Assembly (NCBI GenBank): GCA_028689495.1
Contig: JAQTWB010000001.1
Location: 124,001-188,000 of the forward strand
Direction of reading: 5' to 3'
DNA from: a bacterium
GTDB taxonomy: Bacteria; Bdellovibrionota_C; UBA2361; SZUA-149; JAQTWB01
DNA: 64,000 bases
Shown: piece after piece, positions 1 to 64,000 of the stretch
Numbering within the stretch: the stretch's first letter is position 1
Layout of the letters: each line of letters begins with the position of its first letter
Notes under the pieces: generated by a model
Told to the model about the DNA's origin: nothing
The model's database searches: none
The model's input: the letters and a program-made list of their open reading frames with translations, nothing else
Made by a program: the position numbers and the translations under genes

Positions 1-58
1 CGATTATCTCGGTATTCCGGTAGAAGGACCATTCAAGCCGGATCACTACCGCTACTAA
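1..58 (+). CDS. 3' end of a CDS entering from the left edge (…DYLGIPVEGPFKPDHYRY*)
   Basis: Open frame from nt 2 ending in TAA at 56-58; too short to assign a family. Confidence 0.4.
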   Translation, partial: DYLGIPVEGPFKPDHYRY

Positions 59-61
59 TCT

Positions 62-252
62 TTACCAGCCCAGAGTTAATCTGACGGACATTGTCAGAAC
101 GCCTTGAATTCCAAAAAATTTACCTCACGTTGTGGTGACGGCAAATTTGTTTGGAAGTTCAAGGCGTTTAACTCCCATGCCTCTCAGAGATTTGCTTGAG
201 CCTTGTACATTTTCATCGTGGTTATCTTGTCCGGTCGAGTATCGACCCGGAC
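62..252 (-). repeat. Dispersed ~190-bp intergenic repeat, family A copy 1 (reverse complement of copy 2)
   Basis: Manual alignment: 'taccagcccaga.ttaa.ctgac.gaca.tgtcagaacgccttgaat…tcatcgtggttatcttgtccggtcg' matches the reverse complement of 32634-32821 almost continuously. Confidence 0.85.
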
Positions 253-452
253 AACTAATCGGCGAGAACCTTTGTACGGCCGGGCTGGGGCAGCGGAGCT
301 CCAGCTTCACCCATCCTGCACGTTACGCTAACGTAACGTCTTACTTTCCGTCCTGGTCATCTCCCCTGCAATTCTTGCATTCCCAAAAGTCACATCTTTT
401 CAACAGAATTCCATAACATAAAGACAAATAACCCCTAAAAGTAATTAGGATT

Positions 453-1727
453 TTGGTCGACATTCGTAGATGGTTACCACGACCAAAAGGGGTGAACAGT
501 CATTCCGTTCGTCCGGGTGATGAGTCCTGGCCGGAGGGGAATGCCGATTTTGTATGGCGTAAGATGCAGGCATTTATTGCAAATTTTTGTCATTGGAGGG
601 TTTCGCGGCTCTGTCGTTTTGCCACAGCTGTTTGTGCAATTGTCTGTTCCTTCCTGTTGGTAATGAATGACGCTAATGCCGAGAGCGCACCCACAAGTCG
701 CGGCGCAGCAAATTTTTATGATGCTTTGCAGGTTAGAAATCCGATTCAACCGCTGGCACGTGAGTATAAAGACTACCGAAATATCAATGTTGTTGAAGAG
801 CAGGTAGCGAAAGGAACTGCGGAAATCTCCGCAAAAGGAAAAGCTGTAAGAGAAAAAACCGAAAAGGCAAAGGCTGCGCGCGAGCGAGAGATTGATGAGA
901 TCACTCGAACCAAAGTTGAGGCTGACGCTCCAAAAAGTTTTATCAACCTTCATCGCCATTACCAGGCCGGCGAGATAGATTTGGCGCGCGAATCAGCAAG
1001 CCAATACGTAGAATACTGGGTTAACCTGCTTTTTGATACCAAACAGATAAGCGGCCTGATTCTCGAGGCAATGATCGCCAATGGCATGATCGATGAAGAA
1101 CAGGCCCAGGGGGCTGTACAGTTTCAGGATTGGATGAGCGCCAGTGGGCGGGAAAAGAGCGGCGAAAGAATCAGGGCTACTCATGACCTTTCGCTTAAGC
1201 GTATTGTACCGGACACTGAGGCCAAAGCGGAGGTTTATTATTTCTTCGCGCTCAATTGCCAATATTGCCGTGATATGGCGCCAGATGTCGAGCGTCTGCG
1301 CCGGGCGTTGGAGCAGGATAAGCGGGTATCAGTTCAGGCACTCGCAGTAGGTAACCCGCCGCGTGAATGGGTAGAACAGTTCAAAGACTACGCCGACTGG
1401 CGGTTGCCGGTATATAACGGCGACACGATTGCCAAGGACTTGCATATTGGTTTTCTGCCATCTCTGGTTGTGATCTCGCCATCTGGAAAAACAAGTTATG
1501 TAAAAACCGGGCAAGTCACCTTTGACCGTATGTATGAATTTGTACGCACCGTGCAGGGGCTTCCAACGCAGGAGTCAGCAGCGATAGCTCGGATTAAGAA
1601 TACGCCAATTGGTTTCATGGAGCGGAAAAAGAAAGGTGTGACTGGACTGCGCCTTGCATCTGGAAGTGGTGTGGTGCCAGAGGTAGCGGAGAAGAAAGTT
1701 GAAAGAATAATGCCGAGAAGGTTTTAG
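453..1727 (+). CDS. TraF-like periplasmic thioredoxin-fold conjugation/T4SS protein (start may be nearer 564, giving a signal peptide)
   Basis: C-terminal thioredoxin-like region with CxxC ('VYYFFALNCQYCRDMAPDVERLRRAL… IGFLPSLVVISPSGK'); hydrophobic signal 'FATAVCAIVCSFLLVMNDANAESA'; operon with TraG-like genes. Confidence 0.6.
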   Translation: MVDIRRWLPRPKGVNSHSVRPGDESWPEGNADFVWRKMQAFIANFCHWRVSRLCRFATAVCAIVCSFLLVMNDANAESAPTSRGAANFYDALQVRNPIQPLAREYKDYRNINVVEEQVAKGTAEISAKGKAVREKTEKAKAAREREIDEITRTKVEADAPKSFINLHRHYQAGEIDLARESASQYVEYWVNLLFDTKQISGLILEAMIANGMIDEEQAQGAVQFQDWMSASGREKSGERIRATHDLSLKRIVPDTEAKAEVYYFFALNCQYCRDMAPDVERLRRALEQDKRVSVQALAVGNPPREWVEQFKDYADWRLPVYNGDTIAKDLHIGFLPSLVVISPSGKTSYVKTGQVTFDRMYEFVRTVQGLPTQESAAIARIKNTPIGFMERKKKGVTGLRLASGSGVVPEVAEKKVERIMPRRF

Positions 1728-1755
1728 CGATGATTAGAGCAAGAAGAGAGGCGAT

Positions 1756-4416
1756 ATGAAAATGTCAAAGCTATCAAATAAGGGCCGCGTTAGTGGGGGT
1801 GGCCAGATATTGTTAAGTTTTCTCATTATTGGTTTGCTGAGCATACTGCCTGGCGCGCCTGGGGCACTTGCTGCGCCAATGGATACCAATACCCAACAGC
1901 AGGCAATCCAGCAGGTAGTGAACACATTTAATCGTGGTGGAAATCTTTCCCCAAATTGGCAGCAGACGTTTACACAAATGTTCTCCGGTAATTCAACTGA
2001 TCTGCAGGGGTTGACGCAGAATATCGTTGGCCAGCAATTAGGGAATATATTTTCAGGGAGTAGCAAAGACCTTAATGGTGTGGTCAGCAACCTTATTAAT
2101 AGCGGTGATTTTGGCGATTTGGCGGGGAACGTCAACACTTCAACCTTAAGCAACTCGCTGATGAATGGTGCTCTCGGGGATATGAGTAGTTATCTTTCAG
2201 GGAATCTGGCAAACAACATGCAGCAGAATATTGGCGGGAATATGAACGATATTCTTGGTCAATTAGGCAGTAGCCCAACAAGTCAGCAATTTAACGATGT
2301 GCTCGGGCCTTACCTGAATAATTCATTTAGCGGTATCACAGGTAGCGGAACTGATTTTAACAATATGCTTAATAACAGTTTTAGTGACACCCTTGGCAGT
2401 CAGCTCGGTGGTTCAGGCTTGGATGTGAACAGTTTCTCGAGTGCTCTGACGAACAATACAAGTGGAATGTTTAGCGGTGGAGTGCAGGATGCAATAAGTA
2501 ATGGCAGTTTTCAGAGTAATATTACATCTGGGGTAACTCAGGGAACTATCGAGTCATTGGATGGGAAGTTGACACCTCTTGCTTCGTTTATGCGTAACGT
2601 CGAAACGACTACTTTTGATCCTCCCAGTTATGCAAAAAAAGCCCAGGATAACTATTCAGGGACAAGTCAGGAGTTATACGGATTTCGACGAACCGACAAG
2701 GCCTTTGGCGCTATTGTGCCAGGAGAGCTGGAACGGACCAGTAGTGTCGATGCTGAGCGTCATACCTATCCGATGTTGACAATGATGACCAAATACGTTG
2801 ATAAAAACCAAAGTTATGATGGCGAGAATGAAAATACTGTAAATATCAAAGAGCCTTCATTGCTCTTCTCTAACATGGCAGTCGATGATGAAATACTCAA
2901 ATCACAGATGATGGTATTTCAGAACGTAGCTGATATTGAGCAAAGTTTTCTCCGTGATGAAAAGACACGTGATCGCTATCTCGATATGTTAAATACTGTG
3001 CGGGCAATTGCCCATATGACACTTTCTTATCTTGACCGGACTGTCGCTGCCGGACTTTCGACGATTCAGCAACAGGCTGACATGTCGGTTAATAATTTCC
3101 TTCTTAAGCAGATTTCCTGGCACACCAAGGAGATTGCCAATCCCGAGCGCAAGGATTTGTATAATGACGTTGATGGAAAGTTTGAAGCCTGCATGTGGTC
3201 ACACGGTTGGGCCAATAACGGTAGTGCCGATGATTATGAAGGGCGACTGGGTGGAACAAAGAAAGCTTTTGATAAATGGACTGAAAAAGATGCCAAAGAT
3301 CCATATCTTGCCTACGTTAAGGCAATGTGCAGTGATCCCAACGATAGCGACAATGAATGCGGAAAGCTCTACGATGCATCCCATTCGTTGATTCATTATT
3401 GCACTTGTTGTGCAGAGCGCAGCCTTGAGACTAACCAGGGAACAAATCTTGAATCGCTTCAAGATGACAGTATCAGACACAAGAGTCTTTGTGGGTCATG
3501 GGCTAAAGATACAAAGATAGGTGGTCAGGCGATAGCCAGCGGTGACGATGTTGAAAACGCCTACAGCATGGTTGAGCGAGTACTCTTTGGACTTGGTCGT
3601 ATGGAAGGAGAACTGGAGAATCAGTACGTTTCTAATGAATTCGAGGCATCCGATTTATTGAACGCTGAGTCACAGATGGTATATCTGTTTGAAGACATGT
3701 ATGGAGATTATTGTACTGTTAAGTCTCATAATCGATTAAAGCGATTTTATCATTTCCCGCGATTTAGCGTTGAGCAGCAGGTGAAGATTATTCGTGATGG
3801 GCAACCCGAGGAATGTGAAGGTGGTAATGGATATTTTTTCTGCTCAGGAGATAATGGTGATGGCGAACTGAAGTATGGAATCTGTCCCGCCTTTCAACAG
3901 ATTCTCGCTATGGTGCGAGAAGATAAATTCGCTTCAGAATACGAAAGCCGTCAAGACGAGATTGAAGAAATGTGGAAGGAAGCTTCTCTGGCATTTCCAC
4001 TGACGATTGACGACTTCATCAACGTAAAGGAGCAGGCTGCTCAGTCAGAATCGTATAACAACGAGGAGCAGATGAGTTTTGTCGATCACTGGTGTGATGC
4101 AGCGGCTATTGTCGCTTACGAGAAAATTCATAACACCATGGTGAAGCTTGCTGAAGACCATCTGAGTTTAAATACGACTGTTCGTGAAAGTGAGCGGGCG
4201 ATGATTCATCGATTGACGGGACGGGTGGATCAGGCGCTGGCAATGGCTAACGCCGAAGCCGGTATGAATCCGGCCGCTGCGGCTTTGCTTGAAGTTGCCA
4301 AGGCTCGCGCCAGGAAGGAAAAAGCGGAGGGGTCGGCCGCGGCGTCAAGCAGTGGAGCGCGAACTGCATATGATCGTTTGAACTCACATGGCTTTCTTGG
4401 TGGTAGCGCCGGTTAG
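1756..4416 (+). CDS. Large secreted protein with N/G/S-rich N-terminal half and Cys-containing C-terminal half; TraH-position gene, function unknown
   Basis: 886-aa ORF with signal-like N-terminus ('ILLSFLIIGLLSILPGAPGALAAPMD'); operon position between the TraF-like gene and TraG-like paralogs. Confidence 0.55.
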   Translation: MKMSKLSNKGRVSGGGQILLSFLIIGLLSILPGAPGALAAPMDTNTQQQAIQQVVNTFNRGGNLSPNWQQTFTQMFSGNSTDLQGLTQNIVGQQLGNIFSGSSKDLNGVVSNLINSGDFGDLAGNVNTSTLSNSLMNGALGDMSSYLSGNLANNMQQNIGGNMNDILGQLGSSPTSQQFNDVLGPYLNNSFSGITGSGTDFNNMLNNSFSDTLGSQLGGSGLDVNSFSSALTNNTSGMFSGGVQDAISNGSFQSNITSGVTQGTIESLDGKLTPLASFMRNVETTTFDPPSYAKKAQDNYSGTSQELYGFRRTDKAFGAIVPGELERTSSVDAERHTYPMLTMMTKYVDKNQSYDGENENTVNIKEPSLLFSNMAVDDEILKSQMMVFQNVADIEQSFLRDEKTRDRYLDMLNTVRAIAHMTLSYLDRTVAAGLSTIQQQADMSVNNFLLKQISWHTKEIANPERKDLYNDVDGKFEACMWSHGWANNGSADDYEGRLGGTKKAFDKWTEKDAKDPYLAYVKAMCSDPNDSDNECGKLYDASHSLIHYCTCCAERSLETNQGTNLESLQDDSIRHKSLCGSWAKDTKIGGQAIASGDDVENAYSMVERVLFGLGRMEGELENQYVSNEFEASDLLNAESQMVYLFEDMYGDYCTVKSHNRLKRFYHFPRFSVEQQVKIIRDGQPEECEGGNGYFFCSGDNGDGELKYGICPAFQQILAMVREDKFASEYESRQDEIEEMWKEASLAFPLTIDDFINVKEQAAQSESYNNEEQMSFVDHWCDAAAIVAYEKIHNTMVKLAEDHLSLNTTVRESERAMIHRLTGRVDQALAMANAEAGMNPAAAALLEVAKARARKEKAEGSAAASSSGARTAYDRLNSHGFLGGSAG

Positions 4417-4448
4417 TAGGGCTACGGAACCAGCGAACTTGAGGTTAT

Positions 4449-7400
4449 ATGGCTGATACTGGTGTAGTTGGTTATTCGGGCAATGTTGGGGCGACTCTTG
4501 TTGCTTCGGTGTTGGAGAATGCCGGCTATGTTACCCAGGGCTACATGCTTGATGCCTTTGAACCGTGGTTTCATTCCGGGGGGCAATTGGTGTTACTGCT
4601 TGCGGCTGCGGCGGGGATTGCTGCCGTGCTGGCGTTTGGCAGTTTTCGCATGGCGGGCTATCTGCTCTTTGCCCCGGGGATGTTCTATTTTCTTTTGTAC
4701 TCGCGAACCGGAATGGAGGAGGTGCGCTGGAAAGTCGGTAGTGGTGAAGTAAAGAGCGTTCAAGATCAGTACAACGGTTACATCGAGAAGTACAAGTTCC
4801 CCGAAGAACAGTTGCAGCTACCCTGGTTTTTTGTCTGGTTCACCAAGCTTGCCAGCGACATGACGAATACTCTGACTCAGGTGATTCTCAATGAGCTTAA
4901 AGACCCACAGATTACTTTCGTCGCTCGAAATGAGTTGTTGAACATTGTCAGAAATGCTGTCCCAAATGATGATATTACCTACAAGTTACTTACTGATGCT
5001 CTTTATGGCAGTTGTGCCCCTCTGACCAATGCGTATATGAAGTTATCCGATCCCGAACTGAGCGGCGGGAATCTTAATAAATTACAGCTTGGCAGTATGG
5101 CCAATGACTATTCAAAGAAAGAATATGAACGGCTGACAACTGTAAAAAATGAACTTTTATCCAAACGAAATGAATTTTTAGAGAGAAATATCACGCCGTC
5201 ACTTTCAGTGCGCGAATATGCTTGTGACAAGCTGGCTGCTTTTCCTTCCGGGTCCGGGCAAACAACTGAACCAGGGTATGCCAAGCTTGAGGAGTATTGC
5301 AGTTGCAAGCGTGCTGGTGGGAGCATCTGCAACATGGCCAGTGGGCAGGACCAGTTCACCTGTGGAGATGCATTTGATATTACGAAAGACGCTATTCGCG
5401 ATGATATGAGTAAACTTGTAGCCAAGATCAAGGAGGTCCCTCCGGGTCTTGGCGATGCCGCCAATTCGCAGGTGTCCGAGGAGACATATCAGACTCTTTG
5501 TTATCAGGTGCAAGAAAAGCTCTACGGAATTAACAATCGCGAACAGCTGGTTGGAGGAGTGGACGAAGATTGCAGTCTCGTTGATGTGATGAGCGTATTT
5601 GCTTTACGCAATGTTCTCAGTGCTGAGTATTCTTCGCAGCAGTCTTCCCTGCAGGGTTCGATTAACAATCATTTGAAAAATTTCAAAGAGCGTGCCGGGT
5701 ATGTCTCTGGTGAGAATCATCGGATAGCCACCGGTTTACCTCAGATTGATTCAGGGGGGCAGATTACTGCAGATACCAAAAGATACGGCCTGCATCATAT
5801 TGAGCCTGGTCTTGGTGGGCATATGGTAGAGTTTGGCGATGACGGCAAAAAGCGAACTGTTTTTCAATATGGCGATCGAATGGAGAAACAGGAAACCCAG
5901 GATGTAGAAATAATGGGGCAGTTTGAGGCTTCATTTAAGGCGAATCAGACATTTTTTTCGAAGAGTATGGTGCAAGAGATTTACACCTATTCGATGAATG
6001 TACCCTATTGGCAGGGGGTGATACTATTCCTGCTATCTATCGCTTATCCGCTATTTTCCGTAGTTATCCTGGTGCCGGGGCAGGCACCGAGTTTCTTTTA
6101 TCTTCCGTTAGCCTGGCTTTGGGTCAAGAGTTGGGATGTCGGTTTTGCTATGGTCATGGTGCTTGATCAGGTGCTTTGGAACTTGATGCCGTCTACTGAA
6201 CATGCATTTAGCGATATCAACCAGACTTGTGACAAGGCTGACGATTGCGTCATTAATGCTCTGCAGGCGGTGCTTTCTGTCGACCCCACTTATCATGTGC
6301 AGGTGCATAACTCGATTGTTGGTTTGGCGATGAGTATGGTGCCGCCGATGACCGCTGCCGTACTGTTAGGGGCGAAACGCGGAATGGTCTCCTCATTTAC
6401 TGAGCCCTTGGAGAATGCAGCAAAAGAAGCGGCGGCGATGCAACAGCTGTCGGAGGCGTTACCGATATCTACTGCTCGTCAGGAACAGACAAAAGGACCG
6501 ATCGCTCTTGCGGCAATGGCGCCTTACAAAGATGGTGGAGTCTGGGATCAGGCCTACAACTATGCATTTAACAAAGCTTTGCCGATTGTTGGCGCAGGTA
6601 AAGCGATTGGGGCGATCAAGGATATTCAGGGGAAAATGTCGCCGGCCGAAATGCAGAGACTTACTGACAGATTCAAGTCGGCGAATAGTTTGGCCGATCT
6701 GTCTGCGGCCGATCAGAAAGCGGCAACTGATTTGTTTCGCAAGATCACTTCCGTACAGGGTCTTGGCGCTGTAGGTAGTGCCGGACTTGAGGCTTGGTCG
6801 GATGCGATGGGTCTTGCCAAGAATTACGCCAGTGCAGCGGCGGAGTTTCAGTCGGTGCATGACCAGTATTTTGCCGAGTACCTCGGTAAGTATGGGCATT
6901 ATGCAAGTAACATGCAGTCCGCCGCGGCCGCTCTGGACGTATCGTCGGGAGGGTTGGGTTTTGGTAGTTTCGAAATTCCGACGACTTATGGCAATGCAGA
7001 ATTTTATGATTCATGGCGTAAGTTTGAGATGGCGACTTATGCTTTGGATGCTGATGCATGGCAAAAAGCAGTGTCTAGTGGGGCTGCTTCTGATTTCGCC
7101 AAAAATTCGCCCCAGGAGAGCCTGTATAAGGGCTTTTTGAAGGGCGCTGGGGGAGTTCTCGGCGCCGGGATCGCTATCAATAGGGGAGATGCGGCAATTG
7201 ACGAACTCGACCTGGCTCGAAAGGGAGATCTAGCGGACGATAAAATGAATTTTGGTCAGAAGTTGGCCAGTAATCTCAAGCCGAGTCCTCTGACTTCCGT
7301 GTATCTTAATGAAAGCAGATTTTTCCAGCCGGACAAGCAAGATGAGTTTCGTGATTTGTTTTTTGATATCGCGGGGTCCAGTAATATTCTCGGTCCAACG

Positions 7401-7751
7401 TCAGTTGAAAAAGTGCCGGGAGACGGGATCGTCGATTGGTCTGGTGGTAGTGGAAAGATCGATTTGCAGCGGGTTAAGGATTATTCCGATTTTCAGGAAA
7501 GCCTGTTTTCTCCTTATGTATCTGGACTTCAGGGGATGGACAGTTTTCATACGGCAAACGGTGAGGTCTCAGTTATGCTGCGGCCGGAAGAGTCTAATGG
7601 GAAAACAGGATGGAACAGCCTGTTGCCAAATGATTGGTATGATATTCCCGAGATTATGGGTAATTCGAAAGAATTCCTTAACATTGGAGATGGTTTGACC
7701 GGCCTTGAATCAAAGCGCGCGGTGATCGGCCCAGACGCAGGAGGTAACTAG
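4449..7751 (+). CDS. TraG-N/DotA-like polytopic membrane protein, paralog 1
   Basis: N-terminal 'VGATLVASVLENAGYVTQGYMLDAF' and core 'VPYWQGVILFLLSIAYPLFSVVILVPGQ…WLWVKSWDVGFAMVMVLDQVLWNLMP' shared with the next four ORFs. Confidence 0.6.
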   Translation: MADTGVVGYSGNVGATLVASVLENAGYVTQGYMLDAFEPWFHSGGQLVLLLAAAAGIAAVLAFGSFRMAGYLLFAPGMFYFLLYSRTGMEEVRWKVGSGEVKSVQDQYNGYIEKYKFPEEQLQLPWFFVWFTKLASDMTNTLTQVILNELKDPQITFVARNELLNIVRNAVPNDDITYKLLTDALYGSCAPLTNAYMKLSDPELSGGNLNKLQLGSMANDYSKKEYERLTTVKNELLSKRNEFLERNITPSLSVREYACDKLAAFPSGSGQTTEPGYAKLEEYCSCKRAGGSICNMASGQDQFTCGDAFDITKDAIRDDMSKLVAKIKEVPPGLGDAANSQVSEETYQTLCYQVQEKLYGINNREQLVGGVDEDCSLVDVMSVFALRNVLSAEYSSQQSSLQGSINNHLKNFKERAGYVSGENHRIATGLPQIDSGGQITADTKRYGLHHIEPGLGGHMVEFGDDGKKRTVFQYGDRMEKQETQDVEIMGQFEASFKANQTFFSKSMVQEIYTYSMNVPYWQGVILFLLSIAYPLFSVVILVPGQAPSFFYLPLAWLWVKSWDVGFAMVMVLDQVLWNLMPSTEHAFSDINQTCDKADDCVINALQAVLSVDPTYHVQVHNSIVGLAMSMVPPMTAAVLLGAKRGMVSSFTEPLENAAKEAAAMQQLSEALPISTARQEQTKGPIALAAMAPYKDGGVWDQAYNYAFNKALPIVGAGKAIGAIKDIQGKMSPAEMQRLTDRFKSANSLADLSAADQKAATDLFRKITSVQGLGAVGSAGLEAWSDAMGLAKNYASAAAEFQSVHDQYFAEYLGKYGHYASNMQSAAAALDVSSGGLGFGSFEIPTTYGNAEFYDSWRKFEMATYALDADAWQKAVSSGAASDFAKNSPQESLYKGFLKGAGGVLGAGIAINRGDAAIDELDLARKGDLADDKMNFGQKLASNLKPSPLTSVYLNESRFFQPDKQDEFRDLFFDIAGSSNILGPTSVEKVPGDGIVDWSGGSGKIDLQRVKDYSDFQESLFSPYVSGLQGMDSFHTANGEVSVMLRPEESNGKTGWNSLLPNDWYDIPEIMGNSKEFLNIGDGLTGLESKRAVIGPDAGGN

Positions 7752-7756
7752 TTACT

Positions 7757-9673
7757 ATGGCTGCTTCTACCGGAACATTGGTCGCCGCGGCGCTTGAGTC
7801 TGTCGGCTATTATGCTCAAGAACAAGTCCTGACTCAGCTTAATACATTGATCTGGGAACTTGCGGCTCTTTTTTATGTCGTTGTCGGACTGATGGCGATT
7901 TATTCTTATGTCATATACGGAAGCTACGATACCGCAGCCTGGACACTCGTTGCTCCGGGGGTTGTCGCCTTTATGTTGCTGGCTCGGACCGAAAGTAGTG
8001 GGGTTGAGTGGAGATTCGGCAATTATCTTGACCAGTCGAACAGTGAAGTGGAGATGCTTGACGATGCGGGGCTTGTGCCTTCCTCGGAGGTATCTTGGGT
8101 ATTCCATCGGTACAACGAATTGGTTTCCTCAATCACAAGTAATGTAATTGCGATATTGGTAAATGGCGATGAAGTGAAGCGCCAGGTCCAGTTCATGGCG
8201 CGACCGAGCTTGATGGATAGCTTGTTTCGCGCCCAGCTCGATAATCCCGGACTGGAAAATTTGCTTAAGGTAGGACTTCAGGGAACCTGTGGTCAGGCGA
8301 TGGAGGCAATGCGTGATAATGCTGCAATGCATCGAAACTCGATTACTGCCGCCTATCGCAAGGATACAGCTGAAGTGCTTCGGGCGACCAAAGTGCTTTT
8401 TTATGAAACTGATGTAAGTGTTGGAAATACCGGGGCGGAAGCTTCCAGCATGCGTAGTTTTATGCAGCTTCAACTTCAGGACTATGGTGGAGATTTGGAG
8501 CAACAGGTCCGGAATTATTGTGGGTATGCTGAAAATGCACAGCAAGGACAGAAATCCTTGCTTGAGGATTTGGAGGCTTTTCGTGACGGTAGTACTGATT
8601 CCGCCACGTGTGAAATGATCTGGTGTGTCTCTGCGCTCAGTTTGCGTCGCGAAGTAGAGCGAATTATGAAAATGAGTGAACGGGAGAAGGTCGCCCGCAT
8701 TGGCACTGAAGCGGAGCGCGATGCCTTGATTTCGGAAATGTGGGATCACATTGCTGTAAAAATGCGGCCGGCAGATGGTATCTCCGATGTGAATGCCGAT
8801 GCGGCGATTATCCCCACCGTGATTGGTGGTATCCTGATGCGCAAGGTGCTCAACTCTCCTGCGGCAGTTGATCGAAATTCCCAATTTGCCGAGCGTTCCG
8901 GATATTTCACCTCCCCTTATCGTTACAAGTATAATCAGGCGCCAGGTGCGGCTGTGCGGACAGATGAGCTGCAACATCAGGATATATCGGCTACTGCCAT
9001 GCAGTATGAAGTGATGGAGTTGGCTCTGACCCTGCCTTACCTGCAAGGTATTATTCTCTATGTGCTGGCCGCGACTTACCCATTTTTTGTTTTGGTGGCC
9101 CTCGTTCCGGGGCGCGGGACAGCAATTATAGAATGGGCTGCCTGGTGGGCTTGGGTAAAAATCTGGGATGTCGGTTGGGCGGCGGCGATGATTGTCGATG
9201 ATGTTATTTGGGATTTGATGCCTCATCATTCAGCTTTCGATCCAACTCTCGATCCCAGTCATGGACCAGTTACCTGGCTTCAGGCGGCATTCCATGACGA
9301 TCCGGCTTATTCTCTGACTATGTATTATATGCTTTTGAGCACAATGTTGGTCGGTGTGCCGCTTGTTACCGGGCAGATGATATTAGGTAGTAAAGCAGCA
9401 CTGGCCCAAAAATTGGTTCAGGGCTTTCACGGCATGGCGCAGAAGGTTGGTGGCTATGCTGGTCGGACCAAACAGCAGCTTTCGGTTAGTGAAGCCACCT
9501 CCGCTCGGGTTGGTGGTGAAGTCTCATCTTTCAAGGATCTAAAACAGGTGGCACAGGATAATGATAAGTCACAATCATCTGGAGGGGGCGGAGGTAGCAA
9601 GGCTGGGGAAATGATGAGCCAAAATTCGGGCAATGGGGCACAAAGTCAGGATAATTCTCATAACAAGGAGTAG
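7757..9673 (+). CDS. TraG-N/DotA-like polytopic membrane protein, paralog 2
   Basis: 'TGTLVAAALESVGYYAQEQVL' and 'LPYLQGIILYVLAATYPFFVLVALVPGRG…WAWVKIWDVGWAAAMIVDDVIWDLMP'. Confidence 0.6.
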   Translation: MAASTGTLVAAALESVGYYAQEQVLTQLNTLIWELAALFYVVVGLMAIYSYVIYGSYDTAAWTLVAPGVVAFMLLARTESSGVEWRFGNYLDQSNSEVEMLDDAGLVPSSEVSWVFHRYNELVSSITSNVIAILVNGDEVKRQVQFMARPSLMDSLFRAQLDNPGLENLLKVGLQGTCGQAMEAMRDNAAMHRNSITAAYRKDTAEVLRATKVLFYETDVSVGNTGAEASSMRSFMQLQLQDYGGDLEQQVRNYCGYAENAQQGQKSLLEDLEAFRDGSTDSATCEMIWCVSALSLRREVERIMKMSEREKVARIGTEAERDALISEMWDHIAVKMRPADGISDVNADAAIIPTVIGGILMRKVLNSPAAVDRNSQFAERSGYFTSPYRYKYNQAPGAAVRTDELQHQDISATAMQYEVMELALTLPYLQGIILYVLAATYPFFVLVALVPGRGTAIIEWAAWWAWVKIWDVGWAAAMIVDDVIWDLMPHHSAFDPTLDPSHGPVTWLQAAFHDDPAYSLTMYYMLLSTMLVGVPLVTGQMILGSKAALAQKLVQGFHGMAQKVGGYAGRTKQQLSVSEATSARVGGEVSSFKDLKQVAQDNDKSQSSGGGGGSKAGEMMSQNSGNGAQSQDNSHNKE

Positions 9674-9728
9674 TAAGGTTAGTTTTACTTGATTGAGTAA
9701 GTGCTTGAAATAATTAGATGAGGTTTCT

Positions 9729-11768
9729 TTGGCAGCTTCAGACGAATTAATTGGGGCGGCAGGGCAGTATATTGCTGCTGTGCTTGAGACGGCAGGTCTC
9801 TATGCGCAGTCCTACGTCCTGACTAATTTTGCCACTTTTTTCAGCTCGGTTGGTGGCCTTGTGTTGACCGGGGCTTTTTTCGCTGCGGTTGTGAGCTATG
9901 CAATTTATGGCAATTACTCTCAGATTCGTTATTTTTTGATTGGCCCCGGCCTTTTTTTCTGGATGCTGACCAATACTACTACCGTGCAGTCAACCGCAAA
10001 TCAGTTTGGTGACCGTTTGCTGCCTGACAATACTGCCCGGATGCAGGAGGTGCTTGACGGAGCTGCTGATGGAGATTTCAGCAATGGGGCGCAGGTCTCA
10101 TATGCTTTTGTTATTTTTGATGACTTGATTTCCTACGTCATTCAGAAAACGGTCAGGGTTTTTGTTGATACCGCTCAGCATGAAGACGTGATCAGTATCG
10201 CTCGAGCCCGAGCGATGTCGCATATTGTTATGAGTCGGGCTAAAGATAGCGAGTTTTTGAAATTCTTTACGCTTAATGTTGTTGGTAGCTGTGGGGAGAG
10301 ATTTCAGCTTGCCAAAGACCTGGGACGGCTCGAAAGAGATAGCACTGGTTCACAGGTCGATCAAAATGAGATCGCACGCAAACAAGCGAGTTACGATGCT
10401 TTGGCGACTCGTCCGGTGTATATCAATAAACAGATTCTCGATTATGTTAATGAGAGGACTGGCCAGAGCCTGGTCTCGCCGCAAACCTGTCAAGGTGTCT
10501 GGGACAATACTGTTACTTTGCTTAAACAGCTCGCAGCGGAGGAATTTGACAATATAGGACCCAGTGAATCGGAGAATGAAATGTTCCCCGGGATGGACTG
10601 GGATAAAGTTAAAACAGAAGTAAAGCTCGCCCTGGCCGAGGGAGATTCCGGAGAGGACAAGGCGATAACGGTTCTTGCTGCCTATTATCTCTATAACACC
10701 CTTCGATTCAGTAATTATCAGAACTTCGACAAGACATCAGGCAGTGTTGCTTCCCAGGTAGCAAGTCGCGGTGATTGGGTTGGCTCAGACTACACTGCTA
10801 TTTTTGGTGAAATGATGAATGCCGAAACAGCGTCGGAGCAGATGACAATTGTCTACTTTGCTGCCGTCCTTCCTTATATGCAGGGAATAATGCTTTATTT
10901 TCTGACAATGGCATTTCCTTTTTTTGCACTTTTCTTGCTGGTGCCGGGGAAAATGCGAGCATTTTTTGTCTGGGCGCATCTTTGGGTCTGGGTAAAGAGC
11001 TGGGATGTCGGGTTCGCCATTCTTCATATCGTTCGCGAGGTGCTTTGGCATTTTCTGCCGAATGCCGGGAAGTCACGATTCGCTAATCAACCAGGCCAGG
11101 AATTGTTCAACAAAATTGATTGGAGCGATCCGGCAAGTGTATTTAACGTAGTTTATACTTATGATCCAAGCAATTCGATGGCGACATATTTTATGATTGT
11201 TTCCTTCCTGACACTCAGCGTGCCGATGTTCACAGCCTATTTTTTTAACGGCGCTCAGGAACTCTATGGTGCTTTGGGCGTAGGTATCGATCGTATGGCT
11301 CGGGAACGATTCGGTTCTCGTCGTCGTTTGATGGCTCATAACCAATACAAGGATACAGAGCGTATTGCTGTCGAGCGACAGGAAGCTCTGGGCGAGAATC
11401 TTGGTGCTGCCATGGCTTATAACAATCCGGGCTCATTTAACGGCGAGGTCCTCTCGGGTGGAGGAGATCGTTCCCATGAAGCAAATATCAAGGCCGGAGC
11501 CTCTCTTGGCCGCGCTACCGGTTTTATGAACTCGGCTACAAGGGTCGCATCTCAGCGAAGAATGGGACACACCGGTCGGGGTATGGATTTCAAACAGTCT
11601 GATATGAACACCGATGATGCACGGAAACAAAGTATGTTTGAAAAGGAAAACAAGGCTAATGTTTCAGGTGGCTCTCCACTTAATCCATATCGGGTATATC
11701 GCGACAACCAGTATGACAAGAGTGTGAAAACAGGGAACTCGGGTGACGATGATGCAGCGGGCAATTAG
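9729..11768 (+). CDS. TraG-N/DotA-like polytopic membrane protein, paralog 3
   Basis: 'AGQYIAAVLETAGLYAQSYVL' and 'LPYMQGIMLYFLTMAFPFFALFLLVPGKM…WVWVKSWDVGFAILHIVREVLWHFLP'. Confidence 0.6.
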   Translation: MAASDELIGAAGQYIAAVLETAGLYAQSYVLTNFATFFSSVGGLVLTGAFFAAVVSYAIYGNYSQIRYFLIGPGLFFWMLTNTTTVQSTANQFGDRLLPDNTARMQEVLDGAADGDFSNGAQVSYAFVIFDDLISYVIQKTVRVFVDTAQHEDVISIARARAMSHIVMSRAKDSEFLKFFTLNVVGSCGERFQLAKDLGRLERDSTGSQVDQNEIARKQASYDALATRPVYINKQILDYVNERTGQSLVSPQTCQGVWDNTVTLLKQLAAEEFDNIGPSESENEMFPGMDWDKVKTEVKLALAEGDSGEDKAITVLAAYYLYNTLRFSNYQNFDKTSGSVASQVASRGDWVGSDYTAIFGEMMNAETASEQMTIVYFAAVLPYMQGIMLYFLTMAFPFFALFLLVPGKMRAFFVWAHLWVWVKSWDVGFAILHIVREVLWHFLPNAGKSRFANQPGQELFNKIDWSDPASVFNVVYTYDPSNSMATYFMIVSFLTLSVPMFTAYFFNGAQELYGALGVGIDRMARERFGSRRRLMAHNQYKDTERIAVERQEALGENLGAAMAYNNPGSFNGEVLSGGGDRSHEANIKAGASLGRATGFMNSATRVASQRRMGHTGRGMDFKQSDMNTDDARKQSMFEKENKANVSGGSPLNPYRVYRDNQYDKSVKTGNSGDDDAAGN

Positions 11769-11822
11769 TAACTGAAAGATGAGAGTGGATGTGACTTTTT
11801 ATTAGAGAGGGTTTGACGGGTT

Positions 11823-13982
11823 ATGGCGGTTATCAATGACGACATTATTGGCAGTGCGGGAGCTCTTGTTGCAGCCGCGATGGAGACTGCGGGTCATTAC
11901 GGCCAGTCTTATCTGCTTGATGTTGTTAATGGGCCACTTGGTAATACATATGGAGCGTTCTTCTATGTAGTTTCCGGAATCATAGCGATTGTTTCTGCGG
12001 CGATTGGCGGCAAGTATAAAGTTGCCGCCTGGTTTTTACTCGGACCACCGATTGTTTTCTTTATATTGGCGGCTCGGGTCGATTCTTACGGTGCTAGATG
12101 GGCCAAGTTGAATATTACAAATGAGACTGTGAGGGAGAGACTACAGACTGAGAGTGTTACTGAACTCAATCGTGGTGTTTCTGATATGTCGGCACCGGCG
12201 CGAATTTCGTGGACATTTTATGCGTGGGCACGGCTTACGGATTCAATTGTCAATTCGGTGGCTAACGGCATTCGCAACTATACGGTCACCAAGGATCTCG
12301 ATCAGGTGATGCGCTCCAGTGAACGGCTTACGGCTCTTTACGGATTGCAGATTGAAGATCCGCAGTTGAATGAGTTTATTCATCTTGTAACCAATGACCG
12401 CTGTCGGCCCTATCTTGCTGCAGCACTAGATTCTACTGCTGGAGTCAAAGCTTTTACTGCGGCGCAGTATTCGGCGAGACTTGACGAGTTGGGTGGTCAG
12501 ATTAAGGTCGGCAAAGGAGATGCTGTCCACGATCGGATCAATCGAATGAATGATGCCGGCTATTTTGGTAGCGGTTTTACGCAAAAAGAACAGTATAGCT
12601 GCAAAGAGTTATATGACATGTCATTTGAAGCATTGCGTTCTCATGCTAACACGCTGATTAAGAAAGTTGCAGATCCGCAGACGGGAATGGTGCAGGCGAC
12701 CACAGGAGATAATGATTCTGCCGAAGAGTGGAATACTCAGCTGATAAACAACTACGAGAGATTACAAAATAAGTTTGGTCCGGGGAACATCCCGACAGAG
12801 GAGAAGGCGCGCTCGATGGTCAATGCTGTAGCGATTCGCCTTTTAGGCAACGCGATGAGCACGCATCATCCAGATTTAATCAAGTATCGCAGCGACTATA
12901 TCCAGGAGCCAGAAGAACTTCATCTTGTTGAAGATAAGGGATATGCAACAGAGCTCAGTCGACTTTTTGTTGCCAGCGAATATACAGAAAAGACCCGCTT
13001 TGTAACTTTGATGTTGCAGATGCCCTATCTTCAGGGCGCTCTTCTTTATGCTCTTTCGATGACGTTTCCGTTGTTTATCATGGCAATGATTATACCAGGG
13101 AAGCACACAGCGCTGGTCACCTGGATGGGCTACTGGTTCTGGGCAAAGAGCTGGGATATCGGGTATGCGATAGTGATGTTGGCAGACGACCTTTTTTATT
13201 ATCTCTTACCAAGAGGCCCGGCGATGTCTGATGCGGTTGCGGCGGACCCTGGACAAGCATTTCAAGTGATGTTTCGTGGCGACCCTACCTACTCTTCATA
13301 CATTTATTACCATATTTTGGCGGTGCTGGTTGGTGCCATACCGGTGGTCAGCGGTATTTTTATCAAAGGAGCCGGTAAGGAGATGGTGAGCGGTATTGGC
13401 TCAAAAGCCGAGCAGCTGGCGATGCAGACCGGTAAATCATCTGGTGTGTATGTTTCCCTTGCCAATACTCAGGGCCAGGTAAATGAAGTAAACCATAGAA
13501 AACTTGAGGTATTCGCCGAAGGTGTGCACAGCGGGATGAAGGAACCATGGGTAGAATTGTCTCTAGTCGCTCCGATGGCGCTTGGGCAGGGTGGGGTATC
13601 TGCGGTTAGAGGGTATATCGATCAGAAGTTGAAAGACAGCGGAAATACAATGACTGCGGAACAGAGACAGAAGTTTGGATATGTCGCCAAGATGCTTACG
13701 CCAGTAGGGGCGATGACTGATGCGCAGTTAAAATCCAGAGCTGAACAGATCTCAAGTGCTGCCAAGAATTACATCAGTCTAAAAGGGGATAATGCTGTTC
13801 AGGAATTTATGTCCCGACCAGAGAGCTTAGCGGTATACAATTATGGTGTTTTGCTAGGTTGGTCACAGCAGTCAGGTGTGGAGAAACCTTCGGCACTGAC
13901 CGATGTGATTGTCAATCGCGCAACAAGGACTTGGTATGCGGGCTATGCAAAATCAACCCGAGCGGCGACGCATGCGAAATAG
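11823..13982 (+). CDS. TraG-N/DotA-like polytopic membrane protein, paralog 4
   Basis: 'AGALVAAAMETAGHYGQSYLLDVV' and 'MPYLQGALLYALSMTFPLFIMAMIIPGKH…WFWAKSWDIGYAIVMLADDLFYYLLP'. Confidence 0.6.
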   Translation: MAVINDDIIGSAGALVAAAMETAGHYGQSYLLDVVNGPLGNTYGAFFYVVSGIIAIVSAAIGGKYKVAAWFLLGPPIVFFILAARVDSYGARWAKLNITNETVRERLQTESVTELNRGVSDMSAPARISWTFYAWARLTDSIVNSVANGIRNYTVTKDLDQVMRSSERLTALYGLQIEDPQLNEFIHLVTNDRCRPYLAAALDSTAGVKAFTAAQYSARLDELGGQIKVGKGDAVHDRINRMNDAGYFGSGFTQKEQYSCKELYDMSFEALRSHANTLIKKVADPQTGMVQATTGDNDSAEEWNTQLINNYERLQNKFGPGNIPTEEKARSMVNAVAIRLLGNAMSTHHPDLIKYRSDYIQEPEELHLVEDKGYATELSRLFVASEYTEKTRFVTLMLQMPYLQGALLYALSMTFPLFIMAMIIPGKHTALVTWMGYWFWAKSWDIGYAIVMLADDLFYYLLPRGPAMSDAVAADPGQAFQVMFRGDPTYSSYIYYHILAVLVGAIPVVSGIFIKGAGKEMVSGIGSKAEQLAMQTGKSSGVYVSLANTQGQVNEVNHRKLEVFAEGVHSGMKEPWVELSLVAPMALGQGGVSAVRGYIDQKLKDSGNTMTAEQRQKFGYVAKMLTPVGAMTDAQLKSRAEQISSAAKNYISLKGDNAVQEFMSRPESLAVYNYGVLLGWSQQSGVEKPSALTDVIVNRATRTWYAGYAKSTRAATHAK

Positions 13983-14009
13983 TCGATGGGGAAATTGAAG
14001 GAGTAGATC

Positions 14010-16613
14010 TTGATTACTGTTGGGTCAAGTGGATCATACGTTGGTGCTGTGCTGGAGACCTTGGGGGTCCATTATCAGTCCTATTTGCTTGATCAGCTGG
14101 CAACTCCTTTTGCGACAAGTGTCGGTGGTCTTGTTTATGTCGTTGCCGGTTTTATTGCCATTGGCTCTTACCTGCTTTCGGGGAAGGCCCAATCGAGTAT
14201 CTGGCTGCTCGCCGCTCCGGGGATATTTCTCGCAGTTGTGCTGCAGCGAACCGAAGTAAGTGGCTCACTTTGGAAGTTCGGAAATGAAGTTCGTAGTGAT
14301 GTTATGGTCGATAGTGGACTTGATCCACATTTGACGGAAGACGCCCGGGGTGGTGCAAGGGTTTCTTCGCTTTTTGCTTCTTACGATCGCTTGGTGAGTT
14401 CTGTTGTTTCCCAGACGGTGGCGGTACTGCTTGCCGGGCGGGAGAAGCTCGACTATTCGTTTATCGTTCGGGCTGAGATTCTTTCAGCGATGGAGGCACC
14501 TTTCGCCGGTAATGACGGTTTTCGTTCGTTGGTTCATACGGCATTGGGTCGTGATTGTATGGACTTTGCGATGACGGCAAAAAAAATTGCTGACCCGGAA
14601 ATACCGGCGCTTGAGCGTTGTGAGGCGGCGAAGCATTACAAGGATCTGGGAAGTTCCAGGCAGGTTGGTCTGACTGATATGGCCAAGGAATATGTGGCCA
14701 ATGAAATCTATTTATTTTTGCCACATTTGATGACCGAGGAGATTACGCCAGATCCTGGTTGTGCGGTGCGAAGTGTTATGGACCTTTGTGGTCAGGCACC
14801 ATCGGGGCTTGCTGATACCGATGCGACAGTTGGGGCACAGGAGCTTTATTGTGATAAGGAAGCAGAAGCGAAGGCTGAGCAACAGAAACTTTGTGATGCG
14901 GTGATGCGCAATCAGCAAATCATGAATGCAGTCTATAACCAGCCGGTCGTAGGTGCTTCTGGAACAGAGAGTGCTTTGCAGAGAGCGCTTAATCTCAGTG
15001 GAGCCCAGTATGAACAATATCGAAAAGAGGCATGGGAAAGGGTCGAAAAGCCCTATTACTGTCATGAGATCTGGAATTTGGCGTATGTATCGCTGATGCG
15101 CGAATCGTTGATTTACCTGGAATCAGTTAATCAGCAGGCTTTTAACGCCGACTTGACGAATGTAATAACGCAGGCTGAGCAGGGAGCTGATGCCGATCTT
15201 CGGTTAAGTCTATGTGCTCCCGAATATCAGGATAACATGCCTGTGGCATTTAGTGAGGCGTTAAAAATTCGCGGTGCGCAACATCCATTTGATGTTGTGC
15301 GTCAGTTGGCAAAGAAACTTTTTCGCAATGAAAAGGAATATAAACCTCTTGCGGTAATTGCGGATGAATATGCCAAGCGCTCGGATAAGTTCAGTCGTGT
15401 TGGTCTACCTGATGAAAATAAGCTGGCGCACGTAGAGCGAACGAGGCTCAAGAATAACGAATTGCGTGAAAGGACCGGTTTGATGCATTACGCGGCATCG
15501 ATGCCATATTTCCAGGGTCTTGGATTGTATTGGTTGTCGATTACTTATCCGTTGTTTGCGATCATGATTCTCGTGCCGGGCAAGCAGAATGGATTTTTTA
15601 TGTGGTTCAAGTTGTGGGCCTGGCTTAAATCCTGGGATATCGGTGTGGCTGTGGTGATGATACTTGACGATGTGTTGGTCTCACTGTTTGGCAATATGTT
15701 GATGCGAGATGGTAATTCTCTGGTGCACGAACTGCCGGCAGACATTGGCTCAGCTCTTGCTTCTCTTGAGACAATCGATTCAACTTTTAATGTCGGGCAG
15801 TATTATTCAATTGTTTCTGCGGTGTTGATGATGGTGCCAGTTGTTAGTGCGCAAATAATTCTTGGGGCGGCTGGTGGGGCCGGAGTACTTGCGCAGGGCA
15901 TGCAGCGATTAACCTCACAGAGGGGCGGTGATTTTGGCGGTATCGGTGGTATTCGTAGCATGATGGAGGCACCGCCACAGATGAAGTCGGTGCGGGCGCT
16001 TGGGCAAGATGTTCACGCTTTGAGTGCCGCGACGTCAGCTAAAGTTGGTGAGTTGGGTGGGACGCAGGCGTCAAATATGTATGGTAACGTTTTTGGTGAA
16101 TCATATCGAACGGATCGAAAATTTGTAGACCGGGAAGATGAGCTCTCGGTATACAAGGGCGGATTTAATGCGGCAGCTGCGCTTAAGGGATTGAATAATG
16201 CGGCGGGAGGCTCTGCCGATAGTTGGTTCGGTGAAAAAGAGTTTATGGGTGTTAATAGGGGAACGGACGGTAGCCCATTGTCCAGTGTGCTTGGTGGTCT
16301 GTCTTCGGCAAGCTATAAGGTTGGATCTATGTCACGCGATCAATTTAACGCATTTGGCAGGCTTGATATGGATGCGGCAAACTCTCAGGTGCCAAGTACA
16401 ATTGGCCATAGTGATATCGCCGGTATGGGGGTGAACCAGGCTCTTCCTCTGCCTCAAGATTACGATCCGGCCGGTAATACCAACGCCAGAGATGCGGCAG
16501 CCTTTAATAAGGAGAAGACAGTGGATCTGCAGCAGGCAACAATTGACTTGGTTAACAGGTCAATGAAGGCTGGATTCAGTGCATCTGGTGATCCGGTGAA
16601 GAAAAAGCCCTGA
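14010..16613 (+). CDS. TraG-N/DotA-like polytopic membrane protein, paralog 5
   Basis: 'SGSYVGAVLETLGVHYQSYLLDQL' and 'MPYFQGLGLYWLSITYPLFAIMILVPGKQ…WAWLKSWDIGVAVVMILDDVLVSLF'. Confidence 0.6.
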   Translation: MITVGSSGSYVGAVLETLGVHYQSYLLDQLATPFATSVGGLVYVVAGFIAIGSYLLSGKAQSSIWLLAAPGIFLAVVLQRTEVSGSLWKFGNEVRSDVMVDSGLDPHLTEDARGGARVSSLFASYDRLVSSVVSQTVAVLLAGREKLDYSFIVRAEILSAMEAPFAGNDGFRSLVHTALGRDCMDFAMTAKKIADPEIPALERCEAAKHYKDLGSSRQVGLTDMAKEYVANEIYLFLPHLMTEEITPDPGCAVRSVMDLCGQAPSGLADTDATVGAQELYCDKEAEAKAEQQKLCDAVMRNQQIMNAVYNQPVVGASGTESALQRALNLSGAQYEQYRKEAWERVEKPYYCHEIWNLAYVSLMRESLIYLESVNQQAFNADLTNVITQAEQGADADLRLSLCAPEYQDNMPVAFSEALKIRGAQHPFDVVRQLAKKLFRNEKEYKPLAVIADEYAKRSDKFSRVGLPDENKLAHVERTRLKNNELRERTGLMHYAASMPYFQGLGLYWLSITYPLFAIMILVPGKQNGFFMWFKLWAWLKSWDIGVAVVMILDDVLVSLFGNMLMRDGNSLVHELPADIGSALASLETIDSTFNVGQYYSIVSAVLMMVPVVSAQIILGAAGGAGVLAQGMQRLTSQRGGDFGGIGGIRSMMEAPPQMKSVRALGQDVHALSAATSAKVGELGGTQASNMYGNVFGESYRTDRKFVDREDELSVYKGGFNAAAALKGLNNAAGGSADSWFGEKEFMGVNRGTDGSPLSSVLGGLSSASYKVGSMSRDQFNAFGRLDMDAANSQVPSTIGHSDIAGMGVNQALPLPQDYDPAGNTNARDAAAFNKEKTVDLQQATIDLVNRSMKAGFSASGDPVKKKP

Positions 16614-16633
16614 GCTCTTAAGAGGGCATTTTT
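16608..16633 (+). terminator. Putative rho-independent terminator overlapping the stop of TraG paralog 5
   Basis: GCCCT…AGGGC stem followed by ATTTTT. Confidence 0.4.
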
Positions 16634-16691
16634 GGAATTTTAGGTGTCCTGATAGCGTCTGTCAGATTAAGTCCGAGCCATTTCAGATAAA
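16632..16691 (+). repeat. Degenerate half copy of dispersed repeat family A (same orientation as 32634-32821)
   Basis: 'tttggaattttaggtgtcctgatagcgtctgtcagattaagtccgagcc' aligns with 'tttggaaattcaaggcgttctgacagtgtctgtcaggttaagtctgggctgg' in the 32.8-kb copy. Confidence 0.6.
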
Positions 16692-16877
16692 TCATCCTTG
16701 CGATTTTATTGTCTGGTGCATTAGTCTGTCGAATGGGACAGTTTGCCCCTTCCCGGTTGTCGCACGTAAGCCCGTTGTGAGGCTTTGTGCAATTTTCGAC
16801 TGATATTTTTGGTGTATCAGATGAGCCATCAGTCAGCGGTCTTGTCGTGGCATATATTGTAACAATGGAGAGAATTA

Positions 16878-17978
16878 GTGAGAGAACTTAATCCAGCCCA
16901 GCGAGTCGGAGATTTTGGTCAGAGTATTTGGTACGACAATATCAGTCGTGAATTACTTGATTCTGGCGAAATAAGGCGGCTGATTGCGGAATGGGGGGTT
17001 CGAGGCTTGACCTCTAATCCAGCCATTTTTCATAAGGCGATTACCAGCGGCAGCAGCTATTTTGATGATATCTCTGCTTTTAAGCGTCAGGGGATGAATT
17101 CAGATGAAATTTTTGAGGAGCTGGCTTTAGCCGATATTGCACAGGCAGCAGATGAATTGCTGGGGGTATATCAGGCTTCCGCTGGGGAGGATGGTTACGC
17201 CAGTATTGAAGTTTCTCCATTGCTGGCCAAGGATTCCGTGGCGACGATCAATGAAGCACTGCGCCTTTATCAGCGTCTTTCCAGACCGAACATCATGATT
17301 AAGGTTCCTGGGACGAAAGATTGTTTGCCAGCTATCGAAGAACTGCTTTTCCAGGGAGTTAATATCAATGTGACCTTGTTGTTTTCGGTAGAAAATTACC
17401 GCGAGGTTGCTCAAGCCTATATTCGTGGTTTGACCCGTCGTCATCAAGCCGGTTTAAAGATTGATGGGATAAGTTCAGTGGCGAGTTTTTTTGTCAGCCG
17501 TGTTGATTCTTTGATTGACGCCAATTTGGCCGAACTCGGAATTCGTAATCCACAAGTACTGGCATTGCGGGGTAAAGCTGCAATCGCCAATGCAAAAATT
17601 GCTTATGCGGCGTTTCAGGAGATTTTCTCTTCTGATGAATTTGCTGTCTTGCGTCAGGCGGGTGCTCGTCGGCAAAGACCACTTTGGGCCAGCACCAGTA
17701 CCAAGAATCCTGCTTATCGCGATGTCATTTATGTTGATGAACTTATAGGTCCAGACACAGTCAACACCGTCCCGCATGCGACTCTTGCGGCATATGTGGA
17801 TCATGGGACTCCGGGGAATACCCTCGAGTCCGGTTTGACCGAGGCGAAAAATTTACTTTCCGCTTTGAGTGATGCAGGAATAAATTTTGCTGAAGTACTT
17901 GCTCATCTTCAGGAAGATGGAGTGGCACAATTTATAAAAGCCTTTCTCGATTTGCGGGAGGCAATTGCTGCGGCTTGA
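16878..17978 (+). CDS. tal: Transaldolase
   Basis: 'GVRGLTSNPAIFHKAI', 'NIMIKVPGTKDCLPAIEEL', 'NVTLLFSVENYREV', 'SFFVSRVDSLID'; adjacent to zwf. Confidence 0.93.
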   Translation: MRELNPAQRVGDFGQSIWYDNISRELLDSGEIRRLIAEWGVRGLTSNPAIFHKAITSGSSYFDDISAFKRQGMNSDEIFEELALADIAQAADELLGVYQASAGEDGYASIEVSPLLAKDSVATINEALRLYQRLSRPNIMIKVPGTKDCLPAIEELLFQGVNINVTLLFSVENYREVAQAYIRGLTRRHQAGLKIDGISSVASFFVSRVDSLIDANLAELGIRNPQVLALRGKAAIANAKIAYAAFQEIFSSDEFAVLRQAGARRQRPLWASTSTKNPAYRDVIYVDELIGPDTVNTVPHATLAAYVDHGTPGNTLESGLTEAKNLLSALSDAGINFAEVLAHLQEDGVAQFIKAFLDLREAIAAA

Positions 17979-18119
17979 CGGTTCGATGCTGTGTTTCAAT
18001 TACTCTGAGTGATAACAGATCTGGTAGTCAGCGCAATTATAGCTTTGCGCGTGTTGTATGGCTTGGACTAAAATATTTTTTTAAAAGATCATAGGTTAAT
18101 TTGCAGGGGGAGATGACAA

Positions 18120-19652
18120 TTGCATAATCCATTCGAACCAGTTCGGGATGGCCGGACGCTCCACACTCCTTGCGTTGCCATCATTTTTGGCGCCACAGGA
18201 GATCTTACCAAACGTAAGCTTGTCCCGGCCCTTTATAATTTGGCTGTGGATGGCCTATTGCCCCCGAGATTCTCGCTGATTTCGTTTGCTCGTCGAGATT
18301 ATAGTAGTGATGCATTTCGGGAGGAATTGCGTTTATCTGTATCCAGTTTTTCCCGTCGTAAGCCATTGCGCGACGATGTTTGGGAAGAGTTCTCATCGCG
18401 ATTTCATTACTGCCAGGGGAATTTTGATGAAGATCGGGCTTTCGTCCGCCTTTCCGAAATTATCAAACAAATGGAAGATGAAGTTGGTGGACCTCTTAAT
18501 CGTATATTCTATTTTGCCACCGCACCGGAGTTTTTTGAAATCATTGCCAGAAAGCTAAGCGAGCATAAGCTCCTTTCCGCATCGCCTTATGGTGGTGAAG
18601 CACGTGTTGTTGTTGAGAAGCCTTTTGGGCATGATCTTGATAGTGCCAGGGCGCTCAATATTTCATTATTGCAATGTATGGAGGAGAGGCAGATATTTCG
18701 TATCGATCATTACCTGGGTAAGGAAACGGTGCAGAATTTGTTGATTTTTCGCTTCGCTAACGGGATTTTCGAACCAATTTGGAATCACAAATATATACAT
18801 CATATTGAAATTTCGGTTTGTGAGTCCTTGGGAGTTGAAGGGCGTGCTGGATTTTTTGATCAGGCAGGTGTTCTGCGGGATATCGTACAAAATCACGTAT
18901 TGCAGCTATTGTGCCTTGTTGCTCTTGAGCCTCCAGTGGCGTTTGAAGCGGACGCTGTGCGTGATGAAAAGGTGAAAGTCTTGCGTTCGTTGCGCCCACT
19001 TTCAAATGAGTGCCTGTCCAGGAAGGTTGTTCGAGCTCAGTATGGTACGGGCTCGGTCGCTGGCAAGACAGTTCCTGGTTATCTTCAGGAGCCAGGTGTC
19101 GGAGCGGGTTCGACGACTGAGACATTCTTTGCGATGCAGGTCGCTATCGATAATTGGCGCTGGGCTGGTGTGCCGATTTTTATACGTGCCGGAAAAAGAC
19201 TGGCCAAGAGAGTGACGGACATTTCTATTTTTTTCCGACAAGTGCCATTTGGTCTCTTTAGTAATCATGTTGAGCAGGTTGCCGAGAATGTCCTTTCGTT
19301 CCAGATTCAACCTGATGAGGGAATTGCACTCAAGTTTGTTGCAAAACCACCTGGATCGCGTGTACGCATCCAGCCAGTGAATATGGAATTTAGTTATGGT
19401 TCATCTTTTGGAGTTGAACCTCCTGATGCCTACGAACGTTTGTTGTTGGATGCGATGAAGGGTGATGCAACATTGTTTACTCGTAAGGATGAGATTGAAG
19501 CGGCCTGGTCTTATGTTTCTCCGATAATCAATTCATGGAGAGAGCAGGGCGCAGGTGCCGTAGTACCGAGTTATGATGCTGGTTCCTGGGGCCCCTATGA
19601 AGCTGAGCACTTGTTGTTTGAAGGTGCCGGGAAAGGGTGGAGAAGGCTATGA
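18120..19652 (+). CDS. zwf: Glucose-6-phosphate 1-dehydrogenase
   Basis: 'IFGATGDLTKRKLVPALYNL', 'VVEKPFGHDL', 'FRIDHYLGKETVQNLLIFRFANGIFEPIWN'. Confidence 0.96.
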   Translation: MHNPFEPVRDGRTLHTPCVAIIFGATGDLTKRKLVPALYNLAVDGLLPPRFSLISFARRDYSSDAFREELRLSVSSFSRRKPLRDDVWEEFSSRFHYCQGNFDEDRAFVRLSEIIKQMEDEVGGPLNRIFYFATAPEFFEIIARKLSEHKLLSASPYGGEARVVVEKPFGHDLDSARALNISLLQCMEERQIFRIDHYLGKETVQNLLIFRFANGIFEPIWNHKYIHHIEISVCESLGVEGRAGFFDQAGVLRDIVQNHVLQLLCLVALEPPVAFEADAVRDEKVKVLRSLRPLSNECLSRKVVRAQYGTGSVAGKTVPGYLQEPGVGAGSTTETFFAMQVAIDNWRWAGVPIFIRAGKRLAKRVTDISIFFRQVPFGLFSNHVEQVAENVLSFQIQPDEGIALKFVAKPPGSRVRIQPVNMEFSYGSSFGVEPPDAYERLLLDAMKGDATLFTRKDEIEAAWSYVSPIINSWREQGAGAVVPSYDAGSWGPYEAEHLLFEGAGKGWRRL

Positions 19653-20797
19653 GCGCTGAGGACCTACCTGGTAGAATTGTTGCGCCGGGAAATGTTGCAT
19701 CAGAGTTGTTGAAGTTTTGGCGCGAAACAGCGGACCACGACAGATCGGCCCGCAGTAGCGACAGTCCGCGTCTTAAGACAACTCTGGCAAACATAATTGT
19801 TTTTGCTGGGTGTGAGGAGTCTTCGGCTTGCTCCAAGTGGCTTCAGGACCTTCTGACAGAACTTTGCCTTTCTTATCCATCACGGTTTGTCGTCGTAGTC
19901 AGCAGTAGGGATAGCGGTGAACAGTTGACTTGTTCGGTTAACTCTCGCTGCGTATTGTCTGATAATGGGCAGCATGTGTGTTCGGAGGAGATTTATCTTC
20001 GAGTCCCTGTCGGGGCGAGAAAGCACTTGAAGCATATGCTTTGGTCGCTTCTGGTGCCGGATATTGAGGTGATAATGATCGCCCTTCCCGGTTTCCTGGG
20101 CTATGAGGAATTAGAAGCTTTGCAGGAGACCATATCACCGCTTGCAGATTTGGCTGGACGGATAATTTACGATAGCGCCTGTGTCCCTGCAGCTGCGACA
20201 TTGTGGTCTGTTGGCACAGAAGAACCGCTGCATCTTTATGATACTTCATGGGTTCGTTTGCTTGGGTTGAGGAATCTTGTGCGAGAGCAGTTTGATTCAC
20301 CTTTGGCTAAGGACCTTATTATGGGGTTGGAATGTGTCGAAATTAGTTATTCGGCACGGTCTTCCGGTTTACTGCCGCCAAACAAGGTGTTTTTGCTGGC
20401 TGGCTGGATTCTTAGTTGTCTAGGCAGGGATCCAGAAGGGGTGTCTTTTGCAGACGGAGAGTATAAGTGGACTGACGGGTTTACCATTCGCCTAATTTCG
20501 GTCGAGGGAGGAAGTTCCGCTCGCAGTGTTCAGCAGGTTTTGTTTAAAGGGCACCATCCAGTTCACTCTTACTTAATGTCTCTAAAGATTAGTTCGGAGG
20601 ATGCGGAGAAAGGCTTTGCCTATAATGTGGCCTGTGAGAATCTCGATAGTAAGGAAATTCTTTTTTCCGGGCGATCGTTTCAGGAGGAGCCTATGCTACT
20701 TCGCGAGATAATCACTTGCGTGCAGGATGACAATACGTATTCGAGCTACAGGGCAGCCGATTTGTTGGCGATGCAGTTAGCTGATTTTTATATCTAA
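19637..20797 (+). CDS. opcA: OpcA-like glucose-6-phosphate dehydrogenase assembly protein (likely start 19649)
   Basis: 'CSEEIYLRVPVGARKHLKHMLWSLLVPDIEVIM' block typical of OpcA; overlaps the 3' end of zwf. Confidence 0.75.
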   Translation: MEKAMSAEDLPGRIVAPGNVASELLKFWRETADHDRSARSSDSPRLKTTLANIIVFAGCEESSACSKWLQDLLTELCLSYPSRFVVVVSSRDSGEQLTCSVNSRCVLSDNGQHVCSEEIYLRVPVGARKHLKHMLWSLLVPDIEVIMIALPGFLGYEELEALQETISPLADLAGRIIYDSACVPAAATLWSVGTEEPLHLYDTSWVRLLGLRNLVREQFDSPLAKDLIMGLECVEISYSARSSGLLPPNKVFLLAGWILSCLGRDPEGVSFADGEYKWTDGFTIRLISVEGGSSARSVQQVLFKGHHPVHSYLMSLKISSEDAEKGFAYNVACENLDSKEILFSGRSFQEEPMLLREIITCVQDDNTYSSYRAADLLAMQLADFYI

Positions 20798-20841
20798 TAT
20801 ACTCTCGCACTTGTTCTCACGGACAATGTACGGACGCTTTA

Positions 20842-21123
20842 CTACTGCAGCCAGGGCAATTCAAGCTCAAGTTCTTCAACCATGCTTTTTACGCTCATTC
20901 CTGGCGGAGCGAGGATTACGCCGCTGCCGGTCTCTTCTGCCAGAAGAGCCATCATTTCGTCTTCATCGCCGGTATAATCCACACTCTTTATTCGCGGAGA
21001 ACCCAGGAGTGGCAGACAGTCGAGAATATCCTCAACCTGTGTGACGACAAAAAGTAGTCGGTGCCCTTTGACATCAACCGCGGACGGTTCATTGTCACGG
21101 TAGGGGATGTAATAAGTGCTCAT
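20842..21123 (-). CDS. Hypothetical 93-aa protein
   Basis: ORF with normal-looking composition ('MSTYYIPYRDNEPSAVDVKGHRLLFVVTQVEDILDCLPLLG'), upstream AG-rich sequence; no family recognised. Confidence 0.5.
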   Translation of the reverse strand: MSTYYIPYRDNEPSAVDVKGHRLLFVVTQVEDILDCLPLLGSPRIKSVDYTGDEDEMMALLAEETGSGVILAPPGMSVKSMVEELELELPWLQ

Positions 21124-21221
21124 ATAGGTACTCTCCGTCGATCGAGAAATTAATTCTGCTGATAAAATTTTGATGAAGAGAGGAGAGCGAAGTGATGTAA
21201 TTTAAAGACTCGTTTGATTAA

Positions 21222-21249
21222 CAAATCTGTTAATTTTATAACAGATTTG
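21222..21249 (-). terminator. Perfect 11-bp stem-loop just downstream of the minus-strand Flp pilin
   Basis: CAAATCTGTTA / TAACAGATTTG with 6-nt loop, adjacent to the stop at 21252. Confidence 0.5.
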
Positions 21250-21251
21250 TC

Positions 21252-21425
21252 TCAGCTGTTGGCCTGAGCAACATAGCTGCCGACCCTGGACAAGGATTTT
21301 GATGCCGCTGTGCCGTAGTAATACAAGACCACAACTAGTACGGCAGAAACGAGGCTGGCCAGGAAGATATACTCCATTAGGGTATTGCCGCGTTCCTCAC
21401 AGATTTGTTTTTTCAGATTTGCCAT
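21252..21425 (-). CDS. Flp/Fap-type pilin component (orphan, minus strand)
   Basis: 'CEERGNTLMEYIFLASLVSAVLVVVLYYYGTAASKSLSRVGSYVAQANS': prepilin-like G/(N)xxxxEY hydrophobic segment. The ORF track extends to 21512; a Met at 21425 gives a typical short Flp. Confidence 0.75.
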   Translation of the reverse strand: MANLKKQICEERGNTLMEYIFLASLVSAVLVVVLYYYGTAASKSLSRVGSYVAQANS

Positions 21426-21942
21426 TAAGTAGTCTGTTTTTAAACTTAGCGGTTGTTTTTCTGGATAGAAAATTTCAACCAGAATCATTCCACGGGTTAC
21501 CCTCACGGGCAACTGTTATTTTGACGCTTGTTAACTTGTCATTGAGCAGTATTTCTACGTTCTATTAGATGGAGAAAAGCGTCTGGCTCGCATTTTGTGG
21601 TCAATCCGTTCGTTTACTCCTGCTGGAATATGGCATCGGTAGAGTTGAGGAGCTACTTTACAATAAACGTCCATTTATCTTCTATCCTATTTCGAAAAAG
21701 GAAGAAATTTGCCTCTTTGGGCTGAATACCTTTTGGAATTATCCTTGTTTGTTTTTTTATTTGCTCTGGGTTGATGAACTATTCGAAGTGTTAGGAATTT
21801 GGGAGATGTTAGCGAGCTACGCTCGCCAAATTTCCGCAGAATTTATTTATATGGAGTAATCGTATCTAGTTTTTGACCGGCCTGCTTGGTTTTCCAATTT
21901 GGCACCGTTCAAATCAGGCACAGGCTAGTCTGAGAAGGTGAG

Positions 21943-22002
21943 ATACCCCTCCCACCATGAATTTCCCGACGCCGTCGCCACCAATGTGAGCGGGAGGGGT
22001 AT
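21943..22002. other. Intergenic inverted repeat/hairpin (11-bp perfect arms, ~38-nt loop)
   Basis: ATACCCCTCCC (21943-21953) and GGGAGGGGTAT (21992-22002). Confidence 0.55.
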
Positions 22003-22039
22003 ACTGGTTATCTGGTCGCTGCTCCGCAGCTCCAATTAT

Positions 22040-22090
22040 ACTGCTCGAGATTAAGGTGTTAAGGATCGGGGAAATTAAAGTGCGAGCAGT
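22040..22090 (+). repeat. 51-bp dispersed repeat family B, copy 1, with perfect terminal inverted repeats ACTGCTCG…CGAGCAGT
   Basis: Internal 35 nt align without gaps to the reverse complement of 27540-27590 (8 mismatches by hand count). Confidence 0.75.
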
Positions 22091-22210
22091 ATATTTCACA
22101 AAAATACTTCTTAAGTTGTTTTTAGGAAGTGACGTGTACTACTCTGGCAGAGTGGAAATTTGTACTCGAGGGCAACAAAGCATAGCTGATATTCGCAGCA
22201 GGAGAATAGT

Positions 22211-23188
22211 ATGCTGGAGACAGGATTGGAAAAGAAAATATTACCTGGGTCGCAGGAAACGATACCTGCAGCAATATCCGATATTGGTTGTGAAAGAGAG
22301 ATCAATGAGGACAGGTATGCAGTAATCGATTCACCTGCCGGTCGGGCTTGGGTTGTTTGTGATGGAATGGGTGGCGTTAGCGGTGGAGATCTTGCGGCGG
22401 AACTGGCGATTAAGGCGATTCGCCGGGCGCTTGAAGGGCGTGATTTTGAATCACCTGAGCCGGCTGTGCGTGCCGCCATTGAAGAAGCCAATCGAGTGAT
22501 CGTGCTTCGTCGGCAGAATCCGGCATTTGCCAGTATGGGTACAACAGTGGCTGGGGTGATTACCCAAGGGAACCATTGGGTGATAGCACACGCTGGAGAT
22601 TCCAGAGTTTATCTGGTTCGCGGAGGGGCGATACAGCAGCTGACCAAAGATCATACATATGTTCAGGAGCTCGTGGATAAGGGCCTGATTGCAAAAGAGG
22701 AGGCGATGTCTCATCCGCAGGCACATGTTTTGACAAGGTGCCTTGGGGCCGGGCCACAGTTGTCGCTTGATGTGAAACATTTATGGTGTTGGGAGTCGAG
22801 CGAAGAAGTGTCCGAAGACAAGATTGTTATTTGCTCTGACGGATTATACAGCCTGGTCGATGATTGGGAAATCGCTGAGGCTGTGGCTAATGGTTCGCCT
22901 CAGGATAGTTGTGTTTCGCTTGTAGAGATGGCCAGAGGGCGTGGAGGTTATGACAACATTACCGTTGCGGTGCTTCCAGTCCCAGGTGAGCTCCGCGATG
23001 AAGACCCAGGCTATAGGACTGAGTCTCCGTATGAGGATTTAAAACGTAGAGCACTTGTTGAGACCGGTAAGGTATCATCCTCTGAACTTGCGGCTCAATT
23101 GGTGAAGCAGCTATTTATGATGTTGATTCTTATGTTGATTGGCAGTTTTGCAACGTTGCTGGTGATGATTTTTCAGTCGGTTGGTTGA
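22211..23188 (+). CDS. PP2C-family Ser/Thr phosphatase with C-terminal TM segment
   Basis: 'SDIGCEREINEDRY', 'VVCDGMGGVSGGDLAAELA', 'AHAGDSRVYLVRGG', 'LTRCLGAG', 'VICSDGLYSLVDDWEI'; hydrophobic C-terminus. Confidence 0.93.
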   Translation: MLETGLEKKILPGSQETIPAAISDIGCEREINEDRYAVIDSPAGRAWVVCDGMGGVSGGDLAAELAIKAIRRALEGRDFESPEPAVRAAIEEANRVIVLRRQNPAFASMGTTVAGVITQGNHWVIAHAGDSRVYLVRGGAIQQLTKDHTYVQELVDKGLIAKEEAMSHPQAHVLTRCLGAGPQLSLDVKHLWCWESSEEVSEDKIVICSDGLYSLVDDWEIAEAVANGSPQDSCVSLVEMARGRGGYDNITVAVLPVPGELRDEDPGYRTESPYEDLKRRALVETGKVSSSELAAQLVKQLFMMLILMLIGSFATLLVMIFQSVG

Positions 23189-23225
23189 TAAAGGTTAACT
23201 AAAAGTAGAGATGGAGGAGAGAGAC

Positions 23226-24005
23226 ATGAGCGAGGAAAAGCCCCTATTTTCCGAAAGTGATTCCGGACGACATGAGGAGGTTAAGCCGAGAAGTGCAGCT
23301 GGTTCAAGAGCGAAAAATCAGACAGTGATGTTGACGCCGGAAATGACGGGTCAGGTCCGCGCAATGTTGAACCGTGACCCTGATTCGTCGGCGGCGATTA
23401 ACCAGGTTATGTCCGCTGCTTCCTGGGAGAGGCCGGGTCAGGCGGCGGCCCCGGTTGTTCCGCGCTCTGATGCAAGTGGGCAGTCTATAACTCAGGAACA
23501 TCCATCTCGGGTGCCGGTCCCCCCCTATGTCGCTCCCTCAAGGCAGGTTTCTCCGGTTCAGGTAGCGGTTGCTCCGCCTGTTGTCGGTGTGGGTACTGGT
23601 GTGTTTGCGCAAGGCATGAGGACTGAGGGCATTCAGGTTATTGCACATGGTAAGTCCTCTCGTCTTGTCGGTTTTTTGGTTAGTTATGATTCCGATGAAG
23701 ATGGGGAACTTTGTCCATTGAGGTTTGGACGTTGGTTGGTGTCATCGCAAGCTGTGGATCAGGGAAGTTATATATTGATTGAAGAGGAAACAATATCTCC
23801 ACTTCATGCGATTATTCGTGTTGGAAAAGATGGACGGATTCAGGTTCTCGATCAACTTTCCGAATATGGTACGGCAGTGACCAAGGCGGGGGAGGATGAA
23901 GAGGAAGAGATCAGTGGTGCCATGGTCGAAGTTCATCATGGTGATATTGTTCGTTTTGGGAAACGGCGATTCGTTGTGGTGATTATTCCTACGACATCGG
24001 AATAG
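23226..24005 (+). CDS. FHA-domain protein with disordered N-terminal half
   Basis: 'GRWLVSSQAVDQGSYILIEEETISPLHAIIRVGKDGRIQVLDQLSEYGTAVTKAGE…VHHGDIVRFGKRRFVVV'. Paralogous to 39197-40366. Confidence 0.8.
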   Translation: MSEEKPLFSESDSGRHEEVKPRSAAGSRAKNQTVMLTPEMTGQVRAMLNRDPDSSAAINQVMSAASWERPGQAAAPVVPRSDASGQSITQEHPSRVPVPPYVAPSRQVSPVQVAVAPPVVGVGTGVFAQGMRTEGIQVIAHGKSSRLVGFLVSYDSDEDGELCPLRFGRWLVSSQAVDQGSYILIEEETISPLHAIIRVGKDGRIQVLDQLSEYGTAVTKAGEDEEEEISGAMVEVHHGDIVRFGKRRFVVVIIPTTSE

Positions 24006-24073
24006 AGGCAGGCAGAGCTCAACGGAGTGTCTTTGGGCAGGGACTGAACTATTAGCGGAGCGTATCGTTCTAT

Positions 24074-25609
24074 ATGAGCGGAGAGCATTTTCTAAATTTA
24101 CAGCCAGGTACGGTGGTGAATGGCCGCTATGAGGTGGTCAAGTGCCTGGGTGCCGGTAGTATGGGCATGGTTTACGCCTGTCGCCACCGGGAGCTTTCTG
24201 GTCGTTTGGTGGCGATGAAAGTGCTTTTCTCTGAAGTCGCCAATGATGAAACGGCACGTAAACGTTTTGAGAACGAAATATTTGCCTCGTATGAGGTGAA
24301 CCATCCCAATGTTGTTAGAGCCTATGAATACTTTATTGATGGAGATCTGATCGCATTCACAATGGAGTATATCGGGGGAGGGGATCTGGCGGAAAGGCTG
24401 GAGCGTGATGAGCCCATGCCTGTAGACAAGGTGGCACGAATGCTGCGGCAGATGTGTTCGGGTGTCGATACGATTCACAAGGCAGGTATAATCCATCGTG
24501 ACTTGAAGCCTGAAAACATTCTTTTGACAACGAACGATGACATCAAAATTACGGATTTTGGTATCGCGCGCACCGGGATAGTTCGAAATCTGACTCAGGA
24601 TGGGGGACTTGTTGGCACAGTAGATTATGTCAGTCCTGAATATCTGGAGCGAGGTCAGGTAGACTGTCGTTCTGATATTTATGCTTTAGGGGTCCTTGCT
24701 TATGAGATGATTACCAAGGAACCTCCATTTCGTGGTGAGAGTGTGATTCAGACGATGACAATGCGACTTCGTTCTGACCCCGTGGCACCGATTGTTTTGC
24801 GACCGGAGTGTCCTGTCGCACTGAGTAATATTGTTCTCAAAGCATTGGCGCGTGATCCTGAAAGGCGTTATCAGACGGCAGAAGAAATGTTTGTCGATTT
24901 GGATCGTATGATAAATGCACCATCCGCGACAGATATAGCTGTCCCTGTGGAGGGCGTGGCGCTGCGCTTTGCATCATCAGCCACAACAGGAGATGCGCAG
25001 TCTTCACGTATTGAAAAAACTGTAGCCGAGAGACCAAAAAACAAATCTGAAGGGGGTTCTTCATCTTTACTTGAGGCGCTGTGGGACGGATCGGTCGATA
25101 GTGATGATGTAGAGTCGGGAACGGACAGCTTCTCTGACTTCGATAAGGGGGATGAATCTCTCGCGAACATAGGGGGATCTGAGGCATTGTCTGCTCCTGC
25201 GCCAAGTCTTGATCCACTGCTTGGTTCTGGTGGAGGAACAAGGAGCTACATAACGCCTTCAAGTGCGGCCGTGCCCCTCCGAGCGGAGCCTGTGATTGTT
25301 TACTCGGGAGGTGCCTCTCATCAACGGTCAGAAATAGGGAAGTCCTCAGAACGCAAGGTGACAATTGCCGACTCGTATATCAGTTCTCAACGCTTGCAGC
25401 AGCTGAAGAGGGAGAATTTCCAAGCGGATGGATTGTTTGGGGTCGGGTTGCGTTTTGCGTTGGTTGTTATGCTCGGATTCATGGCAGGTTTTGTCTTCTT
25501 GAGATTCGCAAATCCTGGTTTGATGGGGCTTGGTAGAGATCGGGGCGTTCCCATGGATGAGCATGGCGTCGATGATGTGCGGCTTTTGGATTTATCTCAG
25601 CAGCGATGA
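24074..25609 (+). CDS. Membrane-anchored Ser/Thr protein kinase (Hanks type, canonical motifs)
   Basis: 'LGAGSMGMVYACRHRELSGRLVAMKVL', 'IIHRDLKPENILLTTNDDIKITDFGIAR', 'GTVDYVSPEYL', 'DIYALGVLAYEMITKEPPF'; C-terminal TM. Confidence 0.96.
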   Translation: MSGEHFLNLQPGTVVNGRYEVVKCLGAGSMGMVYACRHRELSGRLVAMKVLFSEVANDETARKRFENEIFASYEVNHPNVVRAYEYFIDGDLIAFTMEYIGGGDLAERLERDEPMPVDKVARMLRQMCSGVDTIHKAGIIHRDLKPENILLTTNDDIKITDFGIARTGIVRNLTQDGGLVGTVDYVSPEYLERGQVDCRSDIYALGVLAYEMITKEPPFRGESVIQTMTMRLRSDPVAPIVLRPECPVALSNIVLKALARDPERRYQTAEEMFVDLDRMINAPSATDIAVPVEGVALRFASSATTGDAQSSRIEKTVAERPKNKSEGGSSSLLEALWDGSVDSDDVESGTDSFSDFDKGDESLANIGGSEALSAPAPSLDPLLGSGGGTRSYITPSSAAVPLRAEPVIVYSGGASHQRSEIGKSSERKVTIADSYISSQRLQQLKRENFQADGLFGVGLRFALVVMLGFMAGFVFLRFANPGLMGLGRDRGVPMDEHGVDDVRLLDLSQQR

Positions 25610-25813
25610 TCATGAGCGGCTGAATATGCGGACGGCAAATTAGCGAGAATTTTTATCGGCTTATTTGGAGTCTTTTTTATCTGCAGGCCGGGCGAATCCT
25701 TGTTATTGCTGAATGTGCGTAGCCCAATTGCTTGTTGCTGCATTTTTTTGTGACGTTGTCAGATTTGCCGCATCTTAAATTCGGTAACATGGAAAAACAT
25801 TACTTGGACTTAT

Positions 25814-27109
25814 ATGAAGCTACTGATTGTTGATAATACAGCAGAGGGACAGTCACGTTGCGCCAGACGCATTGAGTCGTTCCATCAGAGTGATGTGGAG
25901 ATGCTTGATTTGCGTGTGAAGCTTGTCTTAGGCAAGGATTTGTTGCAGTCACTGGATGAGGCGGATGTTCTCGTACTAGGGTCTGGTCTGGGAGAAGAAG
26001 GGGCAACGTTAGCTCGTAATGCGCTTAACCGTATGCCATGGCTTCATGTAATCATGTATGTTTCAGAAGTAGCCTATTCGGGCGGCGCCTTTCGGTCGGC
26101 TCACGCTGCTGGTGTTCGAAAGGTCTTGCCGGATAATGCCTCACCCCTTGACTTGCTTCAGGAGCTGGTAGCTATTTTTCAGGAGTTTCGCCGGGAAGGG
26201 CGAGTACGAGAGGGGCGTGTCGTCTGTGTTGCTCATGCAAAAGGTGGTACAGGTGCAACCAGTATTTGTGCAGCTTTGGCGGAAGTTTGTAGTGTTCATC
26301 GGCGGCGTTCCATGCTCTGGGACCTTGATGTTGAAACAAGGGATCTTTGTCGGGCGTTGACGGTTACTGGGCCGACCGCAAAGGTAGTAAGTAGTTGGGT
26401 AAATGGTACCAGAGAAATTAATCGGGACAGTTTGCAGGATGCGCTGATACCGGTAAGTCAGGATGTTTCAGTGCTCATGCCGCCGGACAGTATGGCGGAA
26501 GCGATGGATTTGGTGTGTCACACTGACGGGATTGAGATTTGCCAAAATATACTTGATATCGCTCGGGTAGTGCATGATGTGATTCTTATTGACACGGGAG
26601 GTCGCATTGGACCGGCCACGGGTGCTTTGATGCGGGCCGCGGATGAGGTCGTTGTTGTCATTGATGACACCATTCTTGGTCTTACTGCGCTTGATTTATT
26701 TTTGAGTTACGCCAAGGCTCTTGTTTTGGGGCCAGAGCGACTAAGTTTTGTTGTGAATGGTTATACGGGTGAAATGTTGGCGCTTTCTCAGATTGAGGCT
26801 GAACTTGAACCAGCCCATCATTTAGGTGAGAAGCCTTGGAGCCTTCCGCAAGTGCCACTTGACCCAAAAGCTGTGCTTTGGCCGGGTAGTGGACGGACGT
26901 TATATAGTATCGGTCAGCGTTCCACTCGTGCTGCCCTTGAGGGGATCGCCCGTCAGCTTCAGCTGATTCCGGATAGTGGTGCCTCTGCTTATTCAGATGA
27001 TGTACAACGTTCTTCCTGGTGGGAGAAGCTGAGGAGTCGTAAGGCTGAGTTCCCCACAGGAGGGGGGAGATATGGGGGTGAAGGGTCATTTGGTAACGAG
27101 GAAGGTTAA
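25814..27109 (+). CDS. TadZ/CpaE-like protein (receiver-like N-terminus plus ParA/MinD-like ATPase domain with atypical Walker A)
   Basis: 'VVCVAHAKGGTGATSICAALAEV', 'DVILIDTGGRIGPATGALMRAADEVVVVID'; Tad locus. Confidence 0.8.
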   Translation: MKLLIVDNTAEGQSRCARRIESFHQSDVEMLDLRVKLVLGKDLLQSLDEADVLVLGSGLGEEGATLARNALNRMPWLHVIMYVSEVAYSGGAFRSAHAAGVRKVLPDNASPLDLLQELVAIFQEFRREGRVREGRVVCVAHAKGGTGATSICAALAEVCSVHRRRSMLWDLDVETRDLCRALTVTGPTAKVVSSWVNGTREINRDSLQDALIPVSQDVSVLMPPDSMAEAMDLVCHTDGIEICQNILDIARVVHDVILIDTGGRIGPATGALMRAADEVVVVIDDTILGLTALDLFLSYAKALVLGPERLSFVVNGYTGEMLALSQIEAELEPAHHLGEKPWSLPQVPLDPKAVLWPGSGRTLYSIGQRSTRAALEGIARQLQLIPDSGASAYSDDVQRSSWWEKLRSRKAEFPTGGGRYGGEGSFGNEEG

Positions 27110-27222
27110 AAAAAGAGGCTAGTGGGAGAAAAGTTCCTGTGCTAGCGTAAAAAAAGCTAAAGAAAATTTTAGTTATAGCCGAAGAATGCTCTGGGTGTTT
27201 TCGGGGTTTTTCGTGGCTCGGT

Positions 27223-27238
27223 GCCCTTCGGGGCTTTT
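27223..27238 (+). terminator. Putative terminator between tadZ and the Flp pilin gene
   Basis: GCCC-TTCG-GGGC-TTTT. Confidence 0.5.
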
Positions 27239-27294
27239 GTGTGGATAGTCCCGCAACTGGTTTCCGGGAGCGGTCAGTCAAAAAGGGAAAGAAA

Positions 27295-27486
27295 ATGGAA
27301 AAAGAAATGGTAAATGTAGTTGAGAAGACAGAGGAAAAGGAAGAAGGCGCATCGATGGTTGAGTATGTGCTGATGGCTGCTCTAGTATCAGTTGTGGCAA
27401 TTACTGCGATTACTTTCCTCGGTCAGCAGACCAGCAAAACATTCAGCCGTATTGGTTCGGATGTTGAGGCGGCTAACAACACATAA
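27295..27486 (+). CDS. flp: Flp/Fap-type pilin (Tad major pilin candidate; ORF track start 27241)
   Basis: 'KEEGASMVEYVLMAALVSVVAITAITFLGQQTSKTFSRIGSDVEAANNT'; G/A(x)4EY prepilin motif. Confidence 0.88.
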   Translation: MEKEMVNVVEKTEEKEEGASMVEYVLMAALVSVVAITAITFLGQQTSKTFSRIGSDVEAANNT

Positions 27487-27510
27487 TATTTCAGATGAGT
27501 TGATAAAAAA

Positions 27511-27533
27511 CAGGGCTTCGGCCCTGTTTTTTT
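27511..27533 (+). terminator. Rho-independent terminator after the Flp pilin gene
   Basis: CAGGGC-TTCG-GCCCTG-TTTTTTT. Confidence 0.88.
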
Positions 27534-27539
27534 GTTTGC

Positions 27540-27590
27540 ACTGCTCGCACTTTAGTTTTTCCGATCCACAACACCTCATTCCCGAGCAGT
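27540..27590 (-). repeat. 51-bp dispersed repeat family B, copy 2
   Basis: Reverse complement reads ACTGCTCGGGAATGAGGTGTTGTGGATCGGAAAAACTAAAGTGCGAGCAGT; same length and TIRs as 22040-22090. Confidence 0.75.
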
Positions 27591-27973
27591 ATATTGGTCT
27601 TCGGTCGCATCCGCTGGCGCGGCTGCTTCGATATACCGCCTCAAAAAACAGCATAAGCTCTCGTCTCTCATATTCTCAGTAATCCTGAAAGTTTGTTCTG
27701 CCCATACCCATTCATATTTGCACCATTAAACATCCTTGCCGCGTCTAAATAAACACTGGGAACGGTATTTTCGGGATGCTGATACGGCATTTCGCCACCG
27801 ATAGCCCATGGGAATGAATTTTGCTCAAAAGTAAGAATAAGCAAAATATCGTTTAAGTTTGTTGGCAGACAATGCCGATTTTCAGAATAGTGATGATAAC
27901 CGACCAACGCAGAAAATAGATCGAGTTGAACTATATACTGTTCTGTTAAGGTCAATTTTGGGGAAAGGATACA

Positions 27974-28906
27974 ATGGCAACGGCATCTCGTTTTGGCGCA
28001 AGTCCTTCACGGAGCGGTTATAACAGCAAGGTTCGCCTGTTGATAGCTAGTCTTCTTGGGGTGATTGTCATTCTTGTCGGTACAATCGTGTACGTGATTA
28101 ATCAGATGGCGGCGCCCAAACCGGAGACGGCACCTGAAGTAGCTGCGACACCGGTAGAGGACTCGGGCCCATTAAAAAATATGGTTAAGATAGTTGTCGC
28201 TGCACAACGAATCGAAGAAGGGCAAAAGATAACTCCGGATATGCTGGGTGTTCGTGAAGAAGATTTTTCACGTATGCCTTCCGGTGCCTGGAGAGACATA
28301 AATATGCAACATCTGATTGGCAAGTATGCAACGGCGATGATTGCAGCGAATATGCCGATTCTGAAAGAACAACTGGCAGATGCGCCACCGTCTCAAGATT
28401 TGGAAATACCGGCGGGTTACCGAGCTGTGACTATTACAGTGGATGCCAGAACAGGAGTTGAAGGTTGGGCTAAGCCAAACAGTCGAGTCGATGTAAACTG
28501 GACTTTTGTCGATTCTGACAAGAAGACAAAGGTCCACACAATTGTAAGATTCGTTAAAATTCTTTCGGTGGGTGGTGCAACCAATTCTCCGGGTCAGAAG
28601 GCTGCAGTTGGTAGTAATCAACCGACAACTGTGACGTTGCTTGTCACAGAAGAAGATGCAAGAAAAATTGAGCTTGCCAGAAATCTTGGATCGCTTTCAT
28701 TGGCGTTAGTAGGCAATACCGAAACGCCCTCAGGATTCAATTCTGACGCTCCGTCTACTATTGATGATATTCTCGGTAAAAAAGCTGAAAGTGGTATCAC
28801 TGAAGATGATATTGATGGAGTTGTTTACCTGCCTGATCCTGATACAGGAAAGCAAATTAAAATGATTTTGGTGAATGGGAAATGGGTTAGAGACAAGTCA
28901 TACTGA
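27974..28906 (+). CDS. cpaB: CpaB/RcpC-like Flp pilus assembly protein (SAF domain)
   Basis: N-terminal TM; 'VVAAQRIEEGQKITPDMLGVREED', 'PAGYRAVTITVDARTGVEGWAKPNSRVDV', 'TLLVTEEDARKIELARNLGSLSLAL'. Confidence 0.85.
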   Translation: MATASRFGASPSRSGYNSKVRLLIASLLGVIVILVGTIVYVINQMAAPKPETAPEVAATPVEDSGPLKNMVKIVVAAQRIEEGQKITPDMLGVREEDFSRMPSGAWRDINMQHLIGKYATAMIAANMPILKEQLADAPPSQDLEIPAGYRAVTITVDARTGVEGWAKPNSRVDVNWTFVDSDKKTKVHTIVRFVKILSVGGATNSPGQKAAVGSNQPTTVTLLVTEEDARKIELARNLGSLSLALVGNTETPSGFNSDAPSTIDDILGKKAESGITEDDIDGVVYLPDPDTGKQIKMILVNGKWVRDKSY

Positions 28907-28922
28907 GTGACGATGGATAATA

Positions 28923-28948
28923 AATGAGGCTGAACGCTCAGCCTCATT
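28923..28948 (+). terminator. Hairpin/terminator candidate after cpaB
   Basis: Perfect 11-bp stem AATGAGGCTGA-ACGC-TCAGCCTCATT. Confidence 0.65.
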
Positions 28949-29004
28949 TGCATTATCACCTCTTGGTCAGTGAAATCACATAAGGTTGTAGTTAAGGAAT
29001 TTGT

Positions 29005-30483
29005 ATGAGCACAAACGATAGTTCAAGTCTCCGAGGGCTTTTTTCGACAAGGGACAAGCAGGGCGAAGCTGAAGTCAAACCGACCAGGGAGTCGGAAGTT
29101 AACCAGACTTCAAGTTCTGCCGATTCGGAATCTCAGGTTGTTTCTGCAAATAATTCAAATCGGGCGGTTCAGGCAAGGAATGCTTCACGAGCCAAACTTT
29201 CCGATGTCGCGAAAATGGTGATGCGGGAGGCGAGAAAGGAGCTCGGAAGTCATGATATGCAGTCTGCCGGTGGGGACATTTCTGAGTCAGCGATTGCTCA
29301 GGCGGTAGACCGAGTCTGTAAAAAACGAGTGCTTTCCATAAACGATATTACTCGTGCGGATGTCATTGTCCACCTGAAACGAGACCTTTTGGGGTGGGGT
29401 GTTCTTCAGCCACTGATCGATAACCCTGAAGTAACTGATATTCATTGTTATGACCATCAGACTGTAGTTTTACAGCGAGGGAAGATAAGTGAGACAACAG
29501 GGCTTCACTGGCCGACAGCCGAAGCGTATGCCACATTTATTGACCGAATCTTATTTCGTTTAGGTAAGAGTCTTTCAACTCAACAACACACAGTTGACGC
29601 TTCGTTTCCTGATGGTAAACGAGTCTGCGCTGTACATCAGAGTGTATGTGGGGCGCGTGGTCCTCTTCTAACTATCCGTGTTCCTCGAATTCAGGAGGTA
29701 ACTCTTGAGAGCCTTGTGGCCTATCAGGTTGCGCCACCATTAATCGTTAATTATCTGGCCGCATTGATTCGTACCTGTGAGCATACATTTATGGTTGCAG
29801 GTGAAACTGGCACAGGGAAAACGACCTTGATGCGCTGTCTTGGAACCCAGTTTCGACCGGACGAGTCGGTAATTGGCGTTGAAGATACTCCGGAGTTGAA
29901 CTACCAGCATCCTTACTACAGGAGTTTGGTTTCCCGTTATGCGAACACTGAAGGAGTTGGTGAAGTCACACTGCAGGAACATATCAAAACAACTCTGCGG
30001 CTCTGTCCCTCCCGGGTGATTCTTGGGGAGATGCGTAGCCCAGAAGCAGCTGAAGCCTTCCTTGAATCTGCCCAGACAGGGCACTGCGGTATGTCGACGG
30101 TGCATGCGCGTAATGCTCGAGAGACTTTGACCCGTTTGGAGAGTTTACTAGGCCGGGCACAGCGAGGTGTGAATATTGATATCATACGTCAGCAGATTGC
30201 TCTTGCCATGTCAGTGGTAATTTGGATGACGAGAGAAAAGTCGACAGGTCGGGTCCGTTTGGCTGAGGTTATTGAAGTTGGTAATTTTGTTGAGGGCAAC
30301 ATTCAGGTGCGACCTATGTTCAAGTTGGTCGAAGAAGGAGAAAATCCAAGGTGGGAAGTTCAGTCTTGGTCGAGTACGTTTGAAGAAGTGCTGCAAGGTG
30401 CTGGGATATTCTTGGGTAGCGCCCCACAATTTCTTTCGTTTTCTCATTTACCTTCAGCTAATCGCGGTGAAGGTGGAAGGTAG
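29005..30483 (+). CDS. cpaF: CpaF/TadA-type secretion ATPase
   Basis: 'LLGWGVLQPLIDNPEVTDIHC', 'TFMVAGETGTGKTTLMRCL', 'VIGVEDTPELNYQHP', 'RVILGEMRSPEAAEAFLESAQTGHCGMSTVHA'. Confidence 0.95.
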   Translation: MSTNDSSSLRGLFSTRDKQGEAEVKPTRESEVNQTSSSADSESQVVSANNSNRAVQARNASRAKLSDVAKMVMREARKELGSHDMQSAGGDISESAIAQAVDRVCKKRVLSINDITRADVIVHLKRDLLGWGVLQPLIDNPEVTDIHCYDHQTVVLQRGKISETTGLHWPTAEAYATFIDRILFRLGKSLSTQQHTVDASFPDGKRVCAVHQSVCGARGPLLTIRVPRIQEVTLESLVAYQVAPPLIVNYLAALIRTCEHTFMVAGETGTGKTTLMRCLGTQFRPDESVIGVEDTPELNYQHPYYRSLVSRYANTEGVGEVTLQEHIKTTLRLCPSRVILGEMRSPEAAEAFLESAQTGHCGMSTVHARNARETLTRLESLLGRAQRGVNIDIIRQQIALAMSVVIWMTREKSTGRVRLAEVIEVGNFVEGNIQVRPMFKLVEEGENPRWEVQSWSSTFEEVLQGAGIFLGSAPQFLSFSHLPSANRGEGGR

Positions 30484-30549
30484 AACTTTTATGCTCGAAC
30501 ACCATGGTTATCTGCGGTTTTGATTGATGGATATTTAAAAGGGGGAAGA

Positions 30550-31566
30550 ATGAGTATCGGATTAATTGCCATCCTTTTGCTTGGGCTTGCCGCAGTTATT
30601 GGGGTGATGGTTGTACTTATTGCTATTGGCAACGGACAAAGCATGGGCATAGGTGGTTCTTCTGCCGCGAGTGAGAATCTTCGCAACATGGTTCGGGCGC
30701 AGAGAGCGTCAATGAAGCCAGGAGAGGAGAAAAAGTTTCGTGCGGGGGAGCTTGCGGTAGCGGCCGCAGCTGAATCCAATGTTGTGGCAAAGAAGACATC
30801 CAGTACCGGGAAGTTGGCGGTCGAAAGGCAGCTGCGTTACGCTCATCTTCCCATTTCGGCGAGCCATTTTTATATCTTTCGTTTTGTTGTGTCGGTGATT
30901 CCACTAATTTTTGCCGCCCTGAAGGCTCCAGAAGCATTGCAATTCCAATTGATGTTTCTTTTTGGGGTTATTCCATGGATTATGTCTAACACCGCCTTAA
31001 GTTACCTCGTTAACCGCCGTGTGAATATGTTTGACGCGGATTATCCCGTATTGCTCATGTCGTTTGTAAGTTTGCTTAAAACAGGCATGAATACCATTAC
31101 CGGCCTTGAGGCGGCTGCTAAGGGGCTGGATGAAACCTCGTTAGTTCGTGCCGAAGTGATGTTGTTGGTTGAGCGACTAAAATTAGGATTGACCGAGGAC
31201 CAGGCTGTTAATGCATTTGGTGAAGATATTGCCCACCCAGAGTTAGATCTATTTGTTCAGAGTTTATTGCTTAGTCGTCGTGTTGGCGGTCAGCTTTCTG
31301 CAACTTTGGAGCGGCTGGCGCGTCAGGTGAGGAAACGACAACAGTTTCGTAAGCAGGCAGTTGCTGCAGTAGGGATGGAAAGATCCTCTATTGTATTTAT
31401 TGCTTCCATTATGAGTGGATTGCTTGGATTTATAACTTATCGTTCGCCTGAGCTACTGTTGGGGGCACTAAATGATCCTTTAGGAATGTCGATCGTCGGT
31501 TGGGCAATCGTAACAATTGTTCTTGGTTTTCTCTGGTCTCGATCGGTTACTAACATCAAAATTTGA
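30550..31566 (+). CDS. tadB: TadB-like type II/IV secretion F-domain membrane protein (ORF track start 30520)
   Basis: 'FDADYPVLLMSFVSLLKTGMNTITGLEAAAKGLDE…LFVQSLLLSRRVGGQLSATLERLARQVRKRQQFRKQAVAAVG' T2SSF-like; follows cpaF. Confidence 0.85.
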   Translation: MSIGLIAILLLGLAAVIGVMVVLIAIGNGQSMGIGGSSAASENLRNMVRAQRASMKPGEEKKFRAGELAVAAAAESNVVAKKTSSTGKLAVERQLRYAHLPISASHFYIFRFVVSVIPLIFAALKAPEALQFQLMFLFGVIPWIMSNTALSYLVNRRVNMFDADYPVLLMSFVSLLKTGMNTITGLEAAAKGLDETSLVRAEVMLLVERLKLGLTEDQAVNAFGEDIAHPELDLFVQSLLLSRRVGGQLSATLERLARQVRKRQQFRKQAVAAVGMERSSIVFIASIMSGLLGFITYRSPELLLGALNDPLGMSIVGWAIVTIVLGFLWSRSVTNIKI

Positions 31567-31591
31567 ACTTTTACCTTCGCGGAGCGCGTCA

Positions 31592-32524
31592 ATGAATACT
31601 TTTTTGATTGTTGGGTTGTCGATTGTTGGTCTTGTTTTGATCCTGGCGATTGCGTTTGTTTTGTTGAGGCCAGGTGAACTGAACTCGAACCAGCTCCGTA
31701 GTCTTCTCGGCAATGACGATAATGCCTTTGAACAGGCATTGTCGTCAAAAGAGAAAATGGCCCAAGAAGAGTACGTTGACAGTATCAAAAAAGCTTCGGG
31801 CGTCTCCCAGGCCAAGGCGGGACAAGAAGATTTAAGTACCCTGTTGTTTAAGGCGGGCTACTTTTCATCTGATGCAAAGACACGCTTCAGACTTTTTTCG
31901 ATAATAGCCATGGTGATCATGCCCATAATTTTGTTCGCACTTGCTGCGTTTTTGTTGAAAGATCTAAAATTGGGAGCAGTGTTTGCTCTTTTGGGTCTTG
32001 TTATTGGTTATTCATTGCCTAGCTCATATTTACAGCGAGTCATCACGCGTCGGCAGGAGGATTTAATGTACTACCTACCTCTGGTGATAGAGCAGATTTC
32101 CATTGGCGTCAGTAGTGCACTTGATATTGGGCCTTGTATTGCAATGATCGTTGAAACATCGAACGATCGGGATTCACATAACCCAGTGACCGAAATGTTT
32201 GTGCATGTTGAGAAGTTAATCAGGTCTGGTCTTAATCTCGAGGATGCACTTGTTGAAGTCGGTCAGTTAAGCGGAATGAATGAAATCAAGCATGCTTTTA
32301 TGTTTCTGTCTCAGTGCGCTCGTCATGGTGGTGAGTTGTCCAAGCAACTTCAAGAACTGGCAGATGCGGTGATGGTGCAGAAACAGGTTAAGGTTGAGGA
32401 TCGTATCGCACGACTACCGGTAAAAGCGACAGGGCCATTAGGGATGGTATTTATTGGCTTTTTGATGTTGTTACTTGCAGGTCTCTTCACTCGTCTGAAA
32501 GTTGCACTTACTGCAATGCAGTAG
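31592..32524 (+). CDS. tadC: TadC-like type II/IV secretion F-domain membrane protein (ORF track start 31517)
   Basis: 'YYLPLVIEQISIGVSSALDIGPCIAMIVETSN…FLSQCARHGGELSKQLQELADAVMVQKQVKVEDRIARLPVKATGPLGMVFIGFLMLLLAG'. Confidence 0.85.
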   Translation: MNTFLIVGLSIVGLVLILAIAFVLLRPGELNSNQLRSLLGNDDNAFEQALSSKEKMAQEEYVDSIKKASGVSQAKAGQEDLSTLLFKAGYFSSDAKTRFRLFSIIAMVIMPIILFALAAFLLKDLKLGAVFALLGLVIGYSLPSSYLQRVITRRQEDLMYYLPLVIEQISIGVSSALDIGPCIAMIVETSNDRDSHNPVTEMFVHVEKLIRSGLNLEDALVEVGQLSGMNEIKHAFMFLSQCARHGGELSKQLQELADAVMVQKQVKVEDRIARLPVKATGPLGMVFIGFLMLLLAGLFTRLKVALTAMQ

Positions 32525-32633
32525 TGTAGTCGCGTAGTGAGTGAAATTGCGTGTTAACAATTGGAGGTGAATTATCGAAGTGATCACCTTCGAATATAGT
32601 TATCAAGTTTTGTTTGTTGTGAATATTTGTCGG

Positions 32634-32821
32634 AGTCGATATCCGACCGGACAAGATAACCACGATGAAGATGTATAAGGTGCAGGCCAATCTCTGAGAG
32701 GCATGGGAGTTAAAAGCCTTGAACTTCCAAACAAATTTACCGTCACCACATCGTGAGGTGAATTTGTTTGGAAATTCAAGGCGTTCTGACAGTGTCTGTC
32801 AGGTTAAGTCTGGGCTGGTAC
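32634..32821 (+). repeat. Dispersed repeat family A, copy 2, containing a long hairpin (GCCTTGAACTTCCAAACAAATT…AATTTGTTTGGAAATTCAAGGC)
   Basis: Reverse-complement match to 62-252; internal arms at about 32716-32737 and 32761-32782. Confidence 0.85.
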
Positions 32822-32842
32822 AAATAATTAACTGGGACCGCT

Positions 32843-35017
32843 TTGATTACTTTTACAGAGATACGCAATCTGGGCAGTTATTTCACAAATCAGCCTGGTT
32901 TGCGGTTCTCAATGCCTCTTTTTTTGTCGGGGTTCTTTCTCGTCGTCCTGGCGTTGTTTTTTCTTCCGATACCCCCTCGATTGCTCGATTTTCTTATTGC
33001 AACAAATCTTTTTCTGTCTTTGCTAATTTTTTATCGCGCTCTGTTTCTTGAGGGATTTTCCGGGTTGACCTCCTTTCCTATTGTGTTGCTCAGCGCAACT
33101 TTGTATCGCCTGGCGCTGAATATTTCCTCAACCAGACTGATACTGACAGACGGGGTAAAAGGTCCAGGTGCTGCGGGTCAGATTATCGAATCGGTCGGAT
33201 TTGTTGTCGTCCGCGGGGACTTTTGGGTAGGAATAATCCTGTTTTCAATTATTGCGCTTGTTAACTATCTGGTTATTGCTCGTGGCGCAGCTCGAGTGTC
33301 TGAGGTTGCCGCACGGTTCGCCTTGGACGCACTGCCAGGTCGTCAGATGGCAATTGATTCTGATCGATCAGCGGGGATAATTACGGCGTATCGTGCCAGC
33401 CAAGAGAGGGAAAAACTGGATGTAGAATCAAGATTTTTTGGTGCTATGGATGGCGCGATGAAGTTCGTGCAGGGTGATGCTATTGCCGGATTTTTGATTA
33501 CATTCATAAATTCATTTGCTGGTGTTGGATTGGGAATTTCCAGAGGGATGGATTTTAGCCAGTCGGTAAATACTTTTGGTATTCTTACGGTGGGAGATGG
33601 TCTTGTCACATTGATCCCATCGTTACTGGTTGCGGTTGGTGCGGGATTTGTTGTCAGTCGAGTGAATAATAGCGTTGGTGGGGGTTATACCGGATTGCAG
33701 TTGTTTTACGACCCTCGTGCTGTTGTTATGGCGGGGTTTGCGCTTCTATGTCTAATATTGCTGCCCGGATTACCGATTATGCCATTTGCTCTGGTCTTGG
33801 GGGTTGTGCTTATTGGTGTGCGTAGTCTTCGTAAGGTTGAATCAATTAAGCGAGATATTGGTTTGGTCGGGGTATCTGGTTCTGATCGAACTATATCGTG
33901 TCGAGTTTCATCGTCTCTTTGGAATGCCGGACAGTATTCTGCTGAATGCAATCGATTGTATCCGGCAATACAGCGTGAGTTCCTCAACGAGGTGGGTATT
34001 CCGCTGCCTGCCCTGGAGCTTGTAAAAGATGATACTGTTCCTGACGGGTATGTTTCGATATCTGTAGGAGGTGGAGCGTGGGTGAGGAGGTTCGCTGATG
34101 AGAGGGAAACAACTGTGATGGTGGCGCCGCAGTTGTTGCGAGCGATAGGGGCACAATTAACAACCTATATTTCCTATCCGCTAAAAGGCTATCTGCTGGC
34201 TAAGGTCAGTGACCGTGTCATGAGCAATCTCCCTGCCGACCTCTGTTTGTCTTCATTGGAGGTATCCCTTCAGAGTATCAAAGAGGACTATCTTTTCTTT
34301 CTGCGCAACTCGATTGGTTATGACGATGTTAATAACTATTTAAGCGCATATGAAACGCACGCATCATTTAGTGTGAACAGGTTGCGTGCGGATGAACTGT
34401 GTACACGTGGTGAATTACTTTTATTAATAAGAAGGTTGTTGATGGACGGAGTTCCTCTGGTTCAAGGAGGCCTGATTCTTGATGCTATTGTGATGGCACT
34501 CGAAAATTCGGATTCTCGTGAATTTCAAACGGATAGTCAGTCTCTTTACTTTGCGGTTCGGTCAGGGGTTATTCCGCTCATTCTTGAGGCGTTGTCGTAT
34601 GCGGCCGAGCCGCTTTCGGTTATAATTGTTGGCCCTGAAGTAGAAGATGAGCTCATACAGAATTATGAGATGAGTGAGGGTAGGATGCAATTGTCACTTC
34701 CCTCTAGCCCCGTTAAGAAAATACTGTCTCGTGATTTTGATCGAGTTATTAGACCGGTTATTGAGAGAACCTCCAGCTCGCTGGTGGTTGTCATTGCGGA
34801 AGAATTGGTATCTTTGCTTGCAGGATATATCGCAGTCACATTTCGCGTTTTTGGTCGGGTAATGGTGATATCTCCAAAAGAGGCAAACTCGCTAGGTATA
34901 TATGAGGTTGTGACAGTAGTGCACAGGTCTGAGTCGCCACACTCAATTGGGCGCAAAATACCACAAGATATTTCAAGTGTAGCAGGCTATGAGCTGGGGG
35001 CACGCAGCGATAGCTGA
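32843..35017 (+). CDS. sctV: Type III secretion export-gate protein SctV (FHIPEP/FlhA family)
   Basis: 'SFPIVLLSATLYRLALNISSTRLILTDG…AGQIIESVGFVVVRGDFWVGIILFSIIALVNYLVIARGAARVSEVAARFALDALPGRQMAIDSD…FVQGDAIAGFLITFIN', GDGLVTLIPSLLVAVGAG. Non-flagellar call rests on neighbours SctJ and SctQ. Confidence 0.93.
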   Translation: MITFTEIRNLGSYFTNQPGLRFSMPLFLSGFFLVVLALFFLPIPPRLLDFLIATNLFLSLLIFYRALFLEGFSGLTSFPIVLLSATLYRLALNISSTRLILTDGVKGPGAAGQIIESVGFVVVRGDFWVGIILFSIIALVNYLVIARGAARVSEVAARFALDALPGRQMAIDSDRSAGIITAYRASQEREKLDVESRFFGAMDGAMKFVQGDAIAGFLITFINSFAGVGLGISRGMDFSQSVNTFGILTVGDGLVTLIPSLLVAVGAGFVVSRVNNSVGGGYTGLQLFYDPRAVVMAGFALLCLILLPGLPIMPFALVLGVVLIGVRSLRKVESIKRDIGLVGVSGSDRTISCRVSSSLWNAGQYSAECNRLYPAIQREFLNEVGIPLPALELVKDDTVPDGYVSISVGGGAWVRRFADERETTVMVAPQLLRAIGAQLTTYISYPLKGYLLAKVSDRVMSNLPADLCLSSLEVSLQSIKEDYLFFLRNSIGYDDVNNYLSAYETHASFSVNRLRADELCTRGELLLLIRRLLMDGVPLVQGGLILDAIVMALENSDSREFQTDSQSLYFAVRSGVIPLILEALSYAAEPLSVIIVGPEVEDELIQNYEMSEGRMQLSLPSSPVKKILSRDFDRVIRPVIERTSSSLVVVIAEELVSLLAGYIAVTFRVFGRVMVISPKEANSLGIYEVVTVVHRSESPHSIGRKIPQDISSVAGYELGARSDS

Positions 35018-35041
35018 ATTGCCAATTAATTTCAGGAGCGG

Positions 35042-37531
35042 ATGATGGCTGAGCAAAAAACATCAATTCTAGACGATAATGATTTTCGTGATGCGTTTGA
35101 TTTGTTCAAACCAACAGCGGGCTCACCAGTGGCGCAGAGTTATGATATCGCGGAAAAATCCAGTGGGCGTAAGGGGCTTTTGTGGCGGTTTCGTACTTCT
35201 TCCGGGCCTGAGGAGAGTGAACGTTTTCTCAAGAGAATGATACTGGTGTCTGGTTTTGAAGATGGAGTTCCGGAAATTCTTTATCATGGTGTCGATGGAC
35301 TAGGGCATTGTGTTGTTGCGCAGACCGCAAAAGAGGGCACAGCAAGTATACTTTCGGTAATGTCATCTGAAGAAGTGGTGGATCTCTTTCGTCAGCTTGT
35401 TCTTCTTGTATCGCGATTTCATCGGCATGGGGTGACAGTTGGTCTGTTAGAAGCGTCATCGTTTGTTATAGATGGGACCGGTGAACCACAGCTTCAGTGG
35501 TTGATGGGGCCTCGCAAGATAGGAAAGGCACTTCTCGAGAAATGTATGAGCGAGGGAAGTGAATTTGTTCACTATCGTTCTCCAGAAGAGAGAGTCGGTA
35601 TGATGGGTGATATGAGGTCTGATATCTACGCATTGGGAGTTTTAGGATATCGAATGCTGTCTGGCACTTATCCTTTTCTTGCTGATACCATATCAGAGGA
35701 TATGAGGCCCCAACAGCTTGAATCACCTTCTTCGGCGTTGTTGTCGGTTAGACCGTGGGTGGACGAGATTGTCTGGAAGTGTCTTCAGCATTCTTCTCGT
35801 GATCGATTTCAGAATGCCGAAGAAATGTTGAATGCAATTGACGATGGATTGTCCAATGGTGTGGTCTCCGGGATAACTACTGGCTGGAAGCAAAGTAAGG
35901 TAGTTGTCCGTGTAGAAGGTGCGGGTAAGTCTAAACCCAAAAATGGCCAGGATGGAGCACAATATGACGGTAAGCGTGCTATTTATGCAAGGGGGTCCAC
36001 TGACCTTGGTCAAACACGAAAGCGTGATGCAGCGTCGGGTAGCAACGTTGAGTTCGGAGCAAGGAATTGGAAGCTGCTAGCCTTATTTGCCGCAGCTGTA
36101 TTTTTGGCTGTTTTGCTGGTTGTAGTTGCTACGTCTCTGCAAAAATCACCCGAAAAAAGTGGTCTGGACGTTCTAATTGAAACACTTGGACCAGATGTTC
36201 GTTTAGCGGCGGTGAAATTAATTGATAGTGAGACTTCAGCTGAAGATAAAGATATCTTGATAGCGGAGATTGGCGCTAGCGACGATACTGGTGCAATGAA
36301 CTTCCTGAGTGCCTGGTCCGCATCTCCAGATGGTTCTCATTATCGAAATAAAATTGAATCTTCACTTCTGGAGCGTCTTGAGAGTAGTGGTTGCAAAAGG
36401 ACGGCAGAACAGTTGAGGCAGTGGCAGCGGGATCAGTATGGGTATGTCTATGACAAAGCGCAGCTTCGGCTGAGTTTTTCACTTGGTCGCTCATGTGACA
36501 ATCGTTTGCCGCTTGAGTTCCGTGTTCGAGAGCTTGACAATCTCAGAGAATCAAATCGTAGCTTTGCATTGCGCCTTGTCGGTGCTTTGGCTCTGGATGG
36601 GATTGATGGTGAAGAGTATATACCTGTTTTACGTAGATTTCTCTCTGATACGATTCCGATAAGTGAACTTGATGGCAAATCTCTTCCGGCGATGGTTCTG
36701 GCTTCTAATGATTTGGCAATTGCTTTTGGTGAAGAGGCAATGTCGCAAGTATCCGAACTAAATAATTCCGAGTTACGCTGGTTGATTGTTAGAACAGCAG
36801 AAATTCGCTCTTTATACTTCAAAAAACTTGTAAACGTGTTTGCCAATAAGGAGGAATTGCCTCCATTTCAGAAGCTTTTTCTTAAAATGATTGATGGGGG
36901 AGATAATGGCGAACCAGTTACACCGGAATTGCAGCTGTCCCTGGCGCGTGCAGCTTTTGGTCGCCTCCTCGATGACGATGTGAAAGCTTTGGCTAATTGG
37001 TACTCGCTTGATGCTGAAAAAGCATTATGTGCTGCATCGGCCATTGCTTCGGATCCGGGTCTTTCATTGTTTGCTTTTGAATCATTGGCAGGACGCTCCG
37101 TGATTCAGGAGCCGGGAAAGAGTCTTGTCGCCTGGGGCAAGAGGGGGGCATGGGAGAAAAGGCAGAGAATTGCAAAGCCGGTTGGTATTTTATGTCTTTA
37201 TGATATCGCGAGCGAAAGTCAGATTAATTATGCTCTTGATGAGATTATGCCTATTGCCGGCCAGGGGGTCTTTTTTGAGACTCTCAAGGAGAGTAAGATA
37301 CCGAAATTACACCTGAAAGCCGTTGAACGATTTGGCCAGATGTTGCCTTCTGCAGACTTGCTTGACATGTTGCATGGAGAGAATCCGGAGCTGAAGAAGC
37401 TGGCTCTCCGCTCACTTGCCGGAAGGAATGAAGTTCAGGTTTTGAGGCTTATTCTACGTGCTTATGAGAAAGAAGATAGTGAAGAAATTCGTGAACTATA
37501 CCGAAAGTATCATTGGGTGACAGCACGATAG
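35042..37531 (+). CDS. Degenerate Ser/Thr kinase (predicted pseudokinase) with TM segment and long C-terminal HEAT-like region
   Basis: Kinase fold remnants ('YRSPEERVGMMGDMRSDIYALGVLGYRMLSGTYPF', 'RDRFQNAEEMLNAID'), but the HRDLKPEN region reads 'GVTVGLLEASSFVID' and DFG reads 'QWLMGPR'; TM 'LLALFAAAVFLAVLLVVVAT'. Confidence 0.75.
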   Translation: MMAEQKTSILDDNDFRDAFDLFKPTAGSPVAQSYDIAEKSSGRKGLLWRFRTSSGPEESERFLKRMILVSGFEDGVPEILYHGVDGLGHCVVAQTAKEGTASILSVMSSEEVVDLFRQLVLLVSRFHRHGVTVGLLEASSFVIDGTGEPQLQWLMGPRKIGKALLEKCMSEGSEFVHYRSPEERVGMMGDMRSDIYALGVLGYRMLSGTYPFLADTISEDMRPQQLESPSSALLSVRPWVDEIVWKCLQHSSRDRFQNAEEMLNAIDDGLSNGVVSGITTGWKQSKVVVRVEGAGKSKPKNGQDGAQYDGKRAIYARGSTDLGQTRKRDAASGSNVEFGARNWKLLALFAAAVFLAVLLVVVATSLQKSPEKSGLDVLIETLGPDVRLAAVKLIDSETSAEDKDILIAEIGASDDTGAMNFLSAWSASPDGSHYRNKIESSLLERLESSGCKRTAEQLRQWQRDQYGYVYDKAQLRLSFSLGRSCDNRLPLEFRVRELDNLRESNRSFALRLVGALALDGIDGEEYIPVLRRFLSDTIPISELDGKSLPAMVLASNDLAIAFGEEAMSQVSELNNSELRWLIVRTAEIRSLYFKKLVNVFANKEELPPFQKLFLKMIDGGDNGEPVTPELQLSLARAAFGRLLDDDVKALANWYSLDAEKALCAASAIASDPGLSLFAFESLAGRSVIQEPGKSLVAWGKRGAWEKRQRIAKPVGILCLYDIASESQINYALDEIMPIAGQGVFFETLKESKIPKLHLKAVERFGQMLPSADLLDMLHGENPELKKLALRSLAGRNEVQVLRLILRAYEKEDSEEIRELYRKYHWVTAR

Positions 37532-37549
37532 CGAATTGGAGATTTAACT

Positions 37550-39151
37550 TTGTTTGCACTTGAGATTGATTTTCATGACGGCGTTAGCGCCCGAGAGGTG
37601 ATGATGGTGCGTAGGCCATTTGCTATTGTGGGCGGGAGTGAGTCCGCGCATGTAGTGATCGAAGGCACCAGTGGTTTGAATGAAATTCGGTTTACGAGAG
37701 GGCTCGACGGAAGTTTTCGTTGTGAGTATTTGCGTGGAGGAATTGTTCAGGGGACCATGACTGAGGTTATCACTGGTTCAGGGGTTTTTAGAATTGGGGA
37801 GGTCAGCTTGCGGTTAACTGCTTTAGATTCTGACTTACGCAATGACCCTGAGCTGCCTCCGGATGTGGCTGCAATAAACGTCCTTCGTCGTGCCCTTGCT
37901 TTCCCGAGCCCCAAATTTCCGGCACTGGTTGTTCTTGGGAAAAATCCAATAGTCTATTCGTTTGCGTCGGACGATATTGTTCTTGTTGGACGTTCGAGAC
38001 GCTGTGGCCTTCGACTTGATTCGGCAGGAGTTTCAAGTGAGCACGCTCAAGTAGGGTACGATAACGGGATGTTTTGGGTGGAGGACCTTGGAAGCACTAA
38101 CGGAACTTATATTTCAGGAAAGCTGATTGCGGGAAGACAGTATCTGCCAGTGGGAGAGTTTGTGCAGATAGGTGGCGATTGTTTTCTTGCCGGAGTGTCA
38201 CAAGAGTTGGAATACGAGCAGGTGACAAGACAAGCCAATCAGCAAATTGCGAACATTCCGGAAGTCTCTGCTGATTATCCACGCATATTGACGATGTCGG
38301 AACATGTGCAGCCGCGTCAACTAAAGGTTGGCAAGAAGAAAAGGGTTACAGTAGGTAGAGATTCGGGTAGTGACTTATGGGTTTCAGCAAGTCATGTGTC
38401 ATTCAATCATTTGGAGATATTTTACAACTCACAATCTGCCTCTGCGGTTACTGATACCAGTTCCAACGGAACTTATCTAAACGGTATGCGATTGCCTCGT
38501 GGCGAATCATATGCGTTGCCTCCCGGGCCGGTGGAAATTGATCTGCAGGGGGGAATTAAATTGATATTGTTGAATTCTGCTGAAGACGAAGAGTTATGGC
38601 AGCGAAGCACTGGCAGTGAGCACAAAGTGTCGGGGATTGAAGAGCAAGTTAGAGATATCGGCGATGACACTTTTCATGAAACGGGTGATGACAGCGGTCT
38701 TGCGGATAGTTTTGAAGATGGTTCAGGCTTTGAAAGCGCGGATCAACTTCTGTTTGAGGAAGACGATCCACGATATTTGGCAGAAGATGAATCTGATAGA
38801 GTTACTGACGTCTTTCGACATTTGTCGTCTGGGACAATTCAAGATTCCGGAGCCAAAGTTGAATCGGTAAATAAAGGGAGTACTTTTTATCAAGAGGTTC
38901 AACCCAGGGGTGGACAGCATGTTTCATCTTCAGCTGGAGATGTCGGGGAGATTACGGCAAAACCGTCTCCCTTTTTGTCTCAGGATGAATTTGAAGATTT
39001 TAGTGAAGATGCTGAACTTAGATCGACTACAGTTTTCGATGATGAACACGGGAACTATGGTTTGGGGAAAATGGGTCGAGTCATTCTTGTAACAGGTGTT
39101 ATCTTGCTCGTCGGTTCTTTAGGCGTAATGGCCGTTGTATTTTTACAGTAG
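37550..39151 (+). CDS. Three tandem FHA/FHA-like domains, acidic linker, C-terminal tail-anchor TM; candidate SctD-position protein
   Basis: FHA2 'VLVGRSRRCGLRLDSAGVSSEHAQVGYDNGMFWVEDLGSTNGTYISGKLI', FHA3 'VTVGRDSGSDLWVSASHVSFNHLEIFYN…VTDTSSNGTYLNGMRL', weaker FHA1 at the N-terminus; TM 'VILVTGVILLVGSLGVMAVVFLQ' at the extreme C-terminus. Confidence 0.82.
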   Translation: MFALEIDFHDGVSAREVMMVRRPFAIVGGSESAHVVIEGTSGLNEIRFTRGLDGSFRCEYLRGGIVQGTMTEVITGSGVFRIGEVSLRLTALDSDLRNDPELPPDVAAINVLRRALAFPSPKFPALVVLGKNPIVYSFASDDIVLVGRSRRCGLRLDSAGVSSEHAQVGYDNGMFWVEDLGSTNGTYISGKLIAGRQYLPVGEFVQIGGDCFLAGVSQELEYEQVTRQANQQIANIPEVSADYPRILTMSEHVQPRQLKVGKKKRVTVGRDSGSDLWVSASHVSFNHLEIFYNSQSASAVTDTSSNGTYLNGMRLPRGESYALPPGPVEIDLQGGIKLILLNSAEDEELWQRSTGSEHKVSGIEEQVRDIGDDTFHETGDDSGLADSFEDGSGFESADQLLFEEDDPRYLAEDESDRVTDVFRHLSSGTIQDSGAKVESVNKGSTFYQEVQPRGGQHVSSSAGDVGEITAKPSPFLSQDEFEDFSEDAELRSTTVFDDEHGNYGLGKMGRVILVTGVILLVGSLGVMAVVFLQ

Positions 39152-39196
39152 AGACAGCAAATATGATTTTAATTGAAAGTGACATTGGAGGTAAAT

Positions 39197-40366
39197 ATGT
39201 CTGATAAGGATGAATTGGCGTTTGTACGCTGTCCTAGTTGCAATAGTCTGATCCCATCGCGCGCTAAGCGCTGTCGAATGTGTGGTTTCCTTTTGTCTGA
39301 TGCCGCACCGGTTGAAAACGAAGATCCGGAAAGAAAGAGTGGAAGAGTATATCAAAAAACAGTCTCTCTGACCCCTCAGGAAGTTGAAACTTTAAAAGCC
39401 GGTATCGAATCGTCGGACGATGTTCCGCAGCCTGTTCGCACTTCTGAGACCAAACTTCCAGTTGAGCCTTCGTCAGGAACGCCTGTAAGTGAACAAGTGA
39501 CTGAAGAGAAGCGAGGTGGGTTTCGGTTGGCTGGTCGTAGTATTGATACCGTAATTGACGCAGTGGAAGTTAAGCCACCTCAAGATTCTAAGGTTGAATC
39601 CGGGAAGGACAGAGAGGGTGCGAAGGAGCCGGCGCCTTTAAAGCGTTCCGAGAGACAGGGGGTGGCAGGCCCTGCCCAGAGAGGCGATGAACCCATAGTA
39701 GAAGATCGGCAGGGAGCAGAACATCTTGAGACTGGTGATTCAGAAGTCCGTCAGCAAGATGATGGCCGTAGTCAGTTTGAACGTGAGCGGCGTGAACGTG
39801 CAAAGGAACGAAAGAGGAAAAAGAATCGCGACAGGCAACGGCAGAGTTATGATGAGTCTGCTGTGGTTGAGAAAGAATCAGTTGTAGAAGAAGTGCAAGC
39901 ACGAAAACCGAATGTGTTCTCAGATGCGGTGTCAAAAGAGCGGAAGGAAGAATTTCATCCGAAGCAAAAATTTCCTAGGGAGGTAAGAGTGGATGCGGAA
40001 AAAACACATGAGATGTCCTCTGACGGTGAACTTGTTGGTTGGCTCGTTAGTTATGAACGTGATTCACGAGGAATTGCTACAGAGCTTCGCACGGGAAGGT
40101 TTATGGTAACTCAAGAACGTTTGAGAAGTACAGATATGCTAATTAATCATTCGTCTGTATCTACTCCTCATTGCATGTTGAAGGCTGTTGCTGGTCGAGG
40201 CATAGAGATTGGTGATTTGATGAGTGAAAATGGAACTTATGTAAAAAAAGCTGGCGAGCAATCCTATACCAGGCATTCGGATCCAGTTGTGGTCACCAGT
40301 GGCGACAGTGTTAAGTTTGGCTCTTATGAGGTGTTGATTTGCCTTGTCCCGTCGCGACGAAAGTAG
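39197..40366 (+). CDS. Zinc-ribbon plus charged linker plus FHA-domain protein (ORF track start 39173)
   Basis: 'VRCPSCNSLIPSRAKRCRMCGFLL' CxxC-x(n)-CxxC; C-terminal 'GRFMVTQERLRSTDMLINHSSVSTPHCMLKAVAGRGIEIGDLMSENGTYVKKAGE…TSGDSVKFGSYEVLICLV'; strong RBS GGAGG. Confidence 0.8.
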   Translation: MSDKDELAFVRCPSCNSLIPSRAKRCRMCGFLLSDAAPVENEDPERKSGRVYQKTVSLTPQEVETLKAGIESSDDVPQPVRTSETKLPVEPSSGTPVSEQVTEEKRGGFRLAGRSIDTVIDAVEVKPPQDSKVESGKDREGAKEPAPLKRSERQGVAGPAQRGDEPIVEDRQGAEHLETGDSEVRQQDDGRSQFERERRERAKERKRKKNRDRQRQSYDESAVVEKESVVEEVQARKPNVFSDAVSKERKEEFHPKQKFPREVRVDAEKTHEMSSDGELVGWLVSYERDSRGIATELRTGRFMVTQERLRSTDMLINHSSVSTPHCMLKAVAGRGIEIGDLMSENGTYVKKAGEQSYTRHSDPVVVTSGDSVKFGSYEVLICLVPSRRK

Positions 40367-40372
40367 AGAAAT

Positions 40373-41278
40373 TTGGCTTTAGGAGCTTGTATGGTGGGTT
40401 CGACAATCGCTTACGGGAATTTTTCTCGGGCAAGGAAAACAACTTCTACGAGGTTGTATTGTCGATTAATGTTGTGCCTGTCGCTGATTTTTTTGTCAGC
40501 TTGCGCTGAGCAGGAGTTGACAGTTCGTTTGACGGAGCGGCAATCCATTTCTTTACTTGTTTCACTTGCTGACCAGGGGATTGATGCACGCCGGCAATAT
40601 GATGATCTTTCCGGAACTTACGATATTTATGTGCCGGAATCCAGTTATAGAGAGGCAATGTCAGTTTTGGATTCAAGTTGGCCAAAACCTGAGTTCGAGG
40701 GGCAGATTGATAATCTGTTGAAGGATGAGTCATTTTTCCCTGGGTTCTCGCAGAACAGACCAGGTAAAGACGAAAAACTGTTGTCGCTACAGGTGGAACG
40801 GTTGTTATCGGCTGTTCCGGGCGTAGAGGAAGTCAAGGCTCTTGTGCGATTTCCGGCAGCGGACGGGCCGTTGAAGTTGAGAAGAATAGCTTCAGATAAT
40901 CCAATTCGTTTGGCAGTAGTTGTCAAATCAACTGTTGGAAACGATAAAGTAGAAGGTTTGAGGGAGCGTCTTCAGAAGCTTCTCCAGGGATTTTTTGAGT
41001 CAGAGAATGATCATGGTCCGAAGACTTTAGTGCAGATTTTTATGGTAGAGAGCGGCCGAACTTCCAGTGTAGGCGAGAGAGCCTTGTCTATAGGTTCTGT
41101 TTGGCCATTTTCATTTCGAGTCCTAGAGGGCGATCGGGGGATAATGTCATGGCAGTTTACCGTATTTGGCTTGGGTCTGGTAATCCCAGCCTTTGTAGTT
41201 GGGTTTGTTCTCGGACAACGCGGATATTTAAAGCCGCTTTCTACGGATCCCAGTGGGAAAGATGACAATCAGAGGTGA
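40373..41278 (+). CDS. sctJ: Type III secretion inner-ring lipoprotein SctJ (YscJ/FliF family)
   Basis: Lipobox 'IFLSAC', 'ISLLVSLADQGIDARRQYDDLSGTYDIYVPESSYREAMSVL', 'LLSLQVERLLSAVPGVEEVKALVRFP', C-terminal TM 'FGLGLVIPAFVVGFVLGQRG'. Confidence 0.85.
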   Translation: MALGACMVGSTIAYGNFSRARKTTSTRLYCRLMLCLSLIFLSACAEQELTVRLTERQSISLLVSLADQGIDARRQYDDLSGTYDIYVPESSYREAMSVLDSSWPKPEFEGQIDNLLKDESFFPGFSQNRPGKDEKLLSLQVERLLSAVPGVEEVKALVRFPAADGPLKLRRIASDNPIRLAVVVKSTVGNDKVEGLRERLQKLLQGFFESENDHGPKTLVQIFMVESGRTSSVGERALSIGSVWPFSFRVLEGDRGIMSWQFTVFGLGLVIPAFVVGFVLGQRGYLKPLSTDPSGKDDNQR

Positions 41279-41282
41279 TAAT

Positions 41283-41507
41283 ATGAGCGAAGATCAGTTG
41301 TTGAGTGAGCTATCTTCTGCCGAACGTGCGATGGTAGCGGTCGCTGTTTTGCTTGATGGGCATGATGCTGTATCTTTTTTGGGGAATGATACTGTTCGAG
41401 GAGAGGCTTTGAAGAAGGCAGCAAAAAGTTTAGTTGCGTTAGCTCCGGATCTACGTCTGCCATTTGTTGGAACGATCCTTCGTAATGCATCTAAAGATTT
41501 GGGGTAA
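41283..41507 (+). CDS. Small protein between sctJ and sctQ, unknown (ORF track start 41253)
   Basis: 'MSEDQLLSELSSAERAMVAVAVLLDGHDAVSFLGNDTVRGEALKKAAKSLVALAPDLRLPFVG'; RBS-like AGAGGTG upstream; operon position. Confidence 0.6.
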   Translation: MSEDQLLSELSSAERAMVAVAVLLDGHDAVSFLGNDTVRGEALKKAAKSLVALAPDLRLPFVGTILRNASKDLG

Positions 41508-41523
41508 TAGTCAGGAGAAGGTC

Positions 41524-42573
41524 ATGCAGGTTGAAGCAAAACTTGAGCTCGATAACCAGAGATTCACTGAATGGGAGCCACAGGAGGAACTTGATTCTGT
41601 GACCGACAATCAGATTATGTTTGGTAGAGGGTTATATTGTGTAAATCTTGATCGGCTATTTCCATTGTTTTCCGAGCACTGGTTAGCATTGTTCAGTGGT
41701 CTTGGTGTTGATATACGATTTAATCATTCACATGTTATTGAGACATTCCCCACTCGTGGAGTATCAGTGTTTTCATGTCGCATTAATGGGGAGGTTCAGG
41801 TATTTGGGGTGGACCAGCGGCTTACGCAAGTATTGTCCGAACTTGTCGCACCGCAATCCAGCCCGGCTATAAAACAAATTATTTTCGATTATTTTGTGCG
41901 AAGATTTTATTCTGTGATGTCCAGTACGTGGTGTGGTTCTGTTCCATTGCGCATTGAGTATTGTTATTCGGGTAGCACCGGTGCAGTTGATGTGGCTGGG
42001 GTTCTTTCAACTGAATTGATTGTTGGTAACGCAGCATTTCCTGTCTATTTTGGACTTGGCCCGGAATTCGCTTCTTTGATTGATGAAGCATCTGTTGCGT
42101 CAGCACATTTGGAGCACGATCTGGCGGTAGTTATTGGTGATAGTGATACCGTAGTAATTTCGGTTGAGATGATGGAGGTTATTGATACCGGCTTATCTTT
42201 GATCGACCTGGTTGGTAGCAGTTCGGTAGTGTCATTTGAGGTGCCAAACTCCTATCGTGTCATTCTTTCTGTTAATGAGGTTCCTGTTGGAGTAGGGATG
42301 CTTAAGCAGTACGGTGGACATTTTGTAGTTCATGTTAGTCATATACAGAAAAAATTTCGTCATTCTGTTGCTGGCAAACGGACCACTATTGAGATCGGAG
42401 CAATTGAGGTCCCCAGAGATGAGGCGGGAAGGTATTTGCAGTCTGGAGCGGTAATTCCGCTGCAAAATCAAATCTCTGATAACCTTTCATTAATTTGCGA
42501 TGCTGAGCACTGCGGTGAGGTCAGATTAGGTGTCATTGATGGACAGATGGCAGTGAAGTTTATTCAGGAGTAG
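41524..42573 (+). CDS. sctQ: Type III secretion C-ring/sorting-platform protein SctQ (SPOA-like)
   Basis: C-terminal SPOA-like strand pattern 'IEIGAIEVPRDEAGRYLQSGAVIPLQNQISDNLSLICDAEHCGEVRLGVIDGQMAVKFIQE'; downstream of sctJ. Confidence 0.7.
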   Translation: MQVEAKLELDNQRFTEWEPQEELDSVTDNQIMFGRGLYCVNLDRLFPLFSEHWLALFSGLGVDIRFNHSHVIETFPTRGVSVFSCRINGEVQVFGVDQRLTQVLSELVAPQSSPAIKQIIFDYFVRRFYSVMSSTWCGSVPLRIEYCYSGSTGAVDVAGVLSTELIVGNAAFPVYFGLGPEFASLIDEASVASAHLEHDLAVVIGDSDTVVISVEMMEVIDTGLSLIDLVGSSSVVSFEVPNSYRVILSVNEVPVGVGMLKQYGGHFVVHVSHIQKKFRHSVAGKRTTIEIGAIEVPRDEAGRYLQSGAVIPLQNQISDNLSLICDAEHCGEVRLGVIDGQMAVKFIQE

Positions 42574-43211
42574 TGGTGGACATACTCTGTTTGGATTGTT
42601 TATTGCCATGTGTTGGGGATACCAAGGGGTTGATGGACTCGGCTGGTCGATTAGCCGGACGTAGTGAGAGTCTTAATATGCTTTCGGTTGATAGTTCAGA
42701 ATTCTCTGTTGAAGAAGATGAACGTGAACAGTATCTTGTGCATACTGCGATTTCTCAGGCAATGAGCTGGATTGCCGCTATAAATGGGCGTATCGATTTT
42801 TTGCCCGATATTGCTGCATTGAACACAATGGATTTAACAAGTCTTTATGCTTTAGCCAGGCTTTATTTTCGTAATGGATATATTGTTACATCTGAGCGGG
42901 TATTCTCCGGATTGCAAATATTGGATAAGGAAGGTGAGACGCCAGCAGATTTAGGTTGCGGTGTCGTAGCTCTTTGTTCTTCCAAGTTTGAAGAAGCTAT
43001 TGCATCGTTTCATAAGTGCTTAAGTAATGGACATTATTTGATTGAGAGTCAGCTTGGGTTGACATTGTCATATATTGGGTTGTCGGAAATGTCTCGTGCG
43101 GTAGTTGCTTATGACGAAATTACGGAAGGATTGGATATCACTACCATGAAAGTTGATATACGCCCTTTATATGCTTTTGTCGGGTCTATTCTATCTACGG
43201 GTGCTCGCTGA
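42573..43211 (+). CDS. TPR-type protein, possible SycD/LcrH-like class II T3SS chaperone
   Basis: 'LTSLYALARLYFRNGYIVTSERVFSGLQILDKEG…GCGVVALCSSKFEEAIASFHKCL' TPR-like; start overlaps the sctQ stop. Confidence 0.5.
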   Translation: MVDILCLDCLLPCVGDTKGLMDSAGRLAGRSESLNMLSVDSSEFSVEEDEREQYLVHTAISQAMSWIAAINGRIDFLPDIAALNTMDLTSLYALARLYFRNGYIVTSERVFSGLQILDKEGETPADLGCGVVALCSSKFEEAIASFHKCLSNGHYLIESQLGLTLSYIGLSEMSRAVVAYDEITEGLDITTMKVDIRPLYAFVGSILSTGAR

Positions 43212-43284
43212 GAAGGTCTGCGCGTTGGCATGTTAAAGGGAATTTGTGCAGGTCCGTAGGTGTAATGTCTATATGTTGTTCAGC

Positions 43285-43602
43285 TCAGTCACTATCTTCG
43301 TCAGTGCTGGCTGCTTCTATCGTCATACGCACTGCATCTATAATAGATTTTTGCTGCGACTTCGGAATTTTTTGGCGACGAAAGAAGTCTTTGGCCTCAG
43401 CTTCCAGTATCTGGAGCATTTCCTTTTTATTGTTGCGATTTATTGGAACAGTTGAGAACTTGGCATTGCTGGAGATGGAGTCGACTTTAAGGGCCTTTCT
43501 GATAGCACTAGTAGCCTCGGAACGCTGTGTCGCTGTGATACTGCTTCCTGCAGTGATTGACTGAGCCGAACCGGATTTTATTGAATCAATTTTTTTTGTC
43601 AT
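43285..43602 (-). CDS. Small Ser/Thr-rich protein, unknown; downstream of the sigma-like gene
   Basis: 105-aa ORF 8 nt after the stop of the minus-strand sigma-like gene; no family recognised. Confidence 0.5.
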   Translation of the reverse strand: MTKKIDSIKSGSAQSITAGSSITATQRSEATSAIRKALKVDSISSNAKFSTVPINRNNKKEMLQILEAEAKDFFRRQKIPKSQQKSIIDAVRMTIEAASTDEDSD

Positions 43603-43610
43603 ATGAGCTC

Positions 43611-44507
43611 TTAATAATGATAGAGTGCGAAAGTGGTAATTGTGGGTAATGGCGCCAGTAGCAGTAGTAAAGAGAGAATGTCGATTGCATGGCTGCGGAT
43701 TTTTTTCTGAAAGATAGAAAAAGGTGACTTCCAGTTTTCCTTACCATAGGTCTCGGCTAGCGGCCTTAATGTCGGGCGGATTTTTAAGGCTTTACCAGTG
43801 CTATGGTTGGAATTGTTTTTCATCGATTCTTCGAGAAAAACAAGAATGGTGCTGTGCTCACGTATAATCGTTAGTTCATCTATCCCCCATTCGCTAGCTA
43901 GAGTGCGCATGGATTTTCCGATCCAGTATATCTCCCAAAGAATTGTTTGGTGAATTGGGTTCAAATGACTGATTTGAGTCAACATTTCCTTATATTCAAG
44001 GATATCATCGGGCTGATTTTTTTGGTCTTCGGCGATAGCCAGGAGGCTAGCTCCTGCCAGAAGACTTTTTACTGCGATCTGTAAGCCATCACCGGCAGAA
44101 TCAGTGGAGGTATCTATTGATCCTGAATGAAGTTCGGGGAAAAGTTGGAACAACTTTGCTGATATTTCACGCGCTTGATCACTCGCTTCGCTGTTACTTC
44201 CTGTTGCTCTACGCCAGTTTTTTGATTTTCGTGCCTCTTCAGTCGCCGCTTCGTGGATTCGGCGTCGTGCATAAGCGCGAAAGGGAACACCTAGTGAATC
44301 GTTGTAGCGCGTAGCGCAGAAAAGGAGGCCTTCGTATGCTCCACCGTCGAGGCCGTCCATTTGCCAGTCAAGGTTCCAGGAACGAGCGACATTGCGAGCG
44401 ATTGCTTCTGCCCAGCCAAGATTTTCGCTGACCAGCTTCTCAATCAATTCCGGATCGTTTTTAGTGGTGACTTGCGCGTCTGCATCGTTATTCATTTCGT
44501 CGGACAT
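43611..44507 (-). CDS. Sigma-70-like protein with predicted C-terminal TM helix
   Basis: Region-2-like 'AIARNVARSWNLDWQMDGLDGGAYEGLLFCATRYNDSLGVPFRAYARRRIHEAATEEARKS'; region-4-like 'LNPIHQTILWEIYWIGKSMRTLASEWGIDELTIIREH'; C-terminus 'IDILSLLLLLAPLPTITTFALYHY'. Confidence 0.7.
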   Translation of the reverse strand: MSDEMNNDADAQVTTKNDPELIEKLVSENLGWAEAIARNVARSWNLDWQMDGLDGGAYEGLLFCATRYNDSLGVPFRAYARRRIHEAATEEARKSKNWRRATGSNSEASDQAREISAKLFQLFPELHSGSIDTSTDSAGDGLQIAVKSLLAGASLLAIAEDQKNQPDDILEYKEMLTQISHLNPIHQTILWEIYWIGKSMRTLASEWGIDELTIIREHSTILVFLEESMKNNSNHSTGKALKIRPTLRPLAETYGKENWKSPFSIFQKKIRSHAIDILSLLLLLAPLPTITTFALYHY

Positions 44508-44884
44508 GAACTAAACTCTATTTTCAATTGATTTGGGCCGAACACAGCGTGGTTGTGACCTTTAACACACCAATACTGTGAAACCGACTTATGACGATGC
44601 CACCGTATCTGTATTTGCGTGGGGTTTACAATCACAAGACTGACTTGAATGTAAAATTCCGGGACATCGACCAATTCTGATAGTGGGTACATCGGCGGTT
44701 GAGTCAATATACTACAGGGGAGTTGCTCGATTTTATGCCGGGCACGAAAATCAAGTTGGACTGTTGGAAAATACGTAATGCCATTCTGCATAAAATTTAT
44801 TGAAGCAGGTGGCTATCCGGGACGGATATATGGGTGACTGGTCTTTGTGAGGTGCGGATTGTGTGGTGATGGTTTGAGCCAGGT

Positions 44885-45763
44885 TTGTTAACCAAGGTCT
44901 TACAGGAGAGTTTTATGCCGACAGTCAACATTCGCGATGAAGGGAAAAGGCAAAGATTACAGGCGATTAAGCTTTCCGTCGGCTCGGTCGGGGCTGCTTT
45001 GCCTGGTTCGGCCGGTTGCTTTTCTAGCGATCGGTCCGTCCGAGATAAATTGATTTTTGATAACCGCACGCAGGCACACAAGATTGGACGAAGTATGTTG
45101 CGCAAGTGGCGTGTGACACTTCCTTACGGCGAAGCTGAGAGTCTTGTTGACCTCACCTTGTGTGAAGTAGCCGATCGTTTTGACGCATCTAAAGGCGCGT
45201 CGTTCATAACTTTTTTCTTCTATCATCTCCGTGGCAATCTTGTTCGAACAGTAGCTTCGTATTCTCGCAATAATGCAAATTTTTCTGCATTTCACGGTGA
45301 TAGTTCGTTTGAGCTGGTGAAAGAGACTACTCGGTTGGGTGGAAGCGAATTTGCTCTGGCATCGGATATCTCTGGTTACGGTGCTTTTGATTCCAGTATC
45401 CCGGAAGAGAATATGATTCGCGAGGAGCGAGAGGATATCTGCCGTCAGGCGTTCGCCGGACTTGATCCTCTGGAAAGAGAGGTTCTCGAACGGTCATTCG
45501 AACTTGATCAGAGCCTTGTCGGTATTGCGGAGGAGCTCGGTTATAGTCGTTGTCATATTTCTCGGGTGAAGAAAAAGGCTCTGGAAAAGATGAAAGTTAC
45601 TTTGGCTGGTTGTGAGAGCATCGCACCTGTGGCCAGAGATCCTCAGTTGGCTCGACCAAAGAAGCAAATCGATGGGACCAGCGTTCGCGGGCGTAAGAGA
45701 AGGGCGCTTTCAGTCGCGGGTCGGGACAAGGGGCAGGGTAGGCTCAGGGCAAATGTTGGCTGA
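44885..45763 (+). CDS. Sigma-70-family RNA polymerase sigma factor
   Basis: 'DRFDASKGASFITFFFYHLRGNLVRTVASYSRNN', 'LDPLEREVLERSFELDQSLVGIAEELGYSRCHISRVKKKALEKMK'. Confidence 0.8.
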   Translation: MLTKVLQESFMPTVNIRDEGKRQRLQAIKLSVGSVGAALPGSAGCFSSDRSVRDKLIFDNRTQAHKIGRSMLRKWRVTLPYGEAESLVDLTLCEVADRFDASKGASFITFFFYHLRGNLVRTVASYSRNNANFSAFHGDSSFELVKETTRLGGSEFALASDISGYGAFDSSIPEENMIREEREDICRQAFAGLDPLEREVLERSFELDQSLVGIAEELGYSRCHISRVKKKALEKMKVTLAGCESIAPVARDPQLARPKKQIDGTSVRGRKRRALSVAGRDKGQGRLRANVG

Positions 45764-46781
45764 GTAGGGGGCCAACGATATTTGCTAGTGGCAGCGGTAA
45801 TCGCTGCCACATTCTAACGATATATTCATACTTTGAATTTTTGGGGTTTACGTCTGGGATGTCACCGCTGAAAGAGTGGTAGTGCCAGTTTAACTGGACA
45901 GGAAAAGCTCCCCATTGTTGTTTAAACTTGTAAGTTCCTCCGTCGGGACTAGAACGACCAAAGTCGAAAATTTTGTCTTTTGAGAGTATCGCTTGGCGAA
46001 TAATTTCCCAGTAAAGCGCCATATTCGGAGATTGTCGATTAAATTTTTTTAATGATGATGCCCAAACGATTTCTCTGGAGTGGCCATTGGTAACGGTGAG
46101 GCCAGCTGCCGCTGGTTGTTTGTCGAGGTAGCAGACGGTGATGGCAGCATTTTTACCGAATTGTTTCATCGTTTGGGAGAACAGTTTTTTTGGGTACACA
46201 GGAGTTCCAAGATCTCTCATGTTCTCTGAAAAGACTGTGTAGAAATCATCTATCGCTTGCGAGCAACTATTGTGCCCCTGCCATGTTTGTAACTCTGCAC
46301 CTTCCTTCAATGGGCGTCTGATCTGGCTTCGAAGTTTAGCTGGAAACGAACTGAACATTGTTTGTTCATCTTCCGTCAGGCGGAGCTCCATTGACACTTT
46401 GTGTTGACGAACTGTTTTTTTGGAAAAACATTCTGCGAAATTTGCCTGATGGCGGAACTCCAAATATTTCACTTTATGATTAGAGGCGATTGCGATTGAA
46501 CGTGTCAGTAGTTCAATGCAGGCTTCGGGACTGCCGAATGCACCCCCGGCGTTCAGGTAGGGGACGGAGATCATTGATTTGCCAAAAAGACTGCTTTTAA
46601 AAAGGAAGAGCGGCAGTATGCCCGCAATTCCTTTCTCATTTTCGGCTATTAGATAGAGCGGTTTGTGGGAAAATGTTTTTTCAATTATCTCGCTCCATTC
46701 ATACCTCAGAGCGTGATGAGTCTCGCTTACGAAGTCGTTCCATGCATCACGATCACTTGACTCAACTTGACGAATTTTCAC
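45744..46781 (-). CDS. FemAB-like GNAT-fold protein (type found in exopolysaccharide/XrtA loci)
   Basis: 'RYEWSEIIEKTFSHKPLYLIAENEKGIAGILPLFLFKSSLFGKSMISVPYLNAGGAFG…FDFGRSSPDGGTYKFKQQWGAFPVQLNWHY'. Confidence 0.82.
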   Translation of the reverse strand: MKIRQVESSDRDAWNDFVSETHHALRYEWSEIIEKTFSHKPLYLIAENEKGIAGILPLFLFKSSLFGKSMISVPYLNAGGAFGSPEACIELLTRSIAIASNHKVKYLEFRHQANFAECFSKKTVRQHKVSMELRLTEDEQTMFSSFPAKLRSQIRRPLKEGAELQTWQGHNSCSQAIDDFYTVFSENMRDLGTPVYPKKLFSQTMKQFGKNAAITVCYLDKQPAAAGLTVTNGHSREIVWASSLKKFNRQSPNMALYWEIIRQAILSKDKIFDFGRSSPDGGTYKFKQQWGAFPVQLNWHYHSFSGDIPDVNPKNSKYEYIVRMWQRLPLPLANIVGPLLSQHLP

Positions 46782-46862
46782 CGTTCAACCCTTTTAGATT
46801 TTATATCACATTACTATTTTCTACCGTTCTATCATCCAACAGAATTTTCGACACGGTACGAA

Positions 46863-47744
46863 TTAATTTTTGATGAAGACATCATTGATAGTGGAGAATT
46901 TAAATTCGCGCAGCAGATTGGATATCCGTTTAAGAAGTGCCTTGCTCCCGCTTTTGTGGCGAAATTTTGTTACGGGCGGTAGGTCGGGAAAGTCTGGTTG
47001 TTCGGGATCAATTTCCCAAGGATGGAAATAGCAGACAAAACTGCGATGCTCATATTGATTGATATGTTTCAGCCCCGCTTTGATTAGAAATGGGGGGAAG
47101 AGACGCCAATAGGCGCCGCCAGCTACTGGAAGTCTAATTTCACGGCCAAGGTAATTCAAATTACTTACGGCTAGAGGAATAATCTGCAAATCCCCCAAGG
47201 GTGTAGTTTGCCGGTAGGGTGTAAGGCTTTTGTCCCGGTTGTTGTAGCGTGGATGCATGATAGGGTACAGGCTGGAGTCGTAGCTGTACCCGGCGAGAAC
47301 CAGCTTTTCGTAAGCCCAGGGAGTTTTGTTTGTGATTGAGAAGCTTGGGGCTCGGTATCCATTTATTGAAGTTCCGGTCATGTCTTCCAGCATACGGCGG
47401 GAACGGTTGATGTCCTGAAAAAATAATTCAGGAGTTTGCTCAAATACAAGTTGATGTCCGTAGCCATGCGATCCTATTTCATGTCCAGCAGCGGCTATGT
47501 CACTAATCATCCTTTTGTGTCTTTGAGCTATGTAACCAAGAATGAAAAATGTTGCGCGAGTATTATTCTCCTGAAGTAGCTCAAGTATGCGGTAAGTACT
47601 TTTCTCTACACGGGTAGGTAGAGTATGCCATACTGCAGGAGGAGCGACCGATGCGAGATTTGAAGCATGGAAGTATTCCTCAACATCTATACTGAGAGCG
47701 TTAACATACGTGTTTTCCAGAGGTAATTGTGGCGATTGACTCAT
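46863..47744 (-). CDS. NodB-type polysaccharide deacetylase (ORF track start 47834)
   Basis: 'ALSIDVEEYFHASNLASV', 'TRATFFILGYIAQRHKRMISDIAAAGHEIGSHGYGHQLV', 'GYRAPSFSI', 'SSLYPI', 'YFHPWEIDPEQP'. Confidence 0.92.
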   Translation of the reverse strand: MSQSPQLPLENTYVNALSIDVEEYFHASNLASVAPPAVWHTLPTRVEKSTYRILELLQENNTRATFFILGYIAQRHKRMISDIAAAGHEIGSHGYGHQLVFEQTPELFFQDINRSRRMLEDMTGTSINGYRAPSFSITNKTPWAYEKLVLAGYSYDSSLYPIMHPRYNNRDKSLTPYRQTTPLGDLQIIPLAVSNLNYLGREIRLPVAGGAYWRLFPPFLIKAGLKHINQYEHRSFVCYFHPWEIDPEQPDFPDLPPVTKFRHKSGSKALLKRISNLLREFKFSTINDVFIKN

Positions 47745-49038
47745 GAGTTCCAGGGCCGAAAATATTAGCTGTTCATCCAGAGAATTCGCCCCTGGTTTGG
47801 TTAAAAGGCTCACGCCGGCGGGGAGGTTTCCCACGTTTTCCGAGATGTTTACAGTCTTGCGACTATTACGGCAATTCTCTGATACGAGTTTAGATGATTA
47901 TTTGAGGGAAACACTTTGCCAGACGCTGGGCGCCGAAAGGTGTGATTTTTATGGGACAGGAAAACGGGCTCTTACCGCGGCATTGTCTGAGTCTGTTGCT
48001 CGGGAACAAGGTGGGAAATTTGTCCTTGTTTCGGCGTATGGCTGTCCTGATGTCCCAGCTTCGGTAGTTGCCGCCGGTTTCAAACCCTGGTTGGTTGATG
48101 TCGACCCACAAACGATTGACCTCTTGGCTGATTCTATTCCTGATGATGTGGCCCGGGATAGTGTCGGGATTGTTCTGAGTAACTTGTATGGCATGGCAGA
48201 TTCCCTGCCCATGGGGGGTTCCCAATATCGTGCTTTGCCCTCTGATATCGTGGTTATCGACGATGCAAGTCAGGCGGCACTTACGCATACCGATATTGGG
48301 ACGGTTGGTTTGCGAGAAGGGACAAGGCTTGGTGTTTTAAGTTTTGGCCGAGGTAAATCTCTGTCGGCGTATGGCGGTGGTGCGGTGGTTGGGCGCTGTG
48401 TCTCGACTCGTGTGGAGGTTGCTCAGAGCCAGTCCGGAAAAAGGAATGGCCAACTTACTTCATTAGGGGTGTTTGGTGAGTTTAGCCTTCTTGTTCGAGC
48501 ATATATACTTTCGAGTCTGGAGCGACCAGAGTTGTACGGAATATTATCAAGGGTTCCTTTCCTTGGGTTGGGGCAAGCCAACTATCCTGATAATTTGGGG
48601 CCAGAAATAATTTCCAGATTTCAGTCATATGGGCTTTTGGCGATGATTCATTCTTTGGACTCCCGGAGGGAGGTTAGAAGAAGGCATATGAGAATCTGGG
48701 AAGAGGAATTAGGTGGTATATCGCAGATTGTTTTACCTCATTTGAATCGTGGAGAGTCCGGTGTAACCTTGAGCAGGTTGCCGTTATTATTTCCCTCCCG
48801 TGATATGCGTGATAGGCTTTTGCCGGCTTTGGTCGCGGCTGGGGCCAGTGTGTCATATCCAATTCCGCTGCATAGATTTTCACAGCTTGATGACTGTGTA
48901 CCTGAAGGTATTCGCTTTCCTGGTGCGGATAGGGTTGCTGATACAATTATGACGCTGCCAGTTCACGAGAAGGTGTCGTCTGGTGTGATCAAAAAGGTTG
49001 CAAAAACAATAAGAGGAGTTGCTGCGGCATGGATATAA
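47743..49038 (+). CDS. DegT/DnrJ/EryC1/StrS-like PLP aminotransferase (start may be 47845)
   Basis: 'YGTGKRALTAAL', 'VLVSAYGCPDVPASVVAAGFKPWLVDVDP', 'VVIDDASQAA', 'LSFGRGKSLSAYGGGAVV'. Confidence 0.75.
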   Translation: MSSRAENISCSSREFAPGLVKRLTPAGRFPTFSEMFTVLRLLRQFSDTSLDDYLRETLCQTLGAERCDFYGTGKRALTAALSESVAREQGGKFVLVSAYGCPDVPASVVAAGFKPWLVDVDPQTIDLLADSIPDDVARDSVGIVLSNLYGMADSLPMGGSQYRALPSDIVVIDDASQAALTHTDIGTVGLREGTRLGVLSFGRGKSLSAYGGGAVVGRCVSTRVEVAQSQSGKRNGQLTSLGVFGEFSLLVRAYILSSLERPELYGILSRVPFLGLGQANYPDNLGPEIISRFQSYGLLAMIHSLDSRREVRRRHMRIWEEELGGISQIVLPHLNRGESGVTLSRLPLLFPSRDMRDRLLPALVAAGASVSYPIPLHRFSQLDDCVPEGIRFPGADRVADTIMTLPVHEKVSSGVIKKVAKTIRGVAAAWI

Positions 49039-50210
49039 TAGGTCTCATTGTTGTCTTATCACTTTTGCTGATCTTTTACGCTTATTTAGGTTATCCGCTA
49101 ATTTTGTGGTGCCTGAATGAATTTAAGCCGTCATTGCCGTCGGCGAACGTTGTCAGTGAGGCGGATGCGCCAAAGTCTGTGTCGATTGTCATTACTGTGC
49201 ATAACGAGGCTCGAGTGATTCGTGAGAAGCTAGAGAATACACTAGCTGCAGCGCATGCATTTGAGGCGCTTGGCGATGATTACAGTGTTGAAGTTATTGT
49301 CGCGTCTGATGGTTCGACCGATGATACAGATACGATCGTTTCAGCATTTGCTGAGCGTGGGGTGAAGCTGGTTTCTCTCCCCCAGGCATCTGGAAAGGAA
49401 TACGCACAACAGGCGGCGGTTGCGACAGTCTCGGGAGATATCATTGTTTTTACTGATGCCAAGGTAACTCTTGATGAACAGGCAATTGTTAATGTCAGTC
49501 GTTATTTTTCAGACAAGTCAGTTGGCGCTGTTAGCAGTATTGACGTGGTGGATGGCGCTTCGTCTGATGGTAGTGGAGAAGGGTTGTATGTTCGGTATGA
49601 GATGAAGCTTAGGTCGCTTGAGTCACGATTTAATTCATTGGTTGGTTTGAGTGGCTCCGCTTTTGCGGTGCGGCGGGATGTTGCCTCTGAGTGGAGGACA
49701 GATCTACCTAGTGATTTTGCCCAGCTTTTGAGGGCTCAGCGTATGGGGTTGCGTGGCGTTCATGGAGCTGATGTCGTTTGTCGTTATAAACCGGTAGCGA
49801 CAGAAGAAGAAGAATTTTCCCGAAAAGTTCGAACGGTGTTGCGAGGTCTGACAGCCTTTTTTTCCGAAATTTCAGTGCTCAATCCGTTGGAATATAGGAC
49901 GTTTGCCTGGCAGATATTTAGTCATAAGTTATGCCGGTGGCTCGTCCCCCCGGCATTTATCATTGCATTTATCGGAAGTTATTTGCTGTCGCTAGGATCT
50001 GGTTTTTTCTTTCTTTGTTTTCTGGGTCTTTTTGGCCTGAGTCTGGCCGCGCTTGTCGGGTATGTGCATCCCCACCAGCGTCAGAATAAGGGTGTGAAGA
50101 TAGCTTTGTATTTCATGATAGCCAATATGGCGATTCTCAGGGCTTGGGTTCGCTATCTATCCGGGGAAAGGACAGTCAGATGGGTGCCATCAGAAAAAGG
50201 AAGGTTGTAG
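49029..50210 (+). CDS. Family 2 glycosyltransferase with C-terminal TM helices
   Basis: 'SIVITVHNEARVIREKLENTL', 'EVIVASDGSTDDTDTIV', 'VFTDAKVTLDEQAI', 'LRAQRMGLRGVHGADVVCRYKP'. Confidence 0.9.
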   Translation: MDIIGLIVVLSLLLIFYAYLGYPLILWCLNEFKPSLPSANVVSEADAPKSVSIVITVHNEARVIREKLENTLAAAHAFEALGDDYSVEVIVASDGSTDDTDTIVSAFAERGVKLVSLPQASGKEYAQQAAVATVSGDIIVFTDAKVTLDEQAIVNVSRYFSDKSVGAVSSIDVVDGASSDGSGEGLYVRYEMKLRSLESRFNSLVGLSGSAFAVRRDVASEWRTDLPSDFAQLLRAQRMGLRGVHGADVVCRYKPVATEEEEFSRKVRTVLRGLTAFFSEISVLNPLEYRTFAWQIFSHKLCRWLVPPAFIIAFIGSYLLSLGSGFFFLCFLGLFGLSLAALVGYVHPHQRQNKGVKIALYFMIANMAILRAWVRYLSGERTVRWVPSEKGRL

Positions 50211-50234
50211 TCAGTTGACCCGGATGTTTTACGT

Positions 50235-50284
50235 AAACCCGTCGCGAGGTTGAGTAGTCATATCTCAGGAACTTCGACGGGTTT
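50235..50284. other. Hairpin between the glycosyltransferase gene and glgP (perfect 10-bp stem, 30-nt loop)
   Basis: AAACCCGTCG (50235-50244) and CGACGGGTTT (50275-50284). Confidence 0.5.
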
Positions 50285-50346
50285 AATAGCATCAAAGCAG
50301 TGAGGCCACAGGTGCGCAAAATTGATGAAAGATGGAGTTTGAGTAA

Positions 50347-52926
50347 ATGAGTGATTTGACACCACGCGAAATTAGCACAACTTCTCAGACCCAGGAGGCA
50401 AAAGAGCTTTTTGCCCATCGCAATCCGCCAACTCGAATTGTAGTTGAAGATGATCGAACAGGAATGAGCGTTGAGACCCTTAAATCAGCCTTTCTTGATA
50501 ATTTGGCATATCTTCAGGGAGCAGATCTTTCATTTGCCACCCGCCATGATCTCTATATGGCGCTGTCGTATACAGTTCGAGATCGATTGATTCATCGTTG
50601 GATAAAAACAATCAAGACTTATCAAGCCCAGGACGTGAAACAGGTGTTCTATCTGTCGGCGGAATTCCTTATGGGGCGTCAGTTGCAGAATAATTTGCTT
50701 AATACGTCGCTCTGGAAACCGTCCAAGGAAGCTTTGAAGGAGATCGGTATTGAGTTGCGGGACCTACTGGGTGAGGAAGCGGAGCCAGGTCTCGGTAATG
50801 GTGGCCTTGGACGTTTGGCCGCATGTTTTCTTGATTCAATGGCTACTTTGCAGATTCCGGCGCACGGCTATGGCATTCGTTATGAGTTTGGCATTTTTCA
50901 ACAGGCGATTCAGAATGGCTGGCAGGTGGAACGACCGGATGAATGGTTGACGTTGGGGAATCCTTGGGAGATCCATCGACCGGAACATTCAGTGGAAGTG
51001 CAGTTTGGCGGACATACGGAGCAGTACATCGCTGAAAATGGTGAAACTCGCACAAGGTGGGTTCCGTTGCGTACTGTCATTGGTGCCCCTTATGACACCA
51101 TGGTGCCAGGGTATAATACCTGTACGGTTAATACACTGCGTTTGTGGCGTGCGCGTGCAAGTAAAGAGTTTGATTTTCACGTTTTTAACGCTGGTGATTA
51201 TACAAGAGCTGTAGAAGAGAAAACATTTTCAGAAAATATTTCCAAGGTTTTGTATCCGAACGACCATACTCCTCAGGGTCGTGAGCTGCGATTGCGGCAA
51301 CAGTATTTCTTTGTCTCCTGTTCAATACAGGACATTCTTCGTATTTATCTTCATAACCATGACAACCTCGATAACTTCCATCTCAAGACGGCAATTCAGC
51401 TAAACGACACTCATCCTTCGATTGGTGTTGCCGAATTGATGCGCTTGTTGGTGGATAGGTTTGGTTATAGTTGGGATGAAGCCTGGGATAAAACTGTGGC
51501 GACGATGGGATATACCAATCACACATTGCTGCCAGAGGCACTTGAGAAGTGGCCCGTGCACATGTTTGAGAAAATTTTGCCTCGCCATTTGGAGATTATT
51601 TATAAAATTAATGACAGGTTTCTGAAAAAGGTGGCGGAGAAGTTTCCCGGAGAGGCCGATCGTTTGGCGCGCATGTCGCTTATTGAAGAAGGCACCGAAA
51701 AACAGGTGCGTATGGCAAACCTGGCGACAATTGGTTCTCATGCGATTAATGGTGTTGCAGCGTTGCATACTCGTCTGGTCAAAGAGGAACTACTACGTGA
51801 CTTTGCCGAGTTGTGGCCGGAGCGATTTTCCAACAAGACGAATGGTGTCACTCCGCGACGCTGGATGATGCTTTGTAATCCAAAGCTGACATATCTTATT
51901 ACGGAAAAAATCGGTAAGGGATGGCTTAAGGATCTTAGCCGACTTCGACAATTGGAAAACTGGGCTAAAGATCGCAATTTTCGTGAAACCTGGGATACTT
52001 TCAAGACTGAGAATAAACAGGACCTGGCCGATTATATTCGTAACAGTAATGGGATCGCTATCGATGCTTCATCGCTTTTTGATGTGCAGGTTAAGCGACT
52101 GCACGAGTATAAGCGGCAGTTACTTAATGTGTTGTATGTGATCACATTGTTTAACCGGCTTAAGGCGAATCCGAAGCAGAGTATGCTGCCGCGGACATTT
52201 ATTTTTGGGGCCAAGGCGGCACCCGGCTATCACATGGCCAAACTGATTATTAAACTTATCAATTCAGTTGCTGAAGTTGTTAATAATGACCCTGATGTTT
52301 CTGGCCGGATTAAAGTTGTTTTTCTTTCCAATTTTTGTGTTTCGTTGGGTGAAATGGTTTATCCTGCCGCAGATTTGTCAGAGCAGATATCGATGGCAGG
52401 TAAGGAGGCCTCCGGTACCGGTAATATGAAGTTTGCTCTCAACGGTGCACTTACTATCGGCACATTGGATGGGGCCAATGTTGAAATTCGTGAAGCAGTT
52501 GGGGCGGAGAATTTTTTTCTTTTCGGCAATACCGTTGAAGATATCAACAAGATTCGCAGTGCCGGTTACCTATCGATGGAATATTACCGCTCCAATGTTG
52601 AGCTGAAGGCGGTAATTGATGCGATTGCCTCAGGGATTTTTTCGAATGGCGATGCTGAGCTTTTCAAGCCGATCGTGGACTCCCTTCTATATCAGGATCA
52701 GTATATGTTGTTTGCGGATTATCAATCCTATCTTGATATGCAAGAGCAGGTTAGCCGCACTTATCAGGATCGGGATCGTTGGATTGAAATGTCGATTCTT
52801 AATGTCGCGCGCATGGGTTATTTTTCTTCCGATCGGACGATTGCTGAATACAGCCAGGAGATCTGGGGTGTTCATCCAGTAGATATCGTTCTTGATGAAA
52901 AGGGCTGCCACGGGCGTAGCAGTTAA
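50347..52926 (+). CDS. glgP: Glycogen/alpha-glucan phosphorylase
   Basis: 'VFYLSAEFLMGRQLQNNL', 'GLGNGGLGRLAACFLDSMATL', 'NGVTPRRWM', 'VKRLHEYKRQLLN', 'EASGTGNMKFALNGALTIGTLDGANVEI'. Confidence 0.98.
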   Translation: MSDLTPREISTTSQTQEAKELFAHRNPPTRIVVEDDRTGMSVETLKSAFLDNLAYLQGADLSFATRHDLYMALSYTVRDRLIHRWIKTIKTYQAQDVKQVFYLSAEFLMGRQLQNNLLNTSLWKPSKEALKEIGIELRDLLGEEAEPGLGNGGLGRLAACFLDSMATLQIPAHGYGIRYEFGIFQQAIQNGWQVERPDEWLTLGNPWEIHRPEHSVEVQFGGHTEQYIAENGETRTRWVPLRTVIGAPYDTMVPGYNTCTVNTLRLWRARASKEFDFHVFNAGDYTRAVEEKTFSENISKVLYPNDHTPQGRELRLRQQYFFVSCSIQDILRIYLHNHDNLDNFHLKTAIQLNDTHPSIGVAELMRLLVDRFGYSWDEAWDKTVATMGYTNHTLLPEALEKWPVHMFEKILPRHLEIIYKINDRFLKKVAEKFPGEADRLARMSLIEEGTEKQVRMANLATIGSHAINGVAALHTRLVKEELLRDFAELWPERFSNKTNGVTPRRWMMLCNPKLTYLITEKIGKGWLKDLSRLRQLENWAKDRNFRETWDTFKTENKQDLADYIRNSNGIAIDASSLFDVQVKRLHEYKRQLLNVLYVITLFNRLKANPKQSMLPRTFIFGAKAAPGYHMAKLIIKLINSVAEVVNNDPDVSGRIKVVFLSNFCVSLGEMVYPAADLSEQISMAGKEASGTGNMKFALNGALTIGTLDGANVEIREAVGAENFFLFGNTVEDINKIRSAGYLSMEYYRSNVELKAVIDAIASGIFSNGDAELFKPIVDSLLYQDQYMLFADYQSYLDMQEQVSRTYQDRDRWIEMSILNVARMGYFSSDRTIAEYSQEIWGVHPVDIVLDEKGCHGRSS

Positions 52927-53359
52927 AGATAGTTGTCTCCGGGAAATTCTGTTTCTCGCACTTGCCGGCGAGTGAATTTTGCAGTAGCTTGCTTGGGCTG
53001 GACGGCGAGGTTGTCAACCAAGGTTAGTGCTTATAATGGTTTAACAATCAAGTTGAGTAGATGATTATACTTCTGTAACGCGCCAGGTCTTTCTCTTTTT
53101 CGATGTCTCTTGCTAATCAAAGCCCTCCTTGGCTGTATTTTCAAAATAGATTTCTTGGCTCAATGTTTGTCTGGTTCGGTGTCTTTTCAACGAGACTATA
53201 AACGTGAATCCGGATAAAAATCTCGCGCGGTGCAGAACCTCAAGTAAAGGCTTTTCAGGGTTGTCGGTCGATGTCGGAGACTGAGGTCTGATTTTGACCG
53301 GCAACCCTGTGTTTCCGAAATGGTTTTACAACAACACTCCGACAGGAGGGAGGTTTATC

Positions 53360-53524
53360 ATGCTGAAAGATAGCAAACCAACAAATAAAAGAAAAAGCGA
53401 CGCAAACAAAGGTAAAGTTGGTTGCCGTGGCACCCAACATCCTTTGGCAGGCAAAATGACTGCATTGATGTCTATCTGCAGCCAGTCAAATTTGGCTCAA
53501 CAGGACGCTCCGGCTAATGCCTGA
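53360..53524 (+). CDS. Small 54-aa basic/polar peptide (ORF track start 53294)
   Basis: ATG at 53360 preceded by GGAGGGAGG; 'MLKDSKPTNKRKSDANKGKVGCRGTQHPLAGKMTALMSICSQSNLAQQDAPANA'. Confidence 0.4.
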   Translation: MLKDSKPTNKRKSDANKGKVGCRGTQHPLAGKMTALMSICSQSNLAQQDAPANA

Positions 53525-53740
53525 TCGTGTTCTTTTTAAATAATCGGCTTAACTGCCGAGTGCGAAAATGAAATTGCTTGGAGTTACCTTCTGGTAACTC
53601 CATTCCTTCTCCGAGCTGCTATTGATGTTGTTCTCGATATTTTGTTTATGGATTTCTTGAGGTCGCACCACATCAACTTTTAATTGCGAAGTCGATCTGC
53701 GCTTGAGTGAAGAAGCAGTTGAATCAAAAAAATTTGGCTT

Positions 53741-53773
53741 ATGTTTGGGCAGGCATTGTGTCCGCCCAAACAT
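53741..53773. terminator. Hairpin terminator candidate downstream of the minus-strand gene at 53802-54356
   Basis: ATGTTTGGGC / GCCCAAACAT 10-bp perfect stem, TTTTT on the plus strand and an A-run on the other side (possibly bidirectional). Confidence 0.55.
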
Positions 53774-53801
53774 TTTTGCAAAATTGGAAACTTTCACTGT
53801 T

Positions 53802-54356
53802 TTAAAGGCGAAGGCCACTTGTGAAACTTGCGGAGAGTGAGCCGTTATGAACTTTGATAACGTAGCCTTCTCCTTCATTCCGGCCTTGCAAGAGAGCAAA
53901 TACCAAAGTTCCTTCCCGCATCTGAACTATCATATCCTTCCATGTTGATGCGTTGTTGTCTCTTCTATAGATTTCACCGACGCCAATGCATAATACAGTA
54001 GCCATAGTCTGCGAGGTTGAACCGGGGCCGAAAAAAGCAACGCGGCCCTGTCGAATTGGTGAAAAATCGCCGACAGTGTTTATCCGAAGTAGGATAGATT
54101 CATTCTCGATGCCATGCCGCGGCCGCGCCAAGGTCCATTTTGGAAACATTAATGCGAGTGGCCCGTCTTTAGGCATCACATTCCTTATCCAAGAATTATG
54201 GACCCTACCACGAATTATTTTTGGTGGATTGCATTCATCAAGCTTAATCGGGCATGGTGCAGAATATGGCCCAGGTACGCCTAACATAAGTTGTGTCTGT
54301 CCCTGAAAATCAAATCCCTCGCTCAATACGCCATGTGCAAAAGTAAAGCATTTCAT
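53802..54356 (-). CDS. Hypothetical 184-aa protein
   Basis: ORF with RBS-like AGGGAGG upstream on the minus strand and a terminator downstream; no family recognised. Confidence 0.6.
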   Translation of the reverse strand: MKCFTFAHGVLSEGFDFQGQTQLMLGVPGPYSAPCPIKLDECNPPKIIRGRVHNSWIRNVMPKDGPLALMFPKWTLARPRHGIENESILLRINTVGDFSPIRQGRVAFFGPGSTSQTMATVLCIGVGEIYRRDNNASTWKDMIVQMREGTLVFALLQGRNEGEGYVIKVHNGSLSASFTSGLRL

Positions 54357-54591
54357 AAAACCTCCCTTGAGAAAAAGTAAACAGCAGGTGCTGAGAGAAC
54401 CTTGAGATTCAACTGCTCCTGACCAGGGTAGTGAGCCACCAGACTCAGGAGCATCGTGCTATATACATGAAAAGGGATATGAAAAAGCGGAAATGAACAA
54501 CAGGTGTTCAATAGGCAGTAAGACTATCAGTTTATTTGTCCGGGTCAAGCGGTGCTCAAAAGAGGCGATCAATGAGAGCAGGCAACGGTTT

Positions 54592-55269
54592 TTACTTTTT
54601 GCTGTCTTTTATCATCTGGGTAAGCTGTTGAAGTTTCGCTTCCGTGAATATGCCGTAAACTTTACCTATAATTTGTCGCTGCTTATCGAGCAATATCGCC
54701 ATGGATTGATGTTCACCCCGCTCCGTGAAGCGCTGCTCCAGCTTATCGGCATCACTAAACACAGGTATGATATTCGCTTGATCCTCGGGGCTGTACTTTT
54801 TCTTCATCCCACGGCGAATCACACTTTCCAGCAGGCCGGGGACAACGCCAGAGATTACAGGCATTTCGTATACGGGTCGTTGCGGGTCAAGTGCTCGTAG
54901 CTTTCTTGCCCATAGAGCGACGTTTTCTTTGCTTTCATGGGAGAAGCCAAGGAGGACAAATACTTCGGTGTGTGGGAAGTCCCTGGGCAGTTCCAGTGTC
55001 ATTTTGTTTAATGATGAGCTCTGAATTGTCGGGAAGGTATTGCTCAAGGCGTGGTCGGGCGATGCCGCCTGGCCCGATGAGCAACCGGAGAAAGTGAAAT
55101 TTACAAGCAGGCTGATGGCTATGAACAGGGCAATTGAATTTCTAGCTGGCACTTGTAGTTTCCCCGTAGAGTCATTGATTGATTGAAAAATATTACATCC
55201 GGTTTGCCATTTACGATATTCTGGCGAATAATTCCACTGTTTTGAAGTATTCCCTGCCAATCGGCACAC
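54592..55269 (-). CDS. Lipoprotein with thioredoxin-like/ATP10-SCO-like fold (start probably internal, near 55152)
   Basis: Lipobox 'VNFTFSGCSSG'; 'HTEVFVLLGFSHESKENVALWARKLRAL…VYEMPVISG…DKQRQIIGKVYG'. Confidence 0.55.
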   Translation of the reverse strand: MCRLAGNTSKQWNYSPEYRKWQTGCNIFQSINDSTGKLQVPARNSIALFIAISLLVNFTFSGCSSGQAASPDHALSNTFPTIQSSSLNKMTLELPRDFPHTEVFVLLGFSHESKENVALWARKLRALDPQRPVYEMPVISGVVPGLLESVIRRGMKKKYSPEDQANIIPVFSDADKLEQRFTERGEHQSMAILLDKQRQIIGKVYGIFTEAKLQQLTQMIKDSKK

Positions 55270-55287
55270 AGATGGAGAATATTTGGT

Positions 55288-56490
55288 ATGCAGAATTTGG
55301 ATAGCAGGGCTGTATATGATGTGGCAGTGATCGGGGCCTCTGTGGCTGGTTCTACCGTAGCCACCCTGCTTGGTCGTGCCGGGCTTGATGTTTTGCTTTG
55401 TGACAAGAAGAACTTTCCTCGAAACAAACCTTGTGGAGAGGGGATATCATCACTAGGCGTGCGCATGCTGTCCGAGCTGGGTATTACCGAAAGTAGTTTG
55501 TCGGGTCGTGAGAAGAACAATTACGGGCTCTATCGTATTTGGAGTAAAGGGAAGGCTTTTGTGCTGAGGGCGCCTTCTCTGAGAGGCGTAAACACGGCAA
55601 TGGGGGTTCGTCGTTTGTTGCTGGACGATAAACTGCTGGAGCGGGCAAAGAGTTTCCCTTCAGTCGAATTGTTGGAGGGGCAGGGACTAAAAGCGGTAGT
55701 TGATGATGGTCGATATTATGTGGTTACCCTGGATAAGCAGGAGATTAAAGCCAAATATCTGGTTGTCGCAGATGGAGCCTATTCACACACAGCGATAAAG
55801 CTTGGCATTCCTTTGCAGCATGGGAAACTCTCTCGTTTTGGATATTCCTATTATGCAAAGGGCAAGGCAAAAAAGGTAATTGATAGTGTTAGCGTTCTTC
55901 TTGAACCTGGTTTGCAGGTGTTCTGCACAATGACCGGAACGGAGGAGATGACAGTCAGTATTGTTGGTAATAAAAATGCGCTTCATCAGGTGTTTGCCGA
56001 CGAAGCCCTTTCTGTACTTCATAAAGAGATTGAACTTTGCACAGGCTTTGCGATAGAGGAATATTCGGCTCCGGCTGGTGCAGGATATGTCGATCAGATA
56101 TTACGCCCTCCTTATAGGGGGCGAACATTTCTTGTCGGTGATGCGGTTCGTCGTATGGATCCTGCTGGAGGCATGGGGATTACTCATGCGTTGGGTTGTG
56201 GGTTTCTGTGTGCCAGCGGTCTTGTTGAGGTGCTTCGTCGCGGGAGGAGTTGTGCAGAAGCCGGGCCTGAATATGAGAATCGGCAAATCCGATTTTCAGA
56301 TAGCCTGGCCAGATTGACCTATATTAATCTGCTTGGTTTGACCTGTTTCACCCGGTACCGTTTTATGCTCTCTTTATTGCGGCTCTCCTTTTTACAGCAT
56401 CTTGCAGAGCATGTAAGTCGGACAATACTTTCTCGCGCTGAGGCCGTGCTTGTTCAGGCGGGAGCGTTCTCATCGAGTTCTCGAAATTAA
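55288..56490 (+). CDS. FAD-dependent oxidoreductase, geranylgeranyl-reductase/PHBH-like
   Basis: 'YDVAVIGASVAGSTVATLLGRAGLDVLLCDKKNFPRNKPCGEGIS', 'FLVGDAVRRMDPAGGMGITHALGCG'. Confidence 0.88.
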   Translation: MQNLDSRAVYDVAVIGASVAGSTVATLLGRAGLDVLLCDKKNFPRNKPCGEGISSLGVRMLSELGITESSLSGREKNNYGLYRIWSKGKAFVLRAPSLRGVNTAMGVRRLLLDDKLLERAKSFPSVELLEGQGLKAVVDDGRYYVVTLDKQEIKAKYLVVADGAYSHTAIKLGIPLQHGKLSRFGYSYYAKGKAKKVIDSVSVLLEPGLQVFCTMTGTEEMTVSIVGNKNALHQVFADEALSVLHKEIELCTGFAIEEYSAPAGAGYVDQILRPPYRGRTFLVGDAVRRMDPAGGMGITHALGCGFLCASGLVEVLRRGRSCAEAGPEYENRQIRFSDSLARLTYINLLGLTCFTRYRFMLSLLRLSFLQHLAEHVSRTILSRAEAVLVQAGAFSSSSRN

Positions 56491-56504
56491 AGACAGAGGA
56501 AATA

Positions 56505-57122
56505 ATGAATAACCCGAATTTTCGATTTGTTGTAATCTTTTTAGTATTTGTCGCAGCTGGAATTTCATCACCGACTCTATGTGAGGCAGAGGATTCTTGG
56601 CAGTTGCCGGAGACTCTCGATGATACAAATGCTCAAGTTAGATTTACTGTTGATTCTACCTGGCACACCGTCCGAGGTGTAACGAGCGGTTTGGAGGGGA
56701 AGATCTGGATTGAGGATTCTTCAGATATTAAATCACTCAGGGCCGAAATATCTTTGCCCGTTGGCGAATTTAACACTGATGGAGAGTCTCGTGATGAAAG
56801 AATGCGAGAGGTGATGCAGGCTGAGAAGTTTTCTTTTGTGAATCTCCAGGTCAAATCAGTCAAGAAGCTTTGCCAACCTTCTTTGATATTGCCGGAGCGT
56901 CCCTGTCAGGTGTTGCTTGATAGCGAGTTGAAGATTCGCAATGTAAGTAAGACATTGGTCGTTAATGCAAAGATATTCAGAGAGAAGGATGGTTACTGGG
57001 TTCGTGGATCATTTCCCCTCTTATGGAGTGATTATGGGGTTGAAGACCCATCTATTATTATTGCCAAGCTGGATAAGACTGTGAATGTAGAGTTCGCAGT
57101 GAAGCTCAATGGAGGAGAGTGA
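56505..57122 (+). CDS. YceI-family periplasmic lipid-binding-like protein
   Basis: Signal peptide; 'AQVRFTVDSTWHTVRGVTSGLEGKIWIED…AEISLPVGEFNTDGESRDERMREVMQAEKFSFVNLQ'. Confidence 0.8.
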   Translation: MNNPNFRFVVIFLVFVAAGISSPTLCEAEDSWQLPETLDDTNAQVRFTVDSTWHTVRGVTSGLEGKIWIEDSSDIKSLRAEISLPVGEFNTDGESRDERMREVMQAEKFSFVNLQVKSVKKLCQPSLILPERPCQVLLDSELKIRNVSKTLVVNAKIFREKDGYWVRGSFPLLWSDYGVEDPSIIIAKLDKTVNVEFAVKLNGGE

Positions 57123-58165
57123 TGCCTAGTATTGTTTCTGCGGTAACCGGGACGCCGAAATCGGCGTATGCAAATGAAGAAATTCTCCGCTATGGCGGAC
57201 AGTGGCTGGAACAGAATAAGGCACTAAGCATGCTGTTCGAGCGTTTTCTTGGTTCTTCTCACACTAGGCAGAGATATTTTTGTATCCATCCTTCAAAGCT
57301 GCTTGAGCTGGGTAGCCTTTCAGAACGCGCGGCGTTGTTTAGCGAGTACGGGGTTCCTTTGGCGCAAGAAGTCTTGCTGGAATCGTTGGGGGCGAGTGGT
57401 ATTGGTGCTGCGGAGATTGGTTCCTATATTTTTACCTCCTGCACAATCCCGCTTATACCCTCACTTGATGCTTTGCTTGTTGAGGCATCCGGAATGTCGC
57501 GCGATGTTAAAAGACTTCCGGTCTATCAGCATGGATGTTGTGCGGGGATTGTTGGCCTGGCTACTGCATGCAATATGGCACAATTTGGTCGACCGGTTGT
57601 TCTTACATCACTTGAGCTTTGTTCTCTAGTGTTCCAGCCGGGCGACATGACAATGGGCCATCTTGTTGGTTCAGCGATTTTTGGCGATGGAACTGCCTCG
57701 GTTGTTGTTTCACCTGAAGATAGAGGATTTACTTATGTTGATAGTATGTCCTGGCTTGTGCCAGGCTCTCGTCATCTGATGGGATATGATCTTCTTGATG
57801 ATGGGCCACATTTGCGTCTGGACAAGGAGCTCCCTTACGAACTGGAGAAGGTGGCACCTGGAGTTGTCGCTGATTTTCTCGAGCGCATTGGCTGGGAGGC
57901 ATCGGAAGTTCAGCACTGGCTTATTCATCCAGGTGGTTCAAAGATTCTTAACATGCTGGAGCAGGGGCTGAATCTTTCACGTGAGCAGACGCACTATGCC
58001 TGGGATGTATTGGAAGAATGTGGAAATATGTCATCGGCGACGATCCTGTTTGTGCTATCGCGGCATCTGGAAAAGTCGGATCTTAAGCCAGGTGATAAAA
58101 CAGTAGTTCTCGGTATTGGGCCGGGGATTACTATTGAACTTGTCGCTTTTGAGAGTAGGCCTTAG
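57119..58165 (+). CDS. Type III polyketide synthase (chalcone/stilbene synthase family)
   Basis: Catalytic-type motifs 'YQHGCCAGIVGLATA' (Cys), 'HWLIHPGGSKIL' (His), 'LEECGNMSSATILFVL' (Asn); C-terminal 'VLGIGPGITIELVAF'. Confidence 0.92.
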   Translation: MMPSIVSAVTGTPKSAYANEEILRYGGQWLEQNKALSMLFERFLGSSHTRQRYFCIHPSKLLELGSLSERAALFSEYGVPLAQEVLLESLGASGIGAAEIGSYIFTSCTIPLIPSLDALLVEASGMSRDVKRLPVYQHGCCAGIVGLATACNMAQFGRPVVLTSLELCSLVFQPGDMTMGHLVGSAIFGDGTASVVVSPEDRGFTYVDSMSWLVPGSRHLMGYDLLDDGPHLRLDKELPYELEKVAPGVVADFLERIGWEASEVQHWLIHPGGSKILNMLEQGLNLSREQTHYAWDVLEECGNMSSATILFVLSRHLEKSDLKPGDKTVVLGIGPGITIELVAFESRP

Positions 58166-58168
58166 ATA

Positions 58169-58882
58169 ATGTTTCGCCACGCTGTGCGCAATGACCTCAG
58201 CATCTACAATACTCAGGCTTCAGGCTGGTGGGATCCTGCCAGCTTGGCGTTTCGCTCGTTGCAGAGTATTACTGTTTTCCGGCTTGAACAGCTTCTCTCC
58301 TGGGTTGGTGACATTGAGGGGAAGGTAGTCGTTGATATTGGTTGTGGCGGTGGTTTGATGAGTGTGCCGCTTGCGCAGCGTGGGGCGCAGGTGACAGGAT
58401 TTGACTTAAGTGAGCCAAGTCTTGCTGAGGCCAGGCGGCACGCGCCTGCCGGAGCCGTTTTTATTGCGGCAGATGCTCGTTCCATTCCTTTCCCCGATAA
58501 TTCAGCCGATATAGTTATACTTGCCGATATTCTTGATCATATTGCTGATTACGATGTTGTGTTTGCAGAAGTTGCTCGTATCTTGCGTCCGGACGGTTAC
58601 TTGTACGTCAACACTATTAATCGCACTTGGCAGAGTTGGCTACTGGCCTATCAGATTGGGGAAATGGTGCGCCTCATCCCTCCAGGGACCCATGATTTTT
58701 CCTTGTTTATCAAGCCGTCTGAATTGCTGGAAGTCGCGGAACAAAATCATTTTACAGTTTGTGCCTGGCAGGGAGAAGCACCGAGTATTTTGCGCACTGC
58801 CATGAAGTGGGCGATTGTTTTTCGCAAGACGGCTAGCCTGGCGGTTGCCTATAGCGCTTTATTTAAACGTCGGGAGCGGTGA
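58169..58882 (+). CDS. UbiG-like class I SAM-dependent methyltransferase
   Basis: 'YNTQASGWWDPASLAFRSLQ', 'VVDIGCGGGLMSVPLAQRGAQVTGFDLSEPSLAEAR', 'LNTINRTW'-like 'YVNTINRTWQS'. Confidence 0.88.
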   Translation: MFRHAVRNDLSIYNTQASGWWDPASLAFRSLQSITVFRLEQLLSWVGDIEGKVVVDIGCGGGLMSVPLAQRGAQVTGFDLSEPSLAEARRHAPAGAVFIAADARSIPFPDNSADIVILADILDHIADYDVVFAEVARILRPDGYLYVNTINRTWQSWLLAYQIGEMVRLIPPGTHDFSLFIKPSELLEVAEQNHFTVCAWQGEAPSILRTAMKWAIVFRKTASLAVAYSALFKRRER

Positions 58883-59637
58883 TGAAGAAAGCTCTGATAG
58901 TTGGCTATGGTTTGTTTACACATCTTTGTTTTTTGCTTGGCGTTGCTTTGATGTTTTATCAACTATATTTTGGTCTTTGCCGGACATTTGTTCACATCGA
59001 TTTTTGCTCACCTGTTCTCTGGAATACTATTCTTCTATTTCATTTTCCTTTTTTGCATTCTTTTTTCCTGACAGGACCGGGCCGTCGCTTGATGGGCAGT
59101 GAAGATCCGCTATTTCGCATTCTAATGCCTACTTCCTATGCTTTGCTTGCATCATTGCAATTGATCTTTGTTTTCGGTACCTGGCAGTCATCGGAGATTA
59201 TCTGGTGGCAGGCCAGTGGTATCGTCTCATTTATCCTTTCATCCGCTTATATTTTTTCCTGGGTTTATCTCGGTATGGCAATGAGTGATGCTGGTCTTGG
59301 TTACCAGACAGGATTTTCAGGCTGGTGGTCGGCGCTCGGGCTGAAATCCGGTTTATCTCAGATGGGCAAATTTACTATGCCGGAAAAGCGGACATTTTCT
59401 GTGACACGGCAACCTATTTATTTAAGTTTTGCCCTTATACTTTGGACTAGCCCGGTCTGGTCTCCAGACCGAGGCGCGCTGACACTTGTTTGGACCTTGT
59501 ATTGTTTGTTTGGGCCGTTACATAAAGAGCGGCGATATTTGAGATATTTTGGCGACACCTTCCGTGATTACCAAAAACGCGTACCATATTTTTTTCCTGG
59601 AATCGCTCGACGCAATAAGGATAAAAATACGGCATGA
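58879..59637 (+). CDS. Polytopic methyltransferase of ICMT/NnrU-like type
   Basis: 'FSVTRQPIYLSFALILWTSP…GPLHKERRYLRYFGDTFRDYQKRVPYFFPG'. Confidence 0.7.
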   Translation: MMKKALIVGYGLFTHLCFLLGVALMFYQLYFGLCRTFVHIDFCSPVLWNTILLFHFPFLHSFFLTGPGRRLMGSEDPLFRILMPTSYALLASLQLIFVFGTWQSSEIIWWQASGIVSFILSSAYIFSWVYLGMAMSDAGLGYQTGFSGWWSALGLKSGLSQMGKFTMPEKRTFSVTRQPIYLSFALILWTSPVWSPDRGALTLVWTLYCLFGPLHKERRYLRYFGDTFRDYQKRVPYFFPGIARRNKDKNTA

Positions 59638-61718
59638 TAAGAAGAGCCTTGGGCGATCCTGTAATTATTATTGTGCTGATAATAAGTTTGTCGCTTTTAG
59701 GCCTTGTCGTTTCAAGCGGACGCTACCCGACAAGCACAGGTGATGTCTCAGTGCTATTCCCATCTTTCTCCAGAACGCTGACCAGTCTTCAAAAGAGTAA
59801 TGCTCTTTTTGGAAAAACTCAGGTTGATGTAGTTGTCGTCCGTATGCGTTCTGAAGGTGAGAAGGAGCTTGATGCAGAAAAAGAGGTTGATATTTATACG
59901 CTAGAGGAAGAGCTTGCCGGCCTTGACGGCATAGTTTCCCTGATGTCGCCTTTGCAAGGACTAGCCAAGGTTCCTCCGCCTTGGCAGTTGATTTCTGAGG
60001 ATGGGCAGTGGGGCAGGTTTGTCCTTGAGGTGAGTGGTGATTTGTCAGAGGACGAGGCTGAGAAGCTCAATCACGAAATTGATCACCTGCTTGCAGAGTA
60101 TCGCTCTCTGCAGCCGTTGCGTGATGGGTCATTTTTCCTTACTCAGTCTGTGACTCGCGAGATTGAGCACGAAAGCAAAAAGATTATTCCCTATAGTATC
60201 GCCACTCTCTTTGGCGTTCTTTTACTGATGTTTCGCAATCCTGTGCTTGCCCTGATTTCCTTTGTTACACCAATGGTAGTTTTGGCTTGGTTCCACGCAA
60301 TTATTGCATTGCTTAAGTTTCCGTTAGATCCGGTGTCGCAACTATGTCCACCGTTTCTGCTGGCTGTATCAACTGCTTATAGTATTCATATTACTGCTCG
60401 CCTGGCCCAGAAAGGTGATGTGAAGGCTGTGCCGATGGGTGAGATTAACCAGGGCTTATTTTTCGCTGTCTTGACAACTGTTGTCGGTGTTCTCTCTCTG
60501 GTGTTGCTTGATGTTAAAGGGGTGACAGACTTCGCGGTCATGTCCGGGTTCGGCATATTTGTCGCTGGTGTAATCTGTTCGCAGTTGAATCCGGCTCTGG
60601 TTAATATTTTTCATGTGACTAATCAGAAGAAGAGTGTTCTTCCGATCGTATTACGAAAGGTTATTCTTAGAGGACGGGGAGCTCCGGGTGTCGTTTTTTC
60701 GTTGATTGGATTGACCATGATGATTTTCTCTGGGGTTAGTGGGGTACAGGTCCATACAGATCCACAAAGTTTTCTGCCACGCAATAGTCATGCCTATCGA
60801 CAAGTAATGGCTGCCCGTCAACATTTTGCGGGTAATCTTGTGCTTGGGGTATATTTTCAGCGCAAAGCTGGAGTTAGGACAAAGGGTTCTAAAGATGTTC
60901 TTCATCTTGAGGATATTGCGCTGATCGAAAAAGTGAAATCTGAGCTTCGCAAGCTAAAAGGAGTTGAGCACACAGTGTCAGCAGGGGATTTTATCGATCT
61001 TTATCGGGAGATGTCGCAAATTCGCCTTGATGATGCCGAGTCCGAGTCCTGGGGACCAGGAAGTATTACAAATAACGAGCGAACGGCAACACGGATAATT
61101 ATTGATACCGACCTAGAGGGGCGAAAACTCTTGGAGTTGAGAAATGCGATTAAACTGCTTTTGCAAGATGAGTTAAAGCAGAGCTCTCTTGATGCGCGGA
61201 TAGCTTCGCTGGGGTTATTGGTAGCCGAGCAGTCCAATCATATTGTGCGAGGTATTATCAATTCACTTATATCATCGTTGTTGATTGTTTTTATTTTATT
61301 GCTAGCGGGTTGGAAAAGTATACGTATTGCTTTGATTGGACTTGTGCCGAATGTTATTCCGGTAATTATCGTTTTTGGGTCGCTGGGCTGGTTGTATGGG
61401 GAAATTAATCTTGGTTCGGCGCTTGTCGCTGTCACAGCTTTGTCGATTGCCGTTGATAATACATTTCATCTGTTGATGTCGTGGAAAGCTGCTGATGTTG
61501 GAGGTCCGCAGATTGCTCGTGCTGAGCGCCGCGCATTGCGTCAGAATCTCGATTCATTTATCAATTCTTCTGTTGTTTTGATTGCGGGGTTTACTGTGAT
61601 GGCATTTTCTGCAGTTGCTCCGGTAGCGCAGTTTGGTCTTTTACTTTCGATCGCCCTGTTGGTTGGTGCAATTGCTGATATGTACGTGCTTCCTTATCTT
61701 TTGCGTCGATTCGCTTGA
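59634..61718 (+). CDS. MMPL/RND-superfamily lipid or hydrophobic-compound transporter
   Basis: Two blocks of TM helices around large periplasmic domains; 'PPFLLAVSTAYSIHITARLAQKGD', 'AVTALSIAVDNTFHLLMSWKAA'. Confidence 0.88.
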   Translation: MIRRALGDPVIIIVLIISLSLLGLVVSSGRYPTSTGDVSVLFPSFSRTLTSLQKSNALFGKTQVDVVVVRMRSEGEKELDAEKEVDIYTLEEELAGLDGIVSLMSPLQGLAKVPPPWQLISEDGQWGRFVLEVSGDLSEDEAEKLNHEIDHLLAEYRSLQPLRDGSFFLTQSVTREIEHESKKIIPYSIATLFGVLLLMFRNPVLALISFVTPMVVLAWFHAIIALLKFPLDPVSQLCPPFLLAVSTAYSIHITARLAQKGDVKAVPMGEINQGLFFAVLTTVVGVLSLVLLDVKGVTDFAVMSGFGIFVAGVICSQLNPALVNIFHVTNQKKSVLPIVLRKVILRGRGAPGVVFSLIGLTMMIFSGVSGVQVHTDPQSFLPRNSHAYRQVMAARQHFAGNLVLGVYFQRKAGVRTKGSKDVLHLEDIALIEKVKSELRKLKGVEHTVSAGDFIDLYREMSQIRLDDAESESWGPGSITNNERTATRIIIDTDLEGRKLLELRNAIKLLLQDELKQSSLDARIASLGLLVAEQSNHIVRGIINSLISSLLIVFILLLAGWKSIRIALIGLVPNVIPVIIVFGSLGWLYGEINLGSALVAVTALSIAVDNTFHLLMSWKAADVGGPQIARAERRALRQNLDSFINSSVVLIAGFTVMAFSAVAPVAQFGLLLSIALLVGAIADMYVLPYLLRRFA

Positions 61719-61885
61719 AAATACTTTTGGATATTTGTGGAGCTCTGAAATTGCACGTAACTTCACGGCTGAAATTAAAAAACTGTTCCTGAGCAACGAT
61801 TCCACTCTGGTCGGCCAGAATTCGCGCCTTACTCAGGGTAGATTAGGGCGCAGAAGGGTCATCAAAGAGTGCAATTCAGGCTATG

Positions 61886-64000
61886 TTAGAGAGTCCTATT
61901 TCTGATTCTGACAATGGTTTGAAGGAGGTCGTTTTTGTTGTAGGGTTTGCTTATGAAGGCGTTAAAACCCTCAGCTAGATATTTTTCCCGATCGCCGATA
62001 ATTGCATGGGCAGTGAGAGCGATAAATGGAAGATTTGACGTAGTTTGTTCTTGATGTCGCCAGGCTTTCAGGGCAGCTACTCCGTCCATTCCCGGCATTT
62101 GGATGTCCATTAGTACGAGGTCGACTTTCTCGTGTTTGAGCAAACTTATGGCTTGCTCACCGCTATCCGCCAATATGACATCGACTCCTTCTTTTTTTAA
62201 AATTCGCGATGCCAGCTGCTGGTTTGTTGAGTTATCATCAACTACCAATATGCGCATGTTGGCAAGTGATGCCTTAACGTTTTCTAGTGGAGTATCAATC
62301 TTATATGGCACGCCATTTTCTGGCACCGTTGGGTCGATTTTAAGGGGTAGGATAACAGTGAATGCGCTGCCAGACCCAGGGATGCTGTTCACAGAAATCT
62401 GTCCACCCATAAGTTTTACCAGGCGGTTGGTGATAGTCAGGCCAAGTCCAGTTCCACCGTAGCGCCTTGTTGTGCTGGTGTCGGCTTGCTCGAACGCTTC
62501 AAAAATTTTTGATTGTGACTCTAGGCGAATGCCTATGCCCGAGTCAATAACGCTGATTCGAAGGTTAGCTGTTGTCTCGGTCAGTTCGGGAAGATCGGCA
62601 CGCAAAATCACTGACATTCCTTCATCCGTGAATTTCACAGCGTTGGCAACAAGGTTGATAATTATTTGTCTAATTCTTACCTGGTCTCCGATCAGATAGA
62701 CCGGTATCGTCGGTGATATGTCGTTGATTAAAGTAATGCTTTTACTACTGGCACTAAGTCGAAATATTTCTTCAATCTCCTTTAGCTCGTAGCGTAGGTC
62801 GAATGAAGAGGGGGTTATGACAAGTTTTCCGGATTCTATTTTACTCAAGTCGAGTATATCGTTGATGATAGTCAATAGGTTGTTCGCTGAGCTTTGGGCC
62901 ATGCTGCAAAGCTCTTTTTGTTCAAATGTTAATCCGGTATCACGGAGAAGGTTCAACATTCCGAGAACACCGCTCATTGGCGTGCGAATTTCATGACTCA
63001 TATTTGCGAGAAATTCACTTTTTGCTCTGCTTGCTTTTTCCAATTCCAGGTTATTTGCCACGAGTTTCTTCTCCGCTTCTTTGCGCGAAGTGATATCGGT
63101 AACAATTGAATGAACAGTTTGGCGACCATTGAGTGTTATCAGGCTGCTTGAAACAGTCACATCGCGCATCTCTCCGCTTGCCAGTTTGTGTCTGAATTCA
63201 AATTGATGAGCTTGTGAATTCCTGATTCTGTCGATTGCAGAAGACACCTCTTCTTTGCTCAGGAGGTTTAGGTCGGCAATATGCATATTTTTCAGCGCCT
63301 CACGACTATAACCGTAAAATTCTGCAGCTGCATTGTTAGCATCGATAATCTGTTGAGATTTGGGGTCAATGAGGAGCATGACGGCGCGGTTGTCATAAAA
63401 TTGTCTTGTATACGATTGTTCACTGACCTGGAGTTCGTTGACGCGCTCCCGAACTTCATTTTCAAGGTTTGTTCGGTGGGTTGCCAAGGTGCCGATCATC
63501 AGTGAAAAAGCAAATGTGAAGAGAAGACCGACGGATGTCACCACGAGAGTTAGGTGTCTGTCATTAGCGGGGTGGAATTTTTGACTTGGTGAAATCAGTA
63601 TCTGGTACGAGTTGTTAAATGCAAAAAGTGGAAAAGATATAGTGAGAGGATCTTTATCCAGTGGGGTAGTTTCGTCGGGATTATTCGCCGATGAATTTGA
63701 CGTGGTAGAGCTGGCTAGAAAACGTTTATTATCCCCTTGGTCGAGTTGGTATAGCTTGATTGTGGAAAATGTGTTTTGGGAGCTTGATAAGTAGTCGTTA
63801 ACCAAGTCGTGATAGCTAAGCAGTGCAGTGGCAAGTATTGAATGCTTTGTTGTCAGGTTTGCCTCAGCGGCAAGATATATCTGTGTCCCCAAGCCAGATT
63901 TTTTAAATTGCCTGATTGGGAGAGGATCTGAAGCTGAGGTGAGTTTACTGGATATGGCCGCATGGATAGTTGCCAGTCGGTTCGCATCGTTGGCATGGTC
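61886..64000 (-). CDS. Hybrid sensor histidine kinase (sensor region, PAS, HisKA, HATPase_c, receiver); continues past the right window edge
   Basis: 'EFLANMSHEIRTPMSGVLGML', 'YGGTGLGLTITNRLVKLMGGQISV', 'ILVVDDNSTNQQLASRIL…DLVLMDIQMPGMDG'; the frame stays open from the annotated start 63892 to 64000. Confidence 0.95.
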   Translation of the reverse strand, partial: DHANDANRLATIHAAISSKLTSASDPLPIRQFKKSGLGTQIYLAAEANLTTKHSILATALLSYHDLVNDYLSSSQNTFSTIKLYQLDQGDNKRFLASSTTSNSSANNPDETTPLDKDPLTISFPLFAFNNSYQILISPSQKFHPANDRHLTLVVTSVGLLFTFAFSLMIGTLATHRTNLENEVRERVNELQVSEQSYTRQFYDNRAVMLLIDPKSQQIIDANNAAAEFYGYSREALKNMHIADLNLLSKEEVSSAIDRIRNSQAHQFEFRHKLASGEMRDVTVSSSLITLNGRQTVHSIVTDITSRKEAEKKLVANNLELEKASRAKSEFLANMSHEIRTPMSGVLGMLNLLRDTGLTFEQKELCSMAQSSANNLLTIINDILDLSKIESGKLVITPSSFDLRYELKEIEEIFRLSASSKSITLINDISPTIPVYLIGDQVRIRQIIINLVANAVKFTDEGMSVILRADLPELTETTANLRISVIDSGIGIRLESQSKIFEAFEQADTSTTRRYGGTGLGLTITNRLVKLMGGQISVNSIPGSGSAFTVILPLKIDPTVPENGVPYKIDTPLENVKASLANMRILVVDDNSTNQQLASRILKKEGVDVILADSGEQAISLLKHEKVDLVLMDIQMPGMDGVAALKAWRHQEQTTSNLPFIALTAHAIIGDREKYLAEGFNAFISKPYNKNDLLQTIVRIRNRTL

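Follow-up and report, generated by a model that had tools for sequence, protein, structure and literature searches.

The 64,000-nucleotide stretch of Bdellovibrionota_C DNA analyzed here (the window) contains five consecutive genes for divergent paralogs of the TraG/VirB6 type. The same five genes, in a fixed order, are present across at least eight families of the window's order, and independent assemblies agree on this arrangement. We consider it fairly probable (about 0.58) that the products are five non-interchangeable TraG/VirB6-type subunits of one F-like type IV secretion system (T4SS) that assemble as a mixed ring.

The array (4449-16613, plus strand) closes an apparent seven-gene operon (453-16613, plus strand). 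The gaps within the array are 5, 55, 54, and 27 nt, and the two upstream genes show spacings of 28-32 nt; promoter-like matches in the apparent operon do not exceed the shuffle expectation. The features are:

453..1727, plus strand: thioredoxin-fold exported oxidoreductase, TraF/TrbB-like; 424 aa by the longest ORF (TTG start uncertain), CQYC motif
1756..4416, plus strand: 886-aa exported protein where the F-like gene order has TraH; conserved there in relatives (alignment)
4449..7751, plus strand: TraG/VirB6-like paralog, position 1 (G1); 1100 aa, long C-terminal tail; clade support 90.4/95
7757..9673, plus strand: TraG/VirB6-like paralog, position 2 (G2); 638 aa; TraG_N 5e-6, below the curated cut-off; clade support 99.2/99
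9729..11768, plus strand: TraG/VirB6-like paralog, position 3 (G3); 679 aa; TraG_N 1.8e-9, 37.6 bits against a cut-off of 36.1; clade support 98.8/100
11823..13982, plus strand: TraG/VirB6-like paralog, position 4 (G4); 719 aa; TraG_N 1.1e-5, below the curated cut-off; clade support 99.2/100
14010..16613, plus strand: TraG/VirB6-like paralog, position 5 (G5); 867 aa; paralogy by BLASTP; clade support 99.8/100
16614..16632, plus strand: hairpin resembling a terminator, with a T run, past the last gene; weak evidence from a consensus match of a kind about as common in shuffled sequence

The product of the first gene matches Pfam Thioredoxin_8 above the cut-off (2e-6) and TraF below it (0.013), and its homologs lie upstream of the TraG array or of the single TraG in relatives. 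Pfam and NCBIfam searches with the 886-aa protein returned no matches, and its assignment as TraH was rejected after a negative hhalign comparison with F TraH. The locus looks chromosomal, in a 3.4-Mb draft genome, and is flanked by housekeeping genes, namely, ahcY upstream on the same contig and transaldolase and zwf downstream; a mobile or plasmid origin was rejected given these flanks and a tblastn search of 72,556 plasmids that produced no match.

All five ORFs have the coordinates and lengths reported in the initial annotation and contain no internal stops. Each of the 10 pairs of window paralogs is homologous by BLASTP (best E-values from 1e-20 to 1e-50; 20-40% identity), and the five-way alignment contains 36 invariant columns, including PY-x-QG, PG, W-x-W-x-K-x-W-D-x-G, and two cysteines. 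Some of the motifs originally listed as shared are looser, with 'APG...RT' found in three of the five paralogs (G3 has GPG...TT and G4 has GPP...RV), 'LVPGK' varying as PG[K/Q/R], and 'DD...LMP' complete in G2 only. Artefactual splitting of longer genes was rejected: each copy is full-length and open, and the single-copy orthologs in relatives are ordinary genes of 1000-1200 aa rather than fusions of all five.

The proteins share a common anatomy: one or two N-terminal hydrophobic segments are followed by a middle region of ~300-450 residues, a hydrophobic core with high conservation, and a tail whose length is ~65-435 residues in the window paralogs (~65-500 across array proteins). Two cysteines are conserved in the middle region of essentially every full-length copy. 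Similarity between middle regions is mostly position-specific (138 of 148 same-position pairs versus 185 of 842 others, with the single-copy homologs taken in as a group of their own), and tails are alignable almost exclusively within one position (42 of 162 same-position pairs versus one of 919 different-position pairs, in counts that take in single-copy pairs).

In searches with Pfam TraG_N (PF07916), G3 exceeds the curated cut-off, G2 and G4 give significant matches that fall short of it, and G1 and G5 show no match. TraG_N matches 16 of the 23 family members in a broader alignment, where no other family recurs; a six-frame scan with TraG_N yielded no single stretch above the cut-off. With all five proteins homologous to G3, the TraG_N membership originally proposed is supported, and the HMM searches together with BLASTP argue against five ORFs of unrelated families. 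The genome that contains the window yields no match to Pfam TrbL/VirB6 (PF04610), hhalign to F TraG alone remains below significance, and the array proteins have no sequence match in the PDB. AF2 modeling gave a pLDDT of 71 for paralog 2 and 89.5 for the core. Two Foldseek searches against the PDB returned nothing at E ≤ 0.001, VirB6 and DotA included, and the affinity to DotA suggested in the initial annotation is left with no significant match; the DotA-IcmX chain and the R388 stalk chains surface only at E of 6-7 with low TM-scores. The weak Foldseek matches 7o3v and 9ngy were set aside as evidence (the matched chains of 7o3v may be VirB5). The case for equivalence to VirB6 thus comes from TraG_N, gene order, and gene company, with structure matching contributing nothing; F TraG itself is listed as the VirB6 equivalent, pentameric and located in the stalk, in a 2025 review (PMC12624023).

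Copy numbers were counted in 47 genomes with a DNA pattern for W-x-K-x-W-D-x-G; a control with the reversed pattern gave zero. The maximum per genome is five, attained within the window's order in G000, G001, G002, G004, G005, G006, G010, and G013. One to four copies were found in G007, G008, G009, G011, and G012, in which the arrays are fragmentary (short contigs or an array spread over several contigs), and the pattern census did not find the array genes in G003 and G014 of the same order. Wherever an array is read through with both flanks (the window, G004, G006, and G013), it comprises five genes and is preceded by homologs of the TraF-like and 886-aa genes. In other orders of the phylum, most genomes carry a single copy; G021 and G042 have two, and several have none by pattern. 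The two-copy genomes (G021:C64:8749-13868; G042:C37 and C248) belong to one genus of another order, a separate small duplication. In the MAG Co_bin.93 (G010), positions 1 and 2 are each present in two distinct versions (L008, L012), on contigs that differ in coverage; this MAG probably represents a mixed bin and not a genome with a second array.

The vicinity of the array in relatives includes additional genes. In G004, a 259-aa ORF without a Pfam match lies between array positions 2 and 3 (L054:11628-12404). In many relatives, the array is adjoined, often on the opposite strand, by a gene for a ~510-590-aa protein with a similar N-terminal motif around 'LD-x-[ST]-x-x-S-x-G' (L011:3489-5129, L014:2977-4710, L016:6454-8097, L017:6522-8162, L019:2679-4451, L054:2212-3735, L056:3491-5122 and 5761-7413, and L058:10072-11763); the one copy tested had no Pfam match, and none adjoins the array in the window.

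In the maximum-likelihood tree of the N-terminal domain and core of 42 array proteins, rooted on single-copy homologs, five clades coincide with gene positions 1 to 5 (UFBoot 95, 99, 100, 100, and 100, respectively). The position labels require 5 changes on this tree, compared to a mean of 26.6 (minimum 21) when shuffled within genomes, and for 42 of the 42 array proteins, the closest relative is the same-position protein of another genome. Mean core identity is 37-42% within positions versus 27-28% between them, and the paralogs are about 72% divergent. Recent or homogenised copies were rejected as an explanation because the tree sorts by position, not by genome. Within one genus, three positions show 79-88% amino-acid identity with dN of 0.08-0.15, which is consistent with purifying selection; dS is saturated, hence no dN/dS is given. 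Position clades that extend across families, together with one copy in other orders, trace the array to a single 1-to-5 expansion at the base of the order, before the families split, with all five genes retained in order. Tandem duplication with specialisation, as initially suggested, is strongly supported by these five position-specific ortholog groups, compared to one copy elsewhere.

The rest of the secretion machine is encoded away from the array. The window's genome has one TraC/VirB4 gene (2.4e-6, below the cut-off) and one TraB/VirB10 gene (1.7e-13, above the cut-off), which are adjacent at the end of another contig (G000:C15). TraB and TraC were each detected in 45 of the 58 genomes searched, with TraC in 45 of the 47 genomes of the phylum, and the TraB-TraC block recurs in relatives with TraE-, TraK-, and TraV-like genes; the matches to these three, beside TraB-TraC of one relative, are weak and all below the cut-off but in the right gene order. 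One relative has a TraD-like coupling protein near TraB-TraC, and a VirB2-pilin-like gene is present in the window's genome. TraU was not found in this genome and is weakly matched in two of the 58. Compared to the near-universal TraC, relaxases are sporadic: PF03432 was detected in 4 of 30 genomes (one of these being the window's own, on another contig) and PF08751 in two of 30. Given one TraB and one TraC at a phylum-wide locus and the sporadic relaxases and TraU, we infer that an F-like T4SS, non-conjugative and inherited vertically, is typical of the phylum as a whole; the same sporadic distribution suggests protein export or pilus assembly, rather than conjugation, as the function of the machine. 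At the TraB-TraC locus of G006 (L081:1641-4056), there are also genes for a membrane protein with a bacterial PH domain (bPH_2) and for a coiled-coil/SH3 protein, which are unusual neighbors in an F-type T4SS.

In T4SSs, the base of the stalk is a pentamer of VirB6-family proteins, on which VirB5 and pilin are believed to assemble, with the substrate believed to pass through it. Pentamers have been described for the VirB6 homolog TrwI of R388, at the stalk base (PMC9259494), and for DotA of Dot/Icm (PMC12857230). Because VirB6 homologs are pentamers, and one TraB and one TraC are accompanied by five TraG genes that are obligatory and share an apparent operon, a mixed ring would be the simplest arrangement. 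All five paralogs would be made from one operon and disulfide-bonded in the periplasm with the aid of the thioredoxin-like protein encoded first, a route suggested by the conserved cysteines and the upstream gene. They would then come together in a single mixed ring, in the simplest case a heteropentamer containing each paralog once, and their divergent C-terminal tails would give the stalk five different faces. We put the composition of exactly one copy of each paralog at somewhat under even odds, and its stricter form, an obligate heteropentamer with a fixed neighbor order at the stalk base, in which five-fold symmetry would give way to a fully asymmetric stalk, is likewise offered tentatively. 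The hetero-oligomer idea of the initial annotation accordingly persists as the best fit, given the single TraB/TraC and the pentamers of VirB6 homologs; the part concerning co-assembly is what we infer. Several observations count against this explanation: two Foldseek searches gave no significant match to VirB6 or DotA, hhalign to F TraG alone did not reach significance, and in G003 (92% complete), TraB and TraC are present and the TraG array is undetected. Furthermore, the number of paralogs need not equal ring size, because rvhB6 genes number five in Rickettsia, yet Anaplasmataceae have four.

The array might, instead, supply alternative modules, with each paralog forming a separate homopentamer on a common core machine for different conditions, substrates, or targets. 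The divergent tails would fit such modules and, with a single TraB/TraC set, swapping would have to occur at the level of TraG. However, variable-target modules are expected to show gain, loss, and shuffling, whereas no array with an optional member was seen and the order is fixed across families; moreover, the genes share one apparent operon with no excess of promoter-like matches. The 'alternative mating modules' of the initial annotation fit less well for the additional reason that no conjugation relaxase travels along with the system, and we consider separate homopentamers unlikely. We assign a similarly low probability to an unequal division of labor, whereby one or two paralogs would make up the true VirB6 ring and the others would be accessory inner-membrane or periplasmic proteins, such as stabilisers, exclusion factors, or adaptors, as may likewise be the case for rickettsial VirB6 paralogs. 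The strongly different tail lengths in the window and the surface exposure of Anaplasma VirB6-3 and VirB6-4 (PMC7648143), which implies that VirB6 paralogs can sit elsewhere, are in line with this possibility, but all five proteins retain the invariant core residues and the two middle-domain cysteines, as would be expected for equivalent places. The tandem layout is also the usual product of unequal crossing-over, such that neutral duplication driven by repeats, or artefactual splitting, with no particular function for the copies, could be envisaged. This explanation is refuted by the conservation pattern and merits almost no weight: the genes are full-length and open, the strongly divergent paralogs nevertheless have orthologs retained across eight families, the within-genus dN at three positions is low against saturated dS, and independent assemblies agree.

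The closest precedent for the array is the rvh T4SS of Rickettsiales, with five tandem VirB6 paralogs (rvhB6a-e) in Rickettsia and four (virB6-1 to -4) in Anaplasmataceae (PMC2653234, PMC7648143). In both cases, the VirB6-type paralogs lie in tandem, have diverged strongly, carry long variable flanks, and are chromosomal and vertically inherited, and the T4SS genes are split over separate chromosomal sites. The rickettsial copies, however, are of the VirB6/TrbL type and belong to a vir-like (P-type) system, beside virB3-virB4 and with duplicated VirB4/8/9, whereas those in the window are of the TraG_N type and belong to an F-like system, with a TraF-like gene nearby and a single TraB/TraC; the Pfam TrbL model (PF04610), without a match in the window's own genome, sets the array apart. 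Given this difference in family and system, and the different bacterial lineage, the expansion looks independent of the rickettsial one. The array resembles the F plasmid in its TraG_N matches, in the order of thioredoxin-like gene, TraH-position gene, and TraG, and in the company of TraE/K/B/V/C-like genes. Unlike F, which has one traG, it comprises five genes and is chromosomal, the TraH-position gene is not recognizably TraH, TraU is absent, and relaxase is sporadic. R388 TrwI/VirB6 and Legionella DotA are the proposed functional equivalents, as a pentameric stalk base or protochannel; these, however, are homopentamers from one gene, and the array proteins have no significant sequence or fold match to them.

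In the open-access literature, we found no paper that describes tandem TraG arrays for this lineage or puts forward a heteropentamer for VirB6. An obligate heteropentamer, if true, would be, to our knowledge, without precedent among T4SS stalks and would suggest an equivalent interpretation of rvhB6a-e; why Rickettsia retains five divergent VirB6 genes has been a question since at least 2009. With a second, apparently independent five-gene expansion, this time in an F-like system and with the number constant across families against one copy in other orders, the idea that paralog count equals ring size becomes testable. In addition, the array is indicative of an F-like T4SS that is chromosomal, apparently non-conjugative, and conserved across an entire uncultured phylum.

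Two other gene clusters in the window deserve mention. At 25814-43211, Tad/Flp-type secretion genes (RcpC/CpaB, a T2SSE ATPase, and two T2SSF) run straight into a type III secretion (T3SS) set, which includes an FlhA/SctV-family protein, an SctJ-like lipoprotein, a FliN/SctQ-like C-ring protein, FHA-domain proteins, and a weak match to CdsG; a Ser/Thr kinase and a PP2C phosphatase are encoded directly upstream. This region resembles the gene company of chlamydial-type T3SS, which suggests interaction with a host or prey. An 829-aa protein encoded within the T3SS cluster (35042-37531) matches a protein kinase domain solely in the C-terminal half of that domain, has a HEAT_2 match near its end, and is a possible pseudokinase. 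Further downstream lies a compact type III polyketide synthase cluster (55288-61718), with genes for an FAD oxidoreductase, a YceI-like protein, a chalcone/stilbene synthase-like enzyme, a methyltransferase, another ORF, and an MMPL transporter.

Follow-up and report, generated by a model that had tools for sequence, protein, structure and literature searches.

Introduction

FliA and WhiG, the sigma-28 factors, are the best family and fold matches for P0001 and P0003, two neighbouring genes in a stretch of 64,000 nucleotides of bacterial DNA (hereafter, the window). Like P0001, these factors partner a T3S machine, and in one genus the P0001 operon is preceded by a promoter of the sigma-28 type. 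P0001 is unlike them in lacking the canonical 2.2 motif, in carrying a family-specific C-terminal box and, in the window's order, in ending in a hydrophobic tail. FlgM, the exported anti-sigma-28 factor, offers a similar comparison for P0002, the gene downstream of P0001: both are small proteins with a disordered N-terminus and a helical C-terminus, and each has a sigma-28-like gene and T3S genes as neighbours, but the P0002 family has no profile similarity to FlgM. SigO and RsoA of Bacillus subtilis resemble P0001 and P0003 in being two sigma-like genes that lie together, but P0001 and P0003 each encode regions 2 and 4 in most members.

To our knowledge, the membrane-tethered sigmas known so far belong to the ECF type and have anti-sigma parts fused to them. 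ECF sigmas with transmembrane C-terminal extensions (IutY; ECF48, ECF52 and ECF53) resemble P0001 of the window's order in having a membrane segment, putative in P0001, on the C-terminal side of the sigma domain. Their extensions can reach 400 residues and include domains of the anti-sigma-like or zinc-finger kind, whereas P0001 has only a short tail, and the relatives of P0001 are sigma-28-like and T3SS-linked. Proteolytic release of a membrane-tethered ECF sigma has been shown for IutY (PMC8999054), and by analogy membrane-held P0001 may possibly be released by proteolysis.

We give about an even chance to the reading in which P0001 is a T3SS-linked alternative sigma, restrained by P0002, acting alongside P0003 and tail-anchored in the window's order. 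P0001 would be a highly diverged descendant of the FliA/WhiG (sigma-28) type, tied to the adjacent non-flagellar T3SS. P0001 and P0002 would be made from one operon, with P0002 binding and restraining P0001, and P0001 would operate side by side with the neighbouring sigma P0003. The tail anchor of the window's order would hold the protein at the inner membrane, where local access to RNA polymerase or release of P0001 would be gated. We infer RNA polymerase binding, membrane insertion and control of T3SS genes by P0001 as parts of this reading. If it is true, P0001 is a sigma-28-like factor beside a T3SS with a simple tail anchor, gained on one branch and lost twice, and the set of a sigma, a small partner and a second sigma by an injectisome is a candidate for secretion–transcription coupling in an uncultured lineage.

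P0001 is a divergent sigma-70-like protein

P0001 encodes a protein of 298 residues on the minus strand (43611..44507) and starts with ATG. An earlier note on the window had given exactly this open reading frame, without its strand, and had described the product as sigma-70-like, with regions 2 and 4 recognisable and divergent in sequence; the frame and the sigma-70-like assignment are borne out, and region 4 is supported less clearly than region 2. The NCBIfam models sigma70-ECF (TIGR02937) and FliA_WhiG match all 33 aligned orthologues, with best E-values of 2e-10 and 1.2e-8, respectively. P0001 itself matches TIGR02937 with an E-value of 6.5e-8 (32.4 bits, against a curated cut-off of 42.9) and scores 24.3 bits with TIGR02479 (FliA/WhiG), for which the curated cut-off is 189.6, placing it outside that family as curated.

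Region 2 comprises residues 25–96 (44220..44435, minus strand), as indicated by Pfam and the alignment. The Pfam Sigma70_r2 model matches 32 of the 33 aligned orthologues and gives 19.5 bits on P0001 itself, below the 24-bit cut-off. Region 4 is more divergent: Pfam finds no region 4 in P0001 and finds it in only one of the 33 aligned orthologues, but a region-4-like helix-turn-helix with conserved R216, E217 and H218 (residues 184–230; 43818..43958, minus strand) is indicated by the alignment, the AF2 model and profile comparison. Specifically, the P0001 and P0003 family profiles align over 203 columns that span both sigma regions (probability 97%), and the AF2 model (mean pLDDT 83.6) has helices in the region-4 area. 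Region 4 is followed in the alignment by a family-specific box, K[VI]RPxL ... PFS (residues 242–263; 43719..43784, minus strand).

A Foldseek search with the P0001 model returned WhiG, FliA, sigma-32 and sigma-S as best matches, one only of them below an E-value of 0.001. The global TM-scores are low, as is to be expected where domains joined by flexible links are arranged differently, and the fold search therefore backs the family of P0001 and not a full-length superposition.

The P0001 family is monophyletic and constrained

Of the 46 genomes of the window's phylum, 42 yielded the P0001 gene in a profile search, among them all 20 of high quality, with essentially one full-length copy per genome; in one genome (G005), the sole match is weak and may be another sigma. 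Beyond the phylum, the search gave only weak, ordinary sigma matches. Matches in named genomes come from metagenome assemblies or uncultured isolates, under labels such as Deltaproteobacteria, Bdellovibrionales and Oligoflexia, the sole exception being one weak generic sigma match in Caulobacter. Across the whole alignment, orthologues share 37–49% identity with P0001. In a tree with the genome's own FliA, RpoD and RpoS-like proteins, the P0001 family is monophyletic with a support of 100/100, and a stem of 6.56 changes per column separates it from every other sigma. Monophyly is thus clear; the exact placement of the family is unsure because the branches are long.

P0001 is a real, constrained family, for which fold, conservation, synteny and an order-specific tail are shown by computation. 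Such a history, with sharp divergence first and strong constraint afterwards, suggests a function that is changed but real. At the canonical 2.2 position, the xLIxxGxIGL residues of FliA and RpoD are swapped in the whole family for a conserved GLDGxAxEAL. The replacement of these core-contact residues, together with the extreme stem, speaks against the preferred reading and could reflect loss of classic sigma activity. P0001 might then be a sigma-fold protein that does not initiate transcription, serving as a decoy, as an anti-sigma partner or as a scaffold that binds, for example, P0003, P0002 or cytoplasmic parts of the T3SS. The very long stem with strong conservation after it, the poor region-4 scores, the constant company of a more canonical second sigma and the membrane tail in one order all fit such a protein, and the conserved new residues in region 2.2 favour a decoy more than expected, making that role a possible one. 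Nevertheless, the family's region 2.4 in the alignment, YARRRIHEA (2.3–2.4-like), and a recognition-helix-like segment are strictly conserved, as expected if the protein still makes contact with DNA or polymerase, and we regard a non-initiating P0001 as somewhat unlikely.

The hydrophobic tail is confined to one order

P0001 ends in a hydrophobic tail (residues 275–298; 43614..43685, minus strand), delimited by hydropathy, alignment and tree. The hydrophobic end reported in the earlier note is confirmed: the tail has 24 residues, and its best 19-residue Kyte-Doolittle window, sought within the last 60 residues, scores 2.09. Of the other called genes, 211 have no strongly hydrophobic stretch in the body of the protein, and seven of these 211 have such a tail. 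Among orthologues of the window's order, ten of 12 have the tail (scores 1.4–2.7), so its hydrophobicity in orthologues, which the earlier note had treated as decisive, withstands the comparison within the order; the tailed sequences are not independent, because tail membership tracks phylogeny. Elsewhere in the class, the tail is found in none of 29 orthologues, with scores never above 0.96; in one of the 29 (L060), the contig ends before the C-terminus.

The absence of a tail elsewhere in the class means that membrane tethering, as the earlier note proposed it, cannot be the basic mechanism of the P0001 family. Proteolytic release, sensing of the secretion state and a decoy role, which the earlier note also put forward, would be conjectural. 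The tail is an added, putative anchor in one order and not the family's core function. It begins right after the class-wide PFS box, and the tail-less members of the class stop at about that point. Within the order, two members lack the tail; in the tree, L056 groups with the tailed L036, and L022 with the tailed L045 (the second pairing is weak, 81/56), and the tail is therefore probably ancestral to the order, with one gain at its base and two losses. Pfam and NCBIfam find no zinc-finger or anti-sigma domain in P0001; the ten tailed members thus join a sigma domain to a hydrophobic segment and are not of the ECF type with a fused anti-sigma.

A transmembrane helix in the tail is very likely in L042–L045 and L047, as predicted from their sequences, and is plausible, more weakly, in the window's P0001, L041 and L046; the window's tail has two prolines in it, and its hydrophobicity is no more than moderate. 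P0001 could instead be an ordinary soluble sigma, with a tail that is neutral, a degradation tag or a packing element. Its absence from the rest of the class and its two losses within the order would suit such a tail, as would its evolution between two close relatives, in which dN is 0.23 in the tail and 0.056 in the core (where dS is saturated). Against this, hydrophobicity is kept in the ten tailed members despite sequence divergence, and the tail dS of 1.46 is about sixfold above dN, indicating constraint on the tail, weaker than that on the core. We thus consider a soluble P0001 quite unlikely and retain the tail anchor as the preferred reading for this order.

P0002 is a constant downstream partner

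P0002 (105 residues; 43285..43602, minus strand), a putative anti-sigma or T3SS-linked regulator on the evidence of synteny and AF2, follows the end of P0001 at a distance of no more than a few tens of bases in all 39 loci in which the contig continues. Members of the family have little sequence in common outside a helical hairpin at the C-terminus, in which a Glu-Ala pair is invariant. The AF2 model shows this two-helix hairpin with confidence after a disordered N-terminus, which is almost devoid of leucine, aromatic residues and cysteine. P0002 has no Pfam family and no relative among solved structures. On account of the constant operon partnership and this architecture, P0002 most likely binds and restrains P0001.

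We tried FlgM as an identity for P0002 and rejected it: hhalign gives a probability of 0.2% against FlgM of the same genomes, in which the true FlgM is encoded elsewhere, away from P0002. A checkpoint analogous to that of FlgM and FliA, in which P0002 would restrain P0001 and be removed, perhaps by export, once the injectisome works, with the sigma membrane-anchored in one order, seems to us decidedly improbable.

P0003 is a second sigma that accompanies P0001

P0003 (44885..45763, plus strand) encodes a second sigma-70-like protein, of the FliA/WhiG type. In 37 of 41 loci it is adjacent to P0001, though its orientation varies, and at three of the other four the contig ends. P0002 and P0003, which are absent from the earlier note, accompany P0001 more constantly than the tail does.

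In the window's own proteins, Pfam gives a score for region 2 alone in P0001 and for region 4 alone in P0003. That P0001 and P0003 supply regions 2 and 4, respectively, of a single two-subunit sigma like SigO/RsoA, as this pattern and their permanent adjacency might suggest, is very unlikely, given that the scan of all orthologues finds region 2 in 29 of 32 P0003 proteins (and region 4 in 32 of 32), that P0001 keeps a region-4-like domain and that both proteins are full length.

The genome of the window encodes further proteins of this kind. A P0003 paralogue lies elsewhere (L114; G000:C73:31090-31557; profile E-value 1.9e-61). The true FliA (246.7 bits) and another FliA-like sigma are encoded at G000:C38:62604-63272 and G000:C126:2588-3172, and the contig with the other FliA-like sigma also bears a FHIPEP fragment.

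The locus converges with a non-flagellar T3SS operon

The earlier note placed P0001 convergent with a T3SS operon, and rightly so: plus-strand T3SS genes reach 43211, with the minus-strand P0002 intervening before P0001. In particular, the plus strand encodes SctV (FHIPEP; 32843..35017), assigned to a non-flagellar T3SS by family match, an FHA/YscD-like protein that is probably SctD (37550..39151), an SctJ-like inner-ring lipoprotein (40373..41278; TIGR02544, 9e-14), an SctQ-like C-ring protein with a FliMN_C domain (41464..42573) and, last before the convergent sigma operon, a T3SS chaperone-like protein with weak CdsG/SycD likeness (42573..43211).

An ortholog survey near T3SS loci, which the earlier note had suggested, shows the same link in many families of the class, at about half of the loci. 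The chaperone-like gene is convergently downstream of P0001–P0002 in 19 of 40 relatives, and in ten of them SctQ comes next; at L053, the order is chaperone, SctU, SctR, SctQ, SctJ and FHA genes. At the remaining half or so of the loci, no T3SS gene lies near P0001 within the fetched DNA, partly owing to contig ends. FHIPEP proteins are present in all genomes of the class, at least one and usually several, and the presence of a T3SS therefore does not discriminate. Class genomes often have about three FHIPEP copies, one of which has a sigma-28-like gene nearby.

Genes of other kinds adjoin the T3SS genes. PP2C phosphatase, FHA protein, Ser/Thr kinase and Tad-pilus-like genes (22211-32524) lie directly ahead of them, and further kinase-like and FHA proteins are encoded inside the operon (35042-40366); these genes may possibly represent phospho-signalling linked to secretion. 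Farther upstream, 4449-16613 encodes five successive large proteins (638–1100 residues) that are alike at the start (for example, AGxxVAAxLETAGxYxQSYxL) and have a common middle segment, MPYxQGxxLY...P. By their sequences, they look like a tandemly duplicated membrane-protein family.

A sigma-28-type element precedes the P0001 operon in one genus

In genus f13, the sequence (TT)AAGGTTT-N12-GCCGATA lies upstream of the P0001 operon, with unrelated spacers. AAGGTTT-N12-GCCGATA, or a sequence near it, is found upstream of the P0001 orthologues L025, L027, L029, L050, L051, L057, L058 and L059. Exact AAGGTTT-N11..13-GCCGATA has six matches in eight genomes, four of them before P0001; high scores at these sites from a motif trained on them are circular. 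The element is close to the E. coli FliA consensus, TAAAGTTT-N11-GCCGATAA, and P0001 itself is therefore probably transcribed by a sigma-28-type holoenzyme in f13. The element was not found upstream of P0001 in the window or in the window's order. We rejected it as a regulon marker: its exact matches are few, and the T3SS operons at these loci have no comparable site.

The genome G018 contains tandem families of proteins of about 150–240 residues (MPDPTTQKLTIAEYKEAQTKLSELM...) at L141, L146, L160 and L161. Two of the proteins were scanned with Pfam and gave no match. Each gene of these families is preceded by TAAAGTAAG-N-GCCGATA, and the families could be products of a sigma-28-type regulon.
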